64,000 nt of DNA. It comes from an uncultured Jannaschia sp. GTDB lineage: Bacteria; Pseudomonadota; Alphaproteobacteria; Rhodobacterales; Rhodobacteraceae. Each line of letters starts with the position of its first letter. The stretch's first letter is position 1. The DNA lies in the NCBI RefSeq assembly GCF_947494055.1, contig NZ_CANLTR010000003.1, positions 124,001 to 188,000 on the forward strand, given 5' to 3'. Below the pieces are notes generated by a model that was given only the letters and a program-made list of their open reading frames with translations, was not told the DNA's origin and made no database searches. Positions 1 through 64,000 of this stretch are shown piece by piece. The position numbers and the translations under genes are program-made.

Positions 1-149
1 TCGGCGCGGCGGTCGGCGCGGCTGACGAAGTCGCCGGGGCCCTTGGCGGAGACCTGCAGGTTCTCGACCTCGCCGAAATCCTTCACGAGGCTGCGCCCGG
101 CCTTCCGGGCGGCCTTGATCATCACGTTGAGGTTCGCGCTGCCCTGCAT
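1..149 (-). CDS. suhB: Inositol monophosphatase family protein (SuhB type), N-terminal part only
   Basis: Only the first 49 codons are in the window; the gene runs off the left edge. The translation begins MQGSANLNVMIKAARKAGRS and continues with a KGPGDFVSRAD segment, which is the typical start of bacterial SuhB/inositol-1-monophosphatase proteins (Mg-dependent phosphatases of the Li-sensitive superfamily). The catalytic metal motifs lie further downstream and cannot be seen here. The start is the ATG read from position 149. It lies downstream of metR on the same strand with a gap of about 70 bases, so co-transcription is possible but not shown. Confidence 0.85.
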   Translation of the reverse strand, partial: MQGSANLNVMIKAARKAGRSLVKDFGEVENLQVSAKGPGDFVSRADRRA

Positions 150-219
150 GTCGTCGCTCCGCTTGGCGTCAGGCGGGGCGTGTAGCCGAGGCAGGCGGAA
201 GGGGCCACCCCCGGCGGGA

Positions 220-1155
220 TCAGCCGGCGCGCCGCGCCGCGTCGCCCTCGCGTTGCAGCTTCAGGGGCTCGGTCCGCATGAGACGCAGGACATGCGCCAT
301 GAACGGCTTCGTCGCGTCCTCGCCCCGGACGGCCGCGTAGAGACGCCGGGTCAGCCCGGTCTCGGTCAGGGGGCGGGTCACGTAATCGGAGTTCCAGCGC
401 ACGTCGCGCACGACCCAGTCCGGCAGCACGGAGACGCCGCGGTTGGAGGCCACGAGAAGCAGGATCACGGCGGTCAGCTCCACCTGCCGGATGGCGGCGG
501 GCTCGATGCCGGCCGGCGTCAGGAGCTGGTTGAACACGTCGAGACGGCTGCGCTCGACCGGGTAGGTGATGAGCGTCTCGCCGGCGAAATCCGCGGCCTC
601 GATCCACGGCTTCGTCGCGAGCGGGTGGGCGGCGGCGGCAAGAAAGACCGGCGCGTAGTCGAAGAGCGGCGCGAACTCGACGCCCGGCAAGTTCTCGGGA
701 TCGGAGGAGACGACGAGATCGACCTCGGCCTTCTGCAACGCCGGCAGGGCCTGGAACTGGAGGCCGGGGCGGATGTCCACATCCACCTCGGGCCAGGCAC
801 GGCGGAACCGTTCGAGCACGGGGAACAGCCATTCGAAGCAGGCGTGGCATTCGATGGCGATGTGCAGCCGGCCGGTCCGACCCGACACCATGCCGGCGAA
901 ATCCTGCTCCACCGCCTCGACCTGCGGCAGGACCTGATCGGCCAGCCGCAGGAGCCGCTGCCCGGCCGCCGAGAGCGTCATCGGCTTGGACCGGCGCACG
1001 AACAGCTCCACCCCGATCTGCGCCTCCAGGCTCTTGATCTGATGTGACAAGGCCGATTGCGTGATGTTGAGCCGGTCCGCCGCGCGCGCCAGTCCGCCGC
1101 AATCCTGGATGGCGCGGATCGTGCGGAGATGCCGGAATTCGAGGTTCAGTCTCAT
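220..1155 (-). CDS. metR: LysR-family transcriptional regulator MetR
   Basis: A 311-residue LysR-type regulator. The N-terminal winged helix-turn-helix (about residues 4-62) contains the TQSALSHQIKSLE recognition-helix region, and the effector domain holds AIECHACFEWLFPVLERF, YPVERSRLDVF and LPDWVV segments that match MetR, the homocysteine-responsive activator of methionine genes. I start at the ATG at 1155 (MRLNLEFRHL), because this puts the HTH at the usual distance from the N-terminus; an upstream in-frame codon at 1197 would add 14 unusual residues. It is divergent from metF with a 90-base shared control region, the classic MetR-target arrangement. Homocysteine as co-effector is inferred from the family. 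Confidence 0.93.
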   Translation of the reverse strand: MRLNLEFRHLRTIRAIQDCGGLARAADRLNITQSALSHQIKSLEAQIGVELFVRRSKPMTLSAAGQRLLRLADQVLPQVEAVEQDFAGMVSGRTGRLHIAIECHACFEWLFPVLERFRRAWPEVDVDIRPGLQFQALPALQKAEVDLVVSSDPENLPGVEFAPLFDYAPVFLAAAAHPLATKPWIEAADFAGETLITYPVERSRLDVFNQLLTPAGIEPAAIRQVELTAVILLLVASNRGVSVLPDWVVRDVRWNSDYVTRPLTETGLTRRLYAAVRGEDATKPFMAHVLRLMRTEPLKLQREGDAARRAG

Positions 1156-1183
1156 ACGCGGCTCATGTCCGTGATGAAGATTA

Positions 1184-1196
1184 TGAGGCTGTCTCA
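1184..1196. promoter_or_regulatory. Probable MetR binding site between metR and metF
   Basis: The metR-metF intergenic region contains the perfect dyad TGAG-GCTGT-CTCA. This fits the T-N11-A pattern of LysR-type operators and resembles the enterobacterial MetR consensus TGAA-N5-TTCA. It lies 50 bases before the metF start and 29 bases before the metR start, a position suited to activating metF and controlling metR. Assignment to MetR is by position and symmetry only. Confidence 0.55.
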
Positions 1197-1245
1197 CGAA
1201 ACCGGGTCATGCCACAAGCGTTCCAACGCCAAAGGATCACACATC

Positions 1246-2109
1246 ATGCCCACGCCTTCCGTCTCCTTCGAGTTCTTCCCGCCCAAATCGCTCAATGCCA
1301 GCTTCCGCCTGTGGGACACCGTGCAGACGCTCGCCCCGCTCGCGCCCGAATGGGTCTCGGTCACCTACGGGGCCGGCGGCACGACGCGGGAGCTGACGCG
1401 CGAGGCGGTGGCGACGATCGGGCAGGCCTTCGATCTTCGCGTGGCCGGGCATCTGACCTGCGTGGACGCCTCGCGGGAGGAGACGCTGGAGGTCGCACGG
1501 GGCTTCCGCAAGGCGGGCGTGGAGGACATCGTGGCGCTCCGGGGCGACCCGCCGAAGGGCGAGGCGGGCTTCACGGCGCATCCCGAGGGCTTCGCCAATT
1601 CGGTCGAGCTCGTGGCCGCGCTGGCCGACGAGGGCTTCATGGTCCGCGTCGGCTGCTACCCGGACAAGCACCCCGAGGCCGCGGATGCGGATGCCGATAT
1701 CGCCTGGCTCAAGCACAAGATCGATGCCGGCGCGAAGGAGGCGATCACGCAGTTCTTCTTCGACCCCGAGACGTTCCTGCGCTTCCGCGACAGGGCGGCC
1801 GCCGCGGGGATCGACGCGCCGATCGTGCCGGGCATCCTGCCGATCGAGAACTGGTCGAAGGCGTCGAAGTTCGCCGAAGCCTGCGGCGCGCTCATTCCCG
1901 ACGACCTGCGCGCCGCCTTCGAAGTGGCGACCCGCGACGACCGGGCGGACCTACTGGCCGTGGCGCAGGCGGCGGAGCTTGCCGACACGCTGGTGGGCGA
2001 AGGTTGCGACCAGCTGCATTTCTACACGCTGAACCGGCCGGAGCTGACGCGCGACGTGTGCATCGCGCTGGGCCTTGCGCCGAAGGTGGCGCTCAGCCGG
2101 GTCGCGTGA
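1246..2109 (+). CDS. metF: Methylenetetrahydrofolate reductase
   Basis: A 287-residue TIM-barrel flavoprotein that reduces 5,10-methylene-THF to 5-methyl-THF for methionine synthesis. Diagnostic segments are FEFFPPKS near the N-terminus, VTYGAGGTTRELT (folate/FAD site) and DIVALRGDPPKG. The length matches single-domain bacterial MetF. The ATG at 1246 is chosen because the barrel begins directly after it and AAAGGA lies about 10 bases upstream; the open frame extends further upstream without conserved sequence. It is divergent from metR, which most likely activates it. Confidence 0.96.
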   Translation: MPTPSVSFEFFPPKSLNASFRLWDTVQTLAPLAPEWVSVTYGAGGTTRELTREAVATIGQAFDLRVAGHLTCVDASREETLEVARGFRKAGVEDIVALRGDPPKGEAGFTAHPEGFANSVELVAALADEGFMVRVGCYPDKHPEAADADADIAWLKHKIDAGAKEAITQFFFDPETFLRFRDRAAAAGIDAPIVPGILPIENWSKASKFAEACGALIPDDLRAAFEVATRDDRADLLAVAQAAELADTLVGEGCDQLHFYTLNRPELTRDVCIALGLAPKVALSRVA

Positions 2110-2127
2110 CCCGCCCGCGGGGCGGCG

Positions 2128-2853
2128 TCAGCCGTCCTCGCGGACCATCTCGATCATGGCCTGCATCTGCTCGGCGTCGATCAGGCCGGGCGCCCGGTTC
2201 TCGCCGATGACGAAGCTCGGCGTACCGGTAAAGCCGAGCGATTGGGCCAGCGCCATCGACATGTCGATATGCGACTGCACCTCCGGCGCCTCCATGTCGG
2301 TGCGCAGCTTGTCGGTGTCGAGCCCGACCTCTTCCGCGATCCGCATCACCGAGGTCTCGTCGAGGCGGCCTTCCGCGCCCAGCATCGCCTCGTGAAGCTC
2401 GGCGTACTTGTCCTGCTCGCGCGCGGCCAGCGCGGCGCGTGAGGCGAAGACCGAGCCTTCGCCTAGGATCGGCCATTCGCGGTAGACGATCCGGACGTCG
2501 CCGTCGTTCTCGATCAGCGACGCGACCTCGCTCGCCGCCCGGCGGCAATAGGGACAGTTGTAGTCGAAGAACTCTACCACGGTGACGTCGCCCTCGGGGT
2601 TGCCCAGGACCGGCGCGTTCGGGTCCTGCTCCAGCGCGTCGCGGTTCTCGCCCATCGCCGCCTGCGCCTGCGCCTCGGCGGCCTCGGCCTCGCGCGCCTG
2701 CAGGATGGTGACGGCGTCCATGACGATCTGCGGGTTCTCGAGGATGGCTTCGAGGACGAGCTCCTTCACCCGCTCCTCCGTCAACTCCTGCGCCGGCACG
2801 GGCAGGGTGCCGAGGAGCGTCGTGGCGGTCAGGGCGGCGAGAAGACGGGTCAT
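2128..2853 (-). CDS. DsbA-family periplasmic thiol:disulfide oxidoreductase (ScsC-like)
   Basis: A 241-residue exported thioredoxin-fold protein. A signal peptide covers about residues 1-22, ending before AQELTEER. An alpha-helical, Glu/Ala-rich segment (25-75) precedes the thioredoxin domain, as in ScsC and BdbD-like proteins. The active site is C100-P-Y-C103 and the cis-proline loop is GTPSF (Pro212). It sits divergently beside a DsbD/ScsB-type membrane reductase, which would keep it reduced if it acts as an isomerase; oxidase activity is the alternative. The start at 2853 is the ATG just before the signal peptide; an earlier in-frame start would bury the signal sequence. The N-terminal helical arm might mediate oligomerisation, as reported for ScsC homologues, but this is inference. 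Confidence 0.88.
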   Translation of the reverse strand: MTRLLAALTATTLLGTLPVPAQELTEERVKELVLEAILENPQIVMDAVTILQAREAEAAEAQAQAAMGENRDALEQDPNAPVLGNPEGDVTVVEFFDYNCPYCRRAASEVASLIENDGDVRIVYREWPILGEGSVFASRAALAAREQDKYAELHEAMLGAEGRLDETSVMRIAEEVGLDTDKLRTDMEAPEVQSHIDMSMALAQSLGFTGTPSFVIGENRAPGLIDAEQMQAMIEMVREDG

Positions 2854-2986
2854 GGCGGTTCCTGCGATGGATGCGGCGGCAGGGTGGCCCGCACGCCCGC
2901 GCAAGGCAAGCGTCTTCGGTCACGTTCCCGTCAGCGCGAAGGCGGGGTCTGTCGCGCCGGAGGCGGGTCGCGTAGATCCGTGCGCG

Positions 2987-5023
2987 ATGCTGCGGTCCCT
3001 CGTCTTCCTGATCCTCGCGGGCTTGGTCTGCCTCGCCGCCCCGCTGCGCGCGGCGCAATCGGACGTCGCGCGGGGCAATGCCGTCACCGCGCGGCTCCTG
3101 ACGGCGCAGGATGGCGTGGGCGAAGGCATGGCCAGGGTCCAGGCGGGGCTCGACCTCACGCTCGATCCGGGCTGGCACAGCTACTGGCGCTCCCCGGGGG
3201 AGGTGGGCCTGCCGCCCGCGATCTCCTGGGAGGGGTCGGAGAACGTCGCCGACGTGGCGCTGGCCTATCCTGCGCCCGAGCGCTTCGAAGCGTTCGAGAT
3301 CCAGAACTTCGGCTATTCGGAGCACGTCCTGCATCCGTTGACGGTGACGCTCGCGGAACCGGGCGCCCCGGCGCGGCTGGACCTGCGGCTGGACCTGCTG
3401 GTCTGCGCCGCGATCTGCGTGCCCGAGACGCTGACGCTCGCGCTCGACCTGCCCGCGGGCGGCGGGCTCGACGCCGTCTCGGCCGACCTGCTCGCGGACT
3501 GGACCGCGCGTGTGCCCGGATCGGGGGCGGAGGCCGGGATCGCGGTCGAGCGCGCGCATCTGGACGACACGGCTCTGACGGTATCCGCCATTGCGACGGA
3601 GCCCTTCGCCAACCCCGACCTGTTCCCCGAGCACGGCGCCTACGCCGCGTTCGGGGCGCCGGAGATCACGCTCTCCGACGGCGGCCGGCGGCTCTGGGCG
3701 CGCTTCCCGGTGGCCGGCACGGGGGAGGGCACGCCGATGCTGACACTGGTCGACGGCGACCGGGCCGCGACCGTTTCGTTGACGCTCTCCGACACGCCGC
3801 CCGCGCCGGAGGGGAGCGCCGTCGGCGACGGTCTCTGGCGGGTGTTGCTCGTGGCGATGCTGGGCGGGCTGATCCTGAACGCGATGCCCTGCGTCCTGCC
3901 GGTCCTGTCGATCAAGCTGGCCGCGGCGTTGCAGGCGCGGGACCGGGCGCCGGCGCGGGTGCGGGCCGGGTTCCTCGCCGCTGCCGCCGGGGTGCTGACC
4001 TTCTTCGGCGCGTTGGCGGTGGCGGTGATCGGCCTGCGGAGCGCGGGCTACGCCGTGGGCTGGGGCGTGCAGTTCCAGAACCCCGCCTTCCTCGCGCTGA
4101 TGATCGGGCTGATCACGCTCTTCGCAGCGAACATGCTGGGCCTCTTCGAGGTCCGGCTCGGTCAGGACACGCTGACCGGGATGGCGCGGACGGAGGCGCG
4201 CGGCGGCTGGGGCGGGGACTTCGCCACTGGGGCCTTCGCCGCCGTGATGGCCACGCCGTGCTCGGCGCCGTTCATCGGCACGGCGGTGACCTACGCGCTG
4301 ACCGGCGGGGCGGCGCGGACGCTCGCCGTGTTCCTCGCCATGGGGACGGGCCTCGCGCTGCCCTATCTGGCGGTCGCGGCATGGCCCGCGCTGATCCGGC
4401 GACTGCCCCGACCGGGGCGGTGGATGCGGCAGGTGCAGATGGCGCTGGGCGGGCTGCTCCTGCTGACGGCGCTCTGGCTTCTGACCGTGCTGGCCGGCGC
4501 GGCGGGGCTCCGGATGGCGCTCGTCGTGGGCGGGCTGGCGGCGGTGATGCTCGCCGCGCTCGCGCTCGGCACTCGGGCGTGGCAGGCAGGCGGGGTGGGA
4601 CTGGCCGCGCTGGTCCTCGCCGGGGCGAGCCTGCCGCCGGCGCAGGCGGACCGCGCCGTCGAGGCCGGGTGGGAGCCCTTCGCCGAAGCCCGAATCGCGG
4701 AGGAGGTGGCGCGGGGCAATACCGTCTTCGTCGACGTGACCGCCGATTGGTGCCTGACCTGCAAGGCCAACAAGAGCCTCGTGCTCACCCGCGACACGGT
4801 GGCCGAGGCCCTCTCCGAAACCGTGGCGCTGCAGGCGGACTGGACCCGCCCCGACGACGCGATCGCCGCATACCTGAAGGCCAACGATCGTTTCGGCATC
4901 CCGTTCGACGCGGTCTACGGGCCCGGCGCGCCGGACGGCCTCCTGCTGCCGGAGCTCCTGACCGAGGCGGCGGTGCTCGACGCGATCAGCCGTGCGGGAG
5001 CTCGACCGGGCGCACCCGGCTAA
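2987..5023 (+). CDS. Protein-disulfide reductase, DsbD/ScsB family
   Basis: A 678-residue membrane protein that passes reducing power from cytoplasmic thioredoxin to the periplasm. A signal peptide (1-22) is followed by a DsbD N-terminal-like periplasmic domain with the LVCAAICVPE cysteine pair. Next is a multi-helix membrane domain with the cysteine pair in MPCVLP (C302) and TPCSAP (C425). Last comes a C-terminal thioredoxin domain with WCLTCK (C589, C592). All three redox centres are therefore present. The start is the ATG at 2987 directly before the signal peptide, although the open frame extends 135 codons upstream antisense to the neighbouring gene. It is divergent from the DsbA-like gene, its likely partner. 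Its 3' end overlaps the end of the next, convergent gene by 38 bases. Confidence 0.92.
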   Translation: MLRSLVFLILAGLVCLAAPLRAAQSDVARGNAVTARLLTAQDGVGEGMARVQAGLDLTLDPGWHSYWRSPGEVGLPPAISWEGSENVADVALAYPAPERFEAFEIQNFGYSEHVLHPLTVTLAEPGAPARLDLRLDLLVCAAICVPETLTLALDLPAGGGLDAVSADLLADWTARVPGSGAEAGIAVERAHLDDTALTVSAIATEPFANPDLFPEHGAYAAFGAPEITLSDGGRRLWARFPVAGTGEGTPMLTLVDGDRAATVSLTLSDTPPAPEGSAVGDGLWRVLLVAMLGGLILNAMPCVLPVLSIKLAAALQARDRAPARVRAGFLAAAAGVLTFFGALAVAVIGLRSAGYAVGWGVQFQNPAFLALMIGLITLFAANMLGLFEVRLGQDTLTGMARTEARGGWGGDFATGAFAAVMATPCSAPFIGTAVTYALTGGAARTLAVFLAMGTGLALPYLAVAAWPALIRRLPRPGRWMRQVQMALGGLLLLTALWLLTVLAGAAGLRMALVVGGLAAVMLAALALGTRAWQAGGVGLAALVLAGASLPPAQADRAVEAGWEPFAEARIAEEVARGNTVFVDVTADWCLTCKANKSLVLTRDTVAEALSETVALQADWTRPDDAIAAYLKANDRFGIPFDAVYGPGAPDGLLLPELLTEAAVLDAISRAGARPGAPG

Positions 5024-5519
5024 GCCAGTCGTCTACCAGAGCCGTCTCGTGCTCGGTCAAGGTCTGCGCGCGCGGGTAGACGGGGGTGGCGCGATCGTTG
5101 CGGATCGGCGCCTCCCACCCGTCGGTCGTCTCGAAGAAGCGCGCGACGCCGGCCTCGCCGAATTCGGTCAGGTAGCCCTGCACGACGACGTCGAGGTAGC
5201 TGAGCAGGATCGGCAGCTCCGCCTCCGGCTCGGGATGCAGGCCATCGGGGATGTGGTAGATCGACGGCCCTTCCGGCAGTGCCTGCCGCAGATACCCCGT
5301 CTCCCGCGCGTCGAGCGCCTTCCAGTCGCCGCCCGGCACCTCCGCCGACAGACCGTCGATCTCGCTCTCCGGGTCGGGCACGGCGGTCAGGAACGGCGCG
5401 TGGTGGAACGCCGTGTGCCGCCAGGCGCGCCGCCAGCCGCGCACGGTCGTGCGCCGGCCGCCCGGATAGAGATGGGTGCGGCGATTGACGAGCGATCCGT
5501 AGCCGAAGAAGCGGTGCAT
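4986..5519 (-). CDS. Gamma-glutamylcyclotransferase-like protein
   Basis: A 177-residue protein beginning MHRFFGYGSLVNRRTH. The YGSL motif near the N-terminus is the substrate-binding signature of the gamma-glutamylcyclotransferase (AIG2/BtrG) fold. Family members cleave gamma-glutamyl amides to 5-oxoproline. A catalytic Glu is expected in the middle of the protein, but I cannot assign it with certainty. I start at 5519 (ATG), where homology begins and a GGGGAAAA run precedes the codon; an upstream in-frame start would add 21 residues. It converges on and overlaps the DsbD-family gene by 38 bases. The actual substrate is unknown. Confidence 0.75.
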   Translation of the reverse strand: MHRFFGYGSLVNRRTHLYPGGRRTTVRGWRRAWRHTAFHHAPFLTAVPDPESEIDGLSAEVPGGDWKALDARETGYLRQALPEGPSIYHIPDGLHPEPEAELPILLSYLDVVVQGYLTEFGEAGVARFFETTDGWEAPIRNDRATPVYPRAQTLTEHETALVDDWLSRVRPVELPHG

Positions 5520-5528
5520 CTTTTCCCC

Positions 5529-5557
5529 TTGCGTGAGTTGTGCCGCGCCACCTATCA
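5529..5557 (+). promoter_or_regulatory. Probable sigma-70-type promoter of the glycine riboswitch-gcv operon
   Basis: TTGCGT and CTATCA are separated by 17 bases. Transcription would begin 6-7 bases later, at about 5563-5564, which is exactly the 5' strand of the riboswitch P1 helix. The agreement with the RNA boundary is the main support. Confidence 0.5.
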
Positions 5558-5563
5558 GGGTTT

Positions 5564-5720
5564 CGCGCGACCCGGGAGACACTGCCCCAGGCAGGGCCGA
5601 AGGAGCAACCGCCCCGGTAAACTCTCAGGCGAACGGACCGGCCGCGCGACGAACGACTCTGGAGAGAGGCCCCGCGCGGGTCCGCCGAAGGGATAGCGAT
5701 CTCAGGCGCACGGGACAGAG
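5564..5720 (+). promoter_or_regulatory. Tandem glycine riboswitch (two aptamers) upstream of gcvT
   Basis: Two consecutive glycine aptamers are visible. Aptamer 1 spans about 5564-5648, with CGCGCG strands closing P1 at 5564-5569 and 5643-5648 and the core GCCGAAGGAGCAA followed by AAACTCTCAGGC. Aptamer 2 spans about 5657-5720, closed by CTCTG (5657-5661) and CAGAG (5716-5720), with CTGGAGAGAG, CCGAAGGGATAGC and TCTCAGGC. These are the conserved bulges of the gcvT RNA family. The ribosome binding site of gcvT follows 30 bases later. In this family, glycine binding normally turns on glycine cleavage genes. No clear U-run terminator follows, so control of translation initiation is plausible. 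Confidence 0.93.
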
Positions 5721-5759
5721 GGGGCATCGGAGCGCGGGCGCAGGTCCGAAGGAGATGCC

Positions 5760-6869
5760 ATGGACGATCCAATTCCCCTGCCGCTCGACGGCCTGCACGC
5801 CGAACTCGGCGGCCGGATGGTGCCTTTCGCGGGCTATTCGATGCCGGTCCAGTACCCCGCCGGCGTGATGGCCGAGCACCTGCATACACGGGCGAAGGCC
5901 GGGTTGTTCGACGTGAGCCACATGGGCCAGGTCGTCGTCCGCGGCGACGGGGCGGCGGCGGCGCTGGAGACGCTCGTGCCGGTCGACGTGGCGGGGCTCG
6001 CCGAGGGGCGGCAGCGCTACGGGGTCCTGACCTTCCCCGATGGCGGTGTGGCCGACGACCTGATGGTGGCCAACCGGGGCGATCACCTGCTGCTCGTCGT
6101 CAACGGCGCGATGAAGCATCTCGACCTCGAGATCCTTCGAAAGGGCCTGCCGGACCACTCGGTCGAGATGCTGGAGGACCGCGCGCTGCTGGCGCTGCAG
6201 GGCCCCTCGGCGGAGGGGGCGCTGGCGGCGCTGGTGCCGGGCGCCGCCGGGATGCGGTTCATGGACGTCGCCACCTTCGACTGGGAGGGCGCGACGCTCT
6301 GGATCAGCCGGTCGGGCTATACCGGCGAGGACGGGTTCGAGATCAGCGTGCCGGTCGAACGGATCGACGCCTTCGCCCGCGCGCTGCTCGCGCAGGAGGG
6401 GGTCATGCCCATCGGCCTCGGAGCACGCGATTCGCTCAGGCTCGAGGCGGGGATGCCGCTCTACGGGCAGGACCTGACCGCCGGGATCACGCCGGTCGAG
6501 GCCGGGCTCGGCTGGGCCATCCAGAAGGTCCGGCGCGCCGGCGGCGACCGGGCGGGCGGGTTCCCCGGCGCGGATCGCATCCTGGCCGAGCTCGCCGAAG
6601 GCCCGCGGCGCATCCGCGTCGGCCTGCGCCCCGAGGGCCGCGCGCCGATGCGGGCAGGCGTGATGCTCTACGAAAGCGTGGAGGCGACGGCGCCCTGCGG
6701 CACCGTGACCTCGGGTGGGTTTGGCCCCACGGTGGGCGCACCCGTCGCGATGGGCTACGTCCCCATTGGCACGGCGGTCGGGTCCGTTCTTTATGGTGAT
6801 CTGCGCGGTCGACGGCTGCCCGTCACGATTGCCGAACTGCCCTTTTACCAGCCGCGCTATCGGCGCTGA
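5760..6869 (+). CDS. gcvT: Glycine cleavage system T protein (aminomethyltransferase)
   Basis: A 369-residue THF-dependent aminomethyltransferase that releases ammonia and transfers the methylene group from the lipoyl arm of GcvH. Family marks include FAGYSMPVQYP, LFDVSHMGQVVV, LQGPSAE, SGYTGEDGFEISVP and LGARDSLRLEAGMPLYGQD. The length is normal for the family. The ATG at 5760 has AAGGAG directly upstream and is the first gene after the glycine riboswitch. gcvH follows after 11 bases. Confidence 0.97.
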   Translation: MDDPIPLPLDGLHAELGGRMVPFAGYSMPVQYPAGVMAEHLHTRAKAGLFDVSHMGQVVVRGDGAAAALETLVPVDVAGLAEGRQRYGVLTFPDGGVADDLMVANRGDHLLLVVNGAMKHLDLEILRKGLPDHSVEMLEDRALLALQGPSAEGALAALVPGAAGMRFMDVATFDWEGATLWISRSGYTGEDGFEISVPVERIDAFARALLAQEGVMPIGLGARDSLRLEAGMPLYGQDLTAGITPVEAGLGWAIQKVRRAGGDRAGGFPGADRILAELAEGPRRIRVGLRPEGRAPMRAGVMLYESVEATAPCGTVTSGGFGPTVGAPVAMGYVPIGTAVGSVLYGDLRGRRLPVTIAELPFYQPRYRR

Positions 6870-6880
6870 GAGAGGATACG

Positions 6881-7240
6881 ATGAAATATACCGAAGAACA
6901 TGAATGGCTCGAGGATTCGGACGGTGTCGTCACCGTCGGCATCACCGGACACGCCGCGACGCAGCTTGGCGACGTGGTGTTCGTGGAGCTGCCCGAGGTC
7001 GGCCGCACGATCACCAAGGGCGAGGAGATCGTGGTGATCGAGAGCGTCAAGGCCGCCTCCGACATCCTTGCCCCGCTCGACGGCGAGATCGTCGAGGTGA
7101 ACGCGGCGCTGGCCGACAATCCCGGACTCGTGAACGAGGATGCCGAGGCCGCGTGGTTCTTCCGGATGACGACCACCACGCCGGAGGAGATGAACGACAT
7201 GATGGACGAGGACGGCTACGCCGAGTTCGTGGCCGACTGA
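6881..7240 (+). CDS. gcvH: Glycine cleavage system H protein
   Basis: A 119-residue lipoyl carrier protein of normal length. The lipoylation lysine is K57 in the motif VVIESVKAASDI, and the N-terminal YTEEHEWL and GITGHAATQLGDVVFVELP segments are typical. AGAGAGGA sits just before the ATG. It shuttles the aminomethyl intermediate between GcvP and GcvT in the cytoplasm and should share the riboswitch-controlled transcript. Confidence 0.98.
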   Translation: MKYTEEHEWLEDSDGVVTVGITGHAATQLGDVVFVELPEVGRTITKGEEIVVIESVKAASDILAPLDGEIVEVNAALADNPGLVNEDAEAAWFFRMTTTTPEEMNDMMDEDGYAEFVAD

Positions 7241-7271
7241 CCGCCGGCATCCTCGTGAGACTTTCGGCAGG

Positions 7272-7296
7272 GTGACGGTCGCGGCGCGGCCGTCAC
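7272..7296 (+). other. Inverted repeat between gcvH and gcvP
   Basis: GTGACGG (7272-7278) pairs with CCGTCAC (7290-7296) around an 11-base loop. It lies in the 120-base gap between gcvH and gcvP and is not followed by a T-run. It may attenuate or stabilise the transcript between the two cistrons, but its function is not shown. The rest of the gap holds nothing recognisable. Confidence 0.3.
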
Positions 7297-7360
7297 GCTC
7301 GCCCCGACCCGGGGCCGAGCCTGCCGATCCCCGACCGCGCCGCAGACCGAGGATCGTTTC

Positions 7361-10189
7361 ATGCCCCTGACCGATTACGACACCTACGACTTCGCCAACC
7401 GCCGCCATATCGGCCCCTCCCCGGACGAGATGGCGGAGATGCTGGAGGTCATCGGCTGCGACAGCCTCGACGCGCTGATCGACGAGACGGTGCCCAGGTC
7501 CATCCGGCAGGCCGAGCCGCTGCCCTGGCCGCAGATGACCGAACACGCGATCCTGTCGCGGATGCGCGATCTGGCGGCAAAGAACCGGGTGACGACGGCG
7601 ATGATCGGGCAGGGCTATTCCGACACGGTCACGCCGCCGGCGATCCAGCGCAACATCCTCGAGAACCCGGCCTGGTACACGGCCTACACGCCCTACCAGC
7701 CGGAGATCGCGCAGGGCCGGCTCGAGGCGCTCCTGAATTTCCAGACGATGGTCTCCGACCTGACCGGCCTGCCGGTGGCCAACGCCTCGCTCCTCGACGA
7801 GGCCACCGCCTGCGCGGAGGCGATGGTGATGGCGCAGCGTGCGGCGAAATCGAAGGCGGCGCGATTCTTCGTCCACGCGCGCTGCCATCCGCAGAACATC
7901 GCGGTCATGCGCACCCGGGCGGAGCCGCTCGGCATCGAGCTCGTGGTGGGCGAGGTCGAGGACCTCGATCCGGAGGCCGTGTTCGGCGCGATCTTCCAGT
8001 ATCCCGACACGCTGGGCGGCCTGCGAGACCTGACGCCCCAGATGCAGGCGCTGCACGACGCGAAGGCCATCGGCATCGTCGCGACCGACCTGCTGGCGCT
8101 CTGCCTCCTGAAGGAGCCGGGCGGGATGGGGGCCGATATCGCCGTCGGCTCCGCGCAGCGCTTCGGCGTGCCGCTGGGCTACGGCGGCCCGCACGCGGCC
8201 TTCTTCGCCTGCGCCGACGCGCTCAAGCGCACGATGCCGGGCCGCATCGTCGGCGTCTCCGTCGACAGCCACGGCAACAAGGCCTACCGCCTCGCGCTGC
8301 AAACCCGGGAGCAGCATATCCGGCGCGAGAAGGCGACCTCCAACGTCTGCACCGCGCAGGCGCTGCTGGCCGTCATGGCAAGCTTCTATGCCGTCTTCCA
8401 CGGCCCGAAGGGGCTTCACCACATCGCCACGCATGTCCATGCCCACGCGGTCGCGTTGCGCGACACGCTGTCGGGGGCCGGGTTCGACGTGGCGGAGGGG
8501 CCGGTCTTCGATACGCTCACTGTGCATGTCGGCGCGATGCGGGGGGTGATCTGGAACGCCGCGCGGGCGGAGGGTGTCACGCTCGGCCGCGTGGGTCAGG
8601 ACCGCCTGCGCATCGCCTGCGACGAGCTGACCGACGGGGACGTGCTGACCCGCGTGCTGCGCGCCTTCGGGATCGAGGCGCAGGTCGCGGCCACGCGCAC
8701 CGACATTCCGGCCGAGCTCAAGCGGCGGTCGGACTACCTGACCCACCCGATCTTCCACATGAACCGCGCCGAGGCGGAGATGATGCGCTACATGCGCCGT
8801 CTCGCGGATCGCGACCTCGCGCTCGACCGGGCGATGATCCCGCTCGGCTCCTGCACGATGAAGCTCAACGCTGCGGTCGAGATGATGCCGGTGACGTTCT
8901 CCGAATTCGGCCGCATCCATCCCTTCGCACCGACGGAGGACACGGTGGGCTACGCCGAGATGATCGCGGAGCTGTCGGCCCGGCTCTGCACGATCACCGG
9001 ATACGACGCGATGTCGATGCAGCCCAATTCCGGCGCGCAGGGCGAATATGCGGGGCTGCTGACCATCGCCGCCTATCACAGGGCGCGCGGCGACGACCGG
9101 CGCATCTGCCTCATCCCGACCTCCGCGCACGGCACCAACCCGGCCTCGGCGCAGATGGCGGGGATGAAAGTCGTGGTCGTCAAGGCGGCGGAGAACGGCG
9201 ACATCGACCTCGACGACTTCCGCGCCAAGGCGGAGGCGGCGGGCGACGACCTCGCCGCCTGCATGATCACCTATCCCTCCACCCACGGGGTCTTCGAGGA
9301 CAGCGTGCGTGAGGTCTGCGAGATCACGCACAGGCACGGGGGGCAGGTCTATCTCGACGGAGCGAACCTCAACGCGATGGTCGGCCTCGCCAAGCCCGGC
9401 GAGATCGGCGCCGACGTGAGCCACCTGAACCTGCACAAGACCTTCTGCATCCCGCATGGCGGCGGCGGCCCGGGCATGGGGCCGATCGGGGTGCGCGCGC
9501 ACCTGGCGCCGCATCTGCCGGGCCATCCGGAGACGGGGGGCACGATGCCCGTCTCGGCCGCGCCCTACGGCTCCGCCTCGATCCTGCCGATCAGCTATGC
9601 CTACGTGATGATGATGGGCGGGGCGGGGCTGACGCAGGCCACGAAGGTCGCGATCCTGTCCGCGAACTACATCGCCGCCCGGCTCGCCGGGGCCTACGAC
9701 GTGCTCTACAAGGGCCGGCGGGGCCGGGTGGCGCATGAATGCATCCTCGACACGCGGCCGTTCGACCGCGCGGCCAAGGTCACCGTGGACGACGTGGCCA
9801 AGCGGCTCATCGACAACGGCTTCCACGCGCCCACGATGTCCTGGCCCGTGGCCGGCACGCTGATGGTGGAGCCCACCGAGAGCGAGCCGAAGCCCGAGCT
9901 CGACCGTTTCGTCGACGCGATGCTGGCCATCCGCGAGGAGGTGGCCGCGATCGAGCGCGGCGAGATCGACCCGGCGAACAACCCCCTCAAGAACGCGCCG
10001 CACACGATGGAGGATCTGGTCCGCGACTGGGACCGGCCCTATTCGCGCGAGGCCGCCTGCTTCCCGCCGGGCGCGTTCCGGGTCGACAAGTACTGGCCCC
10101 CGGTGAACCGCGTCGACAACGTCGCGGGCGACCGCAACCTGGTCTGCACCTGCCCGCCGGTGGAGGACTACCTCGAGGCGGCGGAATAG
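7361..10189 (+). CDS. gcvP: Glycine dehydrogenase (decarboxylating), P protein
   Basis: A 942-residue single-chain PLP enzyme, the usual length of the fused homodimeric form rather than the split GcvPA/GcvPB type. N-terminal signatures include [26 protein letters not shown] and [12 protein letters not shown]. The PLP lysine is K693 in [20 protein letters not shown]. It decarboxylates glycine and loads the aminomethyl group on GcvH. The ATG at 7361 follows a 120-base gap after gcvH but lies on the same strand, so it is probably the last gene of the gcvTHP operon. Confidence 0.98.
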
Positions 10190-10204
10190 AAGGCGCGGGG
10201 ACGC

Positions 10205-10233
10205 TTGACGGCGCTCCCGACCCCGGCCATATG
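10205..10233 (+). promoter_or_regulatory. Promoter of tRNA-Ala(CGC)
   Basis: TTGACG (10205-10210), a 17-base spacer and CATATG (10228-10233) form a near-consensus sigma-70 promoter. The C before TTGAC is typical of alphaproteobacteria. The start would fall near 10240, only a few bases before the mature tRNA 5' end at 10244, which is typical of tRNA genes. Confidence 0.7.
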
Positions 10234-10243
10234 GGGCGCCGTT

Positions 10244-10319
<76 letters not shown>

Positions 10320-10341
10320 TCTTCCTTGACGTTCAGCTGAC

Positions 10342-10385
10342 GCATTGACGTTGCACAGCCAATGCAGCACGCTCGTGCCGCATTG
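10342..10385. promoter_or_regulatory. Palindromic GCATTG/CAATGC boxes upstream of parA
   Basis: The boxes are GCATTG at 10342-10347, CAATGC at 10360-10365 and GCATTG at 10380-10385. The last two belong to a 26-base imperfect dyad, CAATGC-A-GCAC, a GCTC loop, then GTGC-C-GCATTG. The dyad ends 15 bases before the parA start codon and would cover its ribosome binding region in RNA or serve as an operator in DNA. TTGAC elements lie in the same stretch (10326-10330 and 10345-10349). Regulation of parA is inferred. Confidence 0.5.
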
Positions 10386-10400
10386 CAGCGTGAGGACGCC

Positions 10401-11039
10401 ATGGCCACCGTCATCACCTTCGCCCAGCAGAAGGGCGGGTCCGGCAAGACGACGCTGACCGCGAACGTCGCTGCCGAACTGGCCGCGCGGGGGCGGAGCG
10501 TCGCGCTGCTCGACAGCGATCCGCAGGGCTCGCTCGGGCGCTGGTTCATGACCCGCTACGACCGCGAGGACGGCGTCCGGGGCGACCTGACCTTCTCGAC
10601 GTCCTCGGCCTGGGGGATCGGTTACGAGGCCGGCAAGTACCGCGATAGCCACGACTTCGTACTGATCGACACGCCGCCCAAGATCGACGGCGACCTGCGG
10701 CCCGCGTTGAAGGCCTCGGACATGATCGTCGTCCCCGTCACGGCGAGCCAGGTCGATCTTTGGGCGACCGAAGGCGTGCTGGAACTCGCGGCGCGGGAGG
10801 GAAAGTTGCCTTTCGTCGTGATGAACCGGGCACGGGCGGGCACGAACCTCACGGCCTCGATCCGCGCGGCCCTGTCGAAGCTGGAGGCCGACGCGGCGGA
10901 GAGCGTCATCGCCAACCGCGTGGCCTATGCCGAGGCGATGGGCGCGGGGCAGGGGGTCTGCGAATACCCGGGCGCGAAGGTCGCGGCGGCGGAAGTGTCG
11001 GCGCTGGTCGACGAGATCCTCGCCCGGCTCGAGCGCTAG
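10401..11039 (+). CDS. Orphan ParA-family ATPase
   Basis: A 212-residue P-loop ATPase with the deviant Walker A motif KGGSGKTT at residues 11-18, VALLDSDPQGSLGRW (Walker A') and FVLIDTPPK (switch II/Walker B). This places it in the ParA/MinD/Soj superfamily, whose members position DNA or protein complexes by dimerising on the nucleoid. There is no parB partner next to it and it lacks the N-terminal HTH of plasmid ParA. The ATG at 10401 puts the P-loop at the usual position; a GTGAGGA run precedes it. It overlaps the 3' end of convergent kpsC by 4 bases. The cargo is unknown. Confidence 0.82.
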   Translation: MATVITFAQQKGGSGKTTLTANVAAELAARGRSVALLDSDPQGSLGRWFMTRYDREDGVRGDLTFSTSSAWGIGYEAGKYRDSHDFVLIDTPPKIDGDLRPALKASDMIVVPVTASQVDLWATEGVLELAAREGKLPFVVMNRARAGTNLTASIRAALSKLEADAAESVIANRVAYAEAMGAGQGVCEYPGAKVAAAEVSALVDEILARLER

Positions 11040-13000
11040 CGCCAGAGCCTTGCCCGCCCGGCCAGCATACGCTGGGCCGCTGCCAGCGCGCGGTTGATCC
11101 GCCCGGGAAGGGGGATCGGTCCGTGTGCCAGCCGGTGCACCGCGACTTCCGGCGGACAGGCCGTCCCGGTGAGGGGATCGAAGTAGCGGGGGTAGGCGAT
11201 CAGGGTGGCGTGGACGAGGGCGTCGAGCGATAGCCGCGCGCGCCGGCGGGGCGGTATCCGCCCGAGGTCGCGGGTCAGTCCCCAGCCCGCATAGAACGGC
11301 GCGCCGAGCGTGACGACAGGCACGTCCCGAAGCAGCGCCTCGAACCCGGTGAGCGAGGTCATCGTCCAGACCTCGTCCGCCGCCGCGATGAGCGCCACCG
11401 GATCGGCCCGGACGGCGACGAGATCGGCCTCCGATGCGTCGATGGCTCCGTCGCGTAGCCCGACCTCCACATCGGGATGCGGCTTGTAGACGAGGAATGC
11501 GTCGGGATTGGCGCGCCGGGCGGCGGCGAGGAGCGCGGCGTTGTCGGCCACTCCGGACGTGCCGAAGCGGATGGAGGCGTCGTCGGCGACCTGACCGGGC
11601 ACGAGGATCACGCGCCGGTCGGGCAGGGCCGGGACCGCCGCGCCGAGATTGTATTTCGACAGGCCGAGCGCGACGATGCGTCGGCGCAGGTCCCGCGCGC
11701 GGGTCAGGGCCTCGGGCGGCAACGTCGCGGCCTGCGTGATGGCGGTCTCGAGATCCGAGGGCCGGGACGGGTCGTAATACAGGCCCCGGCCATCGAGCAC
11801 GAGGGACAGGGGCGGGACCAGATCGGCGCCGAGGCCGCGGGAGCGCAGGAATCCGTCCTCGATCCGCGTCGCCTTCGCAGGCGCCTGGGCCATTCCCCAG
11901 ACGAGAGGCCGGCGGGCGGGATCGGCGCGATACGTCACCCGACCCGAGAGGAACCGGCGAACCGGCGCGCGCTTCCACAGATGCAAGCCCGGTGCGGACC
12001 AGCCTTCGCGATCCTCCCGCCAGGCGCGGGCGCGGGCCTCGAGGATGCGGATCACGTCGATCGCGTCGCAAAGACAGTCGCGGTGCGGGTCGTACCAGCG
12101 CGGATAGAGCAGCATCGCGCAGGCGAAGAGCTGTGTCCGCGTCAGCTGGCGCTGCCGCCGATCGACCGGCCGCCGCGCGTCGTCGAGGCTCCAGCCGGAC
12201 CAGAACGGCTGCCCGAAGGTGACGGGACGGTGCCCGTGCAGGATGGCCTCGAACCCGAGCTGGCTGCTCACCGTGTAGATCCGTGTCGCCCCCGTAAAGA
12301 GCGTCGCGGGGGGAAGGCGGCGCGTCTCCAGCGTTGTGCCGTGAACGGCGTCGGCCTCCGTGTAGTGGCCGGACCCGGCGGGGTGTGTCTTGACGACGAC
12401 GCGGGCGCCCGGGTTCTCCGCACGCGCGACCCGAAGCATCTCGTGGAACGTGTCGGCTGTTGCGCCGCCGAACGCGATCGACGCATCGCCATGCGTTTGA
12501 TCGACCACGAGCACGTAGCCCGGATCCGGCGGGGCCGGATCGTTCCGCGTGGCGGCGTACTTGGTGACGCCCGCGGCGACCATCTCCGCCATCGCGGCGC
12601 GGGCGCGGGCCATGAGGTCGCCGTCGTCGAAGGGATCCGTGGCGAGCAGCGTCTCGAGATCGGAGGGTCGGCTCGCGTCGAAATGCGCCGCCCGTCGGTC
12701 GATGACGAGCCCCAGTGGGCCATCCGCGCGTCCGCCGGTCCGACCGGGATGCAGGGAGCGGAGGAACGCGTCCTCGAAGCGCAGGACCGGCGCGCCCCGT
12801 CCCGCGGCCACCGCCTCGGCCCGCCGGGAGGTGCGCGCATGGCCCCAGACCGCGACCCATTCGCCGGTCCGCGGCAGGCCGGGCCGCAGGTCGATGCCGG
12901 AGAGTTCCGCGATGCGGCGGATGCGGGGCGACAGGAAGCCGCCGGTGACGTAGCGTGCGACGATCCGGCCGGGGGCCGGACCCTCCGGCGCGCCGGTCAC
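11036..13000 (-). CDS. kpsC: Capsular polysaccharide beta-Kdo transferase KpsC
   Basis: A 654-residue cytoplasmic protein with two homologous halves, as in KpsC. Each half carries a matching block: FEDAFLRS...ASRPSDLETLL in the first and IEDGFLRSRGLG...DPSRPSDLETAI in the second. Each also has a later GFEA(I/L)L...(V/L)GxPF(W/Y)xGW block. KpsC homologues add beta-Kdo linkers to the lipid carrier of ABC-transporter-dependent capsules. The start is GTG at 13000, one base after the TGA of the upstream KpsD-like gene, so the two are translationally coupled. It ends 4 bases inside the convergent parA. Kdo specificity is taken from the family. Confidence 0.9.
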   Translation of the reverse strand: MTGAPEGPAPGRIVARYVTGGFLSPRIRRIAELSGIDLRPGLPRTGEWVAVWGHARTSRRAEAVAAGRGAPVLRFEDAFLRSLHPGRTGGRADGPLGLVIDRRAAHFDASRPSDLETLLATDPFDDGDLMARARAAMAEMVAAGVTKYAATRNDPAPPDPGYVLVVDQTHGDASIAFGGATADTFHEMLRVARAENPGARVVVKTHPAGSGHYTEADAVHGTTLETRRLPPATLFTGATRIYTVSSQLGFEAILHGHRPVTFGQPFWSGWSLDDARRPVDRRQRQLTRTQLFACAMLLYPRWYDPHRDCLCDAIDVIRILEARARAWREDREGWSAPGLHLWKRAPVRRFLSGRVTYRADPARRPLVWGMAQAPAKATRIEDGFLRSRGLGADLVPPLSLVLDGRGLYYDPSRPSDLETAITQAATLPPEALTRARDLRRRIVALGLSKYNLGAAVPALPDRRVILVPGQVADDASIRFGTSGVADNAALLAAARRANPDAFLVYKPHPDVEVGLRDGAIDASEADLVAVRADPVALIAAADEVWTMTSLTGFEALLRDVPVVTLGAPFYAGWGLTRDLGRIPPRRRARLSLDALVHATLIAYPRYFDPLTGTACPPEVAVHRLAHGPIPLPGRINRALAAAQRMLAGRARLWR

Positions 13001-13001
13001 G

Positions 13002-14141
13002 TCAGTTGCCGACGGCCCCGGCCGTGTTCGCCGCGCGGGTCAGCTGGCCCAGCGAACCGAAGATCGCCGCGATGGACCGGTTCCAGCCGACGATCCCCGC
13101 CTCGGTCACGTAGATCGTGTCGCCGTCGCGGATCACGAAGTCGCGGGCGTCGAACATGCCCGTGGCTGCGGTCAGGTCGAGGACGTAGACCATCCGCTGC
13201 GTGCCGATCAGGTCGTCGCGGCCGAGCACCGCGCGGGCGATCGGCTCGGGCTCGTTACGCAGCACGAAGACGCCGGTCGGATTGGCGCGCAACGGGTCGA
13301 GCCCGCCGACCTGCGCCAGCGCCTCCACGGCGGAAAGCACCTCGGTCTCGAATTCGAGCCGCCTCTGCCCGCCGGTCGCGCCGAGCACGGTATAGGCCCG
13401 CGGATCGGCCTCGATGAAGATCGTGTCGCCGTCGCGCAGCGCAATGTCGGCGCCCGGATCGCGGTAGAGGTCGGCGAGATAGGCCGTCTCGGTCCGCCCG
13501 TCGCGGGTCACGCTGACCCGCGCGATGTCCGGATCGACGGCGACGCCGCCGGCCGCGGCGATCATCGCGGTCAGCGTGCGGGTCGGACGTTCGATGGGAT
13601 AGACGCCCTGTCCGGCCGCGCCGCCGACGATGCTGACCGTGGCCCCGTCGCCCGCGACGCGCTGCACCACGACCTGCGGATCGGGCGTCTGTTCCGCCAG
13701 ACGCGTCGTGATGATGCGGCGCAGGGCCTCGGGCGTGTTGCCGGCGGCGCGCAGCCGGCCGGCATAGGGAACGAAGATCATGCCGGAGCTGTCGACCTGA
13801 ACCTCGTTGATCGCCGAGGCGCCGGTGCCGCCCAGCAGCCCGTCCTCGACGTTCTCGTAAATGACGAGGCCGAGCGTGTCGCCCGGACGGATCGTGTCGG
13901 TGCCGATGGGCGGGGCGGTCCGGAACGCCGCGCTGAAGCCGAGGGCCGGCGTGACGGCGGTTGCGGCGATCACGCGGGGCGTGACGCCGACGACGAAGGC
14001 ATCCCCTTCGCGCAACACGGAGCCTGCGTAGATTTCGCGCTTGCTCGGACCCGAGCGCGGGATCGCACCGCAGCCGCTCACGAGGACGAGGATCAATGTG
14101 AGAGCGACCGCTTTCGCCCCGCTCGATGCCGATCTGCTCAC
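13002..14141 (-). CDS. Polysaccharide export outer-membrane lipoprotein (Wza/KpsD-like)
   Basis: A 379-residue protein with a lipoprotein signal (lipobox LVSGC) near the N-terminus. A Poly_export domain follows (GDTLGLVIYENVEDG, VDSSGMIFVPYAGRLRAAG) and then two SLBB-type repeats (GAAGQGVYPIERPTRTL; YTVLGATGGQRRLEF). It ends with a DGDTIYVTEAG block. It should form or line the outer-membrane capsule channel. It is shorter than E. coli KpsD and closer to the Wza/BexD size. The start is GTG at 14141 with GAGG about 8 bases upstream; the open frame extends to 14228 but that part is proline- and glycine-rich without homology. It lies between kpsS and kpsC on the same strand. Confidence 0.88.
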   Translation of the reverse strand: MSRSASSGAKAVALTLILVLVSGCGAIPRSGPSKREIYAGSVLREGDAFVVGVTPRVIAATAVTPALGFSAAFRTAPPIGTDTIRPGDTLGLVIYENVEDGLLGGTGASAINEVQVDSSGMIFVPYAGRLRAAGNTPEALRRIITTRLAEQTPDPQVVVQRVAGDGATVSIVGGAAGQGVYPIERPTRTLTAMIAAAGGVAVDPDIARVSVTRDGRTETAYLADLYRDPGADIALRDGDTIFIEADPRAYTVLGATGGQRRLEFETEVLSAVEALAQVGGLDPLRANPTGVFVLRNEPEPIARAVLGRDDLIGTQRMVYVLDLTAATGMFDARDFVIRDGDTIYVTEAGIVGWNRSIAAIFGSLGQLTRAANTAGAVGN

Positions 14142-14224
14142 GTGCCTGCCTCGCTGTCCGCTCGACCCCGGTTCAGGGCGTTGGCCCCCCGGTTTTTCCG
14201 GTGTTCGGCCGGCGCCACGTTGTC

Positions 14225-15508
14225 TCACCCGGACACCAATTTCAAGTTCTGTCGCGGCGCGGGGCGACCTGTTGCCAATTCGTCATAGGGGTCGAGCTCG
14301 GAGAGCATCATGTCGACCACCTGCCGCAGGAGCTGCCGCCGCCCGCGCGCGGAATAGAAGCCGCCGGCGATCTGGCTCGTTTCCAGCAGGTAGCGTCGGT
14401 AGGCGCGATAGGCGCGGCTGTTGGGGCGATGCGGGTCGGCGAAGAAATCGGCGACGCTCTGGCGGCTCAGGAATTCGGGCTTGTCGTAGACCGACCGTCC
14501 GAGCGCGAGGACCGGCAAGCCCCGCCAGAGCGCCTGCTGCGCGGCAGTGGAGTTCACCGTGACGGCCGAGCGCGCCTCGTTGAGGAGACCGGCGAGCTTG
14601 CCGCCGCGGAGGTAATGGACGCGGCCGGTTAGCCCGTGCCCGGCGGTGAGCGCGCGGATCGTGTCCCGGACCGGCGCGCGGTCGTCCTCGAGCGGGTGGG
14701 CCTTCAGGACGAGGTGATGATGCGCGGGGGCGCCGCGGGCGAAGCCTTCGACGACGGTGTCGAGGAACTCCGTCATCGACGCGAAGGGCGAATGGGCGCG
14801 GAAGCTCGCGTCGTGCGCGAGCTGCAGCAGGCCCAGATGATAGGGAAACCCCCCTCGGGTCACGCGACGCGTCGCGAGGCGTCGCTCGATCGAGGCCCAG
14901 GGCATGGTCAGGAGCCGGGCGAGATGGAGCCGGAACTCGCGCCCGACGCCGATCTGGCGGTGCGACCGGTAGGCCCGGTAGCGGTGCGGGCCGGCCAGGA
15001 TCGCCCCGTGGTAGAGCATGCCGTAGAAGACGTGATGGCGCATGTCGCCCCAGCGGGCGGGCGCGTCGGGCAGGTCGGGGTCGAGCGGGGCGATCGCGGC
15101 CTGCATCTCGGGCACCGCGATCTCCATCAGGCGGGAATTGCCATTGGCGCCGCCGCGCTCGTAGCTGACCCACCAGGGACGGAGGTAGCCCTCCTCAAAG
15201 ACGTGAACGCGCAGGCCCCGGATGCGGGCGAGGCGGATCGCTTCGGCATGGATGGGTCGGGTGTCGCCGTAGAGGACGAGGTCGGTGATGCCCTCGCGGT
15301 CCATGATCCCGGCGCAGGCGGCGGGCCAATCGGCCAAAGGCGCGTCGAAGGGCAGGTAGCTCGCCCGGTCGAACCAGAAGGCGGCGTCGCCCGCGTTGAA
15401 GCCGACGCGTTTCGTGTCGCATCCGGCGGCTGTGAGAAGCCGGCCTAGATGCTGGAAGAAGGGTCCGTGTGGACCCTGAAGGAACAGGAACCGGCGCGAA
15501 GGAGTCAT
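14225..15508 (-). CDS. kpsS: Capsular polysaccharide beta-Kdo transferase KpsS
   Basis: A 427-residue cytoplasmic glycosyltransferase. It opens with FLFLQGPHGPFFQHLGRLL and contains VHVFEEGYLRPWWVSYE, LVLKAHPLEDD and VTVNSTAAQQALWRGLPVL, all hallmarks of KpsS-type proteins, which start the Kdo linker on phosphatidylglycerol for capsule export. It is the first of three capsule genes read leftward (kpsS, the KpsD-like gene, kpsC). The start is the ATG at 15508. An 83-base gap separates it from the next gene. No polymerase or ABC transporter genes are adjacent. Confidence 0.92.
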   Translation of the reverse strand: MTPSRRFLFLQGPHGPFFQHLGRLLTAAGCDTKRVGFNAGDAAFWFDRASYLPFDAPLADWPAACAGIMDREGITDLVLYGDTRPIHAEAIRLARIRGLRVHVFEEGYLRPWWVSYERGGANGNSRLMEIAVPEMQAAIAPLDPDLPDAPARWGDMRHHVFYGMLYHGAILAGPHRYRAYRSHRQIGVGREFRLHLARLLTMPWASIERRLATRRVTRGGFPYHLGLLQLAHDASFRAHSPFASMTEFLDTVVEGFARGAPAHHHLVLKAHPLEDDRAPVRDTIRALTAGHGLTGRVHYLRGGKLAGLLNEARSAVTVNSTAAQQALWRGLPVLALGRSVYDKPEFLSRQSVADFFADPHRPNSRAYRAYRRYLLETSQIAGGFYSARGRRQLLRQVVDMMLSELDPYDELATGRPAPRQNLKLVSG

Positions 15509-15623
15509 CGGTGCAGCTATTCACCTGACGAAGCGTAAAGGAAGAGGGGTCGGCGCGTGGCCCGGCCCTTGCGGCAGGGATGCCACGGGTCTAGCACGGG
15601 CCGATCATTGCGGAGGGTTCTCC

Positions 15624-16226
15624 ATGTTCACGGGCATCGTCACCGATATCGGCACCGTCCGCGCGCTCGACCGGCGCGGCGACCTGCGCGTGCGGCTCGG
15701 CACCGCCTACGACACGGACGGGCTCGACCTCGGCGCGAGCGTGGCCTGCGACGGGTGCTGCCTCACGGTGGTGGATCGCGGGACCGACGCGACCGGCGGC
15801 TGGTTCGACGTCGATGTGAGCGCGGAGAGCCTGTCGAAAACGGCGCTGGGGACTTGGGAGACCGGCAGCCGGGTCAATCTGGAGCGGCCGTTGCGCGTGG
15901 GCGACGAGCTCGGCGGGCACATCGTGTCGGGCCATGTCGACGGCAAGGCGCGGATCGTCTCGATCACGCCGGAGGGCGAGTCGAAGCGCTTCGTCTTCGA
16001 GGCCCCGGCGGCGCTCGCGCGCTTCATCGCGCCGAAGGGCTCGGTCGCGCTCAACGGCACCTCGCTCACCGTGAACGAGGTCGAGGGCGCGCGGTTCGGG
16101 GTCAACATGATCCCGCATACCCAGACCGCGACGACTTGGGGAACGTCGAAGGTCGGCGACCTCGTGAACCTCGAGATCGACACGCTCGCCCGCTACGTCG
16201 CCCGGCTTGCGGAGTTGGCGGCCTAG
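15624..16226 (+). CDS. ribE: Riboflavin synthase alpha chain
   Basis: A 200-residue protein with two lumazine-binding domains. The first begins MFTGIVTDIGTV; the second contains DELGGHIVSGHVDGKARI and SVALNGTSLTVNEVEG. It dismutates 6,7-dimethyl-8-ribityllumazine to riboflavin. GGAGGG precedes the ATG at 15624. No FMN riboswitch is visible in the 115 bases upstream. ribB and ribH follow after two intervening genes, one of them on the opposite strand. ribD and a functional ribA are not in the window. Confidence 0.96.
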   Translation: MFTGIVTDIGTVRALDRRGDLRVRLGTAYDTDGLDLGASVACDGCCLTVVDRGTDATGGWFDVDVSAESLSKTALGTWETGSRVNLERPLRVGDELGGHIVSGHVDGKARIVSITPEGESKRFVFEAPAALARFIAPKGSVALNGTSLTVNEVEGARFGVNMIPHTQTATTWGTSKVGDLVNLEIDTLARYVARLAELAA

Positions 16227-16266
16227 GGCGGCCGGGTTCAAGTATTTTGGCCAAGAAGAAGGGGCG
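16219..16266 (+). repeat. Post-gene hairpin plus TATTTTGG element (copy A, divergent)
   Basis: CGGCC (16219-16223) and GGCCG (16230-16234) form a short hairpin spanning the ribE stop codon. It is followed by CAAGTATTTTGGCCAAGAAG and a G-run. The AT-rich island resembles, but is not identical to, the two identical copies at 20163-20185 and 25645-25667. All three lie directly after a stop codon behind a GC-rich hairpin. The likely role is transcript termination or 3'-end protection, but this is not shown. Confidence 0.4.
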
Positions 16267-16325
16267 GGGTGGCCCTTGCGCTCCGGCGGCGCGCATGCGG
16301 TGATCGCGCTCGAAGGAGCGCGCCC

Positions 16326-16883
16326 ATGACTCAGACCCCCGGTATCGGACACAATTCACGGCAGGATCTCGACGGATACGCGAGTCGTCTGGTGCTCTGG
16401 CGGACGGCGCGGGCGGATCTGATCGGGAAGGCGATGCCGATCGAGGTCGTGCGGATGCGCGTACGCCAGGCGAACGCGCTGGGTCTGTCCTACAAGACCT
16501 ATGCGGGCGTGCGGGCCGCGTCGGGTCGGGACATCGTGGCGCTGCTCTTCTCGTCGAACGCGCTCGGCATGATCCGGCGGGCCGAGGTCGAGGCGGCGCG
16601 GGCGGCGAAGCTCGCCGACGTCGCGGCGGTGCGGGGCGTGCTGGTGCATCCGCCGCTCGCCGCCACCGCCCCCGAGCCGCTCGACTGGGCCGAGGACGCG
16701 CCGCGCTTCGACGAGCGCTGGTCCGTCATGCGCGACCGGCTGCGCACGGCGCTCGTCCGGCACGCCTTGCCGGCGGACGGCGTGCTGATGATCGGGGAGA
16801 CCTCGTTCGAGGCGAGCTGGTGCGCGGCGGCGCGTGCCGCGGGATACGTGCGGGGCGAAGTCTATTTCGGGTCGCCCGAATGA
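16326..16883 (+). CDS. Conserved hypothetical protein with N-terminal GIGHNS motif
   Basis: A 185-residue protein of unknown function. It begins MTQTPGIGHNS; a GIGHN motif near the N-terminus recurs in small alphaproteobacterial proteins of unclear role. The rest is Ala/Arg-rich and mostly helical. It includes VVRMRVRQANALGLSYKTYAGVRA, which could be a helix-turn-helix-like segment, and AADGVLMIGETSFEASWCAAARAAGY-type sequence near the end. There is no signal peptide or membrane segment. The start at 16326 has GAAGGAG about 9 bases upstream. It lies between ribE and a Nudix gene. I do not recognise a function. Confidence 0.7.
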   Translation: MTQTPGIGHNSRQDLDGYASRLVLWRTARADLIGKAMPIEVVRMRVRQANALGLSYKTYAGVRAASGRDIVALLFSSNALGMIRRAEVEAARAAKLADVAAVRGVLVHPPLAATAPEPLDWAEDAPRFDERWSVMRDRLRTALVRHALPADGVLMIGETSFEASWCAAARAAGYVRGEVYFGSPE

Positions 16884-16901
16884 GTGGAGCCGACGCCGCG
16901 A

Positions 16902-17306
16902 TCATCCGTCGAGCCAGCCCAGCACCCGGTCGACATTCGGCGTGAGCGGCAGCGCCGCCATCTCGTCGGGTGCGACCCAGCGGGCGTCGAGCGCGTCATC
17001 GGCCGCGACCGGCTCACCGGATCGCCATTCGCAGAGGACGGCGGCGAGAAGGTAGTGATGGGCCACCTCTCCGCCCTCCCGCACGATCAGGTCGATATTG
17101 CCGAGATAGCGGAGCGGCGCGGCCACAACGCCCGTCTCTTCGGCGAGTTCGCGCGCCGCAGCCTCGAGCCCGGTCTCGCCCAGTTCGACATGACCGCCGG
17201 GAAAGCCCCAGAGCCCGCGATTGGGCGATTTCGCCCGCGCGACCAGCAATACGCGGCCGTCCCGCGGCACGACGGCCAGCGCGCCCAACTTCGGATGTGA
17301 CGTCAT
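16902..17306 (-). CDS. Nudix hydrolase
   Basis: A 134-residue protein with a complete Nudix box: GGHVELGETGLEAAARE, then LAEETGV (pattern GX5EX7REUXEEXGU). The preceding ARAKSPNRGLWGFPGG is typical of small ADP-ribose/(d)NTP pyrophosphatases. The substrate cannot be read from sequence. The ATG is at 17306. It is encoded opposite to the rib genes, between ribE and ribB. A role in flavin or nucleotide metabolism is only suggested by position. Confidence 0.88.
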   Translation of the reverse strand: MTSHPKLGALAVVPRDGRVLLVARAKSPNRGLWGFPGGHVELGETGLEAAARELAEETGVVAAPLRYLGNIDLIVREGGEVAHHYLLAAVLCEWRSGEPVAADDALDARWVAPDEMAALPLTPNVDRVLGWLDG

Positions 17307-17382
17307 GCACGTAGCCCTCCCCGTGCCCGCACTGGCACATCCGGTATCCCGACGCTACATCCGGACAAGACTGGAGGTGCCC

Positions 17383-18504
17383 ATGCCCGACCCGATCCCC
17401 TTCGAGATGCCCGGCCCCGTGGAGTCGGAATACGGCGACGTGATCTCCTCCATCGAGGAAATCATCGAGGATGCGCGCAACGGACGGATGTTCATCCTGG
17501 TCGATCACGAGGATCGCGAAAACGAGGGCGATCTCTGCATCCCGGCGCAGATGGCCACGCCCGACGCGATCAACTTCATGGCGACGTACGGGCGGGGGCT
17601 GATCTGCCTGACGCTGACCGGCGACCGGATCGACGCGCTCGGCCTGCCACTGATGGCGTCGCAGAACTCCTCGCGGCACGAGACCGCCTTCACCGTGTCG
17701 ATCGAGGCACGCGAGGGCGTCTCCACCGGGATCAGCGCGCATGACCGCGCCCGCACCGTGTCGGTCGCCATCGACGCGACCAAGGGCGCGGCCGACATCG
17801 CGACGCCGGGCCACGTCTTTCCGCTGCGCACCAAGGAGGGCGGCGTGCTGGTCCGCGCGGGCCATACCGAGGCGGCCACCGACATTTCCCGGCTGGCCGG
17901 GCTGAACCCGTCCGGCGTGATCTGCGAGGTGATGAACGAGGACGGGTCGATGGCCCGCCTGCCCGATCTCGTCGCCTTCGCGCAGCGCCACGGACTCAAG
18001 ATCGGCACGATCAGCGACCTGATCTCCTACCGGCGGCGCTACGACAATCTCGTGAACCAGACGGCGTCGCGGCCGGTGACGAGCCGGTTCGGCGGCGAGT
18101 GGCTGATGCGCGTCTTCACCGACGAGACCCAGGGCGCGGAGCATATCGTGCTGACGAAGGGCGACCTGACCGCGCCCGGGCCGGTCCTCGCGCGGATGCA
18201 CGCGATGAACCCGCTGGAGGACGCGCTGGGCATCGGGGAGAGCGATCTGATCGGCGCGATGCGCGTGATCGCGGCCGAGGGGCGCGGCGTCGTCGTCCTG
18301 CTGCGCGATACCGACATGAAGCTCGACCAGGGCGGCGGGGTCAGCCCGCAGAAGCTGCGGCAATACGGGTTGGGCGCGCAGATCCTCGCCGCGTTGAACA
18401 TCCACGAGATGACGCTGCTGACGAATTCCGGGCAGCCTCGGATCGTCGGCCTCGACGCTTACGGGCTGACGATCACGGGCACGCGGCCCATTCCGGAGGA
18501 TTGA
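17383..18504 (+). CDS. ribB: 3,4-dihydroxy-2-butanone 4-phosphate synthase with degenerate GTP cyclohydrolase II domain (RibB-X)
   Basis: A 373-residue protein. The N-terminal domain (to about residue 215) is an intact DHBP synthase with DHEDRENEGD at 41-50, HETAFTVSIEA, GISAHDRARTV and VFPLRTKEGGVLVRAGHTEA. It makes the four-carbon riboflavin precursor from ribulose 5-phosphate. The C-terminal half has the GTP cyclohydrolase II fold but lacks the zinc-binding cysteines (no C-X-C after the substrate loop) and has LLRDTDMKLDQGGG where active enzymes carry RQEGRGIG. GCH II activity is therefore very unlikely. The ATG at 17383 has GGAGG upstream. ribH follows after 4 bases. Confidence 0.94.
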   Translation: MPDPIPFEMPGPVESEYGDVISSIEEIIEDARNGRMFILVDHEDRENEGDLCIPAQMATPDAINFMATYGRGLICLTLTGDRIDALGLPLMASQNSSRHETAFTVSIEAREGVSTGISAHDRARTVSVAIDATKGAADIATPGHVFPLRTKEGGVLVRAGHTEAATDISRLAGLNPSGVICEVMNEDGSMARLPDLVAFAQRHGLKIGTISDLISYRRRYDNLVNQTASRPVTSRFGGEWLMRVFTDETQGAEHIVLTKGDLTAPGPVLARMHAMNPLEDALGIGESDLIGAMRVIAAEGRGVVVLLRDTDMKLDQGGGVSPQKLRQYGLGAQILAALNIHEMTLLTNSGQPRIVGLDAYGLTITGTRPIPED

Positions 18505-18508
18505 GGGC

Positions 18509-19051
18509 ATGGCGGGACATTCCGACAACGAGCTGAAGCTGCCGACCTTCGAGGAAGCGCCGAAGGTCCTCATCGTGATCGCGCCCTATTACGGCGCGAT
18601 CTCGGCTCGGCAACTGGAATCCGCACGCGCCGTGCTGGAGCAGGCGGGAGCCACGCACGAGACGGTGGAGATGCCCGGCTCCCTCGAGATCCCCACGGCG
18701 ATCGGCATCGCGCATCGGCAGGGGGATTACGACGGCTATGTCGCGCTCGGTTGCGTGATCCGGGGACGGACCTCGCATTACGATGTGGTGGTGGGCGAGA
18801 GCGCGCGTGGGATCGCGACGCTCGGCCTCGCGGGCGCCTGCATCGGCAACGGCATCATCACCGTCGAGAACATGGAGCAGGCCGAGGAGCGCGCCGATGC
18901 GGAGCGCCTCGACACGGCGGGCGCGGCCGCGCAGGCCGCGCTGCACCTGATCGCGCTGCAGAAGCGGATGGGGAAGCCCGAACGCGGCGTCGGGTTCCGT
19001 CCGGGCAGCTTCCTGCACGACGCGGCGACCAAGGGTCCGACGGTCGCCTGA
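18509..19051 (+). CDS. ribH: 6,7-dimethyl-8-ribityllumazine synthase
   Basis: A 180-residue lumazine synthase. The substrate-binding loop ETVEMPGSLEIPTAI, the catalytic-histidine segment GCVIRGRTSHYDVV and GNGIITVENMEQAEERAD are all present. It condenses the RibB product with the pyrimidine precursor. The length is slightly above the family norm because of an extra C-terminal tail after the LIALQKRMG helix. It starts 4 bases after ribB, so the two are co-translated. It converges on the DUF2380-like gene with a gap of 7 bases. Confidence 0.95.
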   Translation: MAGHSDNELKLPTFEEAPKVLIVIAPYYGAISARQLESARAVLEQAGATHETVEMPGSLEIPTAIGIAHRQGDYDGYVALGCVIRGRTSHYDVVVGESARGIATLGLAGACIGNGIITVENMEQAEERADAERLDTAGAAAQAALHLIALQKRMGKPERGVGFRPGSFLHDAATKGPTVA

Positions 19052-19058
19052 TGCCTGC

Positions 19059-19559
19059 TCAGCGGTCCTTGGGCGGGATCGCCGCGATCCCGGCGACGAG
19101 ACGGTTTGCGGCGTGGCGCCACGCCGCTTCGGTGTCGCCGCGAAAATCGTGGGCGGTGGCGTAGCGGACTTCGCCCGTCTCCACATCGCGGAGCACGGCC
19201 TGCATCGACAGGACGAGCGCGCTCATGCGGAATACCCAGACCTGAAGCGTCCGGTCCGCGCCGGCTTCCCGCCCAGACTCCATCGCGCAGGGGGCGCACA
19301 TGTGAACCTTGGCGCGGCGGCGGTGCTTGGCCAGGGAGACGTCGGCCCGCGCGGCCGGCACGATCGCATAGACGCCCGCGAGGCTTGCCGTGATGAAGTC
19401 GCTGGTCCGGTCCAGACGCTCGGCATAGCCCGCCTGTCCGAGCGGCGACGTGTCCCCCTCGATCTCCGGCTCCATTATCAAGAGATGGCGCTCCTGCGCG
19501 CGAGCGCCCGCGGCGATGCACAGAAGCAGGGCAATGAGTGCGAGCAAGGGGCGAGGCAT
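19059..19559 (-). CDS. Secreted DUF2380-like protein
   Basis: A 166-residue exported protein. A signal peptide covers about residues 1-22 (MPRPLLALIALLLCIAAGARA). The body has EPEIEGDTSPLGQAGYAERLDRTSDFI and a CAPC pair in KVHMCAPCAME, consistent with a DUF2380-type periplasmic protein of unknown function. I start at 19559 because the signal peptide begins there and GGGGA precedes it; the open frame extends to 19649. It lies on the opposite strand inside what is often a continuous ribH-nusB operon. It converges on ribH and diverges from nusB. Confidence 0.72.
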   Translation of the reverse strand: MPRPLLALIALLLCIAAGARAQERHLLIMEPEIEGDTSPLGQAGYAERLDRTSDFITASLAGVYAIVPAARADVSLAKHRRRAKVHMCAPCAMESGREAGADRTLQVWVFRMSALVLSMQAVLRDVETGEVRYATAHDFRGDTEAAWRHAANRLVAGIAAIPPKDR

Positions 19560-19660
19560 GGCAATCCCCGGGATCAGGACAAGCCCATCCTGGCGTCGCG
19601 TGGGGTCACACGACAAGGTGTGCGCTTGACCCCGCCAGGCGGCCCTCATAGGTCGCGCGA

Positions 19661-20143
19661 ATGGCTGAACCGACTCCCGAAGACAGACGTCTGCTGAAGC
19701 GCCGAATGAAGTCCGCCGCGCGTCTCTATGCCGTGCAGGCCCTGTTCCAGATGGAGGCGATGGGGCAGGGCGTCGACAAGGTCCGCGCCGAGTTCGAGAC
19801 CCATCGCTTCGGCATGGTCACCGACGAGGGCGAGTTCGCCGAGGGCGACGTGGACCTGTTCCGGTCCCTGATCGAGCGAGCGGTGGAACGGCAGGCGCGG
19901 ATCGACCAGATGACGGATCGGGCGTTGGTGACAAAATGGCCCATTGACCGGATCGACCCGACCCTGCGTGCGCTGTTCCGGGCGGCGGGGGCGGAGTTGC
20001 TGATCGGATCGACCCCGCCGAAGGTGGTGATCAACGAGTTCGTCGAGGTCGCGCGCGCCTTCTTTCCCGGAGGGAAGGAGGCGGGGTTCGTCAACGGCGT
20101 GCTCGACCACATGGCACGGGCGGCGCGTCCCGAAGCGTTCTAG
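19661..20143 (+). CDS. nusB: Transcription antitermination factor NusB
   Basis: A 160-residue all-helical protein. Family marks are ARLYAVQALFQMEAMG near the N-terminus, IDRIDPTLRALFRAAGAEL and the C-terminal VVINEFVEVARAFFPGGKEAGFVNGVLD. NusB binds boxA RNA with S10 and supports rRNA antitermination. The ATG is at 19661. A TTGACC element at 19626-19631 might belong to its own promoter, since the upstream gene is on the other strand, but the -10 (TAGGTC) is weak. A hairpin and the repeat element follow the stop codon. Confidence 0.95.
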   Translation: MAEPTPEDRRLLKRRMKSAARLYAVQALFQMEAMGQGVDKVRAEFETHRFGMVTDEGEFAEGDVDLFRSLIERAVERQARIDQMTDRALVTKWPIDRIDPTLRALFRAAGAELLIGSTPPKVVINEFVEVARAFFPGGKEAGFVNGVLDHMARAARPEAF

Positions 20144-20147
20144 GGTT

Positions 20148-20185
20148 TCGCCCTCCGGGCGAGGATATTTGGAAAGCAAAGACGG
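20148..20185 (+). repeat. Post-gene hairpin plus 23-base repeat element (copy B)
   Basis: Five bases after the nusB stop, TCGCCC-TCC-GGGCGA (20148-20162) forms a tight hairpin. The 23-base element 20163-20185 follows at once; it begins GGATATTTGG and ends CAAAGACGG. An exact reverse-complement copy is at 25645-25667. It is an AT-rich island in very GC-rich DNA. A role as terminator or 3'-end signal of nusB is the simplest reading. It ends 2 bases before the stop codon of the convergent RND permease gene. Confidence 0.6.
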
Positions 20186-20187
20186 GC

Positions 20188-23100
20188 TCAGGCCGGGCGG
20201 CGTCGGCCGATCACGCGCGCGGCCGCGAGCCATGTGGTGACGAGGAGGAGTGCCGTGCCTGAAAGGAAGGCGGCGAATGCCGGCGCGGTCCCGCCAGCCG
20301 GAAGGAGCGGTGCGAGCGGCGCCCACACGGCACCGGTGATGAGCTGCAGCCCGAGCGTCGCGAAGCCCCAGAGCAGGATCGCCGTGCCGAGCGACAGCCC
20401 CGCGTAACCGATCCGTTGCCCCCGACCGCGGGCGGGCAAGCGCATCAGGCGGCGCAGCGCGGTGCCCATGCGCGTCAGGTCATGCCCCATCACGAGGATC
20501 GCCGGCACGAGAAGCAGGACGAGCACCATCCCGAAGCCCAGCCCGTAGCTCAGCGTGATGACCGTGGGGCGCAGGAACTGCGCGTCCGACGAGGTCTCGT
20601 AGAGCAGCGGCGCGAGGCCCAGCACCGTCGTCGCCGTCGTCAGCAGGATCGGGCGCAGGCGGTCGCAGACGGCGTCGGTGATCGCGGGGACGAGGGCGCG
20701 GTCGCGGGCATATTCGTCGACCGTCGTCACCAGCACGATGGAATCGTTGATTATGATCCCGGTCATCCCGATCAGGCCGACCACCGAGAACATCGACAGC
20801 GGCACGTCCCAGAACCAGTGCCCCCAGATCGCGCCGATCAGGCCGAAGGGGATCACCGCCATGATGACCGCGGGCCGTGTCCACGACGAGAAGATCCAGG
20901 CCAGAACGAGGTAGATGCCCAGAAGGCAGCCGGCGAAGCCCAGCGTCGCGTCGGTCAGGAACTCGCTCTCCTGCTCGGCGAGACCGCTCAGCTCGTAGGT
21001 GACGCCGTAGGTGCTCGCGATCTCGGGCAGGATCTCCTCGGCGATGCGCTGGCGGATCTCGTTGGCGCGGGCGGCGTCGTCCTGCGTGATGTCGCCGGAA
21101 ACGGTGACCTCCTGTATGCCGTTGCGTCGGATGATGTTGGCGAAGCCCGATTGCACGCGCACCGTCACGATGTCCGAAAGCGCGACGTCGCCACCGAGCG
21201 GCGAGGGCAGACGCACCGTGTCGAGGAAATCGGCCCTGAGCTCTTCCTCCGGCAGCTCCACCCGGATTGCGCCGGTGCGCGGACCGACGGGGAAGGTCGC
21301 GGCTTCGATCCCGGCCAGGCGGTCCCGCAGGGTCGCGCCGAGCGCGCCCACGTCGAAGCCCAGCGCCTCGCCCTGTGGCGTCAGGGTGAGGATCAGTTCG
21401 TCCTTGTCGTAGGGCAGCGTGTCCTCGACGGCGGAGACTTCGGGGAACTGCGAGACCGCAATCTTGAGCGCTTCGGAGGCGGCCTTCAGCGTGTCGGAAT
21501 CGGCGCCGGTGAACTCGACCGACAGCGCGTCGCCGCCGGGGCCGGAGCGCCAGCCGCGGAAACTGATCTCTTCGGTCAGGGGAAGCTGGCTGACGCTCTC
21601 CTGCAGCCGCTCGACGAACTCGAAGGAGGAATAGGGGCGCAGGTCCGCGGCGATGAGCTCGATCGAGATGGCGCCGAGCTGCTCGGGGTCCTTGTCGTCG
21701 GCGGAGGCGAGCGCGCGGCCCGAATTGCCGCCGATCTCGGCCAGAACATAGTCGAGCGGGTTGGTGCCGTATTCCGCCTCGTAATCCGCCCCAAGCGCCT
21801 CGGTCGCGCGTTGCAGCTCGCGCATCTGCTCGATCGTGTCGGCGCGGTCGGCCCCGTCGACCATCGCGAAGTTGCCGCTGATCGAGCCCTGTTCGGGCGA
21901 GTCGAAGAACCGCCATTGCACGTCGCCGCGCAGGAACAGCGCGAACTGCGTCGCCAGCAGGAGCAGCGCCGCCGCCGCGACGGGATAACGCGCCAGCAGC
22001 ATGAGCCGGACGAGCGGCCGGAACAGGCGTTCGCGGAACCAGTCCAGCCCCCGGTTCACCTGGCGGGACGGCAGATCGTACCAATGCTCGTGCGCGGAGT
22101 GCCGAAGCGCCCCCGCCATATGGTGCGGCAGGATCAGGAAGCACTCGACCAGCGACGCCACCAGCACGACGATGACGGTGAAGGGGATATCGAGGATCAG
22201 CTCTCCGAACCGTCCGCCGATCGCGACGAGGCCGAAGAAGGCGATCACCGTGGTCAGCGTCGCCGAAAAGACCGGCGCGAACATCCGCTGCGCCGCCCGC
22301 TCCGCCGCCATGCCCGCCGGTTCGCCGAGTTGGCGGGCGCGGAAATCCGCGTGTTCGCCCACGACGATCGCGTCGTCGACGACGATGCCGAGCGTGATGA
22401 TGAGCGCGAAAAGCGAGATCATGTTGAGCGAGATCCCCGCCGCCCACATCAGCGCGATGGCCGAGAGCATCGCGACCGGAATGCCGGCCGCGACCCAGAA
22501 CGCCGTACGGGCGTTGAGGAACAGGAACAGCAGCCCCACCACGAGGGCGAGGCCGAGGATCGCGTTGTCCACCAGAAGCGAGATCCGCCCGGTGATCGCC
22601 TCCGTCCGGGTGCGGATGAGCTCGATATTCGTGCCCTCGGGCGCGTCCAGCAGAAGGTCCGCGGCCACCGCCTCCACCTGCCGCTGCAACCCGATCGCGT
22701 CGCCGTCGGCGGAGCGGTCGACACGGACGGTGATGGCCGGGTCCGGGCCGACGAAATAGGCCCGCTCCCGGTCCACGCCCTCGGAGACGACGCGCGCGAC
22801 ATCGCCCACGGTGAGCGCGGCGCCGCCGGCCTCCCGGCGCAGGACGATCTCCTCGATCTCATCGGCCTCCCGGCGCGCCTGTCCGGTACGGACGCGGGCA
22901 TTGGCGCCGGCGACGTCGCCGGCCGGATCGGCCTGCGCCTCCCGGCCGATCGCGGCGGCGATCTCGGACATCGTGAGGTCGTAGCGCAGCAGGTTCGCCG
23001 TCGGCACCTCCACCACCACCTCGGGCGCGGCGATGCCCTGGATCGTGGTCCGGGTGACGCCGGCGGCGAAGAGCCGCGTGACGAACTCGTCGGCCAGCCG

Positions 23101-23553
23101 GGCAAGCTGGTCGACGCCCAGCGGACCGGTCACGATGACATCGGTGACCCGGTCGCGCCAGCGGCCCAGACGGACCGTGGGATCGTCGAGGCCGTCGGGC
23201 AGGCCGGTGACGCCGTCGATCGCCGACTGCACCTCCTCGGCGGCGGAGGGCACGTCGTAGCCCGGCTCGAACTCAAGCTCGATCCAGGCGTTGTTCTCGC
23301 GCGACACCGCGTTGGTGTCGTTCACCCCTTCGACGCTGCGCAGCGCCGGCTCCAGCACCTGCACGATGCCGCGGTCCACGTCTTCGGCCCCCGCGCCGTC
23401 CCAGCCGACCAACACCTCGATGTCGTCGACGATCACGTCGGGAAAGAACTGCGCCCGCATGTTCGGCAGCGCAAAAAGCCCCCCGGCCAGCATCAGGACG
23501 AGAAGAAGGTTCGCGGCGGTCCGGTGGCGGGTGAAGTAGCCGAGCAGTCCCAT
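20188..23553 (-). CDS. RND-family efflux permease (AcrB/MexB-like)
   Basis: A 1121-residue inner-membrane proton-driven pump. It has a first membrane helix at about residues 14-31 (TAANLLLVLMLAGGLFALPN), a large periplasmic domain and the helix LGIVVDDAIVVGEHADFRAR with the proton-relay aspartates D393/D394. A second periplasmic domain and a C-terminal helix bundle with GLIGMTGIIINDSIVLVTTVDEYA follow. It belongs to the hydrophobe/amphiphile RND group and is slightly longer than AcrB because of two extra C-terminal helices. It lies 1 base after the adaptor gene and forms a two-gene operon with it. No TolC-like gene is adjacent. The substrate is unknown. Confidence 0.93.
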   Translation of the reverse strand: MGLLGYFTRHRTAANLLLVLMLAGGLFALPNMRAQFFPDVIVDDIEVLVGWDGAGAEDVDRGIVQVLEPALRSVEGVNDTNAVSRENNAWIELEFEPGYDVPSAAEEVQSAIDGVTGLPDGLDDPTVRLGRWRDRVTDVIVTGPLGVDQLARLADEFVTRLFAAGVTRTTIQGIAAPEVVVEVPTANLLRYDLTMSEIAAAIGREAQADPAGDVAGANARVRTGQARREADEIEEIVLRREAGGAALTVGDVARVVSEGVDRERAYFVGPDPAITVRVDRSADGDAIGLQRQVEAVAADLLLDAPEGTNIELIRTRTEAITGRISLLVDNAILGLALVVGLLFLFLNARTAFWVAAGIPVAMLSAIALMWAAGISLNMISLFALIITLGIVVDDAIVVGEHADFRARQLGEPAGMAAERAAQRMFAPVFSATLTTVIAFFGLVAIGGRFGELILDIPFTVIVVLVASLVECFLILPHHMAGALRHSAHEHWYDLPSRQVNRGLDWFRERLFRPLVRLMLLARYPVAAAALLLLATQFALFLRGDVQWRFFDSPEQGSISGNFAMVDGADRADTIEQMRELQRATEALGADYEAEYGTNPLDYVLAEIGGNSGRALASADDKDPEQLGAISIELIAADLRPYSSFEFVERLQESVSQLPLTEEISFRGWRSGPGGDALSVEFTGADSDTLKAASEALKIAVSQFPEVSAVEDTLPYDKDELILTLTPQGEALGFDVGALGATLRDRLAGIEAATFPVGPRTGAIRVELPEEELRADFLDTVRLPSPLGGDVALSDIVTVRVQSGFANIIRRNGIQEVTVSGDITQDDAARANEIRQRIAEEILPEIASTYGVTYELSGLAEQESEFLTDATLGFAGCLLGIYLVLAWIFSSWTRPAVIMAVIPFGLIGAIWGHWFWDVPLSMFSVVGLIGMTGIIINDSIVLVTTVDEYARDRALVPAITDAVCDRLRPILLTTATTVLGLAPLLYETSSDAQFLRPTVITLSYGLGFGMVLVLLLVPAILVMGHDLTRMGTALRRLMRLPARGRGQRIGYAGLSLGTAILLWGFATLGLQLITGAVWAPLAPLLPAGGTAPAFAAFLSGTALLLVTTWLAAARVIGRRRPA

Positions 23554-23554
23554 C

Positions 23555-25006
23555 TCAGCCGCCCATCCGCGACTCGATACGTTCGACGACGTCCACCGGC
23601 ACGTCCTCGGCTTCGAGCTGGCTCAGCATCCGCGCCTTCACGTCGGACGGGATGCGCGTATTGGCATTGAGATAGGCCACGATGCGCGCACGGCGTTCGG
23701 GATCGAGCGTGACGGTGCCGGTCTCGTCCGCCGCGTCTACACCGGGGCGCAGGGGGCGGACGCGGATGCCGAGGCCGAGCGCGGCGGTGCGTTCGGCCAC
23801 CACCTCGTGTCCCGCGATGTCGCCGGCGACGAGCACGTCGTCGCCTTGCCGGCGCAGCAGCGTCACCTCCCGCGCCTCCAACCGGTCGTCCGCGCCGAGG
23901 ACCAGCACGTCGCTCAACGGCGACAGGGCGGTGGCGGGCAGACGGATCGCGTCCTCGATCGCGGGCTCCTCCACCTCGACGCGCACGAAGTCGCCGGGGC
24001 GGAAGCCGCGGCTGTCGTGGAGGCGGGCGTAAACGGTGCGGCCGGTCTGGCCCTCGCCCACGGCGGCGGCCTCGCGGGTGACGGTGCCTTCTGCCGCGAG
24101 CTCCAGCCCCTGCACGTCGAGCACGGCGCGCATCGGAACCCCGATCAGCGCGCCCTCGGCATCGAGCAATCGCGCGTGCTGCGCGGCGGAGAGGCGGAAC
24201 ACGACCTCGAGTTCGGCCGGGTCGATCAGCGTGGCGACCATCTCGTTCGCGGAGACGAGCCCGCCCGGCAGGACCGAGACGTCGGCGAGCCGGCCGGCGA
24301 AAGCCGCTTCGACGGTCCGGTCCTCGAGGTCGCGGGTCGCGTTCTCCACCGCGATGCGGCTGCGGTCGATGGCCAGCCGCGCGGAATCGATCCGCGCCTC
24401 GCTCGTGGCGACGGTGCCGCGCGCGGACAGGATGGCCTGCTCGGCCGCCGAGAGCGACAGCTCCGCCGCCTCGACCGCCGCCGTCGCACCGACGCCGCGA
24501 TTGCTCAGATCGCGCTGCCGCTGCACTGCCTGGGCCTGCAGGTCGCGCTGCGTCTCGGCCCCGACGAGCTCCGCCCGCGACAACTCCAGGCTGCGCCCGG
24601 CGTCGCGCAGCTCGGCCTCCGCTTCGGCGAGATCGGCCCGGGCGACCGACAGCGCGGCCTCCGCTCCGGCGGGATCGATGCGCATCAGGACCTGCCCCTC
24701 GGTCACGCGTCCGCCATCCTCCATCTCGGGCGCGAGTTCGACGACGCGGCCGCCCACCGGGGCGCGAAGCTCCAGCACCCGGCGGGCGCGGATCTCGCCG
24801 AAGGCCGTCAGGACGGGCGCGATCGTCTCCGGCACGGCCTCCACCACGTTCGCGGCGAGGATGCGCTCGCGGGCGGGCGGCCCGCCCTCATCGCGCGCGC
24901 GACGCTCCTCCAGCGCGGCGAAGACGATCGCCGCCGCCCAGGCGAGCAGCCCCGCCGTGAGGGCGAGCAGGAAGAGCGCCGTGAGGCTACGTCCAAGAAA
25001 GCGCAT
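23555..25006 (-). CDS. RND efflux periplasmic adaptor (membrane fusion protein)
   Basis: A 483-residue adaptor. It has an N-terminal membrane anchor (MRFLGRSLTALFLLALTAGLLAW, shown in part), barrel/lipoyl half-motifs (GEIRARRVLELRAPVGGRV and FAGRLADVSVLPGGLVSANE) and a long Ala/Glu-rich coiled-coil hairpin (about residues 115-230). Beta-barrel and membrane-proximal domains complete it. It would bridge the RND pump to an outer-membrane channel. The start is the ATG at 25006 just before the anchor; the frame opens earlier at 25060. The C-terminus carries an unusual extra 45-residue helical tail (LDPERRARIVAYLNAN...). Confidence 0.9.
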   Translation of the reverse strand: MRFLGRSLTALFLLALTAGLLAWAAAIVFAALEERRARDEGGPPARERILAANVVEAVPETIAPVLTAFGEIRARRVLELRAPVGGRVVELAPEMEDGGRVTEGQVLMRIDPAGAEAALSVARADLAEAEAELRDAGRSLELSRAELVGAETQRDLQAQAVQRQRDLSNRGVGATAAVEAAELSLSAAEQAILSARGTVATSEARIDSARLAIDRSRIAVENATRDLEDRTVEAAFAGRLADVSVLPGGLVSANEMVATLIDPAELEVVFRLSAAQHARLLDAEGALIGVPMRAVLDVQGLELAAEGTVTREAAAVGEGQTGRTVYARLHDSRGFRPGDFVRVEVEEPAIEDAIRLPATALSPLSDVLVLGADDRLEAREVTLLRRQGDDVLVAGDIAGHEVVAERTAALGLGIRVRPLRPGVDAADETGTVTLDPERRARIVAYLNANTRIPSDVKARMLSQLEAEDVPVDVVERIESRMGG

Positions 25007-25082
25007 CGGATCTCCGGCCGGGTGACGTACGAAAGATAGGGATTTCCCGGCCCCTGCCAATCCTCACGTTCGTCGCACGCGG

Positions 25083-25097
25083 TTCCGTCGCACGGAA
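25083..25097. other. Perfect hairpin between moaB and the RND adaptor gene
   Basis: TTCCGT-CGC-ACGGAA is a perfect dyad in the 102-base gap between the end of moaB and the start of the adaptor gene, both on the minus strand. There is no T-run on either side. It may be the moaB terminator or an operator for the efflux pair; no regulator gene is adjacent. Confidence 0.3.
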
Positions 25098-25108
25098 ATG
25101 ACAGGCGA

Positions 25109-25636
25109 TCACTTTCGGCGGAGATGTTCGTCCAGCCGCGGCATGATCTCGACGAAGTTGCAGGGGCGATGGCGGTAGTCGAGCTGTGGGGCGAGGATAC
25201 CGTCCCACGCGTCCCGGCAGGCCGAGGGCGAGCCGGGCAGCGCGAAGAGGTAGGTCCCCTTCGCCACACCGGCGCAGGCGCGGGACTGTACCGCCGAGGT
25301 GCCGATCTTCTGCATCGAGATCATCGTGAAGACGGTGCCGAAGGCGTCGATCTCCTTCTCGTAGACGTCGCGATGCGCCTCCACCGTCACGTCGCGCCCC
25401 GTCAGTCCGGTCCCGCCGGTCGACAGGATCACGTCGATCTCCGCGTTGTCGCACCAGGTGTCGAGTTGCGCCGCGATCGCCGCACGGTCGTCCTTCAGGA
25501 TCGCGCGGGCGGCGAGGGAATGCCCCGCCGCCGTCAGGCGCTCGACGAGCGTTTCGCCCGAGCGGTCGTCCTCTGCCGCGCGCGTGTCGCTGACGGTCAG
25601 GACGGCGATGCGGCAGGGTAGGAAGTCGCGCGTCAC
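25109..25636 (-). CDS. moaB: Molybdenum cofactor biosynthesis protein B
   Basis: A 175-residue MoaB/MogA-fold protein. Marks are IAVLTVSDTRAAEDDRSGETL, the molybdopterin-binding STGGTGLTGRDVTVEA and FALPGSPSACRDAWDGIL. MoaB/Mog proteins adenylylate molybdopterin before Mo insertion. I choose the GTG at 25636 (codes VTRDFLPCRIAV), because homology begins there; the open frame continues upstream into the intergenic repeat. It lies downstream of the glutathione transferase gene on the same strand, separated by the post-gene element. Confidence 0.92.
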   Translation of the reverse strand: MTRDFLPCRIAVLTVSDTRAAEDDRSGETLVERLTAAGHSLAARAILKDDRAAIAAQLDTWCDNAEIDVILSTGGTGLTGRDVTVEAHRDVYEKEIDAFGTVFTMISMQKIGTSAVQSRACAGVAKGTYLFALPGSPSACRDAWDGILAPQLDYRHRPCNFVEIMPRLDEHLRRK

Positions 25637-25644
25637 GATTGCCT

Positions 25645-25690
25645 CCGTCTTTGCTTTCCAAATATCCCGGGGGGCCGCAGGCCGGGGCAG
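25645..25690 (-). repeat. Post-gene hairpin plus 23-base repeat element (copy C, inverted)
   Basis: Bases 25645-25667 are the exact reverse complement of 20163-20185. On the minus strand the element follows the stop of the YghU-type gene (25710) after a GC-rich hairpin, GGCC-TGC-GGCC, within 25675-25690. Thus, as in copy B, the order is stop codon, hairpin, GGATATTTGG...CAAAGACGG. The moaB start codon follows within 10 bases, so if it is a terminator then moaB needs its own promoter. Confidence 0.6.
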
Positions 25691-25709
25691 CGCCCCTCCA
25701 CCCGAAGTG

Positions 25710-26534
25710 TCAGTCGAAATCCCCCGGCGAATGCCGTTCCGGCAAGGGCGCCGGAGCTTCACCCTTGAGCCGATTGACGCGACGCCCGCGCTGCACCCCC
25801 GGCCGCGCGTCGATCCGCTCGGCCCATTCGACGACGTTCCCGTATTCGTGCACGGCGAGGAACCGATCGGACCCGTCGTAGAGCCGCCCGCCGAGGCAGA
25901 GCTGCCCGTACCACGGCCAGATCGCCATGTCGGCGATGGTATATTCGTCGCCCGCGATGAAATCCTTCGAAGCCAGCTCGCGGTTCAGCACGTCGAGCTG
26001 CCGCTTCGCCTCCATCGCGTAGCGGTTGATCGGATATTCCATCTTCTCGGGCGCGTAGGCGAAGAAATGGCCGAACCCGCCGCCGAGGAACGGCGCGCTG
26101 CCCATCTGCCAGAACAGCCAGGACAGCATCTCCGGTCGGCTCGACCCGAGGAACGCGTCGTAGCGCTCGGCGAGGTGAAGCATGATCGCCGCGCTTTCGA
26201 ACACGCGGACGGGCTCCGGGCCGGTCAGGTCGAGGAGCGCGGGGATCTTGGAGTTCGGATTGATCTCCACGAAGCCCGAGCCGAACTGGTCACCCTCGCC
26301 GATATCGATGGGCCAGGCGTCGTATTCGACGTCGTGCCCGGCCTCGATCAGCTCCTCGAACAGGATCGTGACCTTCTGCCCGTTCGGCGTGGCGAGGCTG
26401 TGGAGCTGGTAGGGATGTTCGCCCCGGGGCAACGCCTTGTCGTGGGTCGGGCCGGCGACGGGGCGGTTGGTGCTGGCGAACTGGCCACCGTTCTCGGCAT
26501 CCCAGGTCCAGACGTCGGGGAGTGTGTAGCTCAT
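25710..26534 (-). CDS. yghU: Glutathione S-transferase family protein, YghU type (disulfide-bond oxidoreductase)
   Basis: A 274-residue thioredoxin-fold/all-helical protein. The long N-terminal extension (YTLPDVWTW, FASTNRPVAGPTHDKALPRGEH) before the GST fold is diagnostic of YghU. The glutathione site includes NPNSKIPAL and VFESAAIMLHLAE. The helical domain has LSWLFWQMGSAPFLGGGFGHFFAYAPE. YghU uses two glutathione molecules and reduces disulfides such as 2-hydroxyethyl disulfide. The ATG at 26534 has GGAG upstream. It is consistent with the glutathione-based thiol metabolism seen elsewhere (gshA at 31.6-33.0 kb). Confidence 0.9.
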   Translation of the reverse strand: MSYTLPDVWTWDAENGGQFASTNRPVAGPTHDKALPRGEHPYQLHSLATPNGQKVTILFEELIEAGHDVEYDAWPIDIGEGDQFGSGFVEINPNSKIPALLDLTGPEPVRVFESAAIMLHLAERYDAFLGSSRPEMLSWLFWQMGSAPFLGGGFGHFFAYAPEKMEYPINRYAMEAKRQLDVLNRELASKDFIAGDEYTIADMAIWPWYGQLCLGGRLYDGSDRFLAVHEYGNVVEWAERIDARPGVQRGRRVNRLKGEAPAPLPERHSPGDFD

Positions 26535-26612
26535 CGCGGGTCTCCAGTTTGTCGAGGGAGCACATAGCGTTCCGCCGGCGCCCGCAACCCCGCGTCCGCG
26601 CACATTCAAGGT

Positions 26613-27398
26613 TCAGGGGTCGAGCCGGGCGGCGAGCTCCAGCAAATCCGCCCAGGCCTCGCGCTTGGCGCCCGGGTTCCGCATCAGGTAGGCGGGCGGC
26701 AGCATCGGCAGGGCCGGGCGACCGAACCCCTCGGTCCAGGTGCCGCGCAACCGCGTCAGCCCGCGCCGGCCCAGCACCGCGCCGCAGGGCTGGTTGCCCA
26801 TGAGGACGAGGATCTCGGGGGCGGCCAGTTCGACGTGCCGGCGCAGGAACGGCAGCATCATCGCCATCTCGTCCGGCTCCGGCGCCCGGTCCGACGGCAG
26901 TCGCCACGGCAGGACGCTGGCGAGATAGACGCCCGCCGACCCTTCGCCGTCGCGCGCGAGGCCGATCGCCGCCAGCATCCGGTCGAGGAGTGCGCCGCTC
27001 GCACCGGCGAAGGGATGGCCCGCCCGGTCCTCCTCGCGTCCCGGCGCGTCACCGATGATCATCACCCGCGCGGATGGGTCGCCCGCGGCGAAGACCGTGC
27101 TCGACGCGCCGAGGCGCAGGTCGCAATACGGATAGCCCAGGATCGCGTCGTGCAATTCGGCCAGGCTCGCCGCCGCTGCGGCGCGCCGGTCAGCCTCGGC
27201 GACGGCATCCGTGGCCTGCGCGGCATCCGCCGTCACCGGCATGTCCACCTCGGGCGGCGGGGCGGGCGGTTCGGGCACGGGCTGTCGGTCGGGCAGGGCG
27301 TAGCGGTTGACGGGACGTTCTCCGATCGCCTCGTCGCAGCCCATCTCGATCAGCCATTCCAGCGTCGCGCGCGCGGTGAAGGGATCGAGCTCGGGCAT
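26613..27398 (-). CDS. Uracil-DNA glycosylase superfamily protein (family 4-like)
   Basis: A 261-residue protein. The UDG active-site block [31 protein letters not shown] is clear in three parts: GDAPG, EED and PFAG. It is followed by [17 protein letters not shown] and [16 protein letters not shown]. Family 4 enzymes normally hold a 4Fe-4S cluster with four cysteines. Here only PYC before the motif is in place; the KCRPP and aaCrpfL cysteines are Trp and Met/Leu. A proline-rich linker (about 40-65) precedes the domain. The start at 27398 ([16 protein letters not shown]) matches the alphaproteobacterial helix that begins such proteins. It is divergent from pyrB. Confidence 0.85.
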
Positions 27399-27471
27399 GC
27401 CCCTGCCTAGCCCGCCGGCCCCGCGACCGGAAGGGCTTGATCGCCGCCCGCCCGCGCCGCATGGAGGCGCC

Positions 27472-28407
27472 ATGACCTTCCGGCATCGCCACCTCCTCGG
27501 GATCGAGCCGCTCCACCCGGCGGAGATCACCGAGCTTCTCGACCTCGCGCAGCACTACGCGGAGGCCACGCGGCGGGGGGAGAAGCACGGGACCGCGCTC
27601 GAGGGGCTCACGCAGGTCAACATGTTCTTCGAGAACTCGACCCGCACGCAGGCCAGCTTCGAGATCGCCGGCAAGCGTCTGGGCGCGGACGTGATGAACA
27701 TGGCGATGCAGGCGTCGAGCCTGAAGAAGGGCGAGACGCTGATCGACACCGCGCTGACGCTGAACGCGATGCGCCCCGATCTCCTCGTCGTGCGGCACCC
27801 GCATTCGGGCGCGGTGAACCTGCTTGCCGAGAAGGTGAACTGCGCCGTTCTGAACGCGGGCGACGGGCGGCACGAGCATCCGACGCAGGCGCTTCTCGAC
27901 GCACTGACGATCCGCCGGGCCAAGGGGCGGCTGCACCGGTTGACCGTGGTGATCTGCGGCGACATCGCCCATAGCCGGGTGGCGCGGTCGAACCTGATCC
28001 TGCTCGGCAAGATGGAGAACCGCGTCCGCCTCGTCGGCCCACCGACGCTGATGCCCGCCGAGGTAGCGGAACTTGGTGTCGAGGTCACCGACGACATGGC
28101 CGAGGGCCTGCGCGACGCCGACGTGGTGATGATGCTGCGCCTCCAGAAGGAGCGCATGGACGGCGCGTTCATCCCCTCGGAGCGCGAATACTACCACCGC
28201 TTCGGCCTCGACGCGGAGAAGCTGCGACACGCCAGGCCCGACGCCATCGTGATGCATCCCGGTCCGATGAACCGGGGCGTGGAGATCGACGGCACGCTCG
28301 CCGACGACATCAACCGCTCCGTCATACAGGAACAGGTCGAGATGGGCGTGGCCGTGCGCATGGCGGCGATGGACCTGCTGGCGCGGAACCTGCGGGCCGA
28401 CGCCTGA
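27472..28407 (+). CDS. pyrB: Aspartate carbamoyltransferase catalytic subunit
   Basis: A 311-residue enzyme of the second step of pyrimidine synthesis. The carbamoyl-phosphate site [13 protein letters not shown], the VRHPHSG loop, [14 protein letters not shown] and [14 protein letters not shown] are all present. No regulatory pyrI is nearby. The ATG at 27472 has GGAGG upstream. It is followed by a small membrane protein gene and a dihydroorotase-like gene, as in the Pseudomonas-type pyrBC' arrangement, where the inactive PyrC' supports assembly of ATCase. Confidence 0.97.
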
Positions 28408-28466
28408 GGTCGAACCCGAGCGCCGCCGCCGCGTTGACTCCGTGACAGCCACAGCGGAGCCGCCCC

Positions 28467-29006
28467 ATGACCTTTTCCCTCGAGCCGCGCGATCCGCGGG
28501 TCCACGTCTTCTCGCTCAGCGACGGGTCCCTCAAGCTCGCGCACCGTACCTACCTTTCGCCGCCCGGGGAGGCCCCGGACGCGACGCCGGTGCAGGATGC
28601 CCTCGGCGCGCCGGTCGACGCGGCCCATGTCGAGGTCTTCGCCGTCCGCGACGTCGCGCCGATGGGCCTGCGCAGCTATCTCGCGCAGGCGCACGATATC
28701 CCGCCCGCCTCGATGGAGGCGGATACGGCGCGGCTCGACGCGCTGTCCGGCGACGTCCTCGTGGTGGCGCCGCGCGCGGTGGAGGGACTCTCGGAGCTGG
28801 AGCCCCGGCCGGAGCTCACCCATATCGGCAGCTACGCCCCGGCGGAGGCCGACATGACGCCGCGCGACCTGCCGCCCGCCGCAAAGCCGCCGCGCGAGGA
28901 GCGGGCCGATAAGACGGTTGCGGGCAAGCCGCTCGACCGGACCCGGATCCTCTGGATCGTGGTCGCGGCGCTGGTGATCGCAGGGCTGCTCTTCGCATTC
29001 CTCTGA
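28467..29006 (+). CDS. Hypothetical C-terminally membrane-anchored protein in the pyr cluster
   Basis: A 179-residue protein of unknown function. The soluble part (1-125) has no motif I recognise and includes DVLVVAPRAVEGLSELEP and ELTHIGSYAP. A proline/charged linker (130-155) leads to one C-terminal membrane helix (ILWIVVAALVIAGLLFAFL), so it is tail-anchored with its bulk in the cytoplasm. It lies between pyrB and the pyrC-like gene, 59 and 45 bases away, all on the same strand, which suggests co-transcription. Start ATG 28467. Confidence 0.75.
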   Translation: MTFSLEPRDPRVHVFSLSDGSLKLAHRTYLSPPGEAPDATPVQDALGAPVDAAHVEVFAVRDVAPMGLRSYLAQAHDIPPASMEADTARLDALSGDVLVVAPRAVEGLSELEPRPELTHIGSYAPAEADMTPRDLPPAAKPPREERADKTVAGKPLDRTRILWIVVAALVIAGLLFAFL

Positions 29007-29051
29007 GCGCGCTCGATTGCGCCGCGGCCGGGCCGACGCTATCGCGGAAGC

Positions 29052-30323
29052 ATGGACGCCACGCTCTTCACCGATGCCCGCCTGATCGATCCCGTTTCCG
29101 GCACGGAGCGGCGGGGCGACCTGCGTGTGGTGGACGGGCGTATCGCCGAGCCGGGCCCGGCGGCGACGCGGATCGACTGCCGCGGTCGCTGCCTCGCGCC
29201 GGGCATCGTCGATATCGGCGTGAAGGTGGGCGAGCCGGGCGAGCGCCACAAGGAGAGCTTCCGCACCGCCGGGGAAGCGGCGGCGCGGGGCGGGGTGACC
29301 ACGATAATCGTCCGGCCCGACACGATCCCGGTGATCGACGCGCCCGAACTGCTGGAGCAGGCTCGGGGCCGCGCCGCCGAGGCCCGCGTGCGCGTTCGCC
29401 ACATGGCGGCGCTGACCCGCGGCCGCGCCGGGCGCGAGATGGTGGAGATCGGCTTCCTGCGCGATGCCGGGGCGGTGGCCTTCACCGACGGCACGCATGT
29501 CGTGCGCGACACCCGGATTCTGAGCCGCTGCCTGACCTATGCGCGCTCGCTCGGCGCGCTCGTCATCGGCCACCCGCAGGATCCGGGCCTCTCCGCCGGT
29601 GCCGTCATCACCAGCGGCAAGTTCGCGAGCCTGCGCGGCCTGCCCGGCGTCTCGCCCCTGGCCGAGCGGCTGGGGGTGGAGCGCGACCTCGCGCTCGCCG
29701 GTGCCACCGGCGTCGCCTACCATCTCGACCAGATCACCTGCGCCGCCAGCCTGCCGGCGCTCCGGCGGGCAAAGGCGGAGGGGCTCGACGTGACGGCGGG
29801 GACCTCGATCCACCACCTGACGCTCAACGTGCTCGACGTCGCCGATTACCGCACCTTCTTCAAGGTCACGCCGCCCCTGCGGGAGGAGGCCGACCGGCTC
29901 GCCACGGTCGAGGCACTCGCGGACGGCACGATCGACGTGATCTCCTCGATGCATACGCCGCAGGACGAGGAGTCGAAGCGCCTGCCCTTCGAGGAGGCGG
30001 CGCCGGGCGCCGTCGGGCTCGAGACGCTGCTGCCCGCCGCGATGCGTCTCGTCCATTCGGGCCATCTCGACCTCCCCACGCTCTGGCGGGCGCTGTCGCT
30101 GAACCCTGCGCGGCGGCTCGGGCTCGAGGGCGGGACGCTCGACGTTGGCGCGCCGGCGGACCTCGTCCTCTTCGACCCGGACGCGCCCTTCGTGCTCGAC
30201 CGCTGGAAGCTCGCCTCCAAGTCGAAGAACACGCCCTTCGACGGCGCGCGCATGGAGGGGCGGGTGATCGGCACCTGGGTCGGGGGCATGCGCGTCTGGG
30301 ATCGGGAGGCGGCACATGCCTGA
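29052..30323 (+). CDS. pyrC: Dihydroorotase-like protein lacking metal ligands (PyrC' type)
   Basis: A 423-residue amidohydrolase-fold protein closest to type I dihydroorotase. However, the metal-binding HxH after APGIVD is replaced: residues 54-59 read DIGVKV. The catalytic D-H-A-P-H site reads SSMHTP (298-303), so the Asp is Ser. Structural motifs such as TSIHHLTLN and LSLNPARRLGL persist. It is therefore probably inactive as dihydroorotase, like Pseudomonas PyrC', which is a structural partner of ATCase. An active PyrC would have to be encoded elsewhere. It follows pyrB in the same operon and overlaps plsY by 8 bases. Start ATG 29052. Confidence 0.9.
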   Translation: MDATLFTDARLIDPVSGTERRGDLRVVDGRIAEPGPAATRIDCRGRCLAPGIVDIGVKVGEPGERHKESFRTAGEAAARGGVTTIIVRPDTIPVIDAPELLEQARGRAAEARVRVRHMAALTRGRAGREMVEIGFLRDAGAVAFTDGTHVVRDTRILSRCLTYARSLGALVIGHPQDPGLSAGAVITSGKFASLRGLPGVSPLAERLGVERDLALAGATGVAYHLDQITCAASLPALRRAKAEGLDVTAGTSIHHLTLNVLDVADYRTFFKVTPPLREEADRLATVEALADGTIDVISSMHTPQDEESKRLPFEEAAPGAVGLETLLPAAMRLVHSGHLDLPTLWRALSLNPARRLGLEGGTLDVGAPADLVLFDPDAPFVLDRWKLASKSKNTPFDGARMEGRVIGTWVGGMRVWDREAAHA

Positions 30324-30927
30324 GCTCGTGACGCCGGTTCCCGTTTTGCTCGTCGTCGGGCTATTGGCCTATCTCCTCGGCTCGGTGCCGTTCGGCATCG
30401 TCATGGCCCGGCTGTTCCGGCTGGGCGATCTGCGGCAGGTCGGGTCCGGCAATATCGGCGCGACCAACGTGCTCCGGACCGGCAACAAGCCCGCGGCGTT
30501 CCTGACGCTGCTTGGCGATTCCGGGAAGGGCGCCTTTGGTGTGCTGCTCGCCGGGGCGTTCCTTGCGGGCGACGCGGCGCAGGTGGCGGGGCTCGCGGCG
30601 TTCCTCGGCCATGCCTGGCCCCTCTGGCTGCGCTTCCGGGGCGGCAAGGCGGTGGCGACCTTCCTCGGCACCGCGCTGGCGCTGTCCTTCCCGCTCGGCC
30701 TCGTCGTCTGCGCATCGTGGCTCGCGGGGGCCTTCGCGACGCGCATTTCCTCGATGGGGGCGATCGTCGCGGCCCTGTCGGCGCCGCTCTGGGCGTGGTG
30801 GCTCCATCCGGAGGCGGCGACGCTGATGGCGTTCTTCGCGGCGATGATCGTCGTCTTCCACCGCCACAACATCCAGCGGATCCGCGCGGGAGAGGAGCCG
30901 CGCATCGGCGCCTCGAAGCGCGCGTGA
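30316..30927 (+). CDS. plsY: Glycerol-3-phosphate acyltransferase PlsY
   Basis: A 203-residue integral membrane enzyme that transfers acyl groups from acyl-phosphate to glycerol-3-phosphate. It shows the three PlsY motifs: YLLGSVPFGIVMARLF with SGNIGATNVLRTGNK, FLGHAWPLWLRFRGGKAVATFLG and FHRHNIQRI near the C-terminus. The ATG at 30316 overlaps the end of the pyrC-like gene by 8 bases and has GGGAGG upstream, so translation is coupled. The next gene begins at the stop codon (GTGA). Confidence 0.96.
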   Translation: MPELVTPVPVLLVVGLLAYLLGSVPFGIVMARLFRLGDLRQVGSGNIGATNVLRTGNKPAAFLTLLGDSGKGAFGVLLAGAFLAGDAAQVAGLAAFLGHAWPLWLRFRGGKAVATFLGTALALSFPLGLVVCASWLAGAFATRISSMGAIVAALSAPLWAWWLHPEAATLMAFFAAMIVVFHRHNIQRIRAGEEPRIGASKRA

Positions 30928-31253
30928 CGCAGGCGGCGGAGGTGGCGACCGCGCTCGACGCGCTGCCGCTCGGCACGTTCCGCGGGCGCGCGCATGGCGC
31001 GGACTGGCTGGTGAGTCGTACGCTCTTCGCCGGCGGCGCGTCGGAGAAGCTGGTCGCCCGCGCGCTCGACGGATCGGACTACGTGAGCCTCAACCTCTAC
31101 CGGCTTGCGACAGGCCCGCGGCTCCGCCCCTGCGAGATGCCGGCGGCGAAGGTCGCGCGCTTCGTGGCGGAACTGGAACTGGCGACAACGTCGGATCATC
31201 CGCAGGATCGATCGCGGGCGCCGGCCTGCACGTCCCGTCGCTTACGGCCGTAG
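30924..31253 (+). CDS. Small conserved-looking protein coupled to plsY
   Basis: A 109-residue protein not recognised by function. The GTG start at 30924 overlaps the plsY TGA (GTGA). The sequence has an ordered core: LPLGTFRGRAHGADWLVSRT, FAGGASEKLVARALDGSDYV, then SLNLYRL and CEMPAAKVARFVAELEL. The last 20 residues are polar and lie over the end of the next, convergent gene (12-base overlap). There is no signal peptide or membrane helix. Codon usage is like its neighbours. Coupling to plsY suggests a role near membrane lipid synthesis, but this is only context. Confidence 0.68.
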   Translation: MTQAAEVATALDALPLGTFRGRAHGADWLVSRTLFAGGASEKLVARALDGSDYVSLNLYRLATGPRLRPCEMPAAKVARFVAELELATTSDHPQDRSRAPACTSRRLRP

Positions 31254-31508
31254 CGACGGTGCGATGTCCTCGAGAAGTTCGGCGGTCCGGCGGGTGTTGT
31301 GATAAATGCCGAGCGCGAGATAGAGGAAGCCGCCCGTCAGGATCAGGTAGATTGTCCCACCGACGAGGATCGCGACCGCGGCGGGGATGCCTGATTGCGG
31401 CCCGCTGCCAAGAAGAGCGGCGCCGGCCGCGAGCAGGACGACGATCCCCCCGAGGATGACGATGACGCCCACAAGCTTGTCGAGGGCGTTGATGAAAAAG
31501 TTGCGCAT
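31242..31508 (-). CDS. Small two-helix membrane protein
   Basis: An 88-residue protein with two predicted membrane helices (about residues 12-32, VGVIVILGGIVVLLAAGAALL, given here as a range, and 42-68). The N-terminus begins MRNFFINALDKL and the tail is short and charged (TRRTAELLEDIAPSLRP). There is no recognised family. It lies downstream of gshA on the same strand but after a gap with two inverted repeats, so it may be separately controlled. Its end overlaps the convergent small gene by 12 bases. Confidence 0.65.
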   Translation of the reverse strand: MRNFFINALDKLVGVIVILGGIVVLLAAGAALLGSGPQSGIPAAVAILVGGTIYLILTGGFLYLALGIYHNTRRTAELLEDIAPSLRP

Positions 31509-31534
31509 TCCGGAGCCTACGATTGAAGTCAGCT

Positions 31535-31581
31535 GTACGATGCTTCAGCATGCCAGCTGCCGCGCGTGACATCTGCATCGT
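31535..31581. repeat. Perfect 9-base inverted repeat upstream of the small membrane protein gene
   Basis: GTACGATGC (31535-31543) and GCATCGTAC (31573-31581) are perfect complements separated by 29 bases. The arms lie 27-73 bases before the start of the 88-residue membrane protein gene, inside an AT-richer stretch that also has two CAGCTG palindromes. A two-site operator or a leader hairpin is possible. Confidence 0.35.
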
Positions 31582-31591
31582 ACGGTCTGTT

Positions 31592-31611
31592 GGCCGACCG
31601 GAACTGCGGTC
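31592..31611 (-). terminator. Hairpin downstream of gshA
   Basis: CCGACCG (31592-31598), a 6-base loop and CGGTCGG (31605-31611) form a perfect 7-bp stem, 36 bases beyond the gshA stop codon on the minus strand. No U-tract follows. In this GC-rich genome, hairpins without T-runs are common at gene ends, so terminator is a tentative call. Confidence 0.4.
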
Positions 31612-31646
31612 GGTGTTGCCAATCCGTCGCGGTGAGCCGCGAAGCC

Positions 31647-33017
31647 TCAGTAGCTCCGCTCGGCGTAGATCCGCGACAGGTCGCCTGCCCACGGTCCGTT
31701 GTAATCGTCCAGCAGCTCGTCCGCCGGCACCTTCCCCGTCTCGACCGATTCCTTCAGCGCGTTGAGGAAATGCGTCTCGTCCGGCACCAGCCCGCCCGCA
31801 CCTGGGCGCGCCCGCGACTTGAGTCCCGCTTCGGAAATTGCCACCAGCTCGCGGGCGAGGTCGTGCATGCGCACGTCGCCCACCTGCGCCTGCAACCCGT
31901 CGACGCTGGCCGCGACGCGCAGGGCGAGCCGCGTCTCCTGATCCCAGTCCCTCGCCAGGTCCCAGGCCGCGTCGAGCGACGCGTCGTCGTAGAGCAGCCC
32001 GACCCAGAAGGCCGGCAGGGCGCAGAGCCGGCGCCACGGCCCTCCGTCGGCCCCGCGCATCTCCATGTACTTCTTGATCCGCGCTTCGGGAAACAGCGTC
32101 GTCAGGTGATCGGCCCAGTCCGCCATCGTCGGCTTCTCGCCCGGCAGCGCCGGCAATTCGCCCCGCATGAAGTCGCGGAAGGACTGGCCCAGCGCATCGA
32201 CATAGGTGCCGTCGCGGTAGACGAAGTACATCGGCGTATCAAGCGCGTAGTCCGTCCAGCGCTCGAAGCCGAACCCGTCCTCGAAGACGAAGGCGGGGAT
32301 GCCGGTCCGCGCCGCGTCGAGGTCGCGCCAGACACGGGCGCGCCAGGACTTGTGGCCGTTGGGCTTGCCCTCGAAGAACGGCGAGTTCGCGAAGAGCGCG
32401 GTGGCCACCGATTGCAGCGCCATCGCCACGCGCAGCTTCTTGACCATGTCGGCCTCGGACCCGAAGTCGAGATTGACCTGCACGGTGCAGGTCCGCCGCA
32501 TCATCACCCGGCCCATCGTGCCGACTTTTCCCATGTAGGAATCCATCAGCTTGTAACGGCCCTTGGGCATGAGCGGCATGTCCTCGTGGCGCCATTCCGG
32601 CGCCGCGCCCAGCCCGATGAAATGCGCGCCGATCGTGTCGGCGACGGTCTGTACCTCGCGCAGGTGGTCGTTCACCTCGTCGCAGGTCTGGTGGATCGTC
32701 TCGAGCGGGGCGCCCGAAAGCTCGAGCTGCCCGCCCGGCTCCAGCGAGACGTTGGCGCCGTCCTTCTCCAGCCCGATGAGATGGCCGCCTTCCTCGACGG
32801 GGGACCAGCCGAACCGGTCGCGCAGGCCCGCGAGCATGGCGTGGATCGAGCTCTCGCCTTCGTAGGGCAGCGGTGCATGGGTGTCCGTGCGGTAGCCGAA
32901 CTTCTCGTGCTCCGTGCCGATGCGCCACTGGTCGCGGGGCTTGCAGCCGGAGGCGAGATAGGCCGTCAGGTCGGCCTGCGACTCGATCGGCCCGCCGCCG
33001 GTCTGGGGAATGGACAT
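31647..33017 (-). CDS. gshA: Glutamate-cysteine ligase (plant/alphaproteobacterial type)
   Basis: A 456-residue enzyme of the GCS2/plant-type family, which makes gamma-glutamylcysteine for glutathione. Typical blocks are WRIGTEHEKFGYR near residue 31, VSLEPGGQLELSGAPL, YMGKVGTMGRVMMRRTCTVQVN and ANSPFFEGKPNGHKSWRARVW. The length is normal for the family, which is distinct from the E. coli type. ATG at 33017. The upstream membrane protein gene on the same strand ends 28 bases away. No gshB lies in the window. Confidence 0.96.
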   Translation of the reverse strand: MSIPQTGGGPIESQADLTAYLASGCKPRDQWRIGTEHEKFGYRTDTHAPLPYEGESSIHAMLAGLRDRFGWSPVEEGGHLIGLEKDGANVSLEPGGQLELSGAPLETIHQTCDEVNDHLREVQTVADTIGAHFIGLGAAPEWRHEDMPLMPKGRYKLMDSYMGKVGTMGRVMMRRTCTVQVNLDFGSEADMVKKLRVAMALQSVATALFANSPFFEGKPNGHKSWRARVWRDLDAARTGIPAFVFEDGFGFERWTDYALDTPMYFVYRDGTYVDALGQSFRDFMRGELPALPGEKPTMADWADHLTTLFPEARIKKYMEMRGADGGPWRRLCALPAFWVGLLYDDASLDAAWDLARDWDQETRLALRVAASVDGLQAQVGDVRMHDLARELVAISEAGLKSRARPGAGGLVPDETHFLNALKESVETGKVPADELLDDYNGPWAGDLSRIYAERSY

Positions 33018-33045
33018 CGCAGGCCTCCGGTTCGCTCCGCGACCG

Positions 33046-33579
33046 TCACCTGCTTCCCGGCCCGGTCCGAGTCAAGGCGCGGGGCGCGTTCCGCTGCCAG
33101 ACCTTGGTCGTACTGGACGCGCGCGACCGCACCGCCTGGATCATCGCGCCGGTGTCGAAGCCGGGCAAGGGGGCCAGGGCATCGAGCAGGCTCTCGGCAT
33201 TCGCGGCACCCTCGGGAATGACGAGCGTCGGCCCGTCGGACTGCGCCAGCCGCCAGAACGCTTCGCCGGTCGCCGTGCGGCGGAACGTCACCGACGAGAG
33301 CGCGTCCAGATCGACCGATCCCCCCATGACCGGACCCATGTAGGTGATGCGCCCCTCGTCCACCTCCACCAGCCCGGGTGCCCCGGTCGTCGTGCGGAAG
33401 CGGGCCTGACGGATGCCCGACAGCGCGAGCACGGCACCGATGGCGACGAGAACGCCGCCGAAAAGCGCGATGAGGCCGTAATTGTCCCACCAGAGCCAGG
33501 CACCGAGCGCGATCGCCGCGCCGCCTGCCAGCGCCTCGCGCCATCGGCCGAGCATCGCAGCGATCTCGGGGCGGATCAC
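33046..33579 (-). CDS. Hypothetical membrane protein with C-terminal soluble domain
   Basis: A 177-residue protein. Two adjacent membrane helices (about 17-33 and 36-55) are followed by a cytoplasmic-looking domain with LVEVDEGRITYMGPVMGGSVDLDALSSVTF and WRLAQSDGPTLVIPEGA in separate strands, reminiscent of small PH-like or bacterial membrane-proximal beta domains. I do not recognise a family name. The start is GTG at 33579, overlapping the TGA of the GNAT gene (GTGA), so it is translationally coupled to it. Confidence 0.75.
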   Translation of the reverse strand: MIRPEIAAMLGRWREALAGGAAIALGAWLWWDNYGLIALFGGVLVAIGAVLALSGIRQARFRTTTGAPGLVEVDEGRITYMGPVMGGSVDLDALSSVTFRRTATGEAFWRLAQSDGPTLVIPEGAANAESLLDALAPLPGFDTGAMIQAVRSRASSTTKVWQRNAPRALTRTGPGSR

Positions 33580-34391
33580 GCCATCACCGCCGTCTCGCGC
33601 ACGACGAGCGCGAAGTCGCCGATCCGCTTGAAGCCGAGGGGGCGGTAGCAGGCGACGGCCGCCTCGGAGGCGGCGAAGAGCGTCGCCTGGCCGATCCCCT
33701 GCGCGCTGGCCTCCGCCAGATGCAACGCGACCGCGCGACGGCCGAGCCCGCGCCGGCGTGCAACGGGCGGGACGTAGACGCCGCCGACCTGCACGATGTC
33801 GGGCAGCCGGGCGTTGAACCCGGTCATCGCGACTGGCTCGCCATCGACGACGAGGAAACGGTGGCTGTCGGCCGCGATCCAGCCTGCGACGTCCTCTACT
33901 GCCTCGGCCTGCGAGCCTAATCCCATGTCGGTCTCCCGGGTATAGGCAACGCGCCACGCAACGGCGCGCGCGCGGTCGAGCGTCAGCGGCGCGAGCGTCC
34001 CTGGCCCTTCGGGAACTCTCAGCGTTGCCAGATCGAGATGGAACTGCGGCTCGTCCGCGTCGAGCCCGCCCGCCGGCGCGTCAAGGCCGAGCGCGCGCAT
34101 CAATGGCCGGACCGAACCGCTCGGACCGGCGAAGCCGGCAATCGGACGGCCGCGCAGGATCGCGGCGGCGGGTTCGGGCTCGGTGGCGAAGGGCAGGACC
34201 ATGCCGCGATTGGTCAGGCCGAGCACCGCGCGCCGTGGCGGGGACGCATCGCCCCAGAAGCGGGTCGCGTTCTGATGGTCGCCCTCCATTCCATGGTCCC
34301 GCAGGTTGGCGAGCGGAAACATCGCGTCGGTCGGCCGAGTCCGCAGGACCGCCTCGATCGCCGCCCAGTCTGCCGGGCCAAGCGGGATCAC
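33576..34391 (-). CDS. GNAT-family N-acetyltransferase
   Basis: A 271-residue protein with two parts. The N-terminal half resembles the degenerate domain of double GNAT proteins (ANLRDHGMEG, NRGMVLPFAT). The C-terminal half is a full GNAT fold with GGVYVPPVARRRGLGRRAV (acetyl-CoA pyrophosphate loop R-x-x-G-x-G) and ATLFAASEAAVACYRPLGFKR in its last part. The acceptor is unknown. The start is GTG at 34391, overlapping the rsmE stop (GTGA). It is the middle gene of a three-gene overlapping set, rsmE, GNAT and membrane protein. Confidence 0.87.
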   Translation of the reverse strand: MIPLGPADWAAIEAVLRTRPTDAMFPLANLRDHGMEGDHQNATRFWGDASPPRRAVLGLTNRGMVLPFATEPEPAAAILRGRPIAGFAGPSGSVRPLMRALGLDAPAGGLDADEPQFHLDLATLRVPEGPGTLAPLTLDRARAVAWRVAYTRETDMGLGSQAEAVEDVAGWIAADSHRFLVVDGEPVAMTGFNARLPDIVQVGGVYVPPVARRRGLGRRAVALHLAEASAQGIGQATLFAASEAAVACYRPLGFKRIGDFALVVRETAVMA

Positions 34392-35137
34392 GTCCAATCC
34401 CCCCGCGCCGCCTGCCACAAAGTCAGCGCGGCCACGGCGGCCGTGTCGGCGCGCAGGATGCGGGGGCCGAGTGCGATGGCGGTGGCCTGCGGATGGGCGC
34501 GGAGCCGGGCGCGTTCGGCGGGGGAGAACCCGCCCTCCGGCCCGACCAGGATCGCGGCGGGGGCGGGGGGCAGCGTGCCGCCCTGTCCCGCGCCGTCCGC
34601 CCAGACGGGATCGTCGGACAGCGCCTCGTCGCAGAAGACGAGCGCGCGGCCCTCGGGCCAGTCGTCGAGCAGACGCGCGAGCGGCGCGATCTCGGCCACC
34701 TCCGGCACGTAGGTCCCGCCGCATTGCTCCGCCGCCTCGACCGCATGGGCCTGGAGCCGGTCGCGGCGGATGCGCTCGGAGTTGGTGTGATCGGTCGCCA
34801 CCGGCAGGATGCGTGCCGCGCCGAGCTCGCACGCCTTCTCCACGATGAAGTCGGTCCGCGCCTTCTTGATCGGCGCAAAGAGGAGCCAGAGATCGGGCGG
34901 GGTCCGCTGCGGCGCGACCCGCTCTTCGACCGTCAGCGTGCCGCCGCGCTTCGACGCCGCCTCGATCCGCGCGCGCCACGCGCCGGAGGTGCCGTCGAAC
35001 ACCGTCAGCGTGTCGCCAGGCGCCAGCCGCATGACGCCCGAGAGGTAATGCGCCTGATCCCGCGTCAGCTCCGCCGGTTGTCCCGACGCGAGCGGACCGG
35101 CTATATGCAGGCGCACCCGACTGTCCCTGCCGTCCAT
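34388..35137 (-). CDS. rsmE: 16S rRNA m3U1498 methyltransferase RsmE
   Basis: A 249-residue SPOUT-class RNA methyltransferase. It has an N-terminal PUA-like domain (HYLSGVMRLAPGDTLTVFDG) and a knotted SPOUT domain with FAPIKKARTDFIVEKACELG, ATDHTNSER, the SAM loop ILVGPEGGFSPAE and LGPRILRADTAAVAAL. It methylates U1498 of 16S rRNA. ATG at 35137, 11 bases from the divergent ubiA start, so the two promoters must overlap their coding ends or lie within the neighbouring genes. Confidence 0.95.
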   Translation of the reverse strand: MDGRDSRVRLHIAGPLASGQPAELTRDQAHYLSGVMRLAPGDTLTVFDGTSGAWRARIEAASKRGGTLTVEERVAPQRTPPDLWLLFAPIKKARTDFIVEKACELGAARILPVATDHTNSERIRRDRLQAHAVEAAEQCGGTYVPEVAEIAPLARLLDDWPEGRALVFCDEALSDDPVWADGAGQGGTLPPAPAAILVGPEGGFSPAERARLRAHPQATAIALGPRILRADTAAVAALTLWQAARGDWT

Positions 35138-35148
35138 GAGGCCCCCCG

Positions 35149-36090
35149 ATGCAGACGTCCCCCGATCAAGGGCAGGTGGCCGATGCCGTCAAGGGCAACT
35201 GGGTCGATCGGCACGCGCCGGCCCCCTGGCGTTCCTATCTGCGGCTGTCGCGCGCGGACCGGCCGATCGGGACGTGGCTCCTGCTAATCCCGTGCTGGTG
35301 GGGGCTCGCGCTCGCCGTGGCGGCAACGGGGTTCTGCTGGGTCGACCTGTGGATCGCGGCGGGCTGCGCGATCGGGGCGGTGCTGATGCGCGGCGCGGGC
35401 TGCACCTGGAACGACGTAACCGACCGCGACATCGACGCGGGGGTCGCGCGCACGAGGTCGCGGCCGATCCCCTCGGGGCAGGTCTCCGTGCGGGCGGCGC
35501 TCCTCTGGCTGGCGGCGCAGGCGCTGCTGGCATGCGCGATCCTGATGACCTTCGACCGGGCCGCGATCGCGCTGGGTGTCCTCTCGCTTTTGCCGGTCGC
35601 GATCTATCCCTTTGCCAAGCGGTTCACGTGGTGGCCGCAGGTCTTCCTCGGGATCGCGTTCAACTGGGGGGCGCTTCTGGCCTGGGCTGCGCATACGGGC
35701 GGGCTCGGCTGGCCGCCGGTGTTCCTTTATCTGGGCGGGATCGCCTGGACGCTCTTCTACGATACGATCTACGCCTACCAGGATATCGAGGACGACGCGC
35801 TGATCGGAGTGAAGTCCACCGCGCGGCGGTTCGGCGACACGCCTGAGCCGTGGCTCGCGGCCTTCGCGGCAATTGCGGTGCTCGGCCTCGCGCTTGCCGT
35901 GGCGACCGCTCTGCCGGTCGGGCCGGCGCTGGTGGCCTCGCTCGGCGTCCTCGCCTTCGCCGCGCATCTGGCGTGGCAGGCGCGACGGCTCGACATCGCC
36001 GATCCGTCGAACTGTCTGTGGCTGTTCCGGTCGAACCGCGCGGCTGGTCTGTTGCTCCTGCCGTTTTTAGCCGCCGCCGCACTCGTCTGA
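35149..36090 (+). CDS. ubiA: 4-hydroxybenzoate polyprenyltransferase
   Basis: A 313-residue membrane prenyltransferase of ubiquinone synthesis with about eight or nine helices. The two Asp-rich sites are NDVTDRDID (first, residues about 88-96) and DTIYAYQDIEDD (second), with RSRPIPSGQ between them. It attaches the polyprenyl tail to 4-hydroxybenzoate in the inner membrane. ATG at 35149. It is divergent from rsmE and 60 bases upstream of the OmpA-family gene. Confidence 0.95.
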   Translation: MQTSPDQGQVADAVKGNWVDRHAPAPWRSYLRLSRADRPIGTWLLLIPCWWGLALAVAATGFCWVDLWIAAGCAIGAVLMRGAGCTWNDVTDRDIDAGVARTRSRPIPSGQVSVRAALLWLAAQALLACAILMTFDRAAIALGVLSLLPVAIYPFAKRFTWWPQVFLGIAFNWGALLAWAAHTGGLGWPPVFLYLGGIAWTLFYDTIYAYQDIEDDALIGVKSTARRFGDTPEPWLAAFAAIAVLGLALAVATALPVGPALVASLGVLAFAAHLAWQARRLDIADPSNCLWLFRSNRAAGLLLLPFLAAAALV

Positions 36091-36150
36091 TTGCTCCCGC
36101 GCCGGGGTCTGGTTAATCAGACACCGCCGCACCAGACATGCCGGGGTCTC

Positions 36151-38148
36151 ATGAGCCGCAAACGCACGATCGCCACGTTCGCCGCGTTCACCTTCGCCCT
36201 CGCCGCCTCTGCGGGCGGGGCGCTGGTCGCGGCGGATTACCTCGAGGACAGCTCGCGGGCGGCCGTCGCCAGCGCATTCGGGGCGGAGGGGCTCGATTGG
36301 GCCGAGGTGGAGACCGACGGGCTGCGGCTCGTGCTTCGCGGCACCGCCCCGGACGAGCCGGCCCGCTTCCGCGCGATCACCGCGGCCGGCGCGATCGTCG
36401 ATCCGGCGCGCGTCATCGACCAGATGCAGGTCGCGCCCGCCCGTTCGGTCACGCCGCCGCGCTTCTCGCTGGAGATCCTGCGCAACGAGACCGGCGTGTC
36501 GCTGATCGGCCTCGTTCCGGCCGAGGGCGGGCCAGAGGCAATCGACGGGCTCGTGGCGGAGGTCGGCGGCGACGCGCTCGAGGTCACGAACATGGTCGAG
36601 ACGGCGGATCATCCCGTTCCGGAGGACTGGATCACGACGCTGCGCTTCGCGCTGACGGCGGCGGAGGAATTGCCGCGCTCCAAGGTGTCGGTCGCGCCCG
36701 GGCGCGTCACCGTGACCGCGGTGGCCGATAGCGACGAGGCGAAGCATGCGGTCGAGCGGGAGCTGAAGGGCCTGAAGCCCGCGGGCGTCGCGCTGACGCT
36801 CGACATCGGGGCGCCGTTGCCCGTCATCGCGCCCTTCACGCTGCGCTACGCCATGCCGGAGGCGGGCGCGCCCCGGCTGAGCGCCTGCGCGGTGGACAGC
36901 GCCGAGGCCGAGGCGCGGATCGTCGCGGCCCTCCGCGAGACGGGGTTCGCGGGCAAGGCCGATTGCGTCATGGGTCTGGGCGTGCCGTCCGCCTCGTGGG
37001 GCGAGGCGGCCGCGCTCGGAATCGCCGCACTGGACCGTCTGGGCGGCGGGGCGCTCACGCTGTCGGACGCGGCTGTCTCGCTGGTGGCGCGGGGCGGAGT
37101 GGAGCCCGATCTGTTCGACCGCGTCACCGCCGAGCTCGAGACCGCGCTGCCCGACCTTTTCGTCCTCTCCGCCGTCCGGCCCGCGCCGGCGCAGGCGGAC
37201 GGGACGGGCGAGACCGAGAGCGGCCCGCCGGAATTCGTCGCCACGCTCGCGCCCGAGGGGCAGGTGCAGCTTCGCGGAAAGCTGTACGACGACGCGCAGA
37301 AGGCTGCCGTGGTAAGCTACGGGCGCGGGCTCTTCGGCGTGGCCGACACCTATATCGCCACGCGTACGGATACCTCGCTGCCGCAGGGCTGGCCCGTCCG
37401 CGTGCTGGCCGGGATCGATGCGCTGTCGCATCTCGCCAGCGGCACCGCGGTGGTGCAGCCCGACACGATGATCCTGCGCGGCGTCACCGGCAATGCCGAG
37501 GCCGAGGCGGAGATCGCGGGGCTTCTCGCCGACAAGCTGGGCGCGGAGGCGGAATACCGGATCGACGTCACCTACGACGAGGAGCTCGACCCCCTCCTCA
37601 GCATCCCCACCCCCGAGGAATGCGAGACCGAGCTCAATGCGATCCTGACCGAGCAGAAACTGACCTTCGCGCCGGGCGAGCCGGTGATCGAGGCGGCGGG
37701 CGAGGGACAGATCGGGCGGCTGGCCGACAAGCTGGACGCCTGCAAGCGGGCCTATTTCGAAATCGGCGGTCATACCGACAGCCAGGGGCGTGAGGTGATG
37801 AACCTGGAGCTGAGTCAGGCCCGGGCGGAGGCGGTGCGCAACGCGCTGATCGCGCGGGGCGCGTCGCCCCGCCAGCTTGTGGCCGAAGGCTACGGCGAGA
37901 CGCAGCCCATCGCGGACAACGGCAGCGAGGCGGGGCGGGAGGCGAACCGGCGGATCACCTTCACCCTGCTCGGCCGGCGCGTATCCGAGGACTGGGCCGC
38001 GACGCCGGCGATCACGGTGCCGGAGCCGGGCGACCTGCCCGACGACGCGGCGGTCGAGGACGCGACGCCGGACACGCCGGAGGAGGCCGCCGCGGCCGCG
38101 GCCGATCCGGATGGCGGGTCGGACGAGGCTGCGGGAGACGCGGAATGA
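36151..38148 (+). CDS. OmpA-family protein with BON-like repeats
   Basis: A 665-residue envelope protein. An N-terminal signal or anchor helix (about residues 5-28) is followed by several repeated alpha/beta modules resembling BON domains (for example around residues 190-225 and 365-400). The C-terminal OmpA domain has FEIGGHTDSQGREVMNLELS, QARAEAVRNALIARG and GYGETQPIADNGSEAGREANRR, which binds peptidoglycan. There is no lipobox or beta-barrel. An acidic Ala-rich tail of about 45 residues ends the protein. The ATG at 36151 has GGGG upstream. The next gene overlaps by ATGA. Confidence 0.88.
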   Translation: MSRKRTIATFAAFTFALAASAGGALVAADYLEDSSRAAVASAFGAEGLDWAEVETDGLRLVLRGTAPDEPARFRAITAAGAIVDPARVIDQMQVAPARSVTPPRFSLEILRNETGVSLIGLVPAEGGPEAIDGLVAEVGGDALEVTNMVETADHPVPEDWITTLRFALTAAEELPRSKVSVAPGRVTVTAVADSDEAKHAVERELKGLKPAGVALTLDIGAPLPVIAPFTLRYAMPEAGAPRLSACAVDSAEAEARIVAALRETGFAGKADCVMGLGVPSASWGEAAALGIAALDRLGGGALTLSDAAVSLVARGGVEPDLFDRVTAELETALPDLFVLSAVRPAPAQADGTGETESGPPEFVATLAPEGQVQLRGKLYDDAQKAAVVSYGRGLFGVADTYIATRTDTSLPQGWPVRVLAGIDALSHLASGTAVVQPDTMILRGVTGNAEAEAEIAGLLADKLGAEAEYRIDVTYDEELDPLLSIPTPEECETELNAILTEQKLTFAPGEPVIEAAGEGQIGRLADKLDACKRAYFEIGGHTDSQGREVMNLELSQARAEAVRNALIARGASPRQLVAEGYGETQPIADNGSEAGREANRRITFTLLGRRVSEDWAATPAITVPEPGDLPDDAAVEDATPDTPEEAAAAAADPDGGSDEAAGDAE

Positions 38149-38468
38149 ACCGCACCGAGTTCGTCGTCGCGATCGCTCTGGTCCTCTTCGTGGCCTTCAT
38201 TCTGGGCTGGTTCGCGTCGTGGCTCGTCCATCGGTTCAGCCGGGTGACGGTCTCCGACGTGGCCGAACTCGAAGGGATGGCGCAGGCGCTGCACGACGCC
38301 GAGGAGCAGCGGGACGAGGCGATCGCCTATCTGCATCTGCGCGAGCAGGAATTGCAGGGCAAGCTGTCGAGCACCGAGGCGGAACTGCGCGCGACGATGG
38401 AGGGCCTGCGCGAGGCGCGCCAGGAGGCGGCGCAGCTTCGCGGATATCTCGAGACGCTGAACGCCTGA
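38145..38468 (+). CDS. Small membrane-anchored coiled-coil protein coupled to the OmpA-family gene
   Basis: A 107-residue protein. One membrane helix (about 7-28, VVAIALVLFVAFILGWFAS) is followed by a long Glu/Ala/Leu helix (40-104) with heptad character, predicted as a coiled coil. It has no known family. Its ATG overlaps the stop of the OmpA-family gene (ATGA), so the two are translated together and are likely partners at the envelope. The topology resembles tethering proteins such as LapA-domain or DUF1049 proteins, but identity is not claimed. Confidence 0.8.
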   Translation: MNRTEFVVAIALVLFVAFILGWFASWLVHRFSRVTVSDVAELEGMAQALHDAEEQRDEAIAYLHLREQELQGKLSSTEAELRATMEGLREARQEAAQLRGYLETLNA

Positions 38469-38481
38469 CCCTCCCGCTTCG

Positions 38482-39408
38482 TCACGATCCGGGCGGGGCC
38501 GCCGGGTCGATCAGCACCACATCCCCCGGCGCATCGGCATCCTTCGCCTTGTGCTCCGGCTCGACATGGATGGTGACGCTGGCATTCGGGCGAGAGGCGC
38601 GCAGCCGCGCCTCGATGCGGTCGCAGATCGCGTGGGCCGCGTCCACGCGCATGTCGCCCGGCACGATCAGGTGGAAGTCGATGAAGGTGACGCGTCCGTC
38701 GCTGCGCGTCCTGAGGTCGTGCGCCTGCGCCGCCCCGCCGCCGACCTCGGCAATCTCGGCGCGGATGGCGGCCTGCTCCTCGGGCGGAAGCGCCGCGTCC
38801 ATCAGGCCGGGGAGCGAAGCACGGATCACGATCCAGCCGGACCACAGGACGTTGATCGCCACGGCGATGGCGAGCAGAGGGTCGAGCAGCCAGATACCTG
38901 ACAGACCGGCGAGGACGATGCCGAGCGCCACGCCGAAGGACGTCATGACGTCCGCCATCAGGTGATGGCCGTCCGCGACGAGCGCCGCTGAGCCCGCCGC
39001 CCGCCCGCCGCGCAACAGGATGCGGGCCCAGACGAGATTGATCGCCGTGGCCGCGCCGTTGATCGCGAGGCCGAACCAGGGCGCCTCGAGCGCGCGTTCG
39101 GCCCCGGAGAGCAGCACGCCCGCCGCCTCCCGCAGGATCAGGAGCGCCGCGAAGACGATGAGCGCGCCTTCGAGGACGGCGGCGAGGTATTCGGCCTTCT
39201 GGTGACCCCAGGGGTGGCTCCGGTCGGCCGGACGGGCCGCGACGCGGATGGCGGCGAAGGCGGCCCCCGCCGTGACGAGGTTCACGATGCTCTCGAGCGC
39301 GTCGGAGAACAGCGCGACCGACCCCGTCATCTGCCAGGCGAGAACCTTGAGAAGCAGGACGAGAAGTCCGACGGCAAGGCTTCCGACGGAGAGACGGGCG
39401 GGTGACAT
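38482..39408 (-). CDS. Cation diffusion facilitator (CDF) family transporter
   Basis: A 308-residue divalent-metal/proton antiporter with six helices. The metal sites are visible as ALFSDALESIVNLVTAG in helix 2 (H/DxxxD) and ALVADGHHLMADVMTS in helix 5 (HxxxD). The cytoplasmic C-terminal domain has VTFIDFHLIVPGDMRVDAAHAICD and SVTIHVEPEHK. Zn, Fe or Mn are likely substrates. Three in-frame ATGs are possible (39423, 39411, 39408); I use 39408, which has GGAAGG at suitable spacing. It lies 35 bases after trcR on the same strand. Confidence 0.9.
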   Translation of the reverse strand: MSPARLSVGSLAVGLLVLLLKVLAWQMTGSVALFSDALESIVNLVTAGAAFAAIRVAARPADRSHPWGHQKAEYLAAVLEGALIVFAALLILREAAGVLLSGAERALEAPWFGLAINGAATAINLVWARILLRGGRAAGSAALVADGHHLMADVMTSFGVALGIVLAGLSGIWLLDPLLAIAVAINVLWSGWIVIRASLPGLMDAALPPEEQAAIRAEIAEVGGGAAQAHDLRTRSDGRVTFIDFHLIVPGDMRVDAAHAICDRIEARLRASRPNASVTIHVEPEHKAKDADAPGDVVLIDPAAPPGS

Positions 39409-39443
39409 CATGCCTTCCGGCATCGCGACCCGCCTGACCGAGG

Positions 39444-40193
39444 TCAATCCCGGTCTTCGTCCCGCTCGCCCTCGGGAATGTTGAAGAAGCTGTCGGCGTC
39501 CCGGATGTCGCGCTTGTCGGTCTCCTCTTCGTCGTCCGAGAGGCTGAAGGTTTCCAGCCCGGAGATGTTGGACGGCATGCGCGGCTCCTCGTCGGCATCC
39601 ATTCCGAGGCTCTGCTCGGTGGAGACGAGCTTGCGGCGCTCGTCGTCGGACATCACCTCGCCTTCGGCCGCCCTCTTCTGCGCGGCCTTCTGCACGGCGG
39701 CGTCGAGCTCGGTCTGCTTGCAGAGGCCGAGCGCGACCGGGTCGATCGGCTGGATGTTCTGGATGTTCCAGTGCGTGCGCTCGCGGATCGACTGGATTGT
39801 CGGCTTGGTGGTGCCGATGAGCTTGGAGATCTGCGCGTCGGTGAGCTCGGGGTGGAACTTCACGAGCCAGAGGATCGATGCGGGCCGGTCCTGTCGCTTC
39901 GACAGCGGCGTGTAGCGCGGGCCGCGGCGCTTCTCCTCGCCCAGAGCGGCGGCGTTGTATTTCAGCTTGAGCTTGTGACCGGGATTCTTTTCCGCCGTCG
40001 CGATCTCCTCGGCGGTGAGCTGGTTGTTGGCAACCGGATCGAAGCCCTTCACGCCGACGGCCACGTCGCCATCGGCGATGCCCTGAACCTCGAGCTCGTG
40101 CAGGTCGCAAAAATCCCCGATCTGCTGGAAGCTGAGCGTGGTGTTGTCGACGAGCCAGACGGCGGTGGCCTTGGCCATGATGGGTTTGTTCAT
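39444..40193 (-). CDS. trcR: Cell cycle transcriptional regulator TrcR (DUF1013)
   Basis: A 249-residue cytoplasmic protein conserved in alphaproteobacteria. The N-terminus (MAKATAVWLVDNTTLSFQQI, then FCDLHELEVQGIADGDVAVG) and the block RYTPLSKRQDRPASILWLVK, FHPELTDAQISKLIGTTKPT, IQSIRERTHWN are diagnostic of DUF1013. The second block looks like a DNA-binding helix-turn-helix. The acidic tail (200-249) is variable. The start is 40193 (MNKPIMAKAT) with GAAGGA about 9 bases upstream; the frame opens earlier without homology. Family members are described as RNA-polymerase-associated cell-cycle regulators; targets here are unknown. Confidence 0.9.
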   Translation of the reverse strand: MNKPIMAKATAVWLVDNTTLSFQQIGDFCDLHELEVQGIADGDVAVGVKGFDPVANNQLTAEEIATAEKNPGHKLKLKYNAAALGEEKRRGPRYTPLSKRQDRPASILWLVKFHPELTDAQISKLIGTTKPTIQSIRERTHWNIQNIQPIDPVALGLCKQTELDAAVQKAAQKRAAEGEVMSDDERRKLVSTEQSLGMDADEEPRMPSNISGLETFSLSDDEEETDKRDIRDADSFFNIPEGERDEDRD

Positions 40194-40321
40194 CGAATCG
40201 TATCCTTCAGACATGACTTTCGCGTCGCCCGGATCAGGGGCTGCGGCGGGGCCGCTTGTTCTCGCTTTCGGGGAACTTGGCGCGTTATATACGCACCATA
40301 GCCGCAATGCGAAAGGCCCGA

Positions 40322-40954
40322 ATGCTCCGCCTCGTCGCCGCCCTTCTGGCGCTCCTTGCCGCCGCGCCCGCTCCGGCGCAGGCTCCGGGCGCGTTCGATT
40401 ACTACGTCCTGTCGCTGAGCTGGACGCCGACCTGGTGCGCCCTCGACGGCGATGCGCGCGACTCGCCGCAATGCGAGACGGGCCGGGGCTACGGCTTCAC
40501 CCTGCACGGGCTCTGGCCGCAATACGAACGCGGCTGGCCGGATTATTGCGCGACCGCCGCACGGCCGCCCTCCCGCGGCGAGACGAACGCGATGGTCGAC
40601 ATCATGGGATCTGCGGGGCTGGCCTTTCATGAATGGAAGAAGCACGGCACCTGCTCCGGACTGGATCCCGCCGCGTATTTCGCCGCCTCCCGGGCAGCCT
40701 ACGCGGCAATCGTGCGGCCCTCGGCGATCCGGGAACTCGGTCGCGAGGTCACGCTCCCCGCGGAGGTGGTGGAGGCGGCCTTCCTGGAGGCGAATCCGGA
40801 CCTGTCCCCGGACGGGGTCACGGTGACCTGTCGGGCGGGGCGGATACAGGAGGTGCGGATCTGCCTGACGAAATCGCTGACGCCACGGGATTGCGGCGCC
40901 GACGTCCGGCGCGACTGCGACCTCGACGATGCGTTGCTGTCGCCGATGCGGTGA
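40322..40954 (+). CDS. Secreted ribonuclease T2
   Basis: A 210-residue exported endoribonuclease. A signal peptide covers residues 1-20 (MLRLVAALLALLAAAPAPAQ). Both catalytic sites are intact: CAS I FTLHGLWPQY and CAS II HEWKKHGTC. The disulfide-forming cysteines are also present. It degrades single-stranded RNA in the periplasm or outside the cell, probably for nutrient scavenging. I choose the ATG at 40322, which has AAAGG at ideal spacing; 40307 is an alternative. It is divergent from trcR and converges on the GGDEF/EAL gene with a 3-base gap. Confidence 0.93.
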   Translation: MLRLVAALLALLAAAPAPAQAPGAFDYYVLSLSWTPTWCALDGDARDSPQCETGRGYGFTLHGLWPQYERGWPDYCATAARPPSRGETNAMVDIMGSAGLAFHEWKKHGTCSGLDPAAYFAASRAAYAAIVRPSAIRELGREVTLPAEVVEAAFLEANPDLSPDGVTVTCRAGRIQEVRICLTKSLTPRDCGADVRRDCDLDDALLSPMR

Positions 40955-40957
40955 ATG

Positions 40958-42268
40958 TCAGGCGGATACCCGGCTCGACAGCTTCCGCGCCCACTCCGCG
41001 GCCGGGCCAGGCCGCCCGAGGTGGTAGCCCTGTCCGAACCGCACGCCGAGCCCGGCAAGGGTCCGCGCCTGTGCCTCGGACTCGATGCCCTCGGCGATGA
41101 GCTCGAGGCCGAGCTTCTCGCTCAGGATCACGAGGCCGTCGATGATCTTCTCCTCGCGTCCCGCCCCGCCCAGCCCGTTGGTGAACAGACGGTCGATCTT
41201 CAGGATGTCGACGGGGAACTGCCGCAGGCGGTTGAGGCTCGACAGTCCGGTTCCGAAATCATCGAGCGCGATGCGGATGCCGCGTGCGCGCAATCGCTCG
41301 ATCAGGCCGAGCGCGCTCTCGGGCTGCACGATCACCGCGGTCTCTACGATCTCGAGCACGAGTTGCTCCGGCGGCAAGCGCTCGAGCAGGACCGACATCC
41401 ACCGCGTAGCCGGTCCGTCCTTGCCCTCGAGCATCGGGCCATCGACGTTGAAGGTCGTGTAGAATGTCCTGTCGCCCGTCAACAATGGCTGGGCCGCCTC
41501 GATCGCGATGTCCGGAAACAGCTCGGTCTCGACCTGGGGCAGGCGCCGCAGCGTATCGACGAAGTTCATCGGGCCGACGGTTTGGCCATCGGGGCGGTTC
41601 CAACGAAGCAGCGCCTCCACCCCGACGGCGCGGCGATCGTGCAGGTCGACGATGGGCTGGACGTGGTATTCGAGGGCGCGCTCGACGATGGCGTTCTCGA
41701 TCTCCGCTTGCGCGGGGATGAGCGCGGGCATCGGCAGCGCGCGGGTGATCTCGGTCCGGTCTCCGCCGAAGACCTTGGCCCGTGCGAGCGCGGCGTCTGC
41801 GCGCAGGACGGCCCGCTCCCGGCTTTCCTCGGGATAGGCCGCGACGAGACCGGCCGACAGGCTGCGCGAGACGATCCCCTGCTCGCTGTCGGCGATGGCG
41901 GTCGAGGCCAGGGCACGGACCCGCTCGACGGCGCCGGCTGCCTCGCGCAAAGTCGTGTGCGGCAACCACAGGACGAACCGGCCGCCATTCATGCGGTCGA
42001 AGATCGCGTTGGCGGGCATGGTGCGTTCGATGACTTCCGCTATCGCGTCGAGCAGACGATCGCCGGTATCGTAGCTGCGGGTGACATTGACGTCGCGCAG
42101 CTTGTCCACGTCGAACAGGGCGAGTGCCCCGACGGCCCCGCCATCGGCGGCGAATGACGCGGGCTCGCCCTCCGGCGGCGGCGTGAACCCGGTGTCCCGA
42201 AGCCTGTAGCAACAGAAGATCGCCACGACCGTCGACACGACGACGAGGATACCCAGTTCGAACAACAC
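40958..42268 (-). CDS. Membrane-anchored cyclic-di-GMP phosphodiesterase (degenerate GGDEF + EAL)
   Basis: A 436-residue protein. One N-terminal membrane helix (about 4-22), a GGDEF-like domain (45-175) and an EAL domain (185-430). The GGDEF signature is lost (RMNGGRFVLW), so it is not a cyclase. The EAL domain keeps EALLRW, EIVETAV, DDFGTGLSSL, LKIDRLF, EGIES and GQGYHLGRP, i.e. the expected metal and substrate residues. It should hydrolyse c-di-GMP at the membrane, possibly with the GGDEF domain as a sensor. ATG at 42268. Confidence 0.9.
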   Translation of the reverse strand: MLFELGILVVVSTVVAIFCCYRLRDTGFTPPPEGEPASFAADGGAVGALALFDVDKLRDVNVTRSYDTGDRLLDAIAEVIERTMPANAIFDRMNGGRFVLWLPHTTLREAAGAVERVRALASTAIADSEQGIVSRSLSAGLVAAYPEESRERAVLRADAALARAKVFGGDRTEITRALPMPALIPAQAEIENAIVERALEYHVQPIVDLHDRRAVGVEALLRWNRPDGQTVGPMNFVDTLRRLPQVETELFPDIAIEAAQPLLTGDRTFYTTFNVDGPMLEGKDGPATRWMSVLLERLPPEQLVLEIVETAVIVQPESALGLIERLRARGIRIALDDFGTGLSSLNRLRQFPVDILKIDRLFTNGLGGAGREEKIIDGLVILSEKLGLELIAEGIESEAQARTLAGLGVRFGQGYHLGRPGPAAEWARKLSSRVSA

Positions 42269-42366
42269 GACCTCCGTTCCGGCCGTACCCGCCGGATGGT
42301 TTGAAACCGTACTCTTGCGCCTCTGTCGGATGAACGCCCCCCGTGCGGAAAGGGGAAAATTGCAGA

Positions 42367-42963
42367 TCAGAACGGTTTTCGCGACGATAGGGCCGCGCGG
42401 AGGGTTCCGTCATCAAGATAATCGAGCTCGCCGCCCACCGGCACGCCCTGTGCGAGGCCGCTGACCCGGACGCCGGTTGGTGCCAGCTCGCGGGAAACGT
42501 AATGCGCCGTGGTCTGTCCCTCGACCGTCGCATTCAGGGCCAGGATGACCTCGTCGACCCCTTCGGCGGCGATGCGGTCACGCAGCTTGGGAATCGCGAG
42601 GTCGTCCGGTCCGACATCGTCGAGCGGCGACAACGTACCGCCGAGCACGTGGTAGCGGCCCTCGAAGACATGCGCGCGCTCCATCGCCCAGAGGTCGGCC
42701 ACGTCCTCCACGACGCAGATCTGCCCGTTGGCGCGCGTCTCGGTAGCGCAGATGCCGCAGATGTCGCCGGTGGCGAGGTTGCCGCAATTCAGGCAGGTCC
42801 GGACGGCGCGGCCGACCTCCGTCATCAGCTCCGCCAGCGGCAGGAGCTGGGTGTCGCGACGTTTGACGAGGTGGAGCACCGCGCGCCGGGCCGATCGGGG
42901 GCCGAGGCCCGGCAGACGGGCCATCATGCCGATCAGCGCCTCGATGTCGCGATGCGTCTCCAA
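42367..42963 (-). CDS. recR: Recombination protein RecR
   Basis: A 198-residue protein of normal length. It shows the HhH motif [20 protein letters not shown], the C4 zinc finger [16 protein letters not shown], a Toprim domain with [16 protein letters not shown] and [19 protein letters not shown], and the C-terminal Walker-like [16 protein letters not shown]. RecR loads RecA with RecO/RecF at gaps. It starts 3 bases after ybaB on the same strand, in the conserved dnaX-ybaB-recR order (here with dps between). Confidence 0.97.
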
Positions 42964-42966
42964 GGC

Positions 42967-43311
42967 TCAGAAGGGCAGCTTCATGCCCGGCGGAAGCCCG
43001 AGCCCCTCGGTGATCTTGCCCATTTCCTGCTGCGCCCGTTCGGAGGCGCGGGACTGGGCATCCTTGACGGCGGCGAGGATCAGGTCCTCCACCATCTCCT
43101 TCTCGTCGGGCTTGAAGATCGAGGGGTCGATGTCGAGGCCGATCAATTCGCCCTTGGCCGTCGCGGTGGCCTTCACGAGGCCCGCCCCGGATTCGCCGGT
43201 TACGGTGATCGAGGACAGGCTTTCCTGCATCTCGCCTACCTTGGCCTGCATCTCTTGCGCCTTCTTCATCATCCCGGCCATGTCGCCGAGGCCGCCCATA
43301 CCCTTGAACAT
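42967..43311 (-). CDS. ybaB: Nucleoid-associated protein YbaB/EbfC
   Basis: A 114-residue small DNA-binding protein. The N-terminal Met/Gly-rich segment MFKGMGGLGDMAGMMKKAQE, a central strand region and VEDLILAAVKDAQSRASERAQQEM are typical of YbaB. I start at 43311 because it matches the family and has AAAGGGA upstream; the frame extends to 43389 without homology. It precedes recR by 3 bases. Confidence 0.95.
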   Translation of the reverse strand: MFKGMGGLGDMAGMMKKAQEMQAKVGEMQESLSSITVTGESGAGLVKATATAKGELIGLDIDPSIFKPDEKEMVEDLILAAVKDAQSRASERAQQEMGKITEGLGLPPGMKLPF

Positions 43312-43390
43312 TCCGGTCCCTTTCCCGTTTGCGTCGCGTCCCATCGAGGTAGCGTCGAGGGTAGGCGCCTGCAAGCGCCGCGCATGCAAA

Positions 43391-43412
43391 GGGCCGCCCG
43401 GTCGGACGGCCC
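43391..43412 (-). terminator. Terminator of dps
   Basis: GGGCCG...CGGCCC with a further C-A mismatch and two pairs forms a stable hairpin just beyond the dps stop. On the minus strand it is followed by TTTGC, a short U-tract. It separates dps from ybaB-recR. Confidence 0.5.
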
Positions 43413-43436
43413 TGCAAACGCATGTTGCCAGTAATC

Positions 43437-43919
43437 TCAGAACTCGGCGGAGTTCGCGCCGATGAACCAGGCATCCTTGTCGACGCCGCGGCTGACTTCC
43501 GTGAACAGATCCGCCACGTCCTCGTCGCCCGCCTCGTCGGCGGCGTCGATCGCCTCCCGGAGGTTCTTGCCGAAATGCTTGAACCGCTTCACCAGCTCGT
43601 CGATATGCGCCTGGATGTCGGTCAACTCGACGGGATAGGGGTCGAGCGTGGTGTTCGCCTGCGCCTCCTGCGTGGTCCCGCGGGCATAGCCACCCATGAT
43701 CGCCACCCGTTCGGCCATCGTGTCCGTATGTTCGCGCATGCGTTCCGCCACCTCGTCGAGCAGCTCGTGCACGCCGATATAGCCGCTGCCGCGCAGGTTC
43801 CAGTGCGCTTGCTTGACCGCGAGCGTGAGGTCGACGGAATCGGCGACCCGCGCGTTCAACAGGTCGATCATCTGCGACTGGGTCTGTTTCTCGAGACCTT
43901 CGACGAAACTCTCGGGCAT
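43437..43919 (-). CDS. dps: Dps-family DNA-binding ferritin
   Basis: A 160-residue mini-ferritin. The ferroxidase ligands are in KQAHWNLRG, HELLDEVAERMREHTDTMAER, as in Dps. The C-terminus is short and lacks a Lys-rich tail, so DNA binding would rely on the N-terminus. It stores iron and protects DNA against peroxide. The ATG at 43919 has AGGAGAG upstream; the frame opens earlier at 43970. A hairpin terminator follows. It interrupts the usual dnaX-ybaB adjacency. OxyR or Fur/Irr control is likely in general, but no site was identified. Confidence 0.95.
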   Translation of the reverse strand: MPESFVEGLEKQTQSQMIDLLNARVADSVDLTLAVKQAHWNLRGSGYIGVHELLDEVAERMREHTDTMAERVAIMGGYARGTTQEAQANTTLDPYPVELTDIQAHIDELVKRFKHFGKNLREAIDAADEAGDEDVADLFTEVSRGVDKDAWFIGANSAEF

Positions 43920-44013
43920 GGGGCTCTCCTTAGCTGTCCGTGTCGCCGGGTGAACGGCGGTCGGGGCCATTCGGTTTCATTACCCGGCGGGAAGCCTGCC
44001 GATCCGGGATCGG

Positions 44014-45747
44014 TCAGTTCTCGTCGAATGGGTCCCATTCCTCCTCGACCTCCGCGAGCGCCTCTTCCGCGGCGTCATGCGTCAACGCCGCCCGGGTGCG
44101 GACCTCCACAAGCTCGGCGCCCGGGAACGCCTCGAGGATCGCCTGCGTCAACGGATGGGCCATGGCCTCGGCTTCGGCCCGGCGCAGATCGCCGTCGCGG
44201 GTCTCCGCGATTGTCGGTCGTCCCCCTCCGGCGACGACCGACGTGATCCAGCGCACGCCGGTCCAACCCTGCAACCGTCCCGCCAGACGATGCGCGAGGT
44301 CGGGTGCGGCGTCCGGGGCGGGCTCGAACTCGATCCGCCCGGGGGAATAGCTCGCCAGCCGCAGGCCGGTCTCGACCTCGACGAGAAGTTTCACGTCGCG
44401 ATTGGCGCGGATGAGGTCGACGACCTGATCGAAGTGCTGGAACCGCGCCAGCGCCTCGGTCGCCTCCGCGTCCGGCGTGGGAAGGGTCGCGGGTCGCGGC
44501 GCCCCGCGGGCCGTCCGGCGCATCGCGGAGCCGCCGCCGTTCTCCGGGGCGGGGCGCGGGGCGGGTGTCTGGGCGGAGGCGGGCGGCGTGTCGCGGAGCT
44601 TGCGGACGAGTTCGTCGGGCGAGGGCAGGTCGGCGACGTGGGTGAGACGGATGATCGCCATCTCCGCGGCCATCATCGCGTTGGGCGCGGTCCCGACCTC
44701 CTCGAGCGCCTTCAGGAGCATCTGCCACATCCGCGTCAGCGCCCGCATCGGCAGGCCGGCGGCGAAGGCCTGTCCGCGGGCGCGCTCGTCGGGGCCGATC
44801 GTCGGATCCTCGACCGCGTCGGGCGTGATCTGGACGACGCTGACCCAGTGGGTGATCTCCGCCAGATCGCGCAGGATGGCGAGCGGGTCCGCCCCGTCGG
44901 AATATTGCGCGCCGAGCTCCTCCAGCGCGGCGGCGGCCTCGCCCTTCATGACAAGGTCGAAAAGGTCGAGCATCCGGCCCCGATCGGCAAGGCCGAGCAT
45001 GGCGCGGACCTGCTCGACGCCGGTTTCCTCGCCGCCCGAGCCATGGCTGATCGCCTGGTCGAGCAGGGACATCGCGTCGCGCACCGACCCTTCGGCCGCC
45101 CGCGCGATGAGGGCGAGCGCGCCGTCCTCGATCCGTGCGTCTTCCTTCCCGGCGATCCCGCGGAGGTGGTCGATCATCGTCTCGGGCTCGATCCGGCGCA
45201 GGTCGAAGCGCTGGCAACGCGAGAGCACCGTGACCGGGACCTTGCGGATCTCGGTCGTCGCGAAGATGAACTTCACGTGGGCCGGCGGCTCCTCCAGCGT
45301 CTTGAGGAGCGCGTTGAACGCGCTCGTCGAGAGCATGTGGACCTCGTCGATGATGTAGATCTTGTAGCGCGCCGAGGCCGCCCGGTAATGCACCGAGTCG
45401 ATGATCTCGCGCACGTCGCCGACGCCGGTATTCGACGCCGCGTCCATCTCCAGCACGTCGACATGGCGTCCCTCGGCGATGGCGCGGCAGGGCTCGCAGA
45501 TGCCGCAGGGATCGGTCGTCGGACCGCCGGTCCCGTCGGGCCCCACGCAGTTCAGCCCCTTCGCGATGATCCGCGCCGTCGTCGTCTTGCCGGTGCCGCG
45601 GATGCCGGTGAGGATGAAGGCCTGCGCGATGCGGTCGTGCGCGAAGGCGTTGCGGAGCGTGCGGACCATCGGGTCCTGCCCGATCAGGTCGGCGAAGGTG
45701 GCGGGGCGGTACTTGCGGGCGAGCACCTGGTATTCTGTCGCGGTCAT
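44014..45747 (-). CDS. dnaX: DNA polymerase III subunits gamma/tau
   Basis: A 577-residue clamp-loader AAA+ ATPase. It begins MTATEYQVLARKYRPATFAD and contains Walker A GIRGTGKTTTA, the zinc module CVGPDG...DPCGICEPC, Walker B IYIIDEVHML and the sensor segment LLKTLEEPPAHVKFIFATTE (given up to 20 residues). A C-terminal tau-like region follows a proline-rich linker. There is no A-rich slippery heptamer that would make a separate gamma. The start at 45747 has GGAGGG upstream. It lies downstream of the SRP RNA and a DUF202 gene on the same strand. Confidence 0.96.
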   Translation of the reverse strand: MTATEYQVLARKYRPATFADLIGQDPMVRTLRNAFAHDRIAQAFILTGIRGTGKTTTARIIAKGLNCVGPDGTGGPTTDPCGICEPCRAIAEGRHVDVLEMDAASNTGVGDVREIIDSVHYRAASARYKIYIIDEVHMLSTSAFNALLKTLEEPPAHVKFIFATTEIRKVPVTVLSRCQRFDLRRIEPETMIDHLRGIAGKEDARIEDGALALIARAAEGSVRDAMSLLDQAISHGSGGEETGVEQVRAMLGLADRGRMLDLFDLVMKGEAAAALEELGAQYSDGADPLAILRDLAEITHWVSVVQITPDAVEDPTIGPDERARGQAFAAGLPMRALTRMWQMLLKALEEVGTAPNAMMAAEMAIIRLTHVADLPSPDELVRKLRDTPPASAQTPAPRPAPENGGGSAMRRTARGAPRPATLPTPDAEATEALARFQHFDQVVDLIRANRDVKLLVEVETGLRLASYSPGRIEFEPAPDAAPDLAHRLAGRLQGWTGVRWITSVVAGGGRPTIAETRDGDLRRAEAEAMAHPLTQAILEAFPGAELVEVRTRAALTHDAAEEALAEVEEEWDPFDEN

Positions 45748-45813
45748 GCGGCCCTCCGGATCGGCCGGCATCCTAGGCGGCGCTGCGTCCGGTGGCCAGT
45801 GGCCCGCGCTCGC

Positions 45814-46200
45814 TCAGATTGCCCAGAGCACCCAGGCCGTGGCGAGGGAGGCGAAAGTGAAAAGGATCGCGATGATCGTGAAGATGCGGCTCGGCTGCAT
45901 CTCCGCGCGATGCGCGTTGAGGCGTCCCTGCGCCTTGCTGGCGTTCCGGCGGGCCGTCCAGAAGATGATGATGGCGACCGCAATGAAGATCGTCGCGACC
46001 AGCTTCGGCAACCAAGTCGGATCGGCTTCGCCGAAGATGGCGCGCAGTCCGACCGCGATGGCGATGGCGGTCATGCCAGTCCGCATCCAGCCCGCGAACG
46101 TGCGCTCGTTGGCGAGTATGGTGCGATCTTCCGCCCAGTCGGTGCGTTTCTCCGCCCAGTCGGTCTTGTTGTCGACGTCGTCCGGATGATCCTGTGGCAT
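45814..46200 (-). CDS. DUF202 (YidH-like) membrane protein
   Basis: A 128-residue protein with three membrane helices (about 42-60, 68-86 and 108-127). The motif LANERTFAGWMRTGM before the first helix defines the YidH/DUF202 family, related to the VTC1 membrane domain. The N-terminus has two imperfect repeats (DNKTDWAEKRTDWAEDRT). The function is unknown. ATG at 46200. It lies between ffs and dnaX on the same strand. Confidence 0.9.
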   Translation of the reverse strand: MPQDHPDDVDNKTDWAEKRTDWAEDRTILANERTFAGWMRTGMTAIAIAVGLRAIFGEADPTWLPKLVATIFIAVAIIIFWTARRNASKAQGRLNAHRAEMQPSRIFTIIAILFTFASLATAWVLWAI

Positions 46201-46343
46201 CGCACTACCCTAGAGGTCGCGTCAGGACGGGGGAATGCACGAGGGCATTGATAATGGTTAGTGCCTGGCGTGCTTGGTGATCGGGTCACCGGCGATCCCG
46301 GTCGCGATATCGCGCAGCCACGGATGCAGGAATGTTCGCTGGG

Positions 46344-46441
46344 TGAGAGGCTGGACGACGACCCAAGCGGGGCTCGTTGTGGCTGCTACCTTCCGGTCCT
46401 GACCAGGTTGGCGAGGCGCTTGCCCGCGCCAACCTCTCGAC
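46344..46441 (-). ncRNA. ffs: Signal recognition particle RNA (small, 4.5S type)
   Basis: On the minus strand, bases around 46404-46379 read GGTCAGGACCGGAAGGTAGC followed by AGCC. This is the universally conserved SRP domain IV with its GGAA-type tetraloop region and the symmetric/asymmetric loops that bind Ffh. The flanks GAGAGGTTGG (5') and CCAGCCTCTC (3') close the long hairpin, giving an RNA of about 98 nucleotides. The ends are approximate. It lies upstream of the DUF202-dnaX block, as in many alphaproteobacteria. It is divergent from nudC. Confidence 0.92.
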
Positions 46442-46445
46442 CCGG

Positions 46446-46474
46446 GAGATAGAACGGGACTGACCGGGATGCAA
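46446..46474 (-). promoter_or_regulatory. Probable promoter of the SRP RNA gene
   Basis: On the minus strand, TTGCAT and TATCTC are separated by 17 bases. The start would be near 46439, matching the predicted 5' end of the SRP RNA. Confidence 0.45.
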
Positions 46475-46546
46475 GGGTGGGCGGGGCCTTGCTCCGGGCT
46501 GCCGGATGCTGGAGGCAAGGAACGCGCCATTCCCAAGGAGGACACC

Positions 46547-47488
46547 ATGCGGCTTGCGGAGACGGTCACCTTCGGCGGAGGCGCGCTGGACCGGGCGGAG
46601 GACCTGCGGCGGGACCCGGACGCGCTCGCCGCGTTGCCCGCGAAGGTGCTGCCGGTCTGGCGGGGCAAGCCCTTGCTCGATCCGACCCGCGTGGCGCTTG
46701 ACTGGGTCGCACCCGACGTCTTTGCCGATATGGGAGACGTGGTGCTGCTCGGGCGCTTGGACGGCACCGTCCTGTTCGCCCGGGACGTGTCCGACCTCGA
46801 CGTTGCCGGAGGAACCGAGGGGGTGGGCGGCTTCGTCGATGCCTCGGAGCAGACCCATCCCGACTTGCCGGCCGGCGCCGCCTTCGTCGAGCTTCGGCGC
46901 GTAATGACGCAGCTGACGCCGCTCGACGCGGAACTGGCGGCCACGGCCAAGGGCATGCTCGAATGGCATCGCACCCACAACTTCTGCGCCAATTGCGGGA
47001 CGGCGACGCAGATCGGCAAGGCCGGCTGGATGCGGGCCTGCCCGAACTGCGCGCGGATGCATTTCCCGCGCACCGATCCGGTCGTGATCATGCTCGTGAC
47101 GCGCGGCAATTCGGTCCTGCTCGGTCGTGCGCCGGCCTGGCCCGAGGGGTTCTTCTCCTGCCTCGCGGGGTTCATGGAGCCCGGCGAGACGCTGGAGGCC
47201 GCCGTGCGCCGGGAGGTCTGGGAGGAGACGGGCGTGCGCGTGGGTCGGGTGGATTACCTCGCCAGTCAGCCCTGGCCGTTTCCCGGCTCGCTGATGCTGG
47301 GTGCTTGGGGCCACGCCGAGAGCGATGCGATCGACATCGACCCCGAGGAGATCGCCGAGGCGCTCTGGCTCACCCGCGAGGAAATGATGGAGGCGTTCGA
47401 GGGCCACCATCCGCGTGTCCAGGCAGCACGCAAGGGGGCCATCGCGCGGTTCCTGCTCGAGAACTGGCTGGCCGATCGCCTCGACTGA
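46547..47488 (+). CDS. nudC: NAD(+)/NADH pyrophosphatase NudC
   Basis: A 313-residue Nudix enzyme. An N-terminal domain is followed by a zinc ribbon (FCANCG...ACPNCAR), then the Nudix box GFMEPGETLEAAVRREVWEE with TGV following, and the NADH-type motif SQPWPFPGSLM, which distinguishes NudC from other Nudix enzymes. It hydrolyses NAD(H) and can remove NAD caps from RNA in family members. The ATG at 46547 has AAGGAG upstream. It is divergent from the SRP RNA. Confidence 0.96.
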   Translation: MRLAETVTFGGGALDRAEDLRRDPDALAALPAKVLPVWRGKPLLDPTRVALDWVAPDVFADMGDVVLLGRLDGTVLFARDVSDLDVAGGTEGVGGFVDASEQTHPDLPAGAAFVELRRVMTQLTPLDAELAATAKGMLEWHRTHNFCANCGTATQIGKAGWMRACPNCARMHFPRTDPVVIMLVTRGNSVLLGRAPAWPEGFFSCLAGFMEPGETLEAAVRREVWEETGVRVGRVDYLASQPWPFPGSLMLGAWGHAESDAIDIDPEEIAEALWLTREEMMEAFEGHHPRVQAARKGAIARFLLENWLADRLD

Positions 47489-47553
47489 GATGCGATTGAC
47501 CGGACCCGCGGCAGACGGCTATCGGCATCCGACCGAAAATTAGGGAGCCCAGC

Positions 47554-48012
47554 ATGAAATTCGTCGCGACCAACGAGGTCTCCGCCAGCATCGAGGAAGT
47601 GTGGGCCGCCGTCACCGATTTCGACGCCTTCGAGGCGCGTCTGTCGCAGCGGGCAGAGGTCGAGCGGCGCCCGCCGGGTCCGGCCGCGCTCGGCACCATC
47701 TGGGATGCGCAGGCCGAGGTGATGGGCGCGTCCCGCGACGTCGAGATGCGGCTGTCGGAGCTTGCGGCCCCGCATGCAATGACGCTGTCGGGCAAGTCCG
47801 ACGGTATCGACCTGACGGCGAATGCCCGGCTCGAGGAATTGGGCCCGCGGCGGACGCGTCTGACCGTGACGACGGAAGCCAAGGCCAGCAGCCTCGGCGC
47901 GAAACTCATGCTGCAATCGATCAAACTCGCGAAGAAGACGCTGGTGCAGCGATACCGGAACTACGTCGCGGGCTTCGTCCGCCGCATCGAGAGGGGCAGC
48001 CGGTCGGCCTAG
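47554..48012 (+). CDS. SRPBCC-family protein
   Basis: A 152-residue single-domain protein of the START/Bet v1-like fold. It begins MKFVATNEVSASIEEVWAAV, with TDFDAFE after it, as in polyketide-cyclase/dehydrase-like SRPBCC proteins that bind hydrophobic ligands. The ligand is unknown. AGGGAGCC precedes the ATG. It follows nudC by 65 bases and overlaps the end of convergent pheA by 4 bases. Confidence 0.85.
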   Translation: MKFVATNEVSASIEEVWAAVTDFDAFEARLSQRAEVERRPPGPAALGTIWDAQAEVMGASRDVEMRLSELAAPHAMTLSGKSDGIDLTANARLEELGPRRTRLTVTTEAKASSLGAKLMLQSIKLAKKTLVQRYRNYVAGFVRRIERGSRSA

Positions 48013-48854
48013 CGCAGGCCGCCGTCGAAATGGTCGGGATCGGCGGGGTAGACGCCGAGGATGTCGAGCGAGGAGGTGAAGTAGTCGAGCTCCTCCAGCG
48101 CGCGGGCGACGGGTGGATCCTCGGGGTGACCCTCGATGTCGGCGTAGAACTGCGTCGCCGAGAACTGGCCGTCCACCATGTAGGATTCGAGCTTCGTCAT
48201 GTTGACGCCGTTCGTCGCGAACCCGCCCATCGCCTTGTAGAGCGCGGCTGGGATGTTGCGGACGCGGAAGACGAAGGTCGTCTTGGTCGGACCGGCGCCG
48301 GCCGGGGGATACTGCGCGTTGCGGGACATGACGACGAAGCGCGTCGTATTGTGGCCGTGATCCTCGATGTCGCGGGCCAGCACGTCGAGGCCGTAGATCC
48401 CGGCCGCGAGCTCGGAGGCCAATGCGCCGTCCGTCTCCGCGCCATCCGCGGCCAGATCGGCCGCGGCGCCGGCACTGTCGGCGGCAGCCTCCGCGGTGAT
48501 GCCATGCCGCTCGAGGAAGGCGCGGCATTGCGGCAACAGAACGAGATGCGCCCGGACGTGCCGGATGCGGTCGAGCGTCGCGCCGGGTCGCCCGAGAAGC
48601 GCGATGCGGACGCGGACGAAGGCCTCGCCCACGATCCTGAGGCCCGATTGCGGCAACAGGCGGTGGATGTCGGCCACGCGCCCGTAGGTCGAGTTGTCGA
48701 CCGGCAGCATGGCCAGCTCGGCCGCGCCGGTCTGCACCGTGGCGATCGCATCCTCGAAGGTCCGGCAGGGCAGGGGCGCGTGATCGGGATGGGCAGCGAC
48801 GCAGGCTTCGTGGGAATAGGCGCCGAGCTCCCCCTGGAAGGCGATGGCGGGCAT
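48009..48854 (-). CDS. pheA: Prephenate dehydratase
   Basis: A 281-residue monofunctional enzyme of phenylalanine synthesis. It has IAFQGELGAYSHEA near the N-terminus, LPVDNSTYGRVADIHRLL, the catalytic HNTTRFVVMSR motif (Thr-Arg-Phe), and a C-terminal ACT domain (TTFVFRVRNIPAALYKAMGG, GVNMTKLESYMV) for feedback by phenylalanine. There is no chorismate mutase domain. I start at 48854 (MPAIAFQG); an ATG at 48887 is possible but its Shine-Dalgarno would be too close. It is divergent from the cytochrome gene. Confidence 0.94.
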   Translation of the reverse strand: MPAIAFQGELGAYSHEACVAAHPDHAPLPCRTFEDAIATVQTGAAELAMLPVDNSTYGRVADIHRLLPQSGLRIVGEAFVRVRIALLGRPGATLDRIRHVRAHLVLLPQCRAFLERHGITAEAAADSAGAAADLAADGAETDGALASELAAGIYGLDVLARDIEDHGHNTTRFVVMSRNAQYPPAGAGPTKTTFVFRVRNIPAALYKAMGGFATNGVNMTKLESYMVDGQFSATQFYADIEGHPEDPPVARALEELDYFTSSLDILGVYPADPDHFDGGLR

Positions 48855-48967
48855 GGCGCGATCCGTGGATGTTTCGTTCCGCCGCATCTCCTATCTCTTG
48901 CAAGGGACATGCGAAACCACATAGATGACGCGCGACCGCGAGATACGACTTCGAAAGGGTGCCGAAA

Positions 48968-49489
48968 ATGGACACGATGACGATGACCAAGATCGTGGGC
49001 GCGGGCTGCGGCGCGCTGCTCGTGTTCCTGCTGGGCGCCTGGGCGGGCGAAACGATCTATCACGTCGGCGTCGAGTCGCATGGCGAGGAAGAACACGCGG
49101 AGGGTTACGCCATCGAGGTCGCGTCGGCCGAGGAGGCCGGCGGCGGCTCCGATGAGCCCGAAGTGCCGTTCGAGGAGGTCTACGCTGCGGCCTCTGCCGA
49201 GGCGGGCGAGGGTCTCTGGCGGCAATGCGCCTCCTGCCACCGGCTCGACGGCTCGAACGCGACCGGACCGCATCTCGACGGCGTCGTCGGGCGCGAGCAT
49301 GCCGCGGTGGAGGGCTTCGCCTATTCCGATGCGCTTGCCTCGATCGAGGGGCCGTGGGCACCCGAGGAGATCTCGCACTTCATCGAGAACCCGAAGGAAT
49401 ACGCGCCGGGCACGAAGATGTCCTATCGCGGCATGGCCGATATCGAGGATCGCGCCAACCTGATCGCCTATCTCGAATCTCTGAGCTGA
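48968..49489 (+). CDS. Membrane-anchored cytochrome c (CycM/c-y type)
   Basis: A 173-residue class I cytochrome. An uncleaved N-terminal membrane helix (about 9-30, KIVGAGCGALLVFLLGAWAG) is followed by an acidic linker and the haem domain. The haem site is C87-A-S-C-H91 and the axial Met is M151 in PGTKMSY. The architecture matches CycM/cytochrome c-y, which links the bc1 complex to terminal oxidases. The ATG at 48968 has GAAAGGG upstream. Confidence 0.93.
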   Translation: MDTMTMTKIVGAGCGALLVFLLGAWAGETIYHVGVESHGEEEHAEGYAIEVASAEEAGGGSDEPEVPFEEVYAAASAEAGEGLWRQCASCHRLDGSNATGPHLDGVVGREHAAVEGFAYSDALASIEGPWAPEEISHFIENPKEYAPGTKMSYRGMADIEDRANLIAYLESLS

Positions 49490-49598
49490 CCCATTGGTCG
49501 CCCGGTCTCGGCGCCTCAACCATCGGTGAGGGGGCCTTGCGCTCGGAGACCCCGAATCGCTAGCTGTCGCCGAACTTCTCAGGGGAGAGCATGGGTCC

Positions 49599-51443
49599 AT
49601 GATCAGACGGTTCGCGATCGCAGCCATTCTCGTTGCCGCACCCGCCTTCGCGCAGGAAGCGGCGGACACGACGCCGGATCACGGCATTTCGACCTTTCCG
49701 GGCGGTGAGCTGAAATACGGGCCGGACTTCACGCATCTCGACTACGTGAACCCCGATGCGCCCAAGGGCGGCGAGATCAGCGAATGGGCCTTCGGCTCCT
49801 TCGACAGCGTCAATCCCTATACGCCGAAGGGGCGGGCTGTCGCGCTGTCCTCCGCGCCTTACGAGTCGCTTCTCTCCAGCACCGCGGACGAGATCGGATC
49901 GGCCTATTGCCTGATCTGCGCCTCGATGGACTACCCCGAGGACCGCAGCGAGGTGACTTTCACCCTGCGCGACGACGTGACCTTCTCGGACGGCACGCCG
50001 CTCACCGCCGAGGATGTCGTGTTCAGCTACGAGGTGCTGCGCGACAAGGGCCTGCCGAGCTTCCGCGCCGTTCTCGCGCGCGACGTGGAGAGCGCCGAGG
50101 TCGTGGACGAACGGACCGTGCGCTACGCCTTCAAGGCGGACATGCCGACCCGCGACTTGCCCGTGCGCGTTGGCAGCCTGCCGATCTTCCAGAAGGCGGA
50201 TTTCGAAGCCCGCGACGTCGATTTCGAGGACAGCACGCTGACGCCCCTGATCGGGTCCGGTCCCTACGTGATGGACGACCTCGATACCGGGCGGTCCGTG
50301 ACTTACCGCCGGCGCGACGATTACTGGGGCGAGGATCACCCGCTCAACGTCGGGCAGAACAACTTCGACACGATCCGCATCGAGTATTACGGCGACTACG
50401 CGGCCGCGTTCGAGGGCTTCAAGGGCGGCAACTACACGTTCCGCAACGAGGCGTCGTCGAAGGAATGGGCGACGAGCTACAACTTCCCGGCCGTGCAGAA
50501 CGGTGCCGTCATCAAGGCGGAGTTGCCGGACGGGACGATCTCGACCGCGCAGAGCTTCATCTTCAATCTCCGCGAGCCGAAGTTCCAGGACCCGCGCGTG
50601 CGTGAGGCGATCGGGCTCATGTTCAACTTCGAATGGTCGGACGAGACGCTGTTCTACGGCATCTACGACCGCGTGACCTCGTTTTGGGAGAACAGCGACC
50701 TGAAGGCGGAAGGGCCGCCCTCCGAAGCCGAACGCGCGATCCTTGAGCCGCTGGTGGAGCGGGGGCTCCTCGACGCGGCGATCCTGACCGAGGACGCCGT
50801 ACAGCCGCCCGTCTCCGGCAGCCGGCAGCTCGATCGCGGCAACCTGCGGACGGCCAGCGCACTTCTGGAGGAAGCGGGCTGGATCGTCGGCGATGACGGG
50901 ATGCGCCGCAAGGACGGGGAAATGCTGTCGGTCCAGTTCCTCAACGATAGCCAGACCTTCGACCGCGTCATAAACCCCTACGTCGAGAACCTGCGCCGGC
51001 TTGGCGTCGATGCCAGCATGGTCCGTGTCGACAACGCGCAGATGACCTCGCGCGAGCGCAGCTACGACTTCGACATCATCACCCACCAGATGCCGATGGG
51101 CTACGTTCCCGGCTCCTCTCCACGGCAATATTTCGGTTCCGAGAGCGCGAACGACGTGTTCAACCTCATGGGCCTGCAGGACGAGGCCGTGGACGCGCTG
51201 ATCGAGGGCCTCGAGAACGCGACCTCGCAGGAGGATCTGGAGGCGGGCATCGCCGCGCTCGACCGGGTGCTGCGGGCCAGGCGCTTCTGGGTGCCGCAAT
51301 GGTTCAAGCCGGTGCACACGGTCGCCTATTACGACTACCTTCGCTACCCGGAGCCGCTGCCGCCCTATTCGCTGGGCGAGCTGAGCTTCTGGTGGGCGGA
51401 TCAGGAGGCCTACGCGGAACTGCAGGCCAGCGGGGCGCTGTAG
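49599..51443 (+). CDS. yejA: Peptide ABC transporter substrate-binding protein (YejA-like)
   Basis: A 614-residue periplasmic binding protein of SBP family 5. The signal peptide ends after AAPAFA (residue 18). The N-terminal block [20 protein letters not shown] and [12 protein letters not shown] is typical of YejA. Further marks are [19 protein letters not shown] and [10 protein letters not shown]. It captures oligopeptides and, in E. coli, microcin C. AGGGGAGA precedes the ATG. It is the first gene of the yejABEF operon; yejB begins 4 bases after it. Confidence 0.94.
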
Positions 51444-51447
51444 CACC

Positions 51448-52530
51448 TTGGGCGCGTACATCCTTCGACGTGTCCTGCTCATGATTCCCACGCTGCTGGG
51501 GATCATGGTCATCAACTTCGCGCTGATCCAGTTCGTGCCCGGTGGTCCCATCGAGCAGGTGCTGGCGCAGCTCGAAGGGGAGGGCGATGCCTTCTCGAAC
51601 ATCGCGGGCGGCGGCGACGCCGCGGGCGGGGGCGTGCAGCAGGGCGGCGACAGCGGCTATCTCGGCGCGCGCGGCCTGCCGCCCGAGTTCATCGAGGAGC
51701 TCGAGCGGCAGTTCGGCTTCGACAAGCCGCCGCTCGAGCGGTTCCTGAACATGATGTGGGACTACATGCGTTTCGATTTCGGCGAGAGCTACTTCCGCTC
51801 GATCTCCGTCGTCGACCTCGTGCTGGAGAAGATGCCCGTCTCGATCACGCTGGGTCTCTGGTCGACGCTGCTGGCCTATCTGATCTCGATCCCGCTGGGC
51901 ATCCGCAAGGCGATGCGCGACGGCTCGAAGTTCGACACCTGGACGTCGGGCATCGTGATCGTGGCCTACGCGATCCCGGGCTTTCTCTTCGCGATCCTGC
52001 TGCTCGTGCTCTTCGCGGGCGGGTCGTATTTCAAGTGGTTCCCGCTCCGCGGCCTGACCTCGCCCGGTTGGGAGGACATGGGGACGCTGCAGCAGATCGG
52101 GGATTACCTGTGGCACATCACGCTGCCGGTGCTGGCCTCCACGCTCGCGGCCTTCGCGGGACTGACCCTGCTGACGAAGAACTCGTTCCTCGACGAAATC
52201 CGCAAGCAATACGTGACCACGGCACGCGCCAAGGGCCTGACCGAGCAGCGGGTGCTCTATGGTCACGTGTTCCGTAACGCGATGCTGATCGTGATTTCGG
52301 GCTTTCCCGCGCTCTTCGTGTCGGTCTTCTTCGGCGGCTCGCTCATCATCGAGACGATCTTCTCGCTCGACGGGCTGGGCCGGCTCGGGCTCGAGGCGGT
52401 GGTGACGCGGGATTATCCGGTGGTGTTCGGAACGCTCTTCGCCTTTTCGCTCATCGGGCTGGTGATGGGGCTCATCACCGACCTTACCTATGTCTGGATC
52501 GATCCCCGGATCGACTTCGAGCGGAGGTAG
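51448..52530 (+). CDS. yejB: Peptide ABC transporter permease YejB
   Basis: A 360-residue inner-membrane permease. It begins [20 protein letters not shown], the usual start of BPD_transp_1 DppB-like proteins, with an inserted Gly-rich loop (about 45-70) before the periplasmic segment, as in YejB. The permease motif is [20 protein letters not shown]. The likely start is TTG at 51448, 4 bases after the yejA stop; the first ATG (codon 12) would cut into the first membrane helix. Translation is probably coupled to yejA. Confidence 0.92.
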
Positions 52531-52533
52531 GCC

Positions 52534-53643
52534 GTGGCGCTCTCCCCTCTCAACGCCCGCCGCTGGTCGAACTTCAAGAAGAACGGCCGCGCCTTCTGGT
52601 CGCTCTGGCTCTTCGCGCTGCTCTTCGGTCTGTCGCTCTTCGCGGAGGTGCTGGCGAACGACAAGCCGCTGCTGGTGAACTACCGCGGCGATCTCCGCAT
52701 GCCGATCCTGACCTTCTATCCGGAGACCGATTTCGGCGGCGACTTCCGGACCGAGGCCGCCTACCGCGAGGTCGAGGTGCGCTGCCTGATCGTCTCCGGC
52801 GGGCTCGTGGATTGCTTCGACGACCCCGAAGGCGTGATCGCCGAGGTCGAGGAGACGGGCGCCTTCGCCGGCGTGCCGGTCGAGCAGGGCTGGCTCCTCT
52901 GGCCGCCCATTCCCTACAGCTACGACACGGTGAACAACATCCAGGGCGCGGCCCCCTCCGCGCCGGACGCGGAACACTGGCTCGGCACCGACGACACGGC
53001 GCGCGACGTGCTGGCCCGCGTGATCTACGGGTTCCGCCTCTCGGTCGCCTTCGCGCTCATCACCACGTTCTTCGCCTCCGCGCTCGGTATCGCGGCCGGC
53101 GCGGTGCAGGGTTATTTCGGCGGCTGGACCGACCTGCTGTTGCAGCGGTTCGTGGAGATCTGGGGCTCCACCCCGTCGCTCTACGTCATCATCATCGTCG
53201 TCGCGATCATACCTGTCAGCTTCTGGCTCCTTGTCGCGCTCACCGTTCTCTTCGGGTGGATCGGCCTCGTCGGCGTGGTGCGGGCGGAGTTCCTGCGGGC
53301 GCGGAACTTCGAATACGTCCGCGCAGCCCGGGCGCTCGGCGTGAGCGACGGGACGATCATGTTCCGCCACGTCCTGCCCAACGCGATGGTCGCGACGCTG
53401 ACCTTCCTGCCGTTCCTCGTGACCGGCGCGATCGGCGGGCTCGCCACGCTGGACTTCCTGGGCTTCGGCCTGCCGTCCTCGGCGCCGTCGCTGGGCGAGC
53501 TCACGCTGCAGGCCAAGCAGAACCTGCAGGCGCCGTGGCTCGGCTTCACCGCGTTCTTCACCTTCGCCATCATGCTCTCGCTCCTCGTCTTCATCTTCGA
53601 GGGCATCCGCGACGCGTTCGATCCGAGAAAGACCTTCGCATGA
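52534..53643 (+). CDS. yejE: Peptide ABC transporter permease YejE
   Basis: A 369-residue permease with six helices and a large periplasmic loop after the first (about 45-150, GDLRMPILTFYPETDFGGDF), which is characteristic of YejE. The cytoplasmic coupling motif FEYVRAARALGVSDGTIMFR is present. The start is GTG at 52534 with GGAGG upstream, 3 bases after yejB. Its stop overlaps the yejF ATG (ATGA). Confidence 0.94.
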   Translation: MALSPLNARRWSNFKKNGRAFWSLWLFALLFGLSLFAEVLANDKPLLVNYRGDLRMPILTFYPETDFGGDFRTEAAYREVEVRCLIVSGGLVDCFDDPEGVIAEVEETGAFAGVPVEQGWLLWPPIPYSYDTVNNIQGAAPSAPDAEHWLGTDDTARDVLARVIYGFRLSVAFALITTFFASALGIAAGAVQGYFGGWTDLLLQRFVEIWGSTPSLYVIIIVVAIIPVSFWLLVALTVLFGWIGLVGVVRAEFLRARNFEYVRAARALGVSDGTIMFRHVLPNAMVATLTFLPFLVTGAIGGLATLDFLGFGLPSSAPSLGELTLQAKQNLQAPWLGFTAFFTFAIMLSLLVFIFEGIRDAFDPRKTFA

Positions 53644-55262
53644 CCCGTCCCGACCGCGTCCTCGACGTGCGCGACCTGCGCGTGTCCTTCCGGCAGGACG
53701 GGAAGGAGGTGCCTGCCGTGCGCGGCGTGTCCTTCCACGTCGACCGCGGTCAGACCGTCGCGCTGGTGGGCGAGAGCGGGTCGGGCAAGTCCGTCACCGC
53801 GCTCTCGACCGTGTCGCTGCTGCCCGACAGCGCGCGGGTGGAGGGGGCGGTGGACTACGAGGGGACGTCGATGATCGGCGCGCCCGAACGTGAACTTCGC
53901 CGGGTGCGAGGCAACGACATCAGCTTCATCTTCCAGGAGCCGATGACCTCGCTCAACCCGCTGCACACGATCGAGAAGCAGCTGGCCGAGAGCCTGTCGC
54001 TGCATCAGGGCCTGACCGGTGCGGCGGCGCGGGCGCGCATTCTCGACCTGATGGACAAGGTCGGCATCCAGGACGCCGAGAGCCGTCTCGGCGCCTACCC
54101 GCACCAGCTCTCGGGCGGCCAGCGGCAGCGGGTGATGATCGCGATGGCGCTGGCGAACGGCCCCGACCTGCTCGTCGCCGACGAGCCGACCACCGCGCTC
54201 GACGTGACGATCCAGGCGCAGATCCTAGAATTGCTGGCGCAGCTCCAGCGCGACGAGGGCATGTCGATGCTCTTCATCACCCACGACCTCGGCATCGTGC
54301 GGCGCTTCGCCGACCGGGTCTGCGTGATGAAGTCTGGCGAGATCGTCGAGGCGGGGCCGGTCGCGGAGATCTTCGACGCGCCCCAGCACCCCTACACGCA
54401 GATGCTCCTCGCCGCCGAGCCGCACGGCACGCCCGACCCGGTGGCGACGGACGCGTCCGAGATCGCGGCGACGGAGCACCTCAAGGTCTGGTTCCCGATC
54501 CAGACGGGTCTGCTGAAGCGCACGACCAGCCATGTGAAGGCCGTCAACGACGCGACGCTCTCGGTACGGGCGGGCGAGACGGTCGGCATCGTGGGCGAGA
54601 GCGGGTCGGGCAAGACGACGCTGGCCCTGGCGATAATGCGGCTGATCCAGTCCGAGGGGCCGATCACGCTTCTGGGCCGGCGGATCGACGGGCTCCAGAC
54701 CAAGGAACTGCGACCGCTCCGGCAGGACATGCAGATCGTGTTCCAGGACCCCTACGGCTCCCTCTCGCCGCGGATGACCGTGGCGGAGATCGTGGCCGAG
54801 GGGTTGCGCCTGCACGACACCGGCGACGACCGCCCCCCGCGCGAGCAGGTAGCCGAGATCCTGTCGGAAACCGGCATCGACCCCGCCTCGATGGACCGCT
54901 ACCCGCACGAGTTCTCCGGCGGACAGCGTCAGCGGATCGCGATCGCCCGGGCAATGATCCTGCGTCCGAAGCTCGTCGTGCTCGACGAGCCCACCTCCGC
55001 CCTCGACCAGACGGTGCAGGTGCAGATCGTCGAGCTTCTCCGCGACCTGCAGCGCAAGCACGGGCTGGCCTATCTGTTCATCAGCCACGACCTGCGGGTG
55101 GTGCGCGCACTGTCGCACAAGGTGATCGTGATGAAGCGCGGCGACGTGGTGGAGGCGGGCGACGCGGCGCAGGTCTTCGACGCGCCGCAGGATCCCTATA
55201 CCCGTGCCCTGATGGCCGCGGCCTTCGACCTCGTCGCCGAGGGCGAGGCCGTGAGCGCCTGA
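53640..55262 (+). CDS. yejF: Peptide ABC transporter ATP-binding protein YejF (two ATPase domains)
   Basis: A 540-residue protein with two fused ABC ATPases. Domain 1 has Walker A GESGSGKS, signature LSGGQRQRV and Walker [10 protein letters not shown]. Domain 2 has [17 protein letters not shown] and LVVLDEPTS. Both are complete and each carries an oligopeptide-type C-terminal region ([20 protein letters not shown]). It powers YejBE. The ATG at 53640 overlaps the yejE stop. The operon ends here; the next gene converges with a 1-base gap. Confidence 0.95.
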
Positions 55263-55263
55263 C

Positions 55264-56496
55264 TCAGCTTCCGATCATCACGGAGCAGGCGATCGCGTTC
55301 GCGCGCAGGCGCGTGCAGGCGCGCTGCGCCTCGCGCTCGGAGAGGCCCACGAAGCTCGGCTTGAATCCCCCACTGACCCGATCGACCCGGCGCAGCGCGT
55401 CGTCGAGCGTGTCGAGCTCCTGCAGCGCGGTGCGGAGCAGCAGCTTGTCGGCCGCCGAACGCGTGCCCTGCGGGTCGAGCTGGATGCCGTAATCCTGCCC
55501 GGAGGTGGAGGCGCGCGTGACCACCCGCGCCTCGCCGCGGATCGCGGAAGCCTGCAGCGCCCCGAGGTAGCTGCGCATCACGGGCCGCATCGACCGCGCC
55601 GGCGCGGTGACGCCAGGGCGCGTCGCGCCGTTATAGGTCGGAAGCTCCGGCTTGCGTTCCGTCACGCGGGCCGGGGCATGCGCGAAGCCGTAATCGAGCA
55701 GCTTCATGATCTGCGCGTTGCGCGTCGCCGTCGACCGGCCGCCGAACACGGTCGCGATGATCCGCACCCCGCTGCGCTCGGCCGAGGAGACGAGGTTGAA
55801 GCCCGCCGCGTTGGTGAAGCCGGTCTTGATCCCGTCGGCGCCGCGATAGGCGTTCAGGAACCGGCGATTGGTGTTGCGCACCTGCGTCACGTTGGCATCT
55901 GTCGAGCGCCGGGAGAACAGGTTGTAGTATTGCGGGTAGTCGTAGAACAGCCGCCGCCCCATGACGCTCATGTCGCGCGCCGTGCTGAGATGCCCCGAGC
56001 GGGTCAGGCCGTGGGCGTTCTTGAACGTGGAGTTCGTCATGCCGAGCGCTTCGGCGGTCCGGTTCATCCGCTCGGCGAAGGCGTCCTCGGACCCCGAGAT
56101 GGCCTCGCCGATCGCGGTCGCGGCGTCGTTCGCGGACTTCACCGCCGCCGCGCGGATCAGGTAACGCAGCGCGATCTTCTGGCCGGCGCGCAGGCCCAGC
56201 TTGCTCGGCGGTTCGTTGGCGGCGTTCCGTGAGATCCGGACCTCGGTGTCGAGCGTGATCTCGCCCATGCGGACCGCCTCGAAGGCGATGTAGAGCGTGA
56301 CCATCTTGGTCAGCGAGGCCGGGTGCAGCCGCGTGTCGGCATTGGAGGATTTGAGGACCTCCCCCGTCCGCGCATCCATCACGAACTCCGCATAGGGCGC
56401 GGCGCGTCCCGGAAGCGCGAGGAGGAGTGCGACAAGGAAGGGCATCAGGCCCGCAAGGACCCGGTTCGCAGAATGTCTGTTCACGTGACCGCTCAT
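55264..56496 (-). CDS. D-alanyl-D-alanine carboxypeptidase with C-terminal SPOR-like domain
   Basis: A 410-residue periplasmic class C low-mass penicillin-binding protein. A signal peptide covers about 1-33. The active-site triads are S61-L-T-K64, S121-A-N123 and K224-T-G226. A Pro/Arg-rich linker leads to a short C-terminal SPOR-like region ending GLSEREAQRACTRLRANAIA and CSVMIGS. It trims D-Ala from peptidoglycan stem peptides. I use the ATG at 56496; GTG at 56484 is an alternative. The SPOR-like tail suggests recruitment to the division site. It is divergent from hemF. Confidence 0.92.
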   Translation of the reverse strand: MSGHVNRHSANRVLAGLMPFLVALLLALPGRAAPYAEFVMDARTGEVLKSSNADTRLHPASLTKMVTLYIAFEAVRMGEITLDTEVRISRNAANEPPSKLGLRAGQKIALRYLIRAAAVKSANDAATAIGEAISGSEDAFAERMNRTAEALGMTNSTFKNAHGLTRSGHLSTARDMSVMGRRLFYDYPQYYNLFSRRSTDANVTQVRNTNRRFLNAYRGADGIKTGFTNAAGFNLVSSAERSGVRIIATVFGGRSTATRNAQIMKLLDYGFAHAPARVTERKPELPTYNGATRPGVTAPARSMRPVMRSYLGALQASAIRGEARVVTRASTSGQDYGIQLDPQGTRSAADKLLLRTALQELDTLDDALRRVDRVSGGFKPSFVGLSEREAQRACTRLRANAIACSVMIGS

Positions 56497-56737
56497 AGCC
56501 TGGGCGGCCCGATCTTGCGCCAGTGCCGCCGTGATAATCTTAATGAAACGTATACGGAACCGGTTAACAGATCCATAACGGACCGGGCTTGCCCAGAAAA
56601 TGCCTTGGTTCGGGAAATGTCCCGCCAACATCTGGTGACGCGCGGGCGGGACCGCTACAAGACCTGTCGCGCCCGCGGTCGTGCGAATGAGCCCGATCGC
56701 CGGGCGCGGTCCGACTCACCCTGCGAGAGAGGTTTCC

Positions 56738-57640
56738 ATGTCCGACGCACCGCCCGAAGCCCGCCGCAGGGCCGCGGACTGGTTCCGGGAGCTCCGCGAT
56801 ACCATCGTCGCCGCCTTCGAGGCGCTGGAGGTCGCGGGCGCGCCCGGCCCGTTCGCGGACCGTCCCGCCGGCCGATTCGAGGTGACGCCGACGCGACGGG
56901 CATCCGAGGACGGATCGGATGCGGGTGGCGGGCTGATGTCGATCCTGCGCGGGGGACGCGTCTTCGAGAAGGTCGGCGTGAACTGGTCGGAGGTGCACGG
57001 CGCGCTCGGCACCCGCGCGCAGGCGGCGATGGCGGCGCGCGGCGTGCCCGGCATGGCGGACGATCCGCGCTTCTGGGCCAGCGGGATCAGCCTCGTCGCG
57101 CATATGCAGAACCCGCATGTTCCGGCCGTGCACATGAACACGCGGAAGTTCTGGACGCCGCATGCCTGGTGGTTCGGCGGCGGGGCGGACCTGAATCCCT
57201 GCCTCGAATACGACGACGACACGGCGCAGTTCCACGCGGTCCTGCGCGACGCCTGCGCGAAGCATCCGCCGCTCGACGGGGAGAATCGCTACGAAAAGCT
57301 GAAGGCCTGGGCGGACCGCTACTTCCACATTCCGCACCGGGGCCGGGCGCGGGGCGTCGGCGGCGTCTTCTACGACGATCTGAACACCGGCGATTGGGAA
57401 GACGACTTCGCCTTCACACAGGATGTCGGCCGCGCGTTCCTGCCGGCCTTCGTGCCGCTGGTGGAGCGGCGGCGCGGGCAGGATTGGAGCGCGGCCGACA
57501 AGCATGCGCAACTCGTCCATCGGGGGCTCTACGCGGAATACAACCTCGTCTACGACAGGGGCACGAAGTTCGGGCTGGAATCCGGGCACGACGCGAACGC
57601 GGTGCTGATGTCGCTGCCGCCCGAGGCGAAGTGGCCTTGA
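56738..57640 (+). CDS. hemF: Coproporphyrinogen III oxidase, oxygen-dependent
   Basis: A 300-residue enzyme that converts coproporphyrinogen III to protoporphyrinogen IX with O2. Marks are GVNWSEVHGALG, HMNTRKFWTPHAWWFGGGAD, FHIPHRGRARGVGGVFYDDL and YAEYNLVYDRGTKFGLESGH. The length is normal. The ATG at 56738 has GAGAGAGG upstream. The 241-base gap upstream is AT-richer (56535-56580) and should hold the divergent promoters of hemF and the carboxypeptidase; I saw no FnrL-type dyad there. Confidence 0.97.
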   Translation: MSDAPPEARRRAADWFRELRDTIVAAFEALEVAGAPGPFADRPAGRFEVTPTRRASEDGSDAGGGLMSILRGGRVFEKVGVNWSEVHGALGTRAQAAMAARGVPGMADDPRFWASGISLVAHMQNPHVPAVHMNTRKFWTPHAWWFGGGADLNPCLEYDDDTAQFHAVLRDACAKHPPLDGENRYEKLKAWADRYFHIPHRGRARGVGGVFYDDLNTGDWEDDFAFTQDVGRAFLPAFVPLVERRRGQDWSAADKHAQLVHRGLYAEYNLVYDRGTKFGLESGHDANAVLMSLPPEAKWP

Positions 57641-57641
57641 C

Positions 57642-58811
57642 TCAGGCCCAGACGGTGTGGAAATCGGCCGCGTAGCCTTCGCTCGCGATTCCGGCGCCGG
57701 TTGCCGTCAGCGCGCCGAGCCGCCCCAGCTCGTCGCCGCATTTCGCCGCCGCGCCGTTGCCGCCGCAGAGGACGCTCACGCCGTCGCCCGCCGCGTCGAT
57801 GTAGGGCAAACCCGTTTCGGTCCAGACGACGGCGCAGGGACCACGCGACTCGGCCTCGATGGCGAGGTCGGGCATCACGGCACGCAGTTCCGCCATGAGC
57901 CGCGCCGCGACCCGCGCGTCGCCGTTGCCCCGGAACCAGTCGCGCATGTCCTTGGCCGAGCCGATGCGCGGGCTGTCCACCTGCCCGCCGATCTTCAGGT
58001 AGAGCTGGCCGTCCGGATAGCGCACCGGCGGCAGGAGGTAGAGATCGTGGTCCCATCCCTCCGGCACCCAGATGATGGGCGGCATCTCCGCCAGTCGGGC
58101 GCCTTCGGCCTCCGAGATGCGGGCGAAGGCGATCGTCCGTGCCCAGACCTGCATCTTCGGAACGCGGGGCAGCAGCCCGTCGATGGCGACATGCGGACCG
58201 GTGGCGACGACGACATGCCCGGCCGAGACTTGCGTGCCGTCGGCGAGCGTCACGACCCGTCCGTCCCGCGTCGTCGCGGCCTGCGGGTAGAGCCGGGCGC
58301 CGGCCTTGGCAGCGAGGGCCTGCTGCGCGTCCCGCATGGCGCGCGGGTCGATCCAGCCGCCCTGCAGCGCCTCGTGGCTCGCAAGGCTGTCCGGGGGCAA
58401 AGCGAGGCCGAAACCGGCGCGCACAGCCTCCGCGTCGAGGATCTCGGGCGCATCGTCCAGCGCCTTGGCGACGGCCTGGAACCTGTCGGTGAACCCGGCC
58501 ATCGGCCCCTCTTGCGGACCGGCCATCAGCGCGCCCGTCTCGCGGAAGATCGACCGGCCCGACCGCGCCTCGAGGTCGCGGTAGCGCGCGATGGATCGAC
58601 ACGACAGGCGCGACCAGTCGGCGTCGCTCGCCACCCGGCGGGTGATGCGCGCGGCGTCGAAATGGCTGCCGAAGGGGCCGTCCCAGCGTGCCGCGTCCGC
58701 CGGTTCCGGCGCGGCGATGAGCGCGACGGAATGACCCCCCTCCGCAAGGTAGCGGGCGCAGGGTGCGCCCATCATGCCGCCGCCGATCACCACGACGTCG
58801 AAGGTCTCCAT
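57642..58811 (-). CDS. FAD-dependent amino-acid/sarcosine oxidase-like oxidoreductase
   Basis: A 389-residue DAO-family flavoprotein. The N-terminal dinucleotide motif is VVVIGGGMMGAPCARYLAEGG. Later blocks are FGSHFDAARITRRV, GGWIDPRAMRDAQQALAAKAG, VVVATGPHV and CGGNGAAAKCGDELG. It resembles sarcosine/glycine oxidases and DadA, but the substrate cannot be decided. I start at the ATG at 58811; a GTG at 58820 overlaps the hemE stop. It lies 5 bases after hemE on the same strand, so it is probably co-transcribed with it, and converges on hemF. Confidence 0.85.
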   Translation of the reverse strand: METFDVVVIGGGMMGAPCARYLAEGGHSVALIAAPEPADAARWDGPFGSHFDAARITRRVASDADWSRLSCRSIARYRDLEARSGRSIFRETGALMAGPQEGPMAGFTDRFQAVAKALDDAPEILDAEAVRAGFGLALPPDSLASHEALQGGWIDPRAMRDAQQALAAKAGARLYPQAATTRDGRVVTLADGTQVSAGHVVVATGPHVAIDGLLPRVPKMQVWARTIAFARISEAEGARLAEMPPIIWVPEGWDHDLYLLPPVRYPDGQLYLKIGGQVDSPRIGSAKDMRDWFRGNGDARVAARLMAELRAVMPDLAIEAESRGPCAVVWTETGLPYIDAAGDGVSVLCGGNGAAAKCGDELGRLGALTATGAGIASEGYAADFHTVWA

Positions 58812-58816
58812 TCCCG

Positions 58817-59848
58817 TCACGCGTTCTCGCGCAGCGTGTCGATCATCCGCGCCACGTTGTCGGGGTCGGCGTCGGGCGTGATTCCGTGGCCGAGGTTGAA
58901 GACATGCGGCCCGCCCGAAAGCGCGTCGCGGATGCGTCGCACCTCCGCGTCGAGCTCCGGGCCACCGGACACCATGTGGCGCGAGGCGAGGTTGCCTTGC
59001 ACGCAGCCGTCGGGCTGGATCGTCTCCGCGACCCATTCGGCCTCGACGGAATCGTCCACCGCGACGCAATCGGCCCCCGTGGCCGCATGGAAGCCGATAT
59101 AGTTCTGGCCCGCCTCGCGCGGGAAGGCGATGACGGGTAGACCCGGATGGCGGGCCTTGAGCGCGGCGGTGATGGTCCGCGCGGGCGCCACGGCGTAGCG
59201 GTCGAAGTCGTCGCCTCGAAGCGAACCGGCCCAGCTGTCGAAGATCTTCACCACCTCCGCCCCGGCCTCGACCTGCGCGGAGAGGTACTCGATCGTCGCC
59301 GCGGTCAGCACGTCGATCAGCGCCTCGAAGGTCGAACGGTCCTCCGCGATCAGGCGGTGCGCGGGTGCCTGATCCGGCGTGCCGCGCCCCGCGATCATGT
59401 AGGTCGCCACCGTCCAGGGCGCGCCGGCGAAGCCGATCAGCGCAACTTCGGGGGGTAGGGCGCCGGCGAGGTTGCGGACCGTCTCGTAGATCGGCGCCAG
59501 TGTCGCATGCACCTCCGCCGCGGGCTTCAGCCGGGCGAAGTCCTCCGGCCCGGTCACGGTCGAGAGGCGCGGCCCCTCGCCGGTGACGAACCACAGATCG
59601 GCGCCCAGCGCCTGCGGCACGAGGAGGATGTCCGCGAACAGGATCGCCGCGTCGAAACCGAAGCGCCGGATCGGTTGCAACGTCACCTCGGTCGCGAGTT
59701 CGGGGTTGTAGCACAGCGACAGGAAGTCGCCAGCCCGCTCCCGCGTGGCGCGGTATTCCGGCAGGTAGCGCCCGGCCTGCCGCATCATCCAGACCGGCGG
59801 CACGGGAAGCGTCTCGCCGGCGAGCGCGCGAAGCAGGGGTTTCGTCAT
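58817..59848 (-). CDS. hemE: Uroporphyrinogen decarboxylase
   Basis: A 343-residue cytoplasmic enzyme that decarboxylates uroporphyrinogen III to coproporphyrinogen III. It has [16 protein letters not shown] near the N-terminus (substrate-binding Arg), [26 protein letters not shown] and [17 protein letters not shown]. The ATG at 59848 has GGAGGA upstream. It is divergent from hemC with a 67-base shared region holding a 7-bp inverted repeat. Confidence 0.97.
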
Positions 59849-59873
59849 CGGGGTCCTCCGGGTCTGGACAGCA

Positions 59874-59891
59874 CCTGCCCAGCGGGGCAGG
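59874..59891. promoter_or_regulatory. Inverted repeat between hemE and hemC
   Basis: CCTGCCC-AGCG-GGGCAGG is a perfect 7-bp dyad centred between the two divergent haem genes, in the only non-coding DNA they share. It may be an operator for coordinated control or a leader hairpin. It does not match FnrL or Irr sites that I know. Confidence 0.35.
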
Positions 59892-59915
59892 GCGTGTCAA
59901 CGCGAAGGAGGCCCG

Positions 59916-60854
59916 ATGAAACCCACCCCGGACATGCCCTGCCGCATCGGAACCCGCGGCTCCCCGCTGGCGCTCGCGCAGGCGCACGAGACGCGCGACC
60001 GGTTGGCCGCCGCCTGGGATCTGCCCGAGGCCGCGTTCGAGATCGTGGTGATCCGCACGACGGGCGACCGGGTGCAGGATCGGGCGCTTCGGGAGATCGG
60101 CGGCAAGGGGCTGTTCACCCGCGAGATCGAGGCGGCGCTGCTTGCGGGCGAGATCGACCTCGCCGTGCATTCGATGAAGGACATGCCGACCTTGCAGCCC
60201 GAGGGGCTGGTGATCGACACCTACCTGCCGCGCGAGGACGTACGCGACGCCTTCGTCACGCTGGACGGCCGGGCGATCGCGGACCTGCCGCAGGGCGCGA
60301 CGGTCGGGTCGTCCTCGCTCCGCCGGCGGGCGCAGCTGGCGCACCGGCGGCCGGACCTGAACCTCGTCGAGTTTCGCGGCAACGTGCAGACCCGGATGGG
60401 CAAGCTGCGCGACGGGGTGGCGGACGCGACGTTCCTCGCCATGGCGGGGCTGAACCGGCTCGGCATGGCGGAGGTGCCGCGGATGCCGATGGACACCGGC
60501 GAGATGCTGCCGGCCGTGGCGCAGGGCGCGATCGGGGTGGAGCGGCGGACGGACGACCGGGGCATGGCGGAGATGCTGGCGGCGATCCACGACCACGCGA
60601 CCGGGTTGCGGCTGACCTGCGAGCGGGCGTTCCTCGCGACGCTCGACGGATCCTGCGAGACGCCGATCGCGGGTCTGTCGGATCTCGTCGGCGGTACGCT
60701 GGCGTTCCGGGGCGAGATCCTGCGCCCCGACGGCTCGGACGTGCTCGTCAGCGCCGGCGAGGCACCCGTCGAGGACGGCGCGGCGCTCGGCCGCGATCTG
60801 GCGCGCGACCTGCTCGACCGTGCGCCGACGGGCTTCTTCGACTGGCGCGGGTGA
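59916..60854 (+). CDS. hemC: Porphobilinogen deaminase (hydroxymethylbilane synthase)
   Basis: A 312-residue enzyme that assembles four porphobilinogens. Marks are IGTRGSPLALAQAHE, GGKGLFTREIEAALLAGEID, AVHSMKDMPT, VGSSSLRRRAQLAH and NLVEFRGNVQTRMGKL. The dipyrromethane-cofactor cysteine is C247 in LDGSCETPIAG. The ATG at 59916 has GAAGGAGG upstream. It converges on gnd with a 1-base gap. hemD is not adjacent. Confidence 0.97.
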   Translation: MKPTPDMPCRIGTRGSPLALAQAHETRDRLAAAWDLPEAAFEIVVIRTTGDRVQDRALREIGGKGLFTREIEAALLAGEIDLAVHSMKDMPTLQPEGLVIDTYLPREDVRDAFVTLDGRAIADLPQGATVGSSSLRRRAQLAHRRPDLNLVEFRGNVQTRMGKLRDGVADATFLAMAGLNRLGMAEVPRMPMDTGEMLPAVAQGAIGVERRTDDRGMAEMLAAIHDHATGLRLTCERAFLATLDGSCETPIAGLSDLVGGTLAFRGEILRPDGSDVLVSAGEAPVEDGAALGRDLARDLLDRAPTGFFDWRG

Positions 60855-60855
60855 C

Positions 60856-62271
60856 CTAGTTCTTGGGCGAGGCGGTCTGCTTCGCCCAGGGGCCGTGCTG
60901 ATGCGTCTTGCCGTTCCGGTGCTCGAATCCGTGCAGGCCGAAGAAGTCCCGCTGGCCCTGGATCAGGTTCGCCGTGCCGCGCGCCGTCCGCATCGCGTCG
61001 AAATAGGCCAGCCCGGAGGAGAGGGCGGGCGTCGGGTGGCCGTTCAACGCCGCTTCCGAGACGACCCGCCGCAGGGCGCGCTCGTGCTGCTTCAGCAGGT
61101 CGGCGAAATGCGGCGTCCACATCAGGTTCTGTCCCGGATGTGCCGCGAGCGCGGCGGCCATGTCGTCGAGCATCGCCGAGCGGATGATGCAGCCCTCCCG
61201 CCAGAGCCGGGCGACTTGCGGCAGGTCGACATCCCACCCATGCGCCTCGCAGGTCGCGGCGATCATCGTGAAGCCCTGAGCGTAGCAGAGGATCTTGCCC
61301 GCGATCAGCGCGCCCTCCAGCGTGTCGCGGTCGAGCGTGTCGAAGGCCTGCGGCGCCGCGCCGAAGAGGTCTTCGCCCGCGGCGCGTTCCTCGAGCCGCG
61401 CGGAGATGTTGCGTGCGACCACGGCGGCCTCGATCGCGGGGATGGGCGTGAGCAGGTGCTGGCTCTCGATCGCGGTCCAGCGGCCGGTGCCCTTCTGCCC
61501 CGCGGCGTCCACGATGACCGATAGCAGCGGCTCGCCCGTGGCCACGTCCTTCGCGCGCGCGACCTTGCCCGTGATCTCAATCAGGTAGGAGGCCAGCGTC
61601 CCCTCGTTCCAGCCCTCGAAGACGCCGGCGATCGCCTCGGGGCCGAGCCCCTCGCCGTCGCGAAGGATGCCGTAGATCTCGGCGATCATCTGCATGTCGG
61701 CGTATTCGATGCCGTTATGGACCATCTTGACGAAATGCCCGGCCCCTTCCGGCCCGAGCAGTCCGGCGCAGGCCTCGCCCTCGTGCTTGGCGGCGATGGC
61801 GGTCATGATGTCCTCGACCCGCGCCCAGCATGCCGGGTCGCCGCCGCCCATGATCGACGGGCCGTGCCGGGCGCCTTCCTCCCCGCCGGAGACGCCGACG
61901 CCGAGGAACGGACCGTCGCCCGCGCGGCTCCGCCGGTTGGTGTCGTGGAAGTTCGCGTTGCCGCAATCGATGATCAGGTCGTCCGCGTCGAGAAGGGGGC
62001 GCAACGCGGCGATCTGCTGGTCCACCGGATCGCCGGCCGGGACCATGAGGATGATCGAACGGGGCTTCGCGATGGCGGCCACGAAATCCTCGAGGCTCTC
62101 GGCGGGCGTGAAGCGGGGGGCGAGGTCGCCGGCTTCGGCCACGAAGTCCCGCGTCACCTGCGTGGTGCGGTTGAACACCGCGATGTCGAAGCCCTTCTCG
62201 GCGATGTTGGACGCGAGCGCCGCGCCCATCGTGCCGAGGCCGATCAGGCCGATCCGTGCTGTTGCGTCCAT
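60856..62271 (-). CDS. gnd: 6-phosphogluconate dehydrogenase, decarboxylating
   Basis: A 471-residue NADP-dependent enzyme of the pentose phosphate pathway. It has the Rossmann motif IGLIGLGTMGAALA, VGVSGGEEGARHGPSIMGGG, the catalytic GPEGAGHFVKMVHNGIEY and KGTGRWTAIES. The C-terminus HQHGPWAKQTASPKN is close to family form. The length is that of the long (homodimeric) type. I start at the ATG at 62271 with GGGGAAG upstream; an in-frame GTG at 62277 is less likely. Confidence 0.96.
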   Translation of the reverse strand: MDATARIGLIGLGTMGAALASNIAEKGFDIAVFNRTTQVTRDFVAEAGDLAPRFTPAESLEDFVAAIAKPRSIILMVPAGDPVDQQIAALRPLLDADDLIIDCGNANFHDTNRRSRAGDGPFLGVGVSGGEEGARHGPSIMGGGDPACWARVEDIMTAIAAKHEGEACAGLLGPEGAGHFVKMVHNGIEYADMQMIAEIYGILRDGEGLGPEAIAGVFEGWNEGTLASYLIEITGKVARAKDVATGEPLLSVIVDAAGQKGTGRWTAIESQHLLTPIPAIEAAVVARNISARLEERAAGEDLFGAAPQAFDTLDRDTLEGALIAGKILCYAQGFTMIAATCEAHGWDVDLPQVARLWREGCIIRSAMLDDMAAALAAHPGQNLMWTPHFADLLKQHERALRRVVSEAALNGHPTPALSSGLAYFDAMRTARGTANLIQGQRDFFGLHGFEHRNGKTHQHGPWAKQTASPKN

Positions 62272-62360
62272 GTCCACTTCCCCCGCTGTACCGTCCGGGA
62301 CGGCTAGAGCGTCGGCGCGGAATTGGGAACCCCGGCGGGATTCGCTTTGCCCCGACGCGA

Positions 62361-62387
62361 ACGGGCGGCCCCGGCGGGACCGCCCGT
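62361..62387 (-). terminator. Strong hairpin after the 22-residue peptide gene
   Basis: ACGGGCGG (62361-62368) and CCGCCCGT (62380-62387) form a perfect 8-bp stem whose loop can add three more pairs. It lies 24 bases beyond the stop codon of the small gene on the minus strand. No U-tract follows. Confidence 0.45.
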
Positions 62388-62410
62388 CCTGTTCCTGACC
62401 GGCAGGCGGA

Positions 62411-62479
62411 TCAGAGGACGAAACTTACGATCGCCACGACCACGACCACCACGCCGATTATGTAGAAGATGCTGTTCAT
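62411..62479 (-). CDS. 22-residue single-helix membrane peptide
   Basis: A very short gene in an otherwise empty 380-base gap between gnd and ccdA. It encodes MNSIFYIIGVVVVVVAIVSF followed by VL: one hydrophobic membrane helix and nothing else. The ATG at 62479 has a strong GAGGAG ribosome binding site 8 bases upstream, and a stable hairpin follows the stop codon, so it has the full layout of a gene. Short peptides of this kind are known as regulators or stabilisers of membrane complexes. Similar tiny hydrophobic proteins occur in Rhodobacterales as far as I recall, but I cannot verify that here. The remaining gap, 62480-62651, shows no other gene. Confidence 0.7.
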   Translation of the reverse strand: MNSIFYIIGVVVVVVAIVSFVL

Positions 62480-62651
62480 TGCGGTTGCTCCTCGTGCGGA
62501 CGGGACCGGTCCTCGGCCCCGTGGTGCGGAGACAACGCCGCCGGCCCGTTCACGTTCCCGCGACCGTAGCGTCGCCCGCTTCGTCCCGATCGACGGTTGC
62601 ATTGCCGGCGGCCTCCGCCGACGTTCGGTCTCGAGCTTTGGAGGGTGACGG

Positions 62652-63380
62652 ATGTTCGACGTGACCATCGCCGGCGCGCTTGCCGCCGGACTTCTGTCCT
62701 TTCTGTCGCCCTGCATCCTGCCGATGGTGCCGTTCTACCTGTCCTACCTCGCCGGCGGCAGCGTGCAGGCATTCGAGGCGGGTGCGGCGCCGGCGGGCAC
62801 GCGCCGCCGCGCCGTGATCGCGGCCCTGGCCTTCGCGGCGGGGGTCGCGACGATCTTCGTCGGGCTCGGCGCGACGGCCACGGTGTTCGGGCAGGTCGTG
62901 CGGGACTGGCTCGACGTGTTGCGCTGGCTGGCGGCCGCGATCATCCTCGCGATGGGGCTGCACTTTCTGGGCGTCGTCCGGATCGGCCTGCTCTACCGCT
63001 CCTTCGGGCAGGGGACCGGGACCGGCGGCTCCGGCGGGATCGTCTCGGGCTACGTGATCGGCCTCGCCTTCGCCTTCGGCTGGACCCCTTGCGTCGGACC
63101 GGTCCTCGCGGCCATCCTGTTCATGGCGGGCGCGCAGGAGAGCGTGTCGCGCGGCATGGTGCTGCTCCTGACCTACGCGGTGGGCATGACGGCGCCCTTC
63201 GTGCTGGCCGCGGCCTTCGTCGGGCCGTTCATGCGCTGGATGCGGGGGTTCCGGCGGCACCTGCCGAAGGTGGAGCGGATCATGGGGGCGGCGCTCGTGG
63301 TCTTCGCCGTGCTGATCGCGACGCAATCGATGAACGCGATCGGGAACTGGATGCTGCGATTCTGGCCGAATATCGGCTGA
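62652..63380 (+). CDS. ccdA: CcdA-family thiol transporter
   Basis: A 242-residue six-helix membrane protein that carries electrons across the inner membrane. The two redox cysteines are C21 in LSPCILPM and C147 in WTPCVGPV. It lacks the N- and C-terminal periplasmic domains of DsbD. It would supply reductant to the SoxW-like thioredoxin encoded 11 bases downstream and possibly to cytochrome c maturation. GGAGGGTGACGG lies upstream of the ATG. Confidence 0.95.
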   Translation: MFDVTIAGALAAGLLSFLSPCILPMVPFYLSYLAGGSVQAFEAGAAPAGTRRRAVIAALAFAAGVATIFVGLGATATVFGQVVRDWLDVLRWLAAAIILAMGLHFLGVVRIGLLYRSFGQGTGTGGSGGIVSGYVIGLAFAFGWTPCVGPVLAAILFMAGAQESVSRGMVLLLTYAVGMTAPFVLAAAFVGPFMRWMRGFRRHLPKVERIMGAALVVFAVLIATQSMNAIGNWMLRFWPNIG

Positions 63381-63391
63381 GGGAGGACGTG

Positions 63392-63952
63392 ATGAGGGAA
63401 TGGATCTTGGGTGCCGCGACCTGCCTCGCGCTCGCGAGCGGGGCCGGGGCGGTGGAGCTCAATTCGGACGGGTTGCATGCGGCGCCCTGGATCGAGGAGA
63501 CGTTCAAGGATCTTCGCGAGGATCTGGACGACGCCAACGCGGCGGGGCAGCGGCTGATGCTCATCGTCGAGCAGCGCGGCTGCATCTACTGCGAACGGAT
63601 GCACGAGGAGGTCTTCGTCGTGCCCGACATCGAGGCGTCGCTCGCGGAGGACTTCTACGTCGTGCGGCTCGACCTCTACGGCGGGGTCGAGGTCACCGAT
63701 TTCGACGGCGAGGTCCTGACCGAAAAGGCGGCGGCCCGGAAATGGGGTCTGAACTTCACGCCGACCATGCTGTTCCTGCCGGAAGCCGTGCCCGAGGGCG
63801 CGACCGCCGAAACCGCCGCAATCGCCACCGTGCCCGGCGCCTTCGAGGCGGACACGGTGCGGCACATGTTCAGCTGGGTGCTGGCCCACGGCTACGAGGG
63901 CGACGAGACATTCCAGGAGTACCATTCCCGCCTGCTTCGCGCGGGCGAGTAG
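63392..63952 (+). CDS. Periplasmic thioredoxin, SoxW-like
   Basis: A 186-residue exported thioredoxin-fold protein. The signal peptide covers residues 1-20 (MREWILGAATCLALASGAGA). The active site is C64-I-Y-C67 in EQRGCIYCERMHEEVF. The cis-Pro loop is FTPTMLFLP. It resembles SoxW, the CcdA-dependent thioredoxin, but no sox genes are present, so a general periplasmic reductant role is equally possible. The ATG at 63392 has GGAGGA upstream. It forms a pair with ccdA. The last 48 bases of the window after it show no gene. Confidence 0.88.
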   Translation: MREWILGAATCLALASGAGAVELNSDGLHAAPWIEETFKDLREDLDDANAAGQRLMLIVEQRGCIYCERMHEEVFVVPDIEASLAEDFYVVRLDLYGGVEVTDFDGEVLTEKAAARKWGLNFTPTMLFLPEAVPEGATAETAAIATVPGAFEADTVRHMFSWVLAHGYEGDETFQEYHSRLLRAGE

Positions 63953-64000
63953 TGCGGCCCGCGGTTATGCGGTCCTGCGGGTCCCGTTGCAAGCGCGGGT

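Follow-up and report, generated by a model that had tools for sequence, protein, structure and literature searches.

The 23-base sequence repeated at gene ends in an uncultured Jannaschia sp. (hereafter the host) is part of a two-part element, in which a GC-rich block and RRTATTT are followed by a 3-nt spacer and then by an A-rich tail some 11 nt long. This element has the look of a transcription stop or insulator of a kind not yet described. The favored reading, to which a probability of roughly 0.4 is assigned, is that of a lineage-specific stop or insulator at gene ends whose tail would be read as duplex DNA; it is the GC block and RRTATTT at gene ends that point to transcription. The Rhodobacterales, in which the element is found, include much-studied phototrophs and the marine roseobacters. 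If the element does stop or insulate transcription, a considerable fraction of the gene ends in some of these genomes (22 of 34 convergent gaps sampled in the genome G085) use a signal that was not flagged by a U-run scan at the window copies. In addition, terminators would not ordinarily have a downstream half that varies in spelling from species to species.

Copies in the window

In the window, which is the whole 64,000-nucleotide stretch of DNA analyzed, the 23-mer GGATATTTGGAAAGCAAAGACGG occurs as two exact inverted copies (Table 1), as the original prediction had stated. With up to three mismatches allowed there is no third match in the window, and 100 shuffles gave none. The predicted coding-strand order of stop codon, GC hairpin and element was likewise confirmed, both at nusB and at the GST-like gene that is here taken to be yghU. 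At nusB, the stop codon of the convergent RND transporter gene starts 3 bases past the element. At the second site, the end of the copy (the tail) overlaps the presumed ribosome-binding region of the co-directional moaB-like gene, the start codon of which was picked by eye. As there is little promoter room ahead of the moaB-like gene, a full stop at copy 2 is unlikely. The looser copy noted earlier behind another gene, presumably ribE, is present, but it is not degenerate: it belongs, without any mismatch, to a second tail class, TATTT-TGG-CCAAGAAGAAG.

Table 1. Element copies, hairpins and neighboring genes, with positions in the window.
Feature	Position	Strand	Basis
Presumed ribE; second-class copy at gene end	15624..16226	+	Pfam Lum_binding 1.2e-49 (lumazine-binding domains)
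Second-tail-class element 3' of ribE, AGTATTT-TGG-CCAAGAAGAAG; TATTT onward at 16243-16261	16241..16261	+	
nusB; stop codon 20141-20143; copy 1 at gene end	19661..20143	+	Pfam NusB 5.1e-30
GC hairpin TCGCCC-TCC-GGGCGA, 3' of the nusB stop	20148..20162	+	sequence
Element copy 1: GGA, TATTT (20166-20170), spacer GGA, tail AAGCAAAGACG (20174-20184)	20163..20185	+	
RND transporter gene (AcrB-type), convergent with nusB	20188..23553	-	Pfam ACR_tran 7.6e-134
Molybdopterin-binding (moaB-like) gene, co-directional, directly downstream of copy 2	25109..25636	-	Pfam MoCF_biosynth 3.8e-31
Element copy 2, exact, reversed relative to the window	25645..25667	-	
Two GC hairpins (25696-25684, 25683-25673) between the GST/yghU-like stop and copy 2	25673..25696	-	sequence
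GST/yghU-like gene; stop 25710-25712; copy 2 at gene end	25710..26609	-	Pfam GST_C_2 9.3e-9

Anatomy of the element

A search of the host genome for GGATATTT-N(0-8)-AAGCAAAGA returned 24 matches, all 24 with a spacer of exactly 3, while the control returned 0. Directly 5' of GGATATTT, 14 of these 24 copies carry CCTCCGGCGG. Other copies carry in its place a hairpin, as at nusB, or a G-run with two C-runs. The second tail class is also represented elsewhere in the host genome as GAGTATTT-NNN-CCAAGAAGAAG (for example, at loci L070-L075 and L077). The GATATT sequence invites a promoter-like reading, which was rejected because inspection of the sequence revealed no -35 partner.

Position-wise constraint after TATTT was assessed over 155 copies, drawn from 30 loci and 118 titled records. 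Positions 1-2 are weakly constrained and position 3 is a purine in 91%, so that the spacer is free in sequence apart from its purine ending (NNR). Positions 4-14 are constrained, with 79% G at position 11 and, at positions 12 and 13, 94% and 80% A, respectively. Strong constraint stops near position 14, and from position 15 the sequence is merely somewhat G-rich. In the sets from the host, from the 2.8-Mb genome G085 and from G201, a member of the host's genus, TATTT is followed by 7, 9 and 12 different dinucleotides, respectively, and the third base is a purine in 23/24, 39/42 and 66/68.

Distribution and tail dialects

Among 196 Rhodobacterales genomes, the first half of the element, CTCCGGCGGGRRTATTT, is found in 147, with the reversed-pattern control at 0 throughout. 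The number of core copies per genome ranges from 0 to 163, the maximum being that of G085. In a class-wide sample of 240 genomes, by contrast, only three contain the first half, namely the host, one more member of its family and one other, so that outside the host family it was found in 1 of 237 class genomes, as a single match. Among titled genomes, at least 118 stretches contain the element, including stretches from Ruegeria pomeroyi, Paracoccus and Rhodobacter. Judged by name, 112 of the 118 titles listed are taken to be those of Rhodobacterales taxa; the other six read Hyphomicrobiales, Pseudomonadota, Proteobacteria, Alphaproteobacteria (two) and an Avimonoglobus assembly.

Within a genome the tail is nearly uniform, with one to a few spellings, whereas between species it differs, even among congeners. 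The tail AAGCAAAGACG is shared by the host and its congener G206, while G085 has AACAAAAGAAG. Two other members of the host's genus, G201 and G207, have CAGGGAAGAAG and CCAGGAAGAAG, respectively, the latter in 2 of the 5 loci seen (the other 3 resemble background). In a further congener, G200, no repeated A-rich tail was found among 50 of its 79 GGRTATTT places. Across the 196 genomes of the order, a set that does not contain G206, the host tail pattern occurs in the host and in one other genome, there with a spacer of 0. About three tails each are present in Ruegeria pomeroyi (7 loci) and Rhodobacter sp. SGA-6-6 (8 loci).

Mean identity over tail positions 4-12 is 1.0 within the host, 0.86 within G085 and 0.99 within G201, as against 0.52-0.75 between the three. 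The within-genome values arise partly by construction: the host set was located by its tail, which makes its tails uniform, while the G085 set was located by the first half, and the 68 tails of G201 were chosen by eye among 100 of 136 places, the rest being background-like.

In the titled records, at least 16 facing pairs occur beside at least 108 single sites. Among the titled records listed, the two tails of a facing pair agree at 8.8 of 11 positions, in comparison to 5.4 for shuffled partners. In the SGA-6-6 loci seen, where about three tails coexist, both copies of a pair have the same tail. Several facing pairs in this genome also have common flanks, as if amplified.

Conservation in a congener

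The NusB protein of the congener G206 is 91% identical to that of the host. Fifteen places in G206 fit the host pattern with at most one mismatch, 13 of them at gene ends that also carry a copy in the host and 2 without a partner. The nusB copy of G206, located separately, contains an indel and brings the number of host copies traced in G206 to 14 of 24. Of the letters compared in the 13 ungapped pairs, 1 of 117 is changed in the 9-nt tail core and 2 of 65 in TATTT, in comparison to 15 of 39 in the spacer and 74 of 260 in the following 20-base flank; the G206 copies were located by pattern, which biases these counts. At a divergence of 28.5%, 14 fixed letters would survive with at most one change at about 6% of sites, and retention of 13 of the 24 host copies at that level has a chance of about 2e-10 at the flank rate. 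The tail has been kept while the flank and spacer have drifted; therefore, the copies are resident and under selection, not recent insertions. Among the copies retained in G206 is the reversed one between argD and argF (L039).

These results bear on the possibility of a dispersed repeat, similar to REPs or MITEs, that is tolerated at gene ends, with the dialects being leftovers of separate amplifications. Both orientations, the uneven copy number among genomes and the facing pairs of SGA-6-6 with their common flanks are as such a repeat would have them. Nevertheless, this origin is improbable given that 14 host copies, the one with the nusB indel included, stand at the same gene ends in G206 between flanks diverged by about 28%, and that substitutions are spread unequally over tail, spacer and flank in the 13 pairs, the opposite of what is expected from a repeat. 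The free spacer with both sides fixed argues in the same direction, and the small dispersed repeat offered in the original prediction, taken alone, leaves the fixed halves and free spacer unaccounted for. Furthermore, Y1 (RAYT-type) transposases (PF01797) are encoded in 21 of the 196 genomes, and G085, with the most copies, is not among them; an origin from RAYTs and REPs was set aside on these grounds.

Placement and orientation

Genes at the loci were called by a codon-usage script of our own, which omits RNA genes. Checked against 50 kb of annotated sequence, the script agreed with an annotated stop in 41 of 43 predictions and overlooked 12 of 53 annotated genes. The tabulated set of 226 copies comprises those of the host, G085, four further genomes and the titled records, after removal of 3 duplicate sites. 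Of these copies, 86 lie between convergent genes, 56 in sense and 50 reversed between co-directional genes, 23 between divergent genes and 5 inside a gene, with 6 undetermined.

In G085, 400 kb contain 51 copies, 25 of them in convergent gaps. Counting gaps of at least 40 bp, occupancy is 22 of 34 between convergent genes, 14 of 103 between co-directional genes and 7 of 42 between divergent genes (Fisher, p = 2.9e-8 for convergent against co-directional and p = 3.6e-5 against divergent), the last two being alike. As 25 copies fall in 22 convergent gaps, the majority of these gaps contain a single copy rather than a pair. The divergent-gap copies of G085 (n = 8) lie on six stretches, five of which were scanned for tRNAs (L289 was left out). 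In one case (L302, TATTT end at 4294) the 3' end of a tRNA-Arg lies about 70 bases past the tail, so this copy is also at a gene end; on the five stretches scanned, no tRNA gene explains the other copies. A sample of 464 kb from the host contains 12 copies; occupied are 2 of 44 gaps between convergent genes and 5 of 136 between co-directional genes, but none of the 50 between divergent genes. This sparse convergent occupancy in the host, together with the occupancy of divergent gaps in G085 and with reversed copies between seemingly co-transcribed genes, speaks against a stop or insulator.

Between co-directional genes, unpaired copies (those with no reversed partner nearby) number 46 in sense and 39 reversed (p = 0.52), a balance that is not what a plain sense terminator predicts. 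At five reversed copies, Pfam matches confirmed the coding strands of the two nearest called genes, one to either side. These sites include a class-III aminotransferase/ornithine carbamoyltransferase pair (L039), probably argD-argF, as well as a YceD/PlsX-type pair and two tRNA synthetases. Some reversed copies, as at argD-argF, lie between apparently co-transcribed genes. A replication-polarity signal was also considered and set aside: 25 of 35 chromosomal sites in G229 run with replication (counted by eye), and in G230 the ratio is 8 to 7, with the sign switch in GC skew lying near 2.25 Mb in G229 and assumed near 1.85 Mb in G230.

The original prediction of a conserved AT-rich signal at gene ends is supported by the occupancy of convergent gaps in G085 and by orthologous copies that are kept while their flanks drift. 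Tabulated against genes in the host genome and other Rhodobacterales, the association with gene ends holds, with few copies inside genes, but the element does not always lie in sense behind a stop codon. That it invariably follows a coding-strand hairpin is likewise not supported, in view of the 46:39 balance and of the structure data below.

Upstream structure and the ordinary terminator

When the 40 nt before TATTT were compared with shuffles, the mean z was 0.06 at 24 host sites and 0.28 at 42 sites of G085. There is no average excess of structure in this block, though single hairpins, such as that of nusB, do form. The nusB hairpin of G206 has a changed loop (ATC) and a retained stem, and at copy 2 (L429) the loops again differ and the stems are retained; at L036/L430, the hairpin is replaced in G206 by unrelated sequence. 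A symmetric bidirectional terminator, with a hairpin on the far side, was rejected since the sequence beyond the tail gave no signal (mean z of -0.08 and 0.20).

The element could end the transcript of the upstream gene as any intrinsic terminator does, with AUAUUU as a short U-tract, to which the tail adds favorable downstream DNA or is a by-product. This explanation is unlikely, though it accounts for the order of stop, hairpin and TATTT at both window copies, for the stems kept in G206 and for the lean of co-directional copies toward sense in the host and G085 taken together (18:9, p = 0.12). Reversed copies are about as common as sense ones (39/85 unpaired, 50/106 in all), the upstream block is weakly structured on average, and polymerase alone should need no congener-specific spelling of the tail.

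A site acting at the RNA level, either as an AU-rich cleavage site or stabilizing 3' end, or with an A-rich tail that binds RNA or ribosomes for the next gene, is quite improbable. It would fit the overlap between copy 2 and the putative ribosome-binding region of the moaB-like gene, and the possible start codons that follow soon after the tail at several copies elsewhere. However, no gene follows in sense at the 86 copies between convergent genes, and the reversed copies would present the complement of the RNA motif.

Proposed mechanism

Under the favored reading, a stop or insulator at gene ends, RNA polymerase leaving a gene would cross the GC-rich block and the AUAUUU tract and slow down there. 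The tail, at +4 to +14 after the T-tract, would then be in the duplex just ahead of the paused polymerase, to judge by the size of the enzyme. There the polymerase itself may read it, or it may be bound by a sequence-specific protein that has changed its specificity from species to species. A spacer of fixed length and free sequence, and tails that are uniform within genomes and different between them, are as expected of a sequence-specific reader. As duplex DNA, such a site would also hinder transcription arriving from the opposite side, and two-sided hindrance would account for the tolerance of both orientations and for the preference for convergent gaps in a genome with many copies. The tolerance of orientation itself suggests that the site acts as duplex DNA, from either side. 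A more specific and less probable version is a group-wide, sequence-specific two-way insulator at gene ends in which the common RRTATTT would act on polymerase and the species-specific 11-bp half would be read by a putative fast-changing DNA-binding factor. If the tail is indeed such a dialect, a matching reader is predicted in each genome.

A duplex-DNA site could also serve chromosome topology or a nucleoid protein, for example as a supercoil sink at gene ends, and be unrelated to RNA ends. Neutral orientation between co-directional genes and convergent enrichment in G085 would be consistent with this, as would the centers of TATTT and tail, which lie about one helical turn apart at a fixed spacing. 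A topology enzyme should not give rise to sequence-specific dialects, however, and the hairpin stems kept at some sites point to transcription. This is the least probable of the explanations considered.

Comparison with known systems

At the gathering score, Rfam has three matches in the window and none at the element. A keyword and sequence-string search, covering mostly the best-listed titles and the starts of abstracts, found no description of it among the papers listed, and none was seen in the portions available of PMC5217627, PMC5107571, PMC2267715, PMC6978322, PMC7866481, PMC8625941 and PMC5089854. In the available part of another article, the searched element string occurs in a Caulobacter metE leader construct (PMC6538847). 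Two further articles that contain the string concern human disease, judged by their titles.

In the features tested, the element departs from intrinsic terminators in U-run and sense orientation, from RAYT-linked REPs in the transposase and from uptake sequences in copy number. It resembles intrinsic terminators in its place at gene ends and in the order of a GC-rich block and a T-containing stretch. It differs from them in that AUAUUU is not a U-run, a fixed 11-nt tail follows a free spacer, and both orientations occur. Accordingly, a terminator scan of 15000-30000 (U-run of at least 5 T in 8) reported none at the three window copies, and its 3 sites compare with 3.8 in shuffled sequence.

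The DUS and USS of Neisseria and the Pasteurellaceae are also short repeats at gene ends, sometimes in inverted pairs, and DUS have species dialects. According to the available part of one report, a genome contains hundreds of uptake sequences, up to 1,000 or more (PMC1852404). The element, unlike these, has at most 163 core copies per genome among the 196 genomes, and 5 of 226 copies are inside genes.

REPs and BIMEs of enterobacteria and pseudomonads are mostly extragenic and occur in both orientations; REPs are also absent from divergent (promoter) gaps. The element is like them in having few copies in genes and a neutral orientation, but it lacks a palindromic REP body and has positional conservation and a free spacer. 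Divergent gaps are free of it in the host sample (0 of 50) and occupied in G085 (7 of 42).

Pol I terminators consist of a T-rich release element and a downstream site for a protein. The spacing of the element would put its tail under the polymerase, not one footprint ahead as in those terminators; like them, it has a release stretch followed by a sequence-specific downstream block.

Distribution and Orientation of Element Copies

In the genome of Rhodobacter sp. SGA-6-6, the element copies at five loci (L328, L336, L340, L348 and L352) have an upstream flank in common, and each is faced by a reversed copy. These shared flanks and facing reversed copies give the appearance of an amplified palindromic unit, as if a stretch of about 100 bp had been multiplied whole in this genome. 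On the chromosome of Ruegeria pomeroyi, 25 of the 35 chromosomal sites, counted by eye, are oriented with replication; in another genome (G230), no replication-direction bias of the sites was seen (8:7, with the switch point assumed).

In one congener of the host (G200), GGGTATTTGTGTCCCATGAGCTR occurs in at least nine copies among the 50 places listed of 79 matches to GGRTATTT, and the element tail was not seen among those 50. This sequence is probably a repeat or insertion sequence unrelated to the element.

Rfam features elsewhere in the window
Feature	Position	Strand	Basis
Glycine riboswitch aptamer	5563-5649	+	RF00504, 50.7 bits
Bacterial small SRP RNA	46341-46439	-	Rfam scan of window
tRNA gene	10244-10316	+	Rfam scan of window

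Sequence Context of Individual Copies

Within G085, the genome richest in core copies, the gap holding a copy at L302, 4133-4294, was classed as divergent, and a tRNA-Arg 3' end lies about 70 bases past the tail of this copy. Two other copies in this genome (L299, plus strand, 356; L306, minus strand, 8310) carry the near-duplicates TATATGGATATTT and GGGATATGGATATTT in place of the upstream block, an unusual variant, each with a normal tail. At loci L226 and L141, GCCTCCGGCGGGGATATTT is immediately preceded by a hairpin that has an A-run on its 5' side and T's on its 3' side; the element can thus come after an apparently ordinary terminator.
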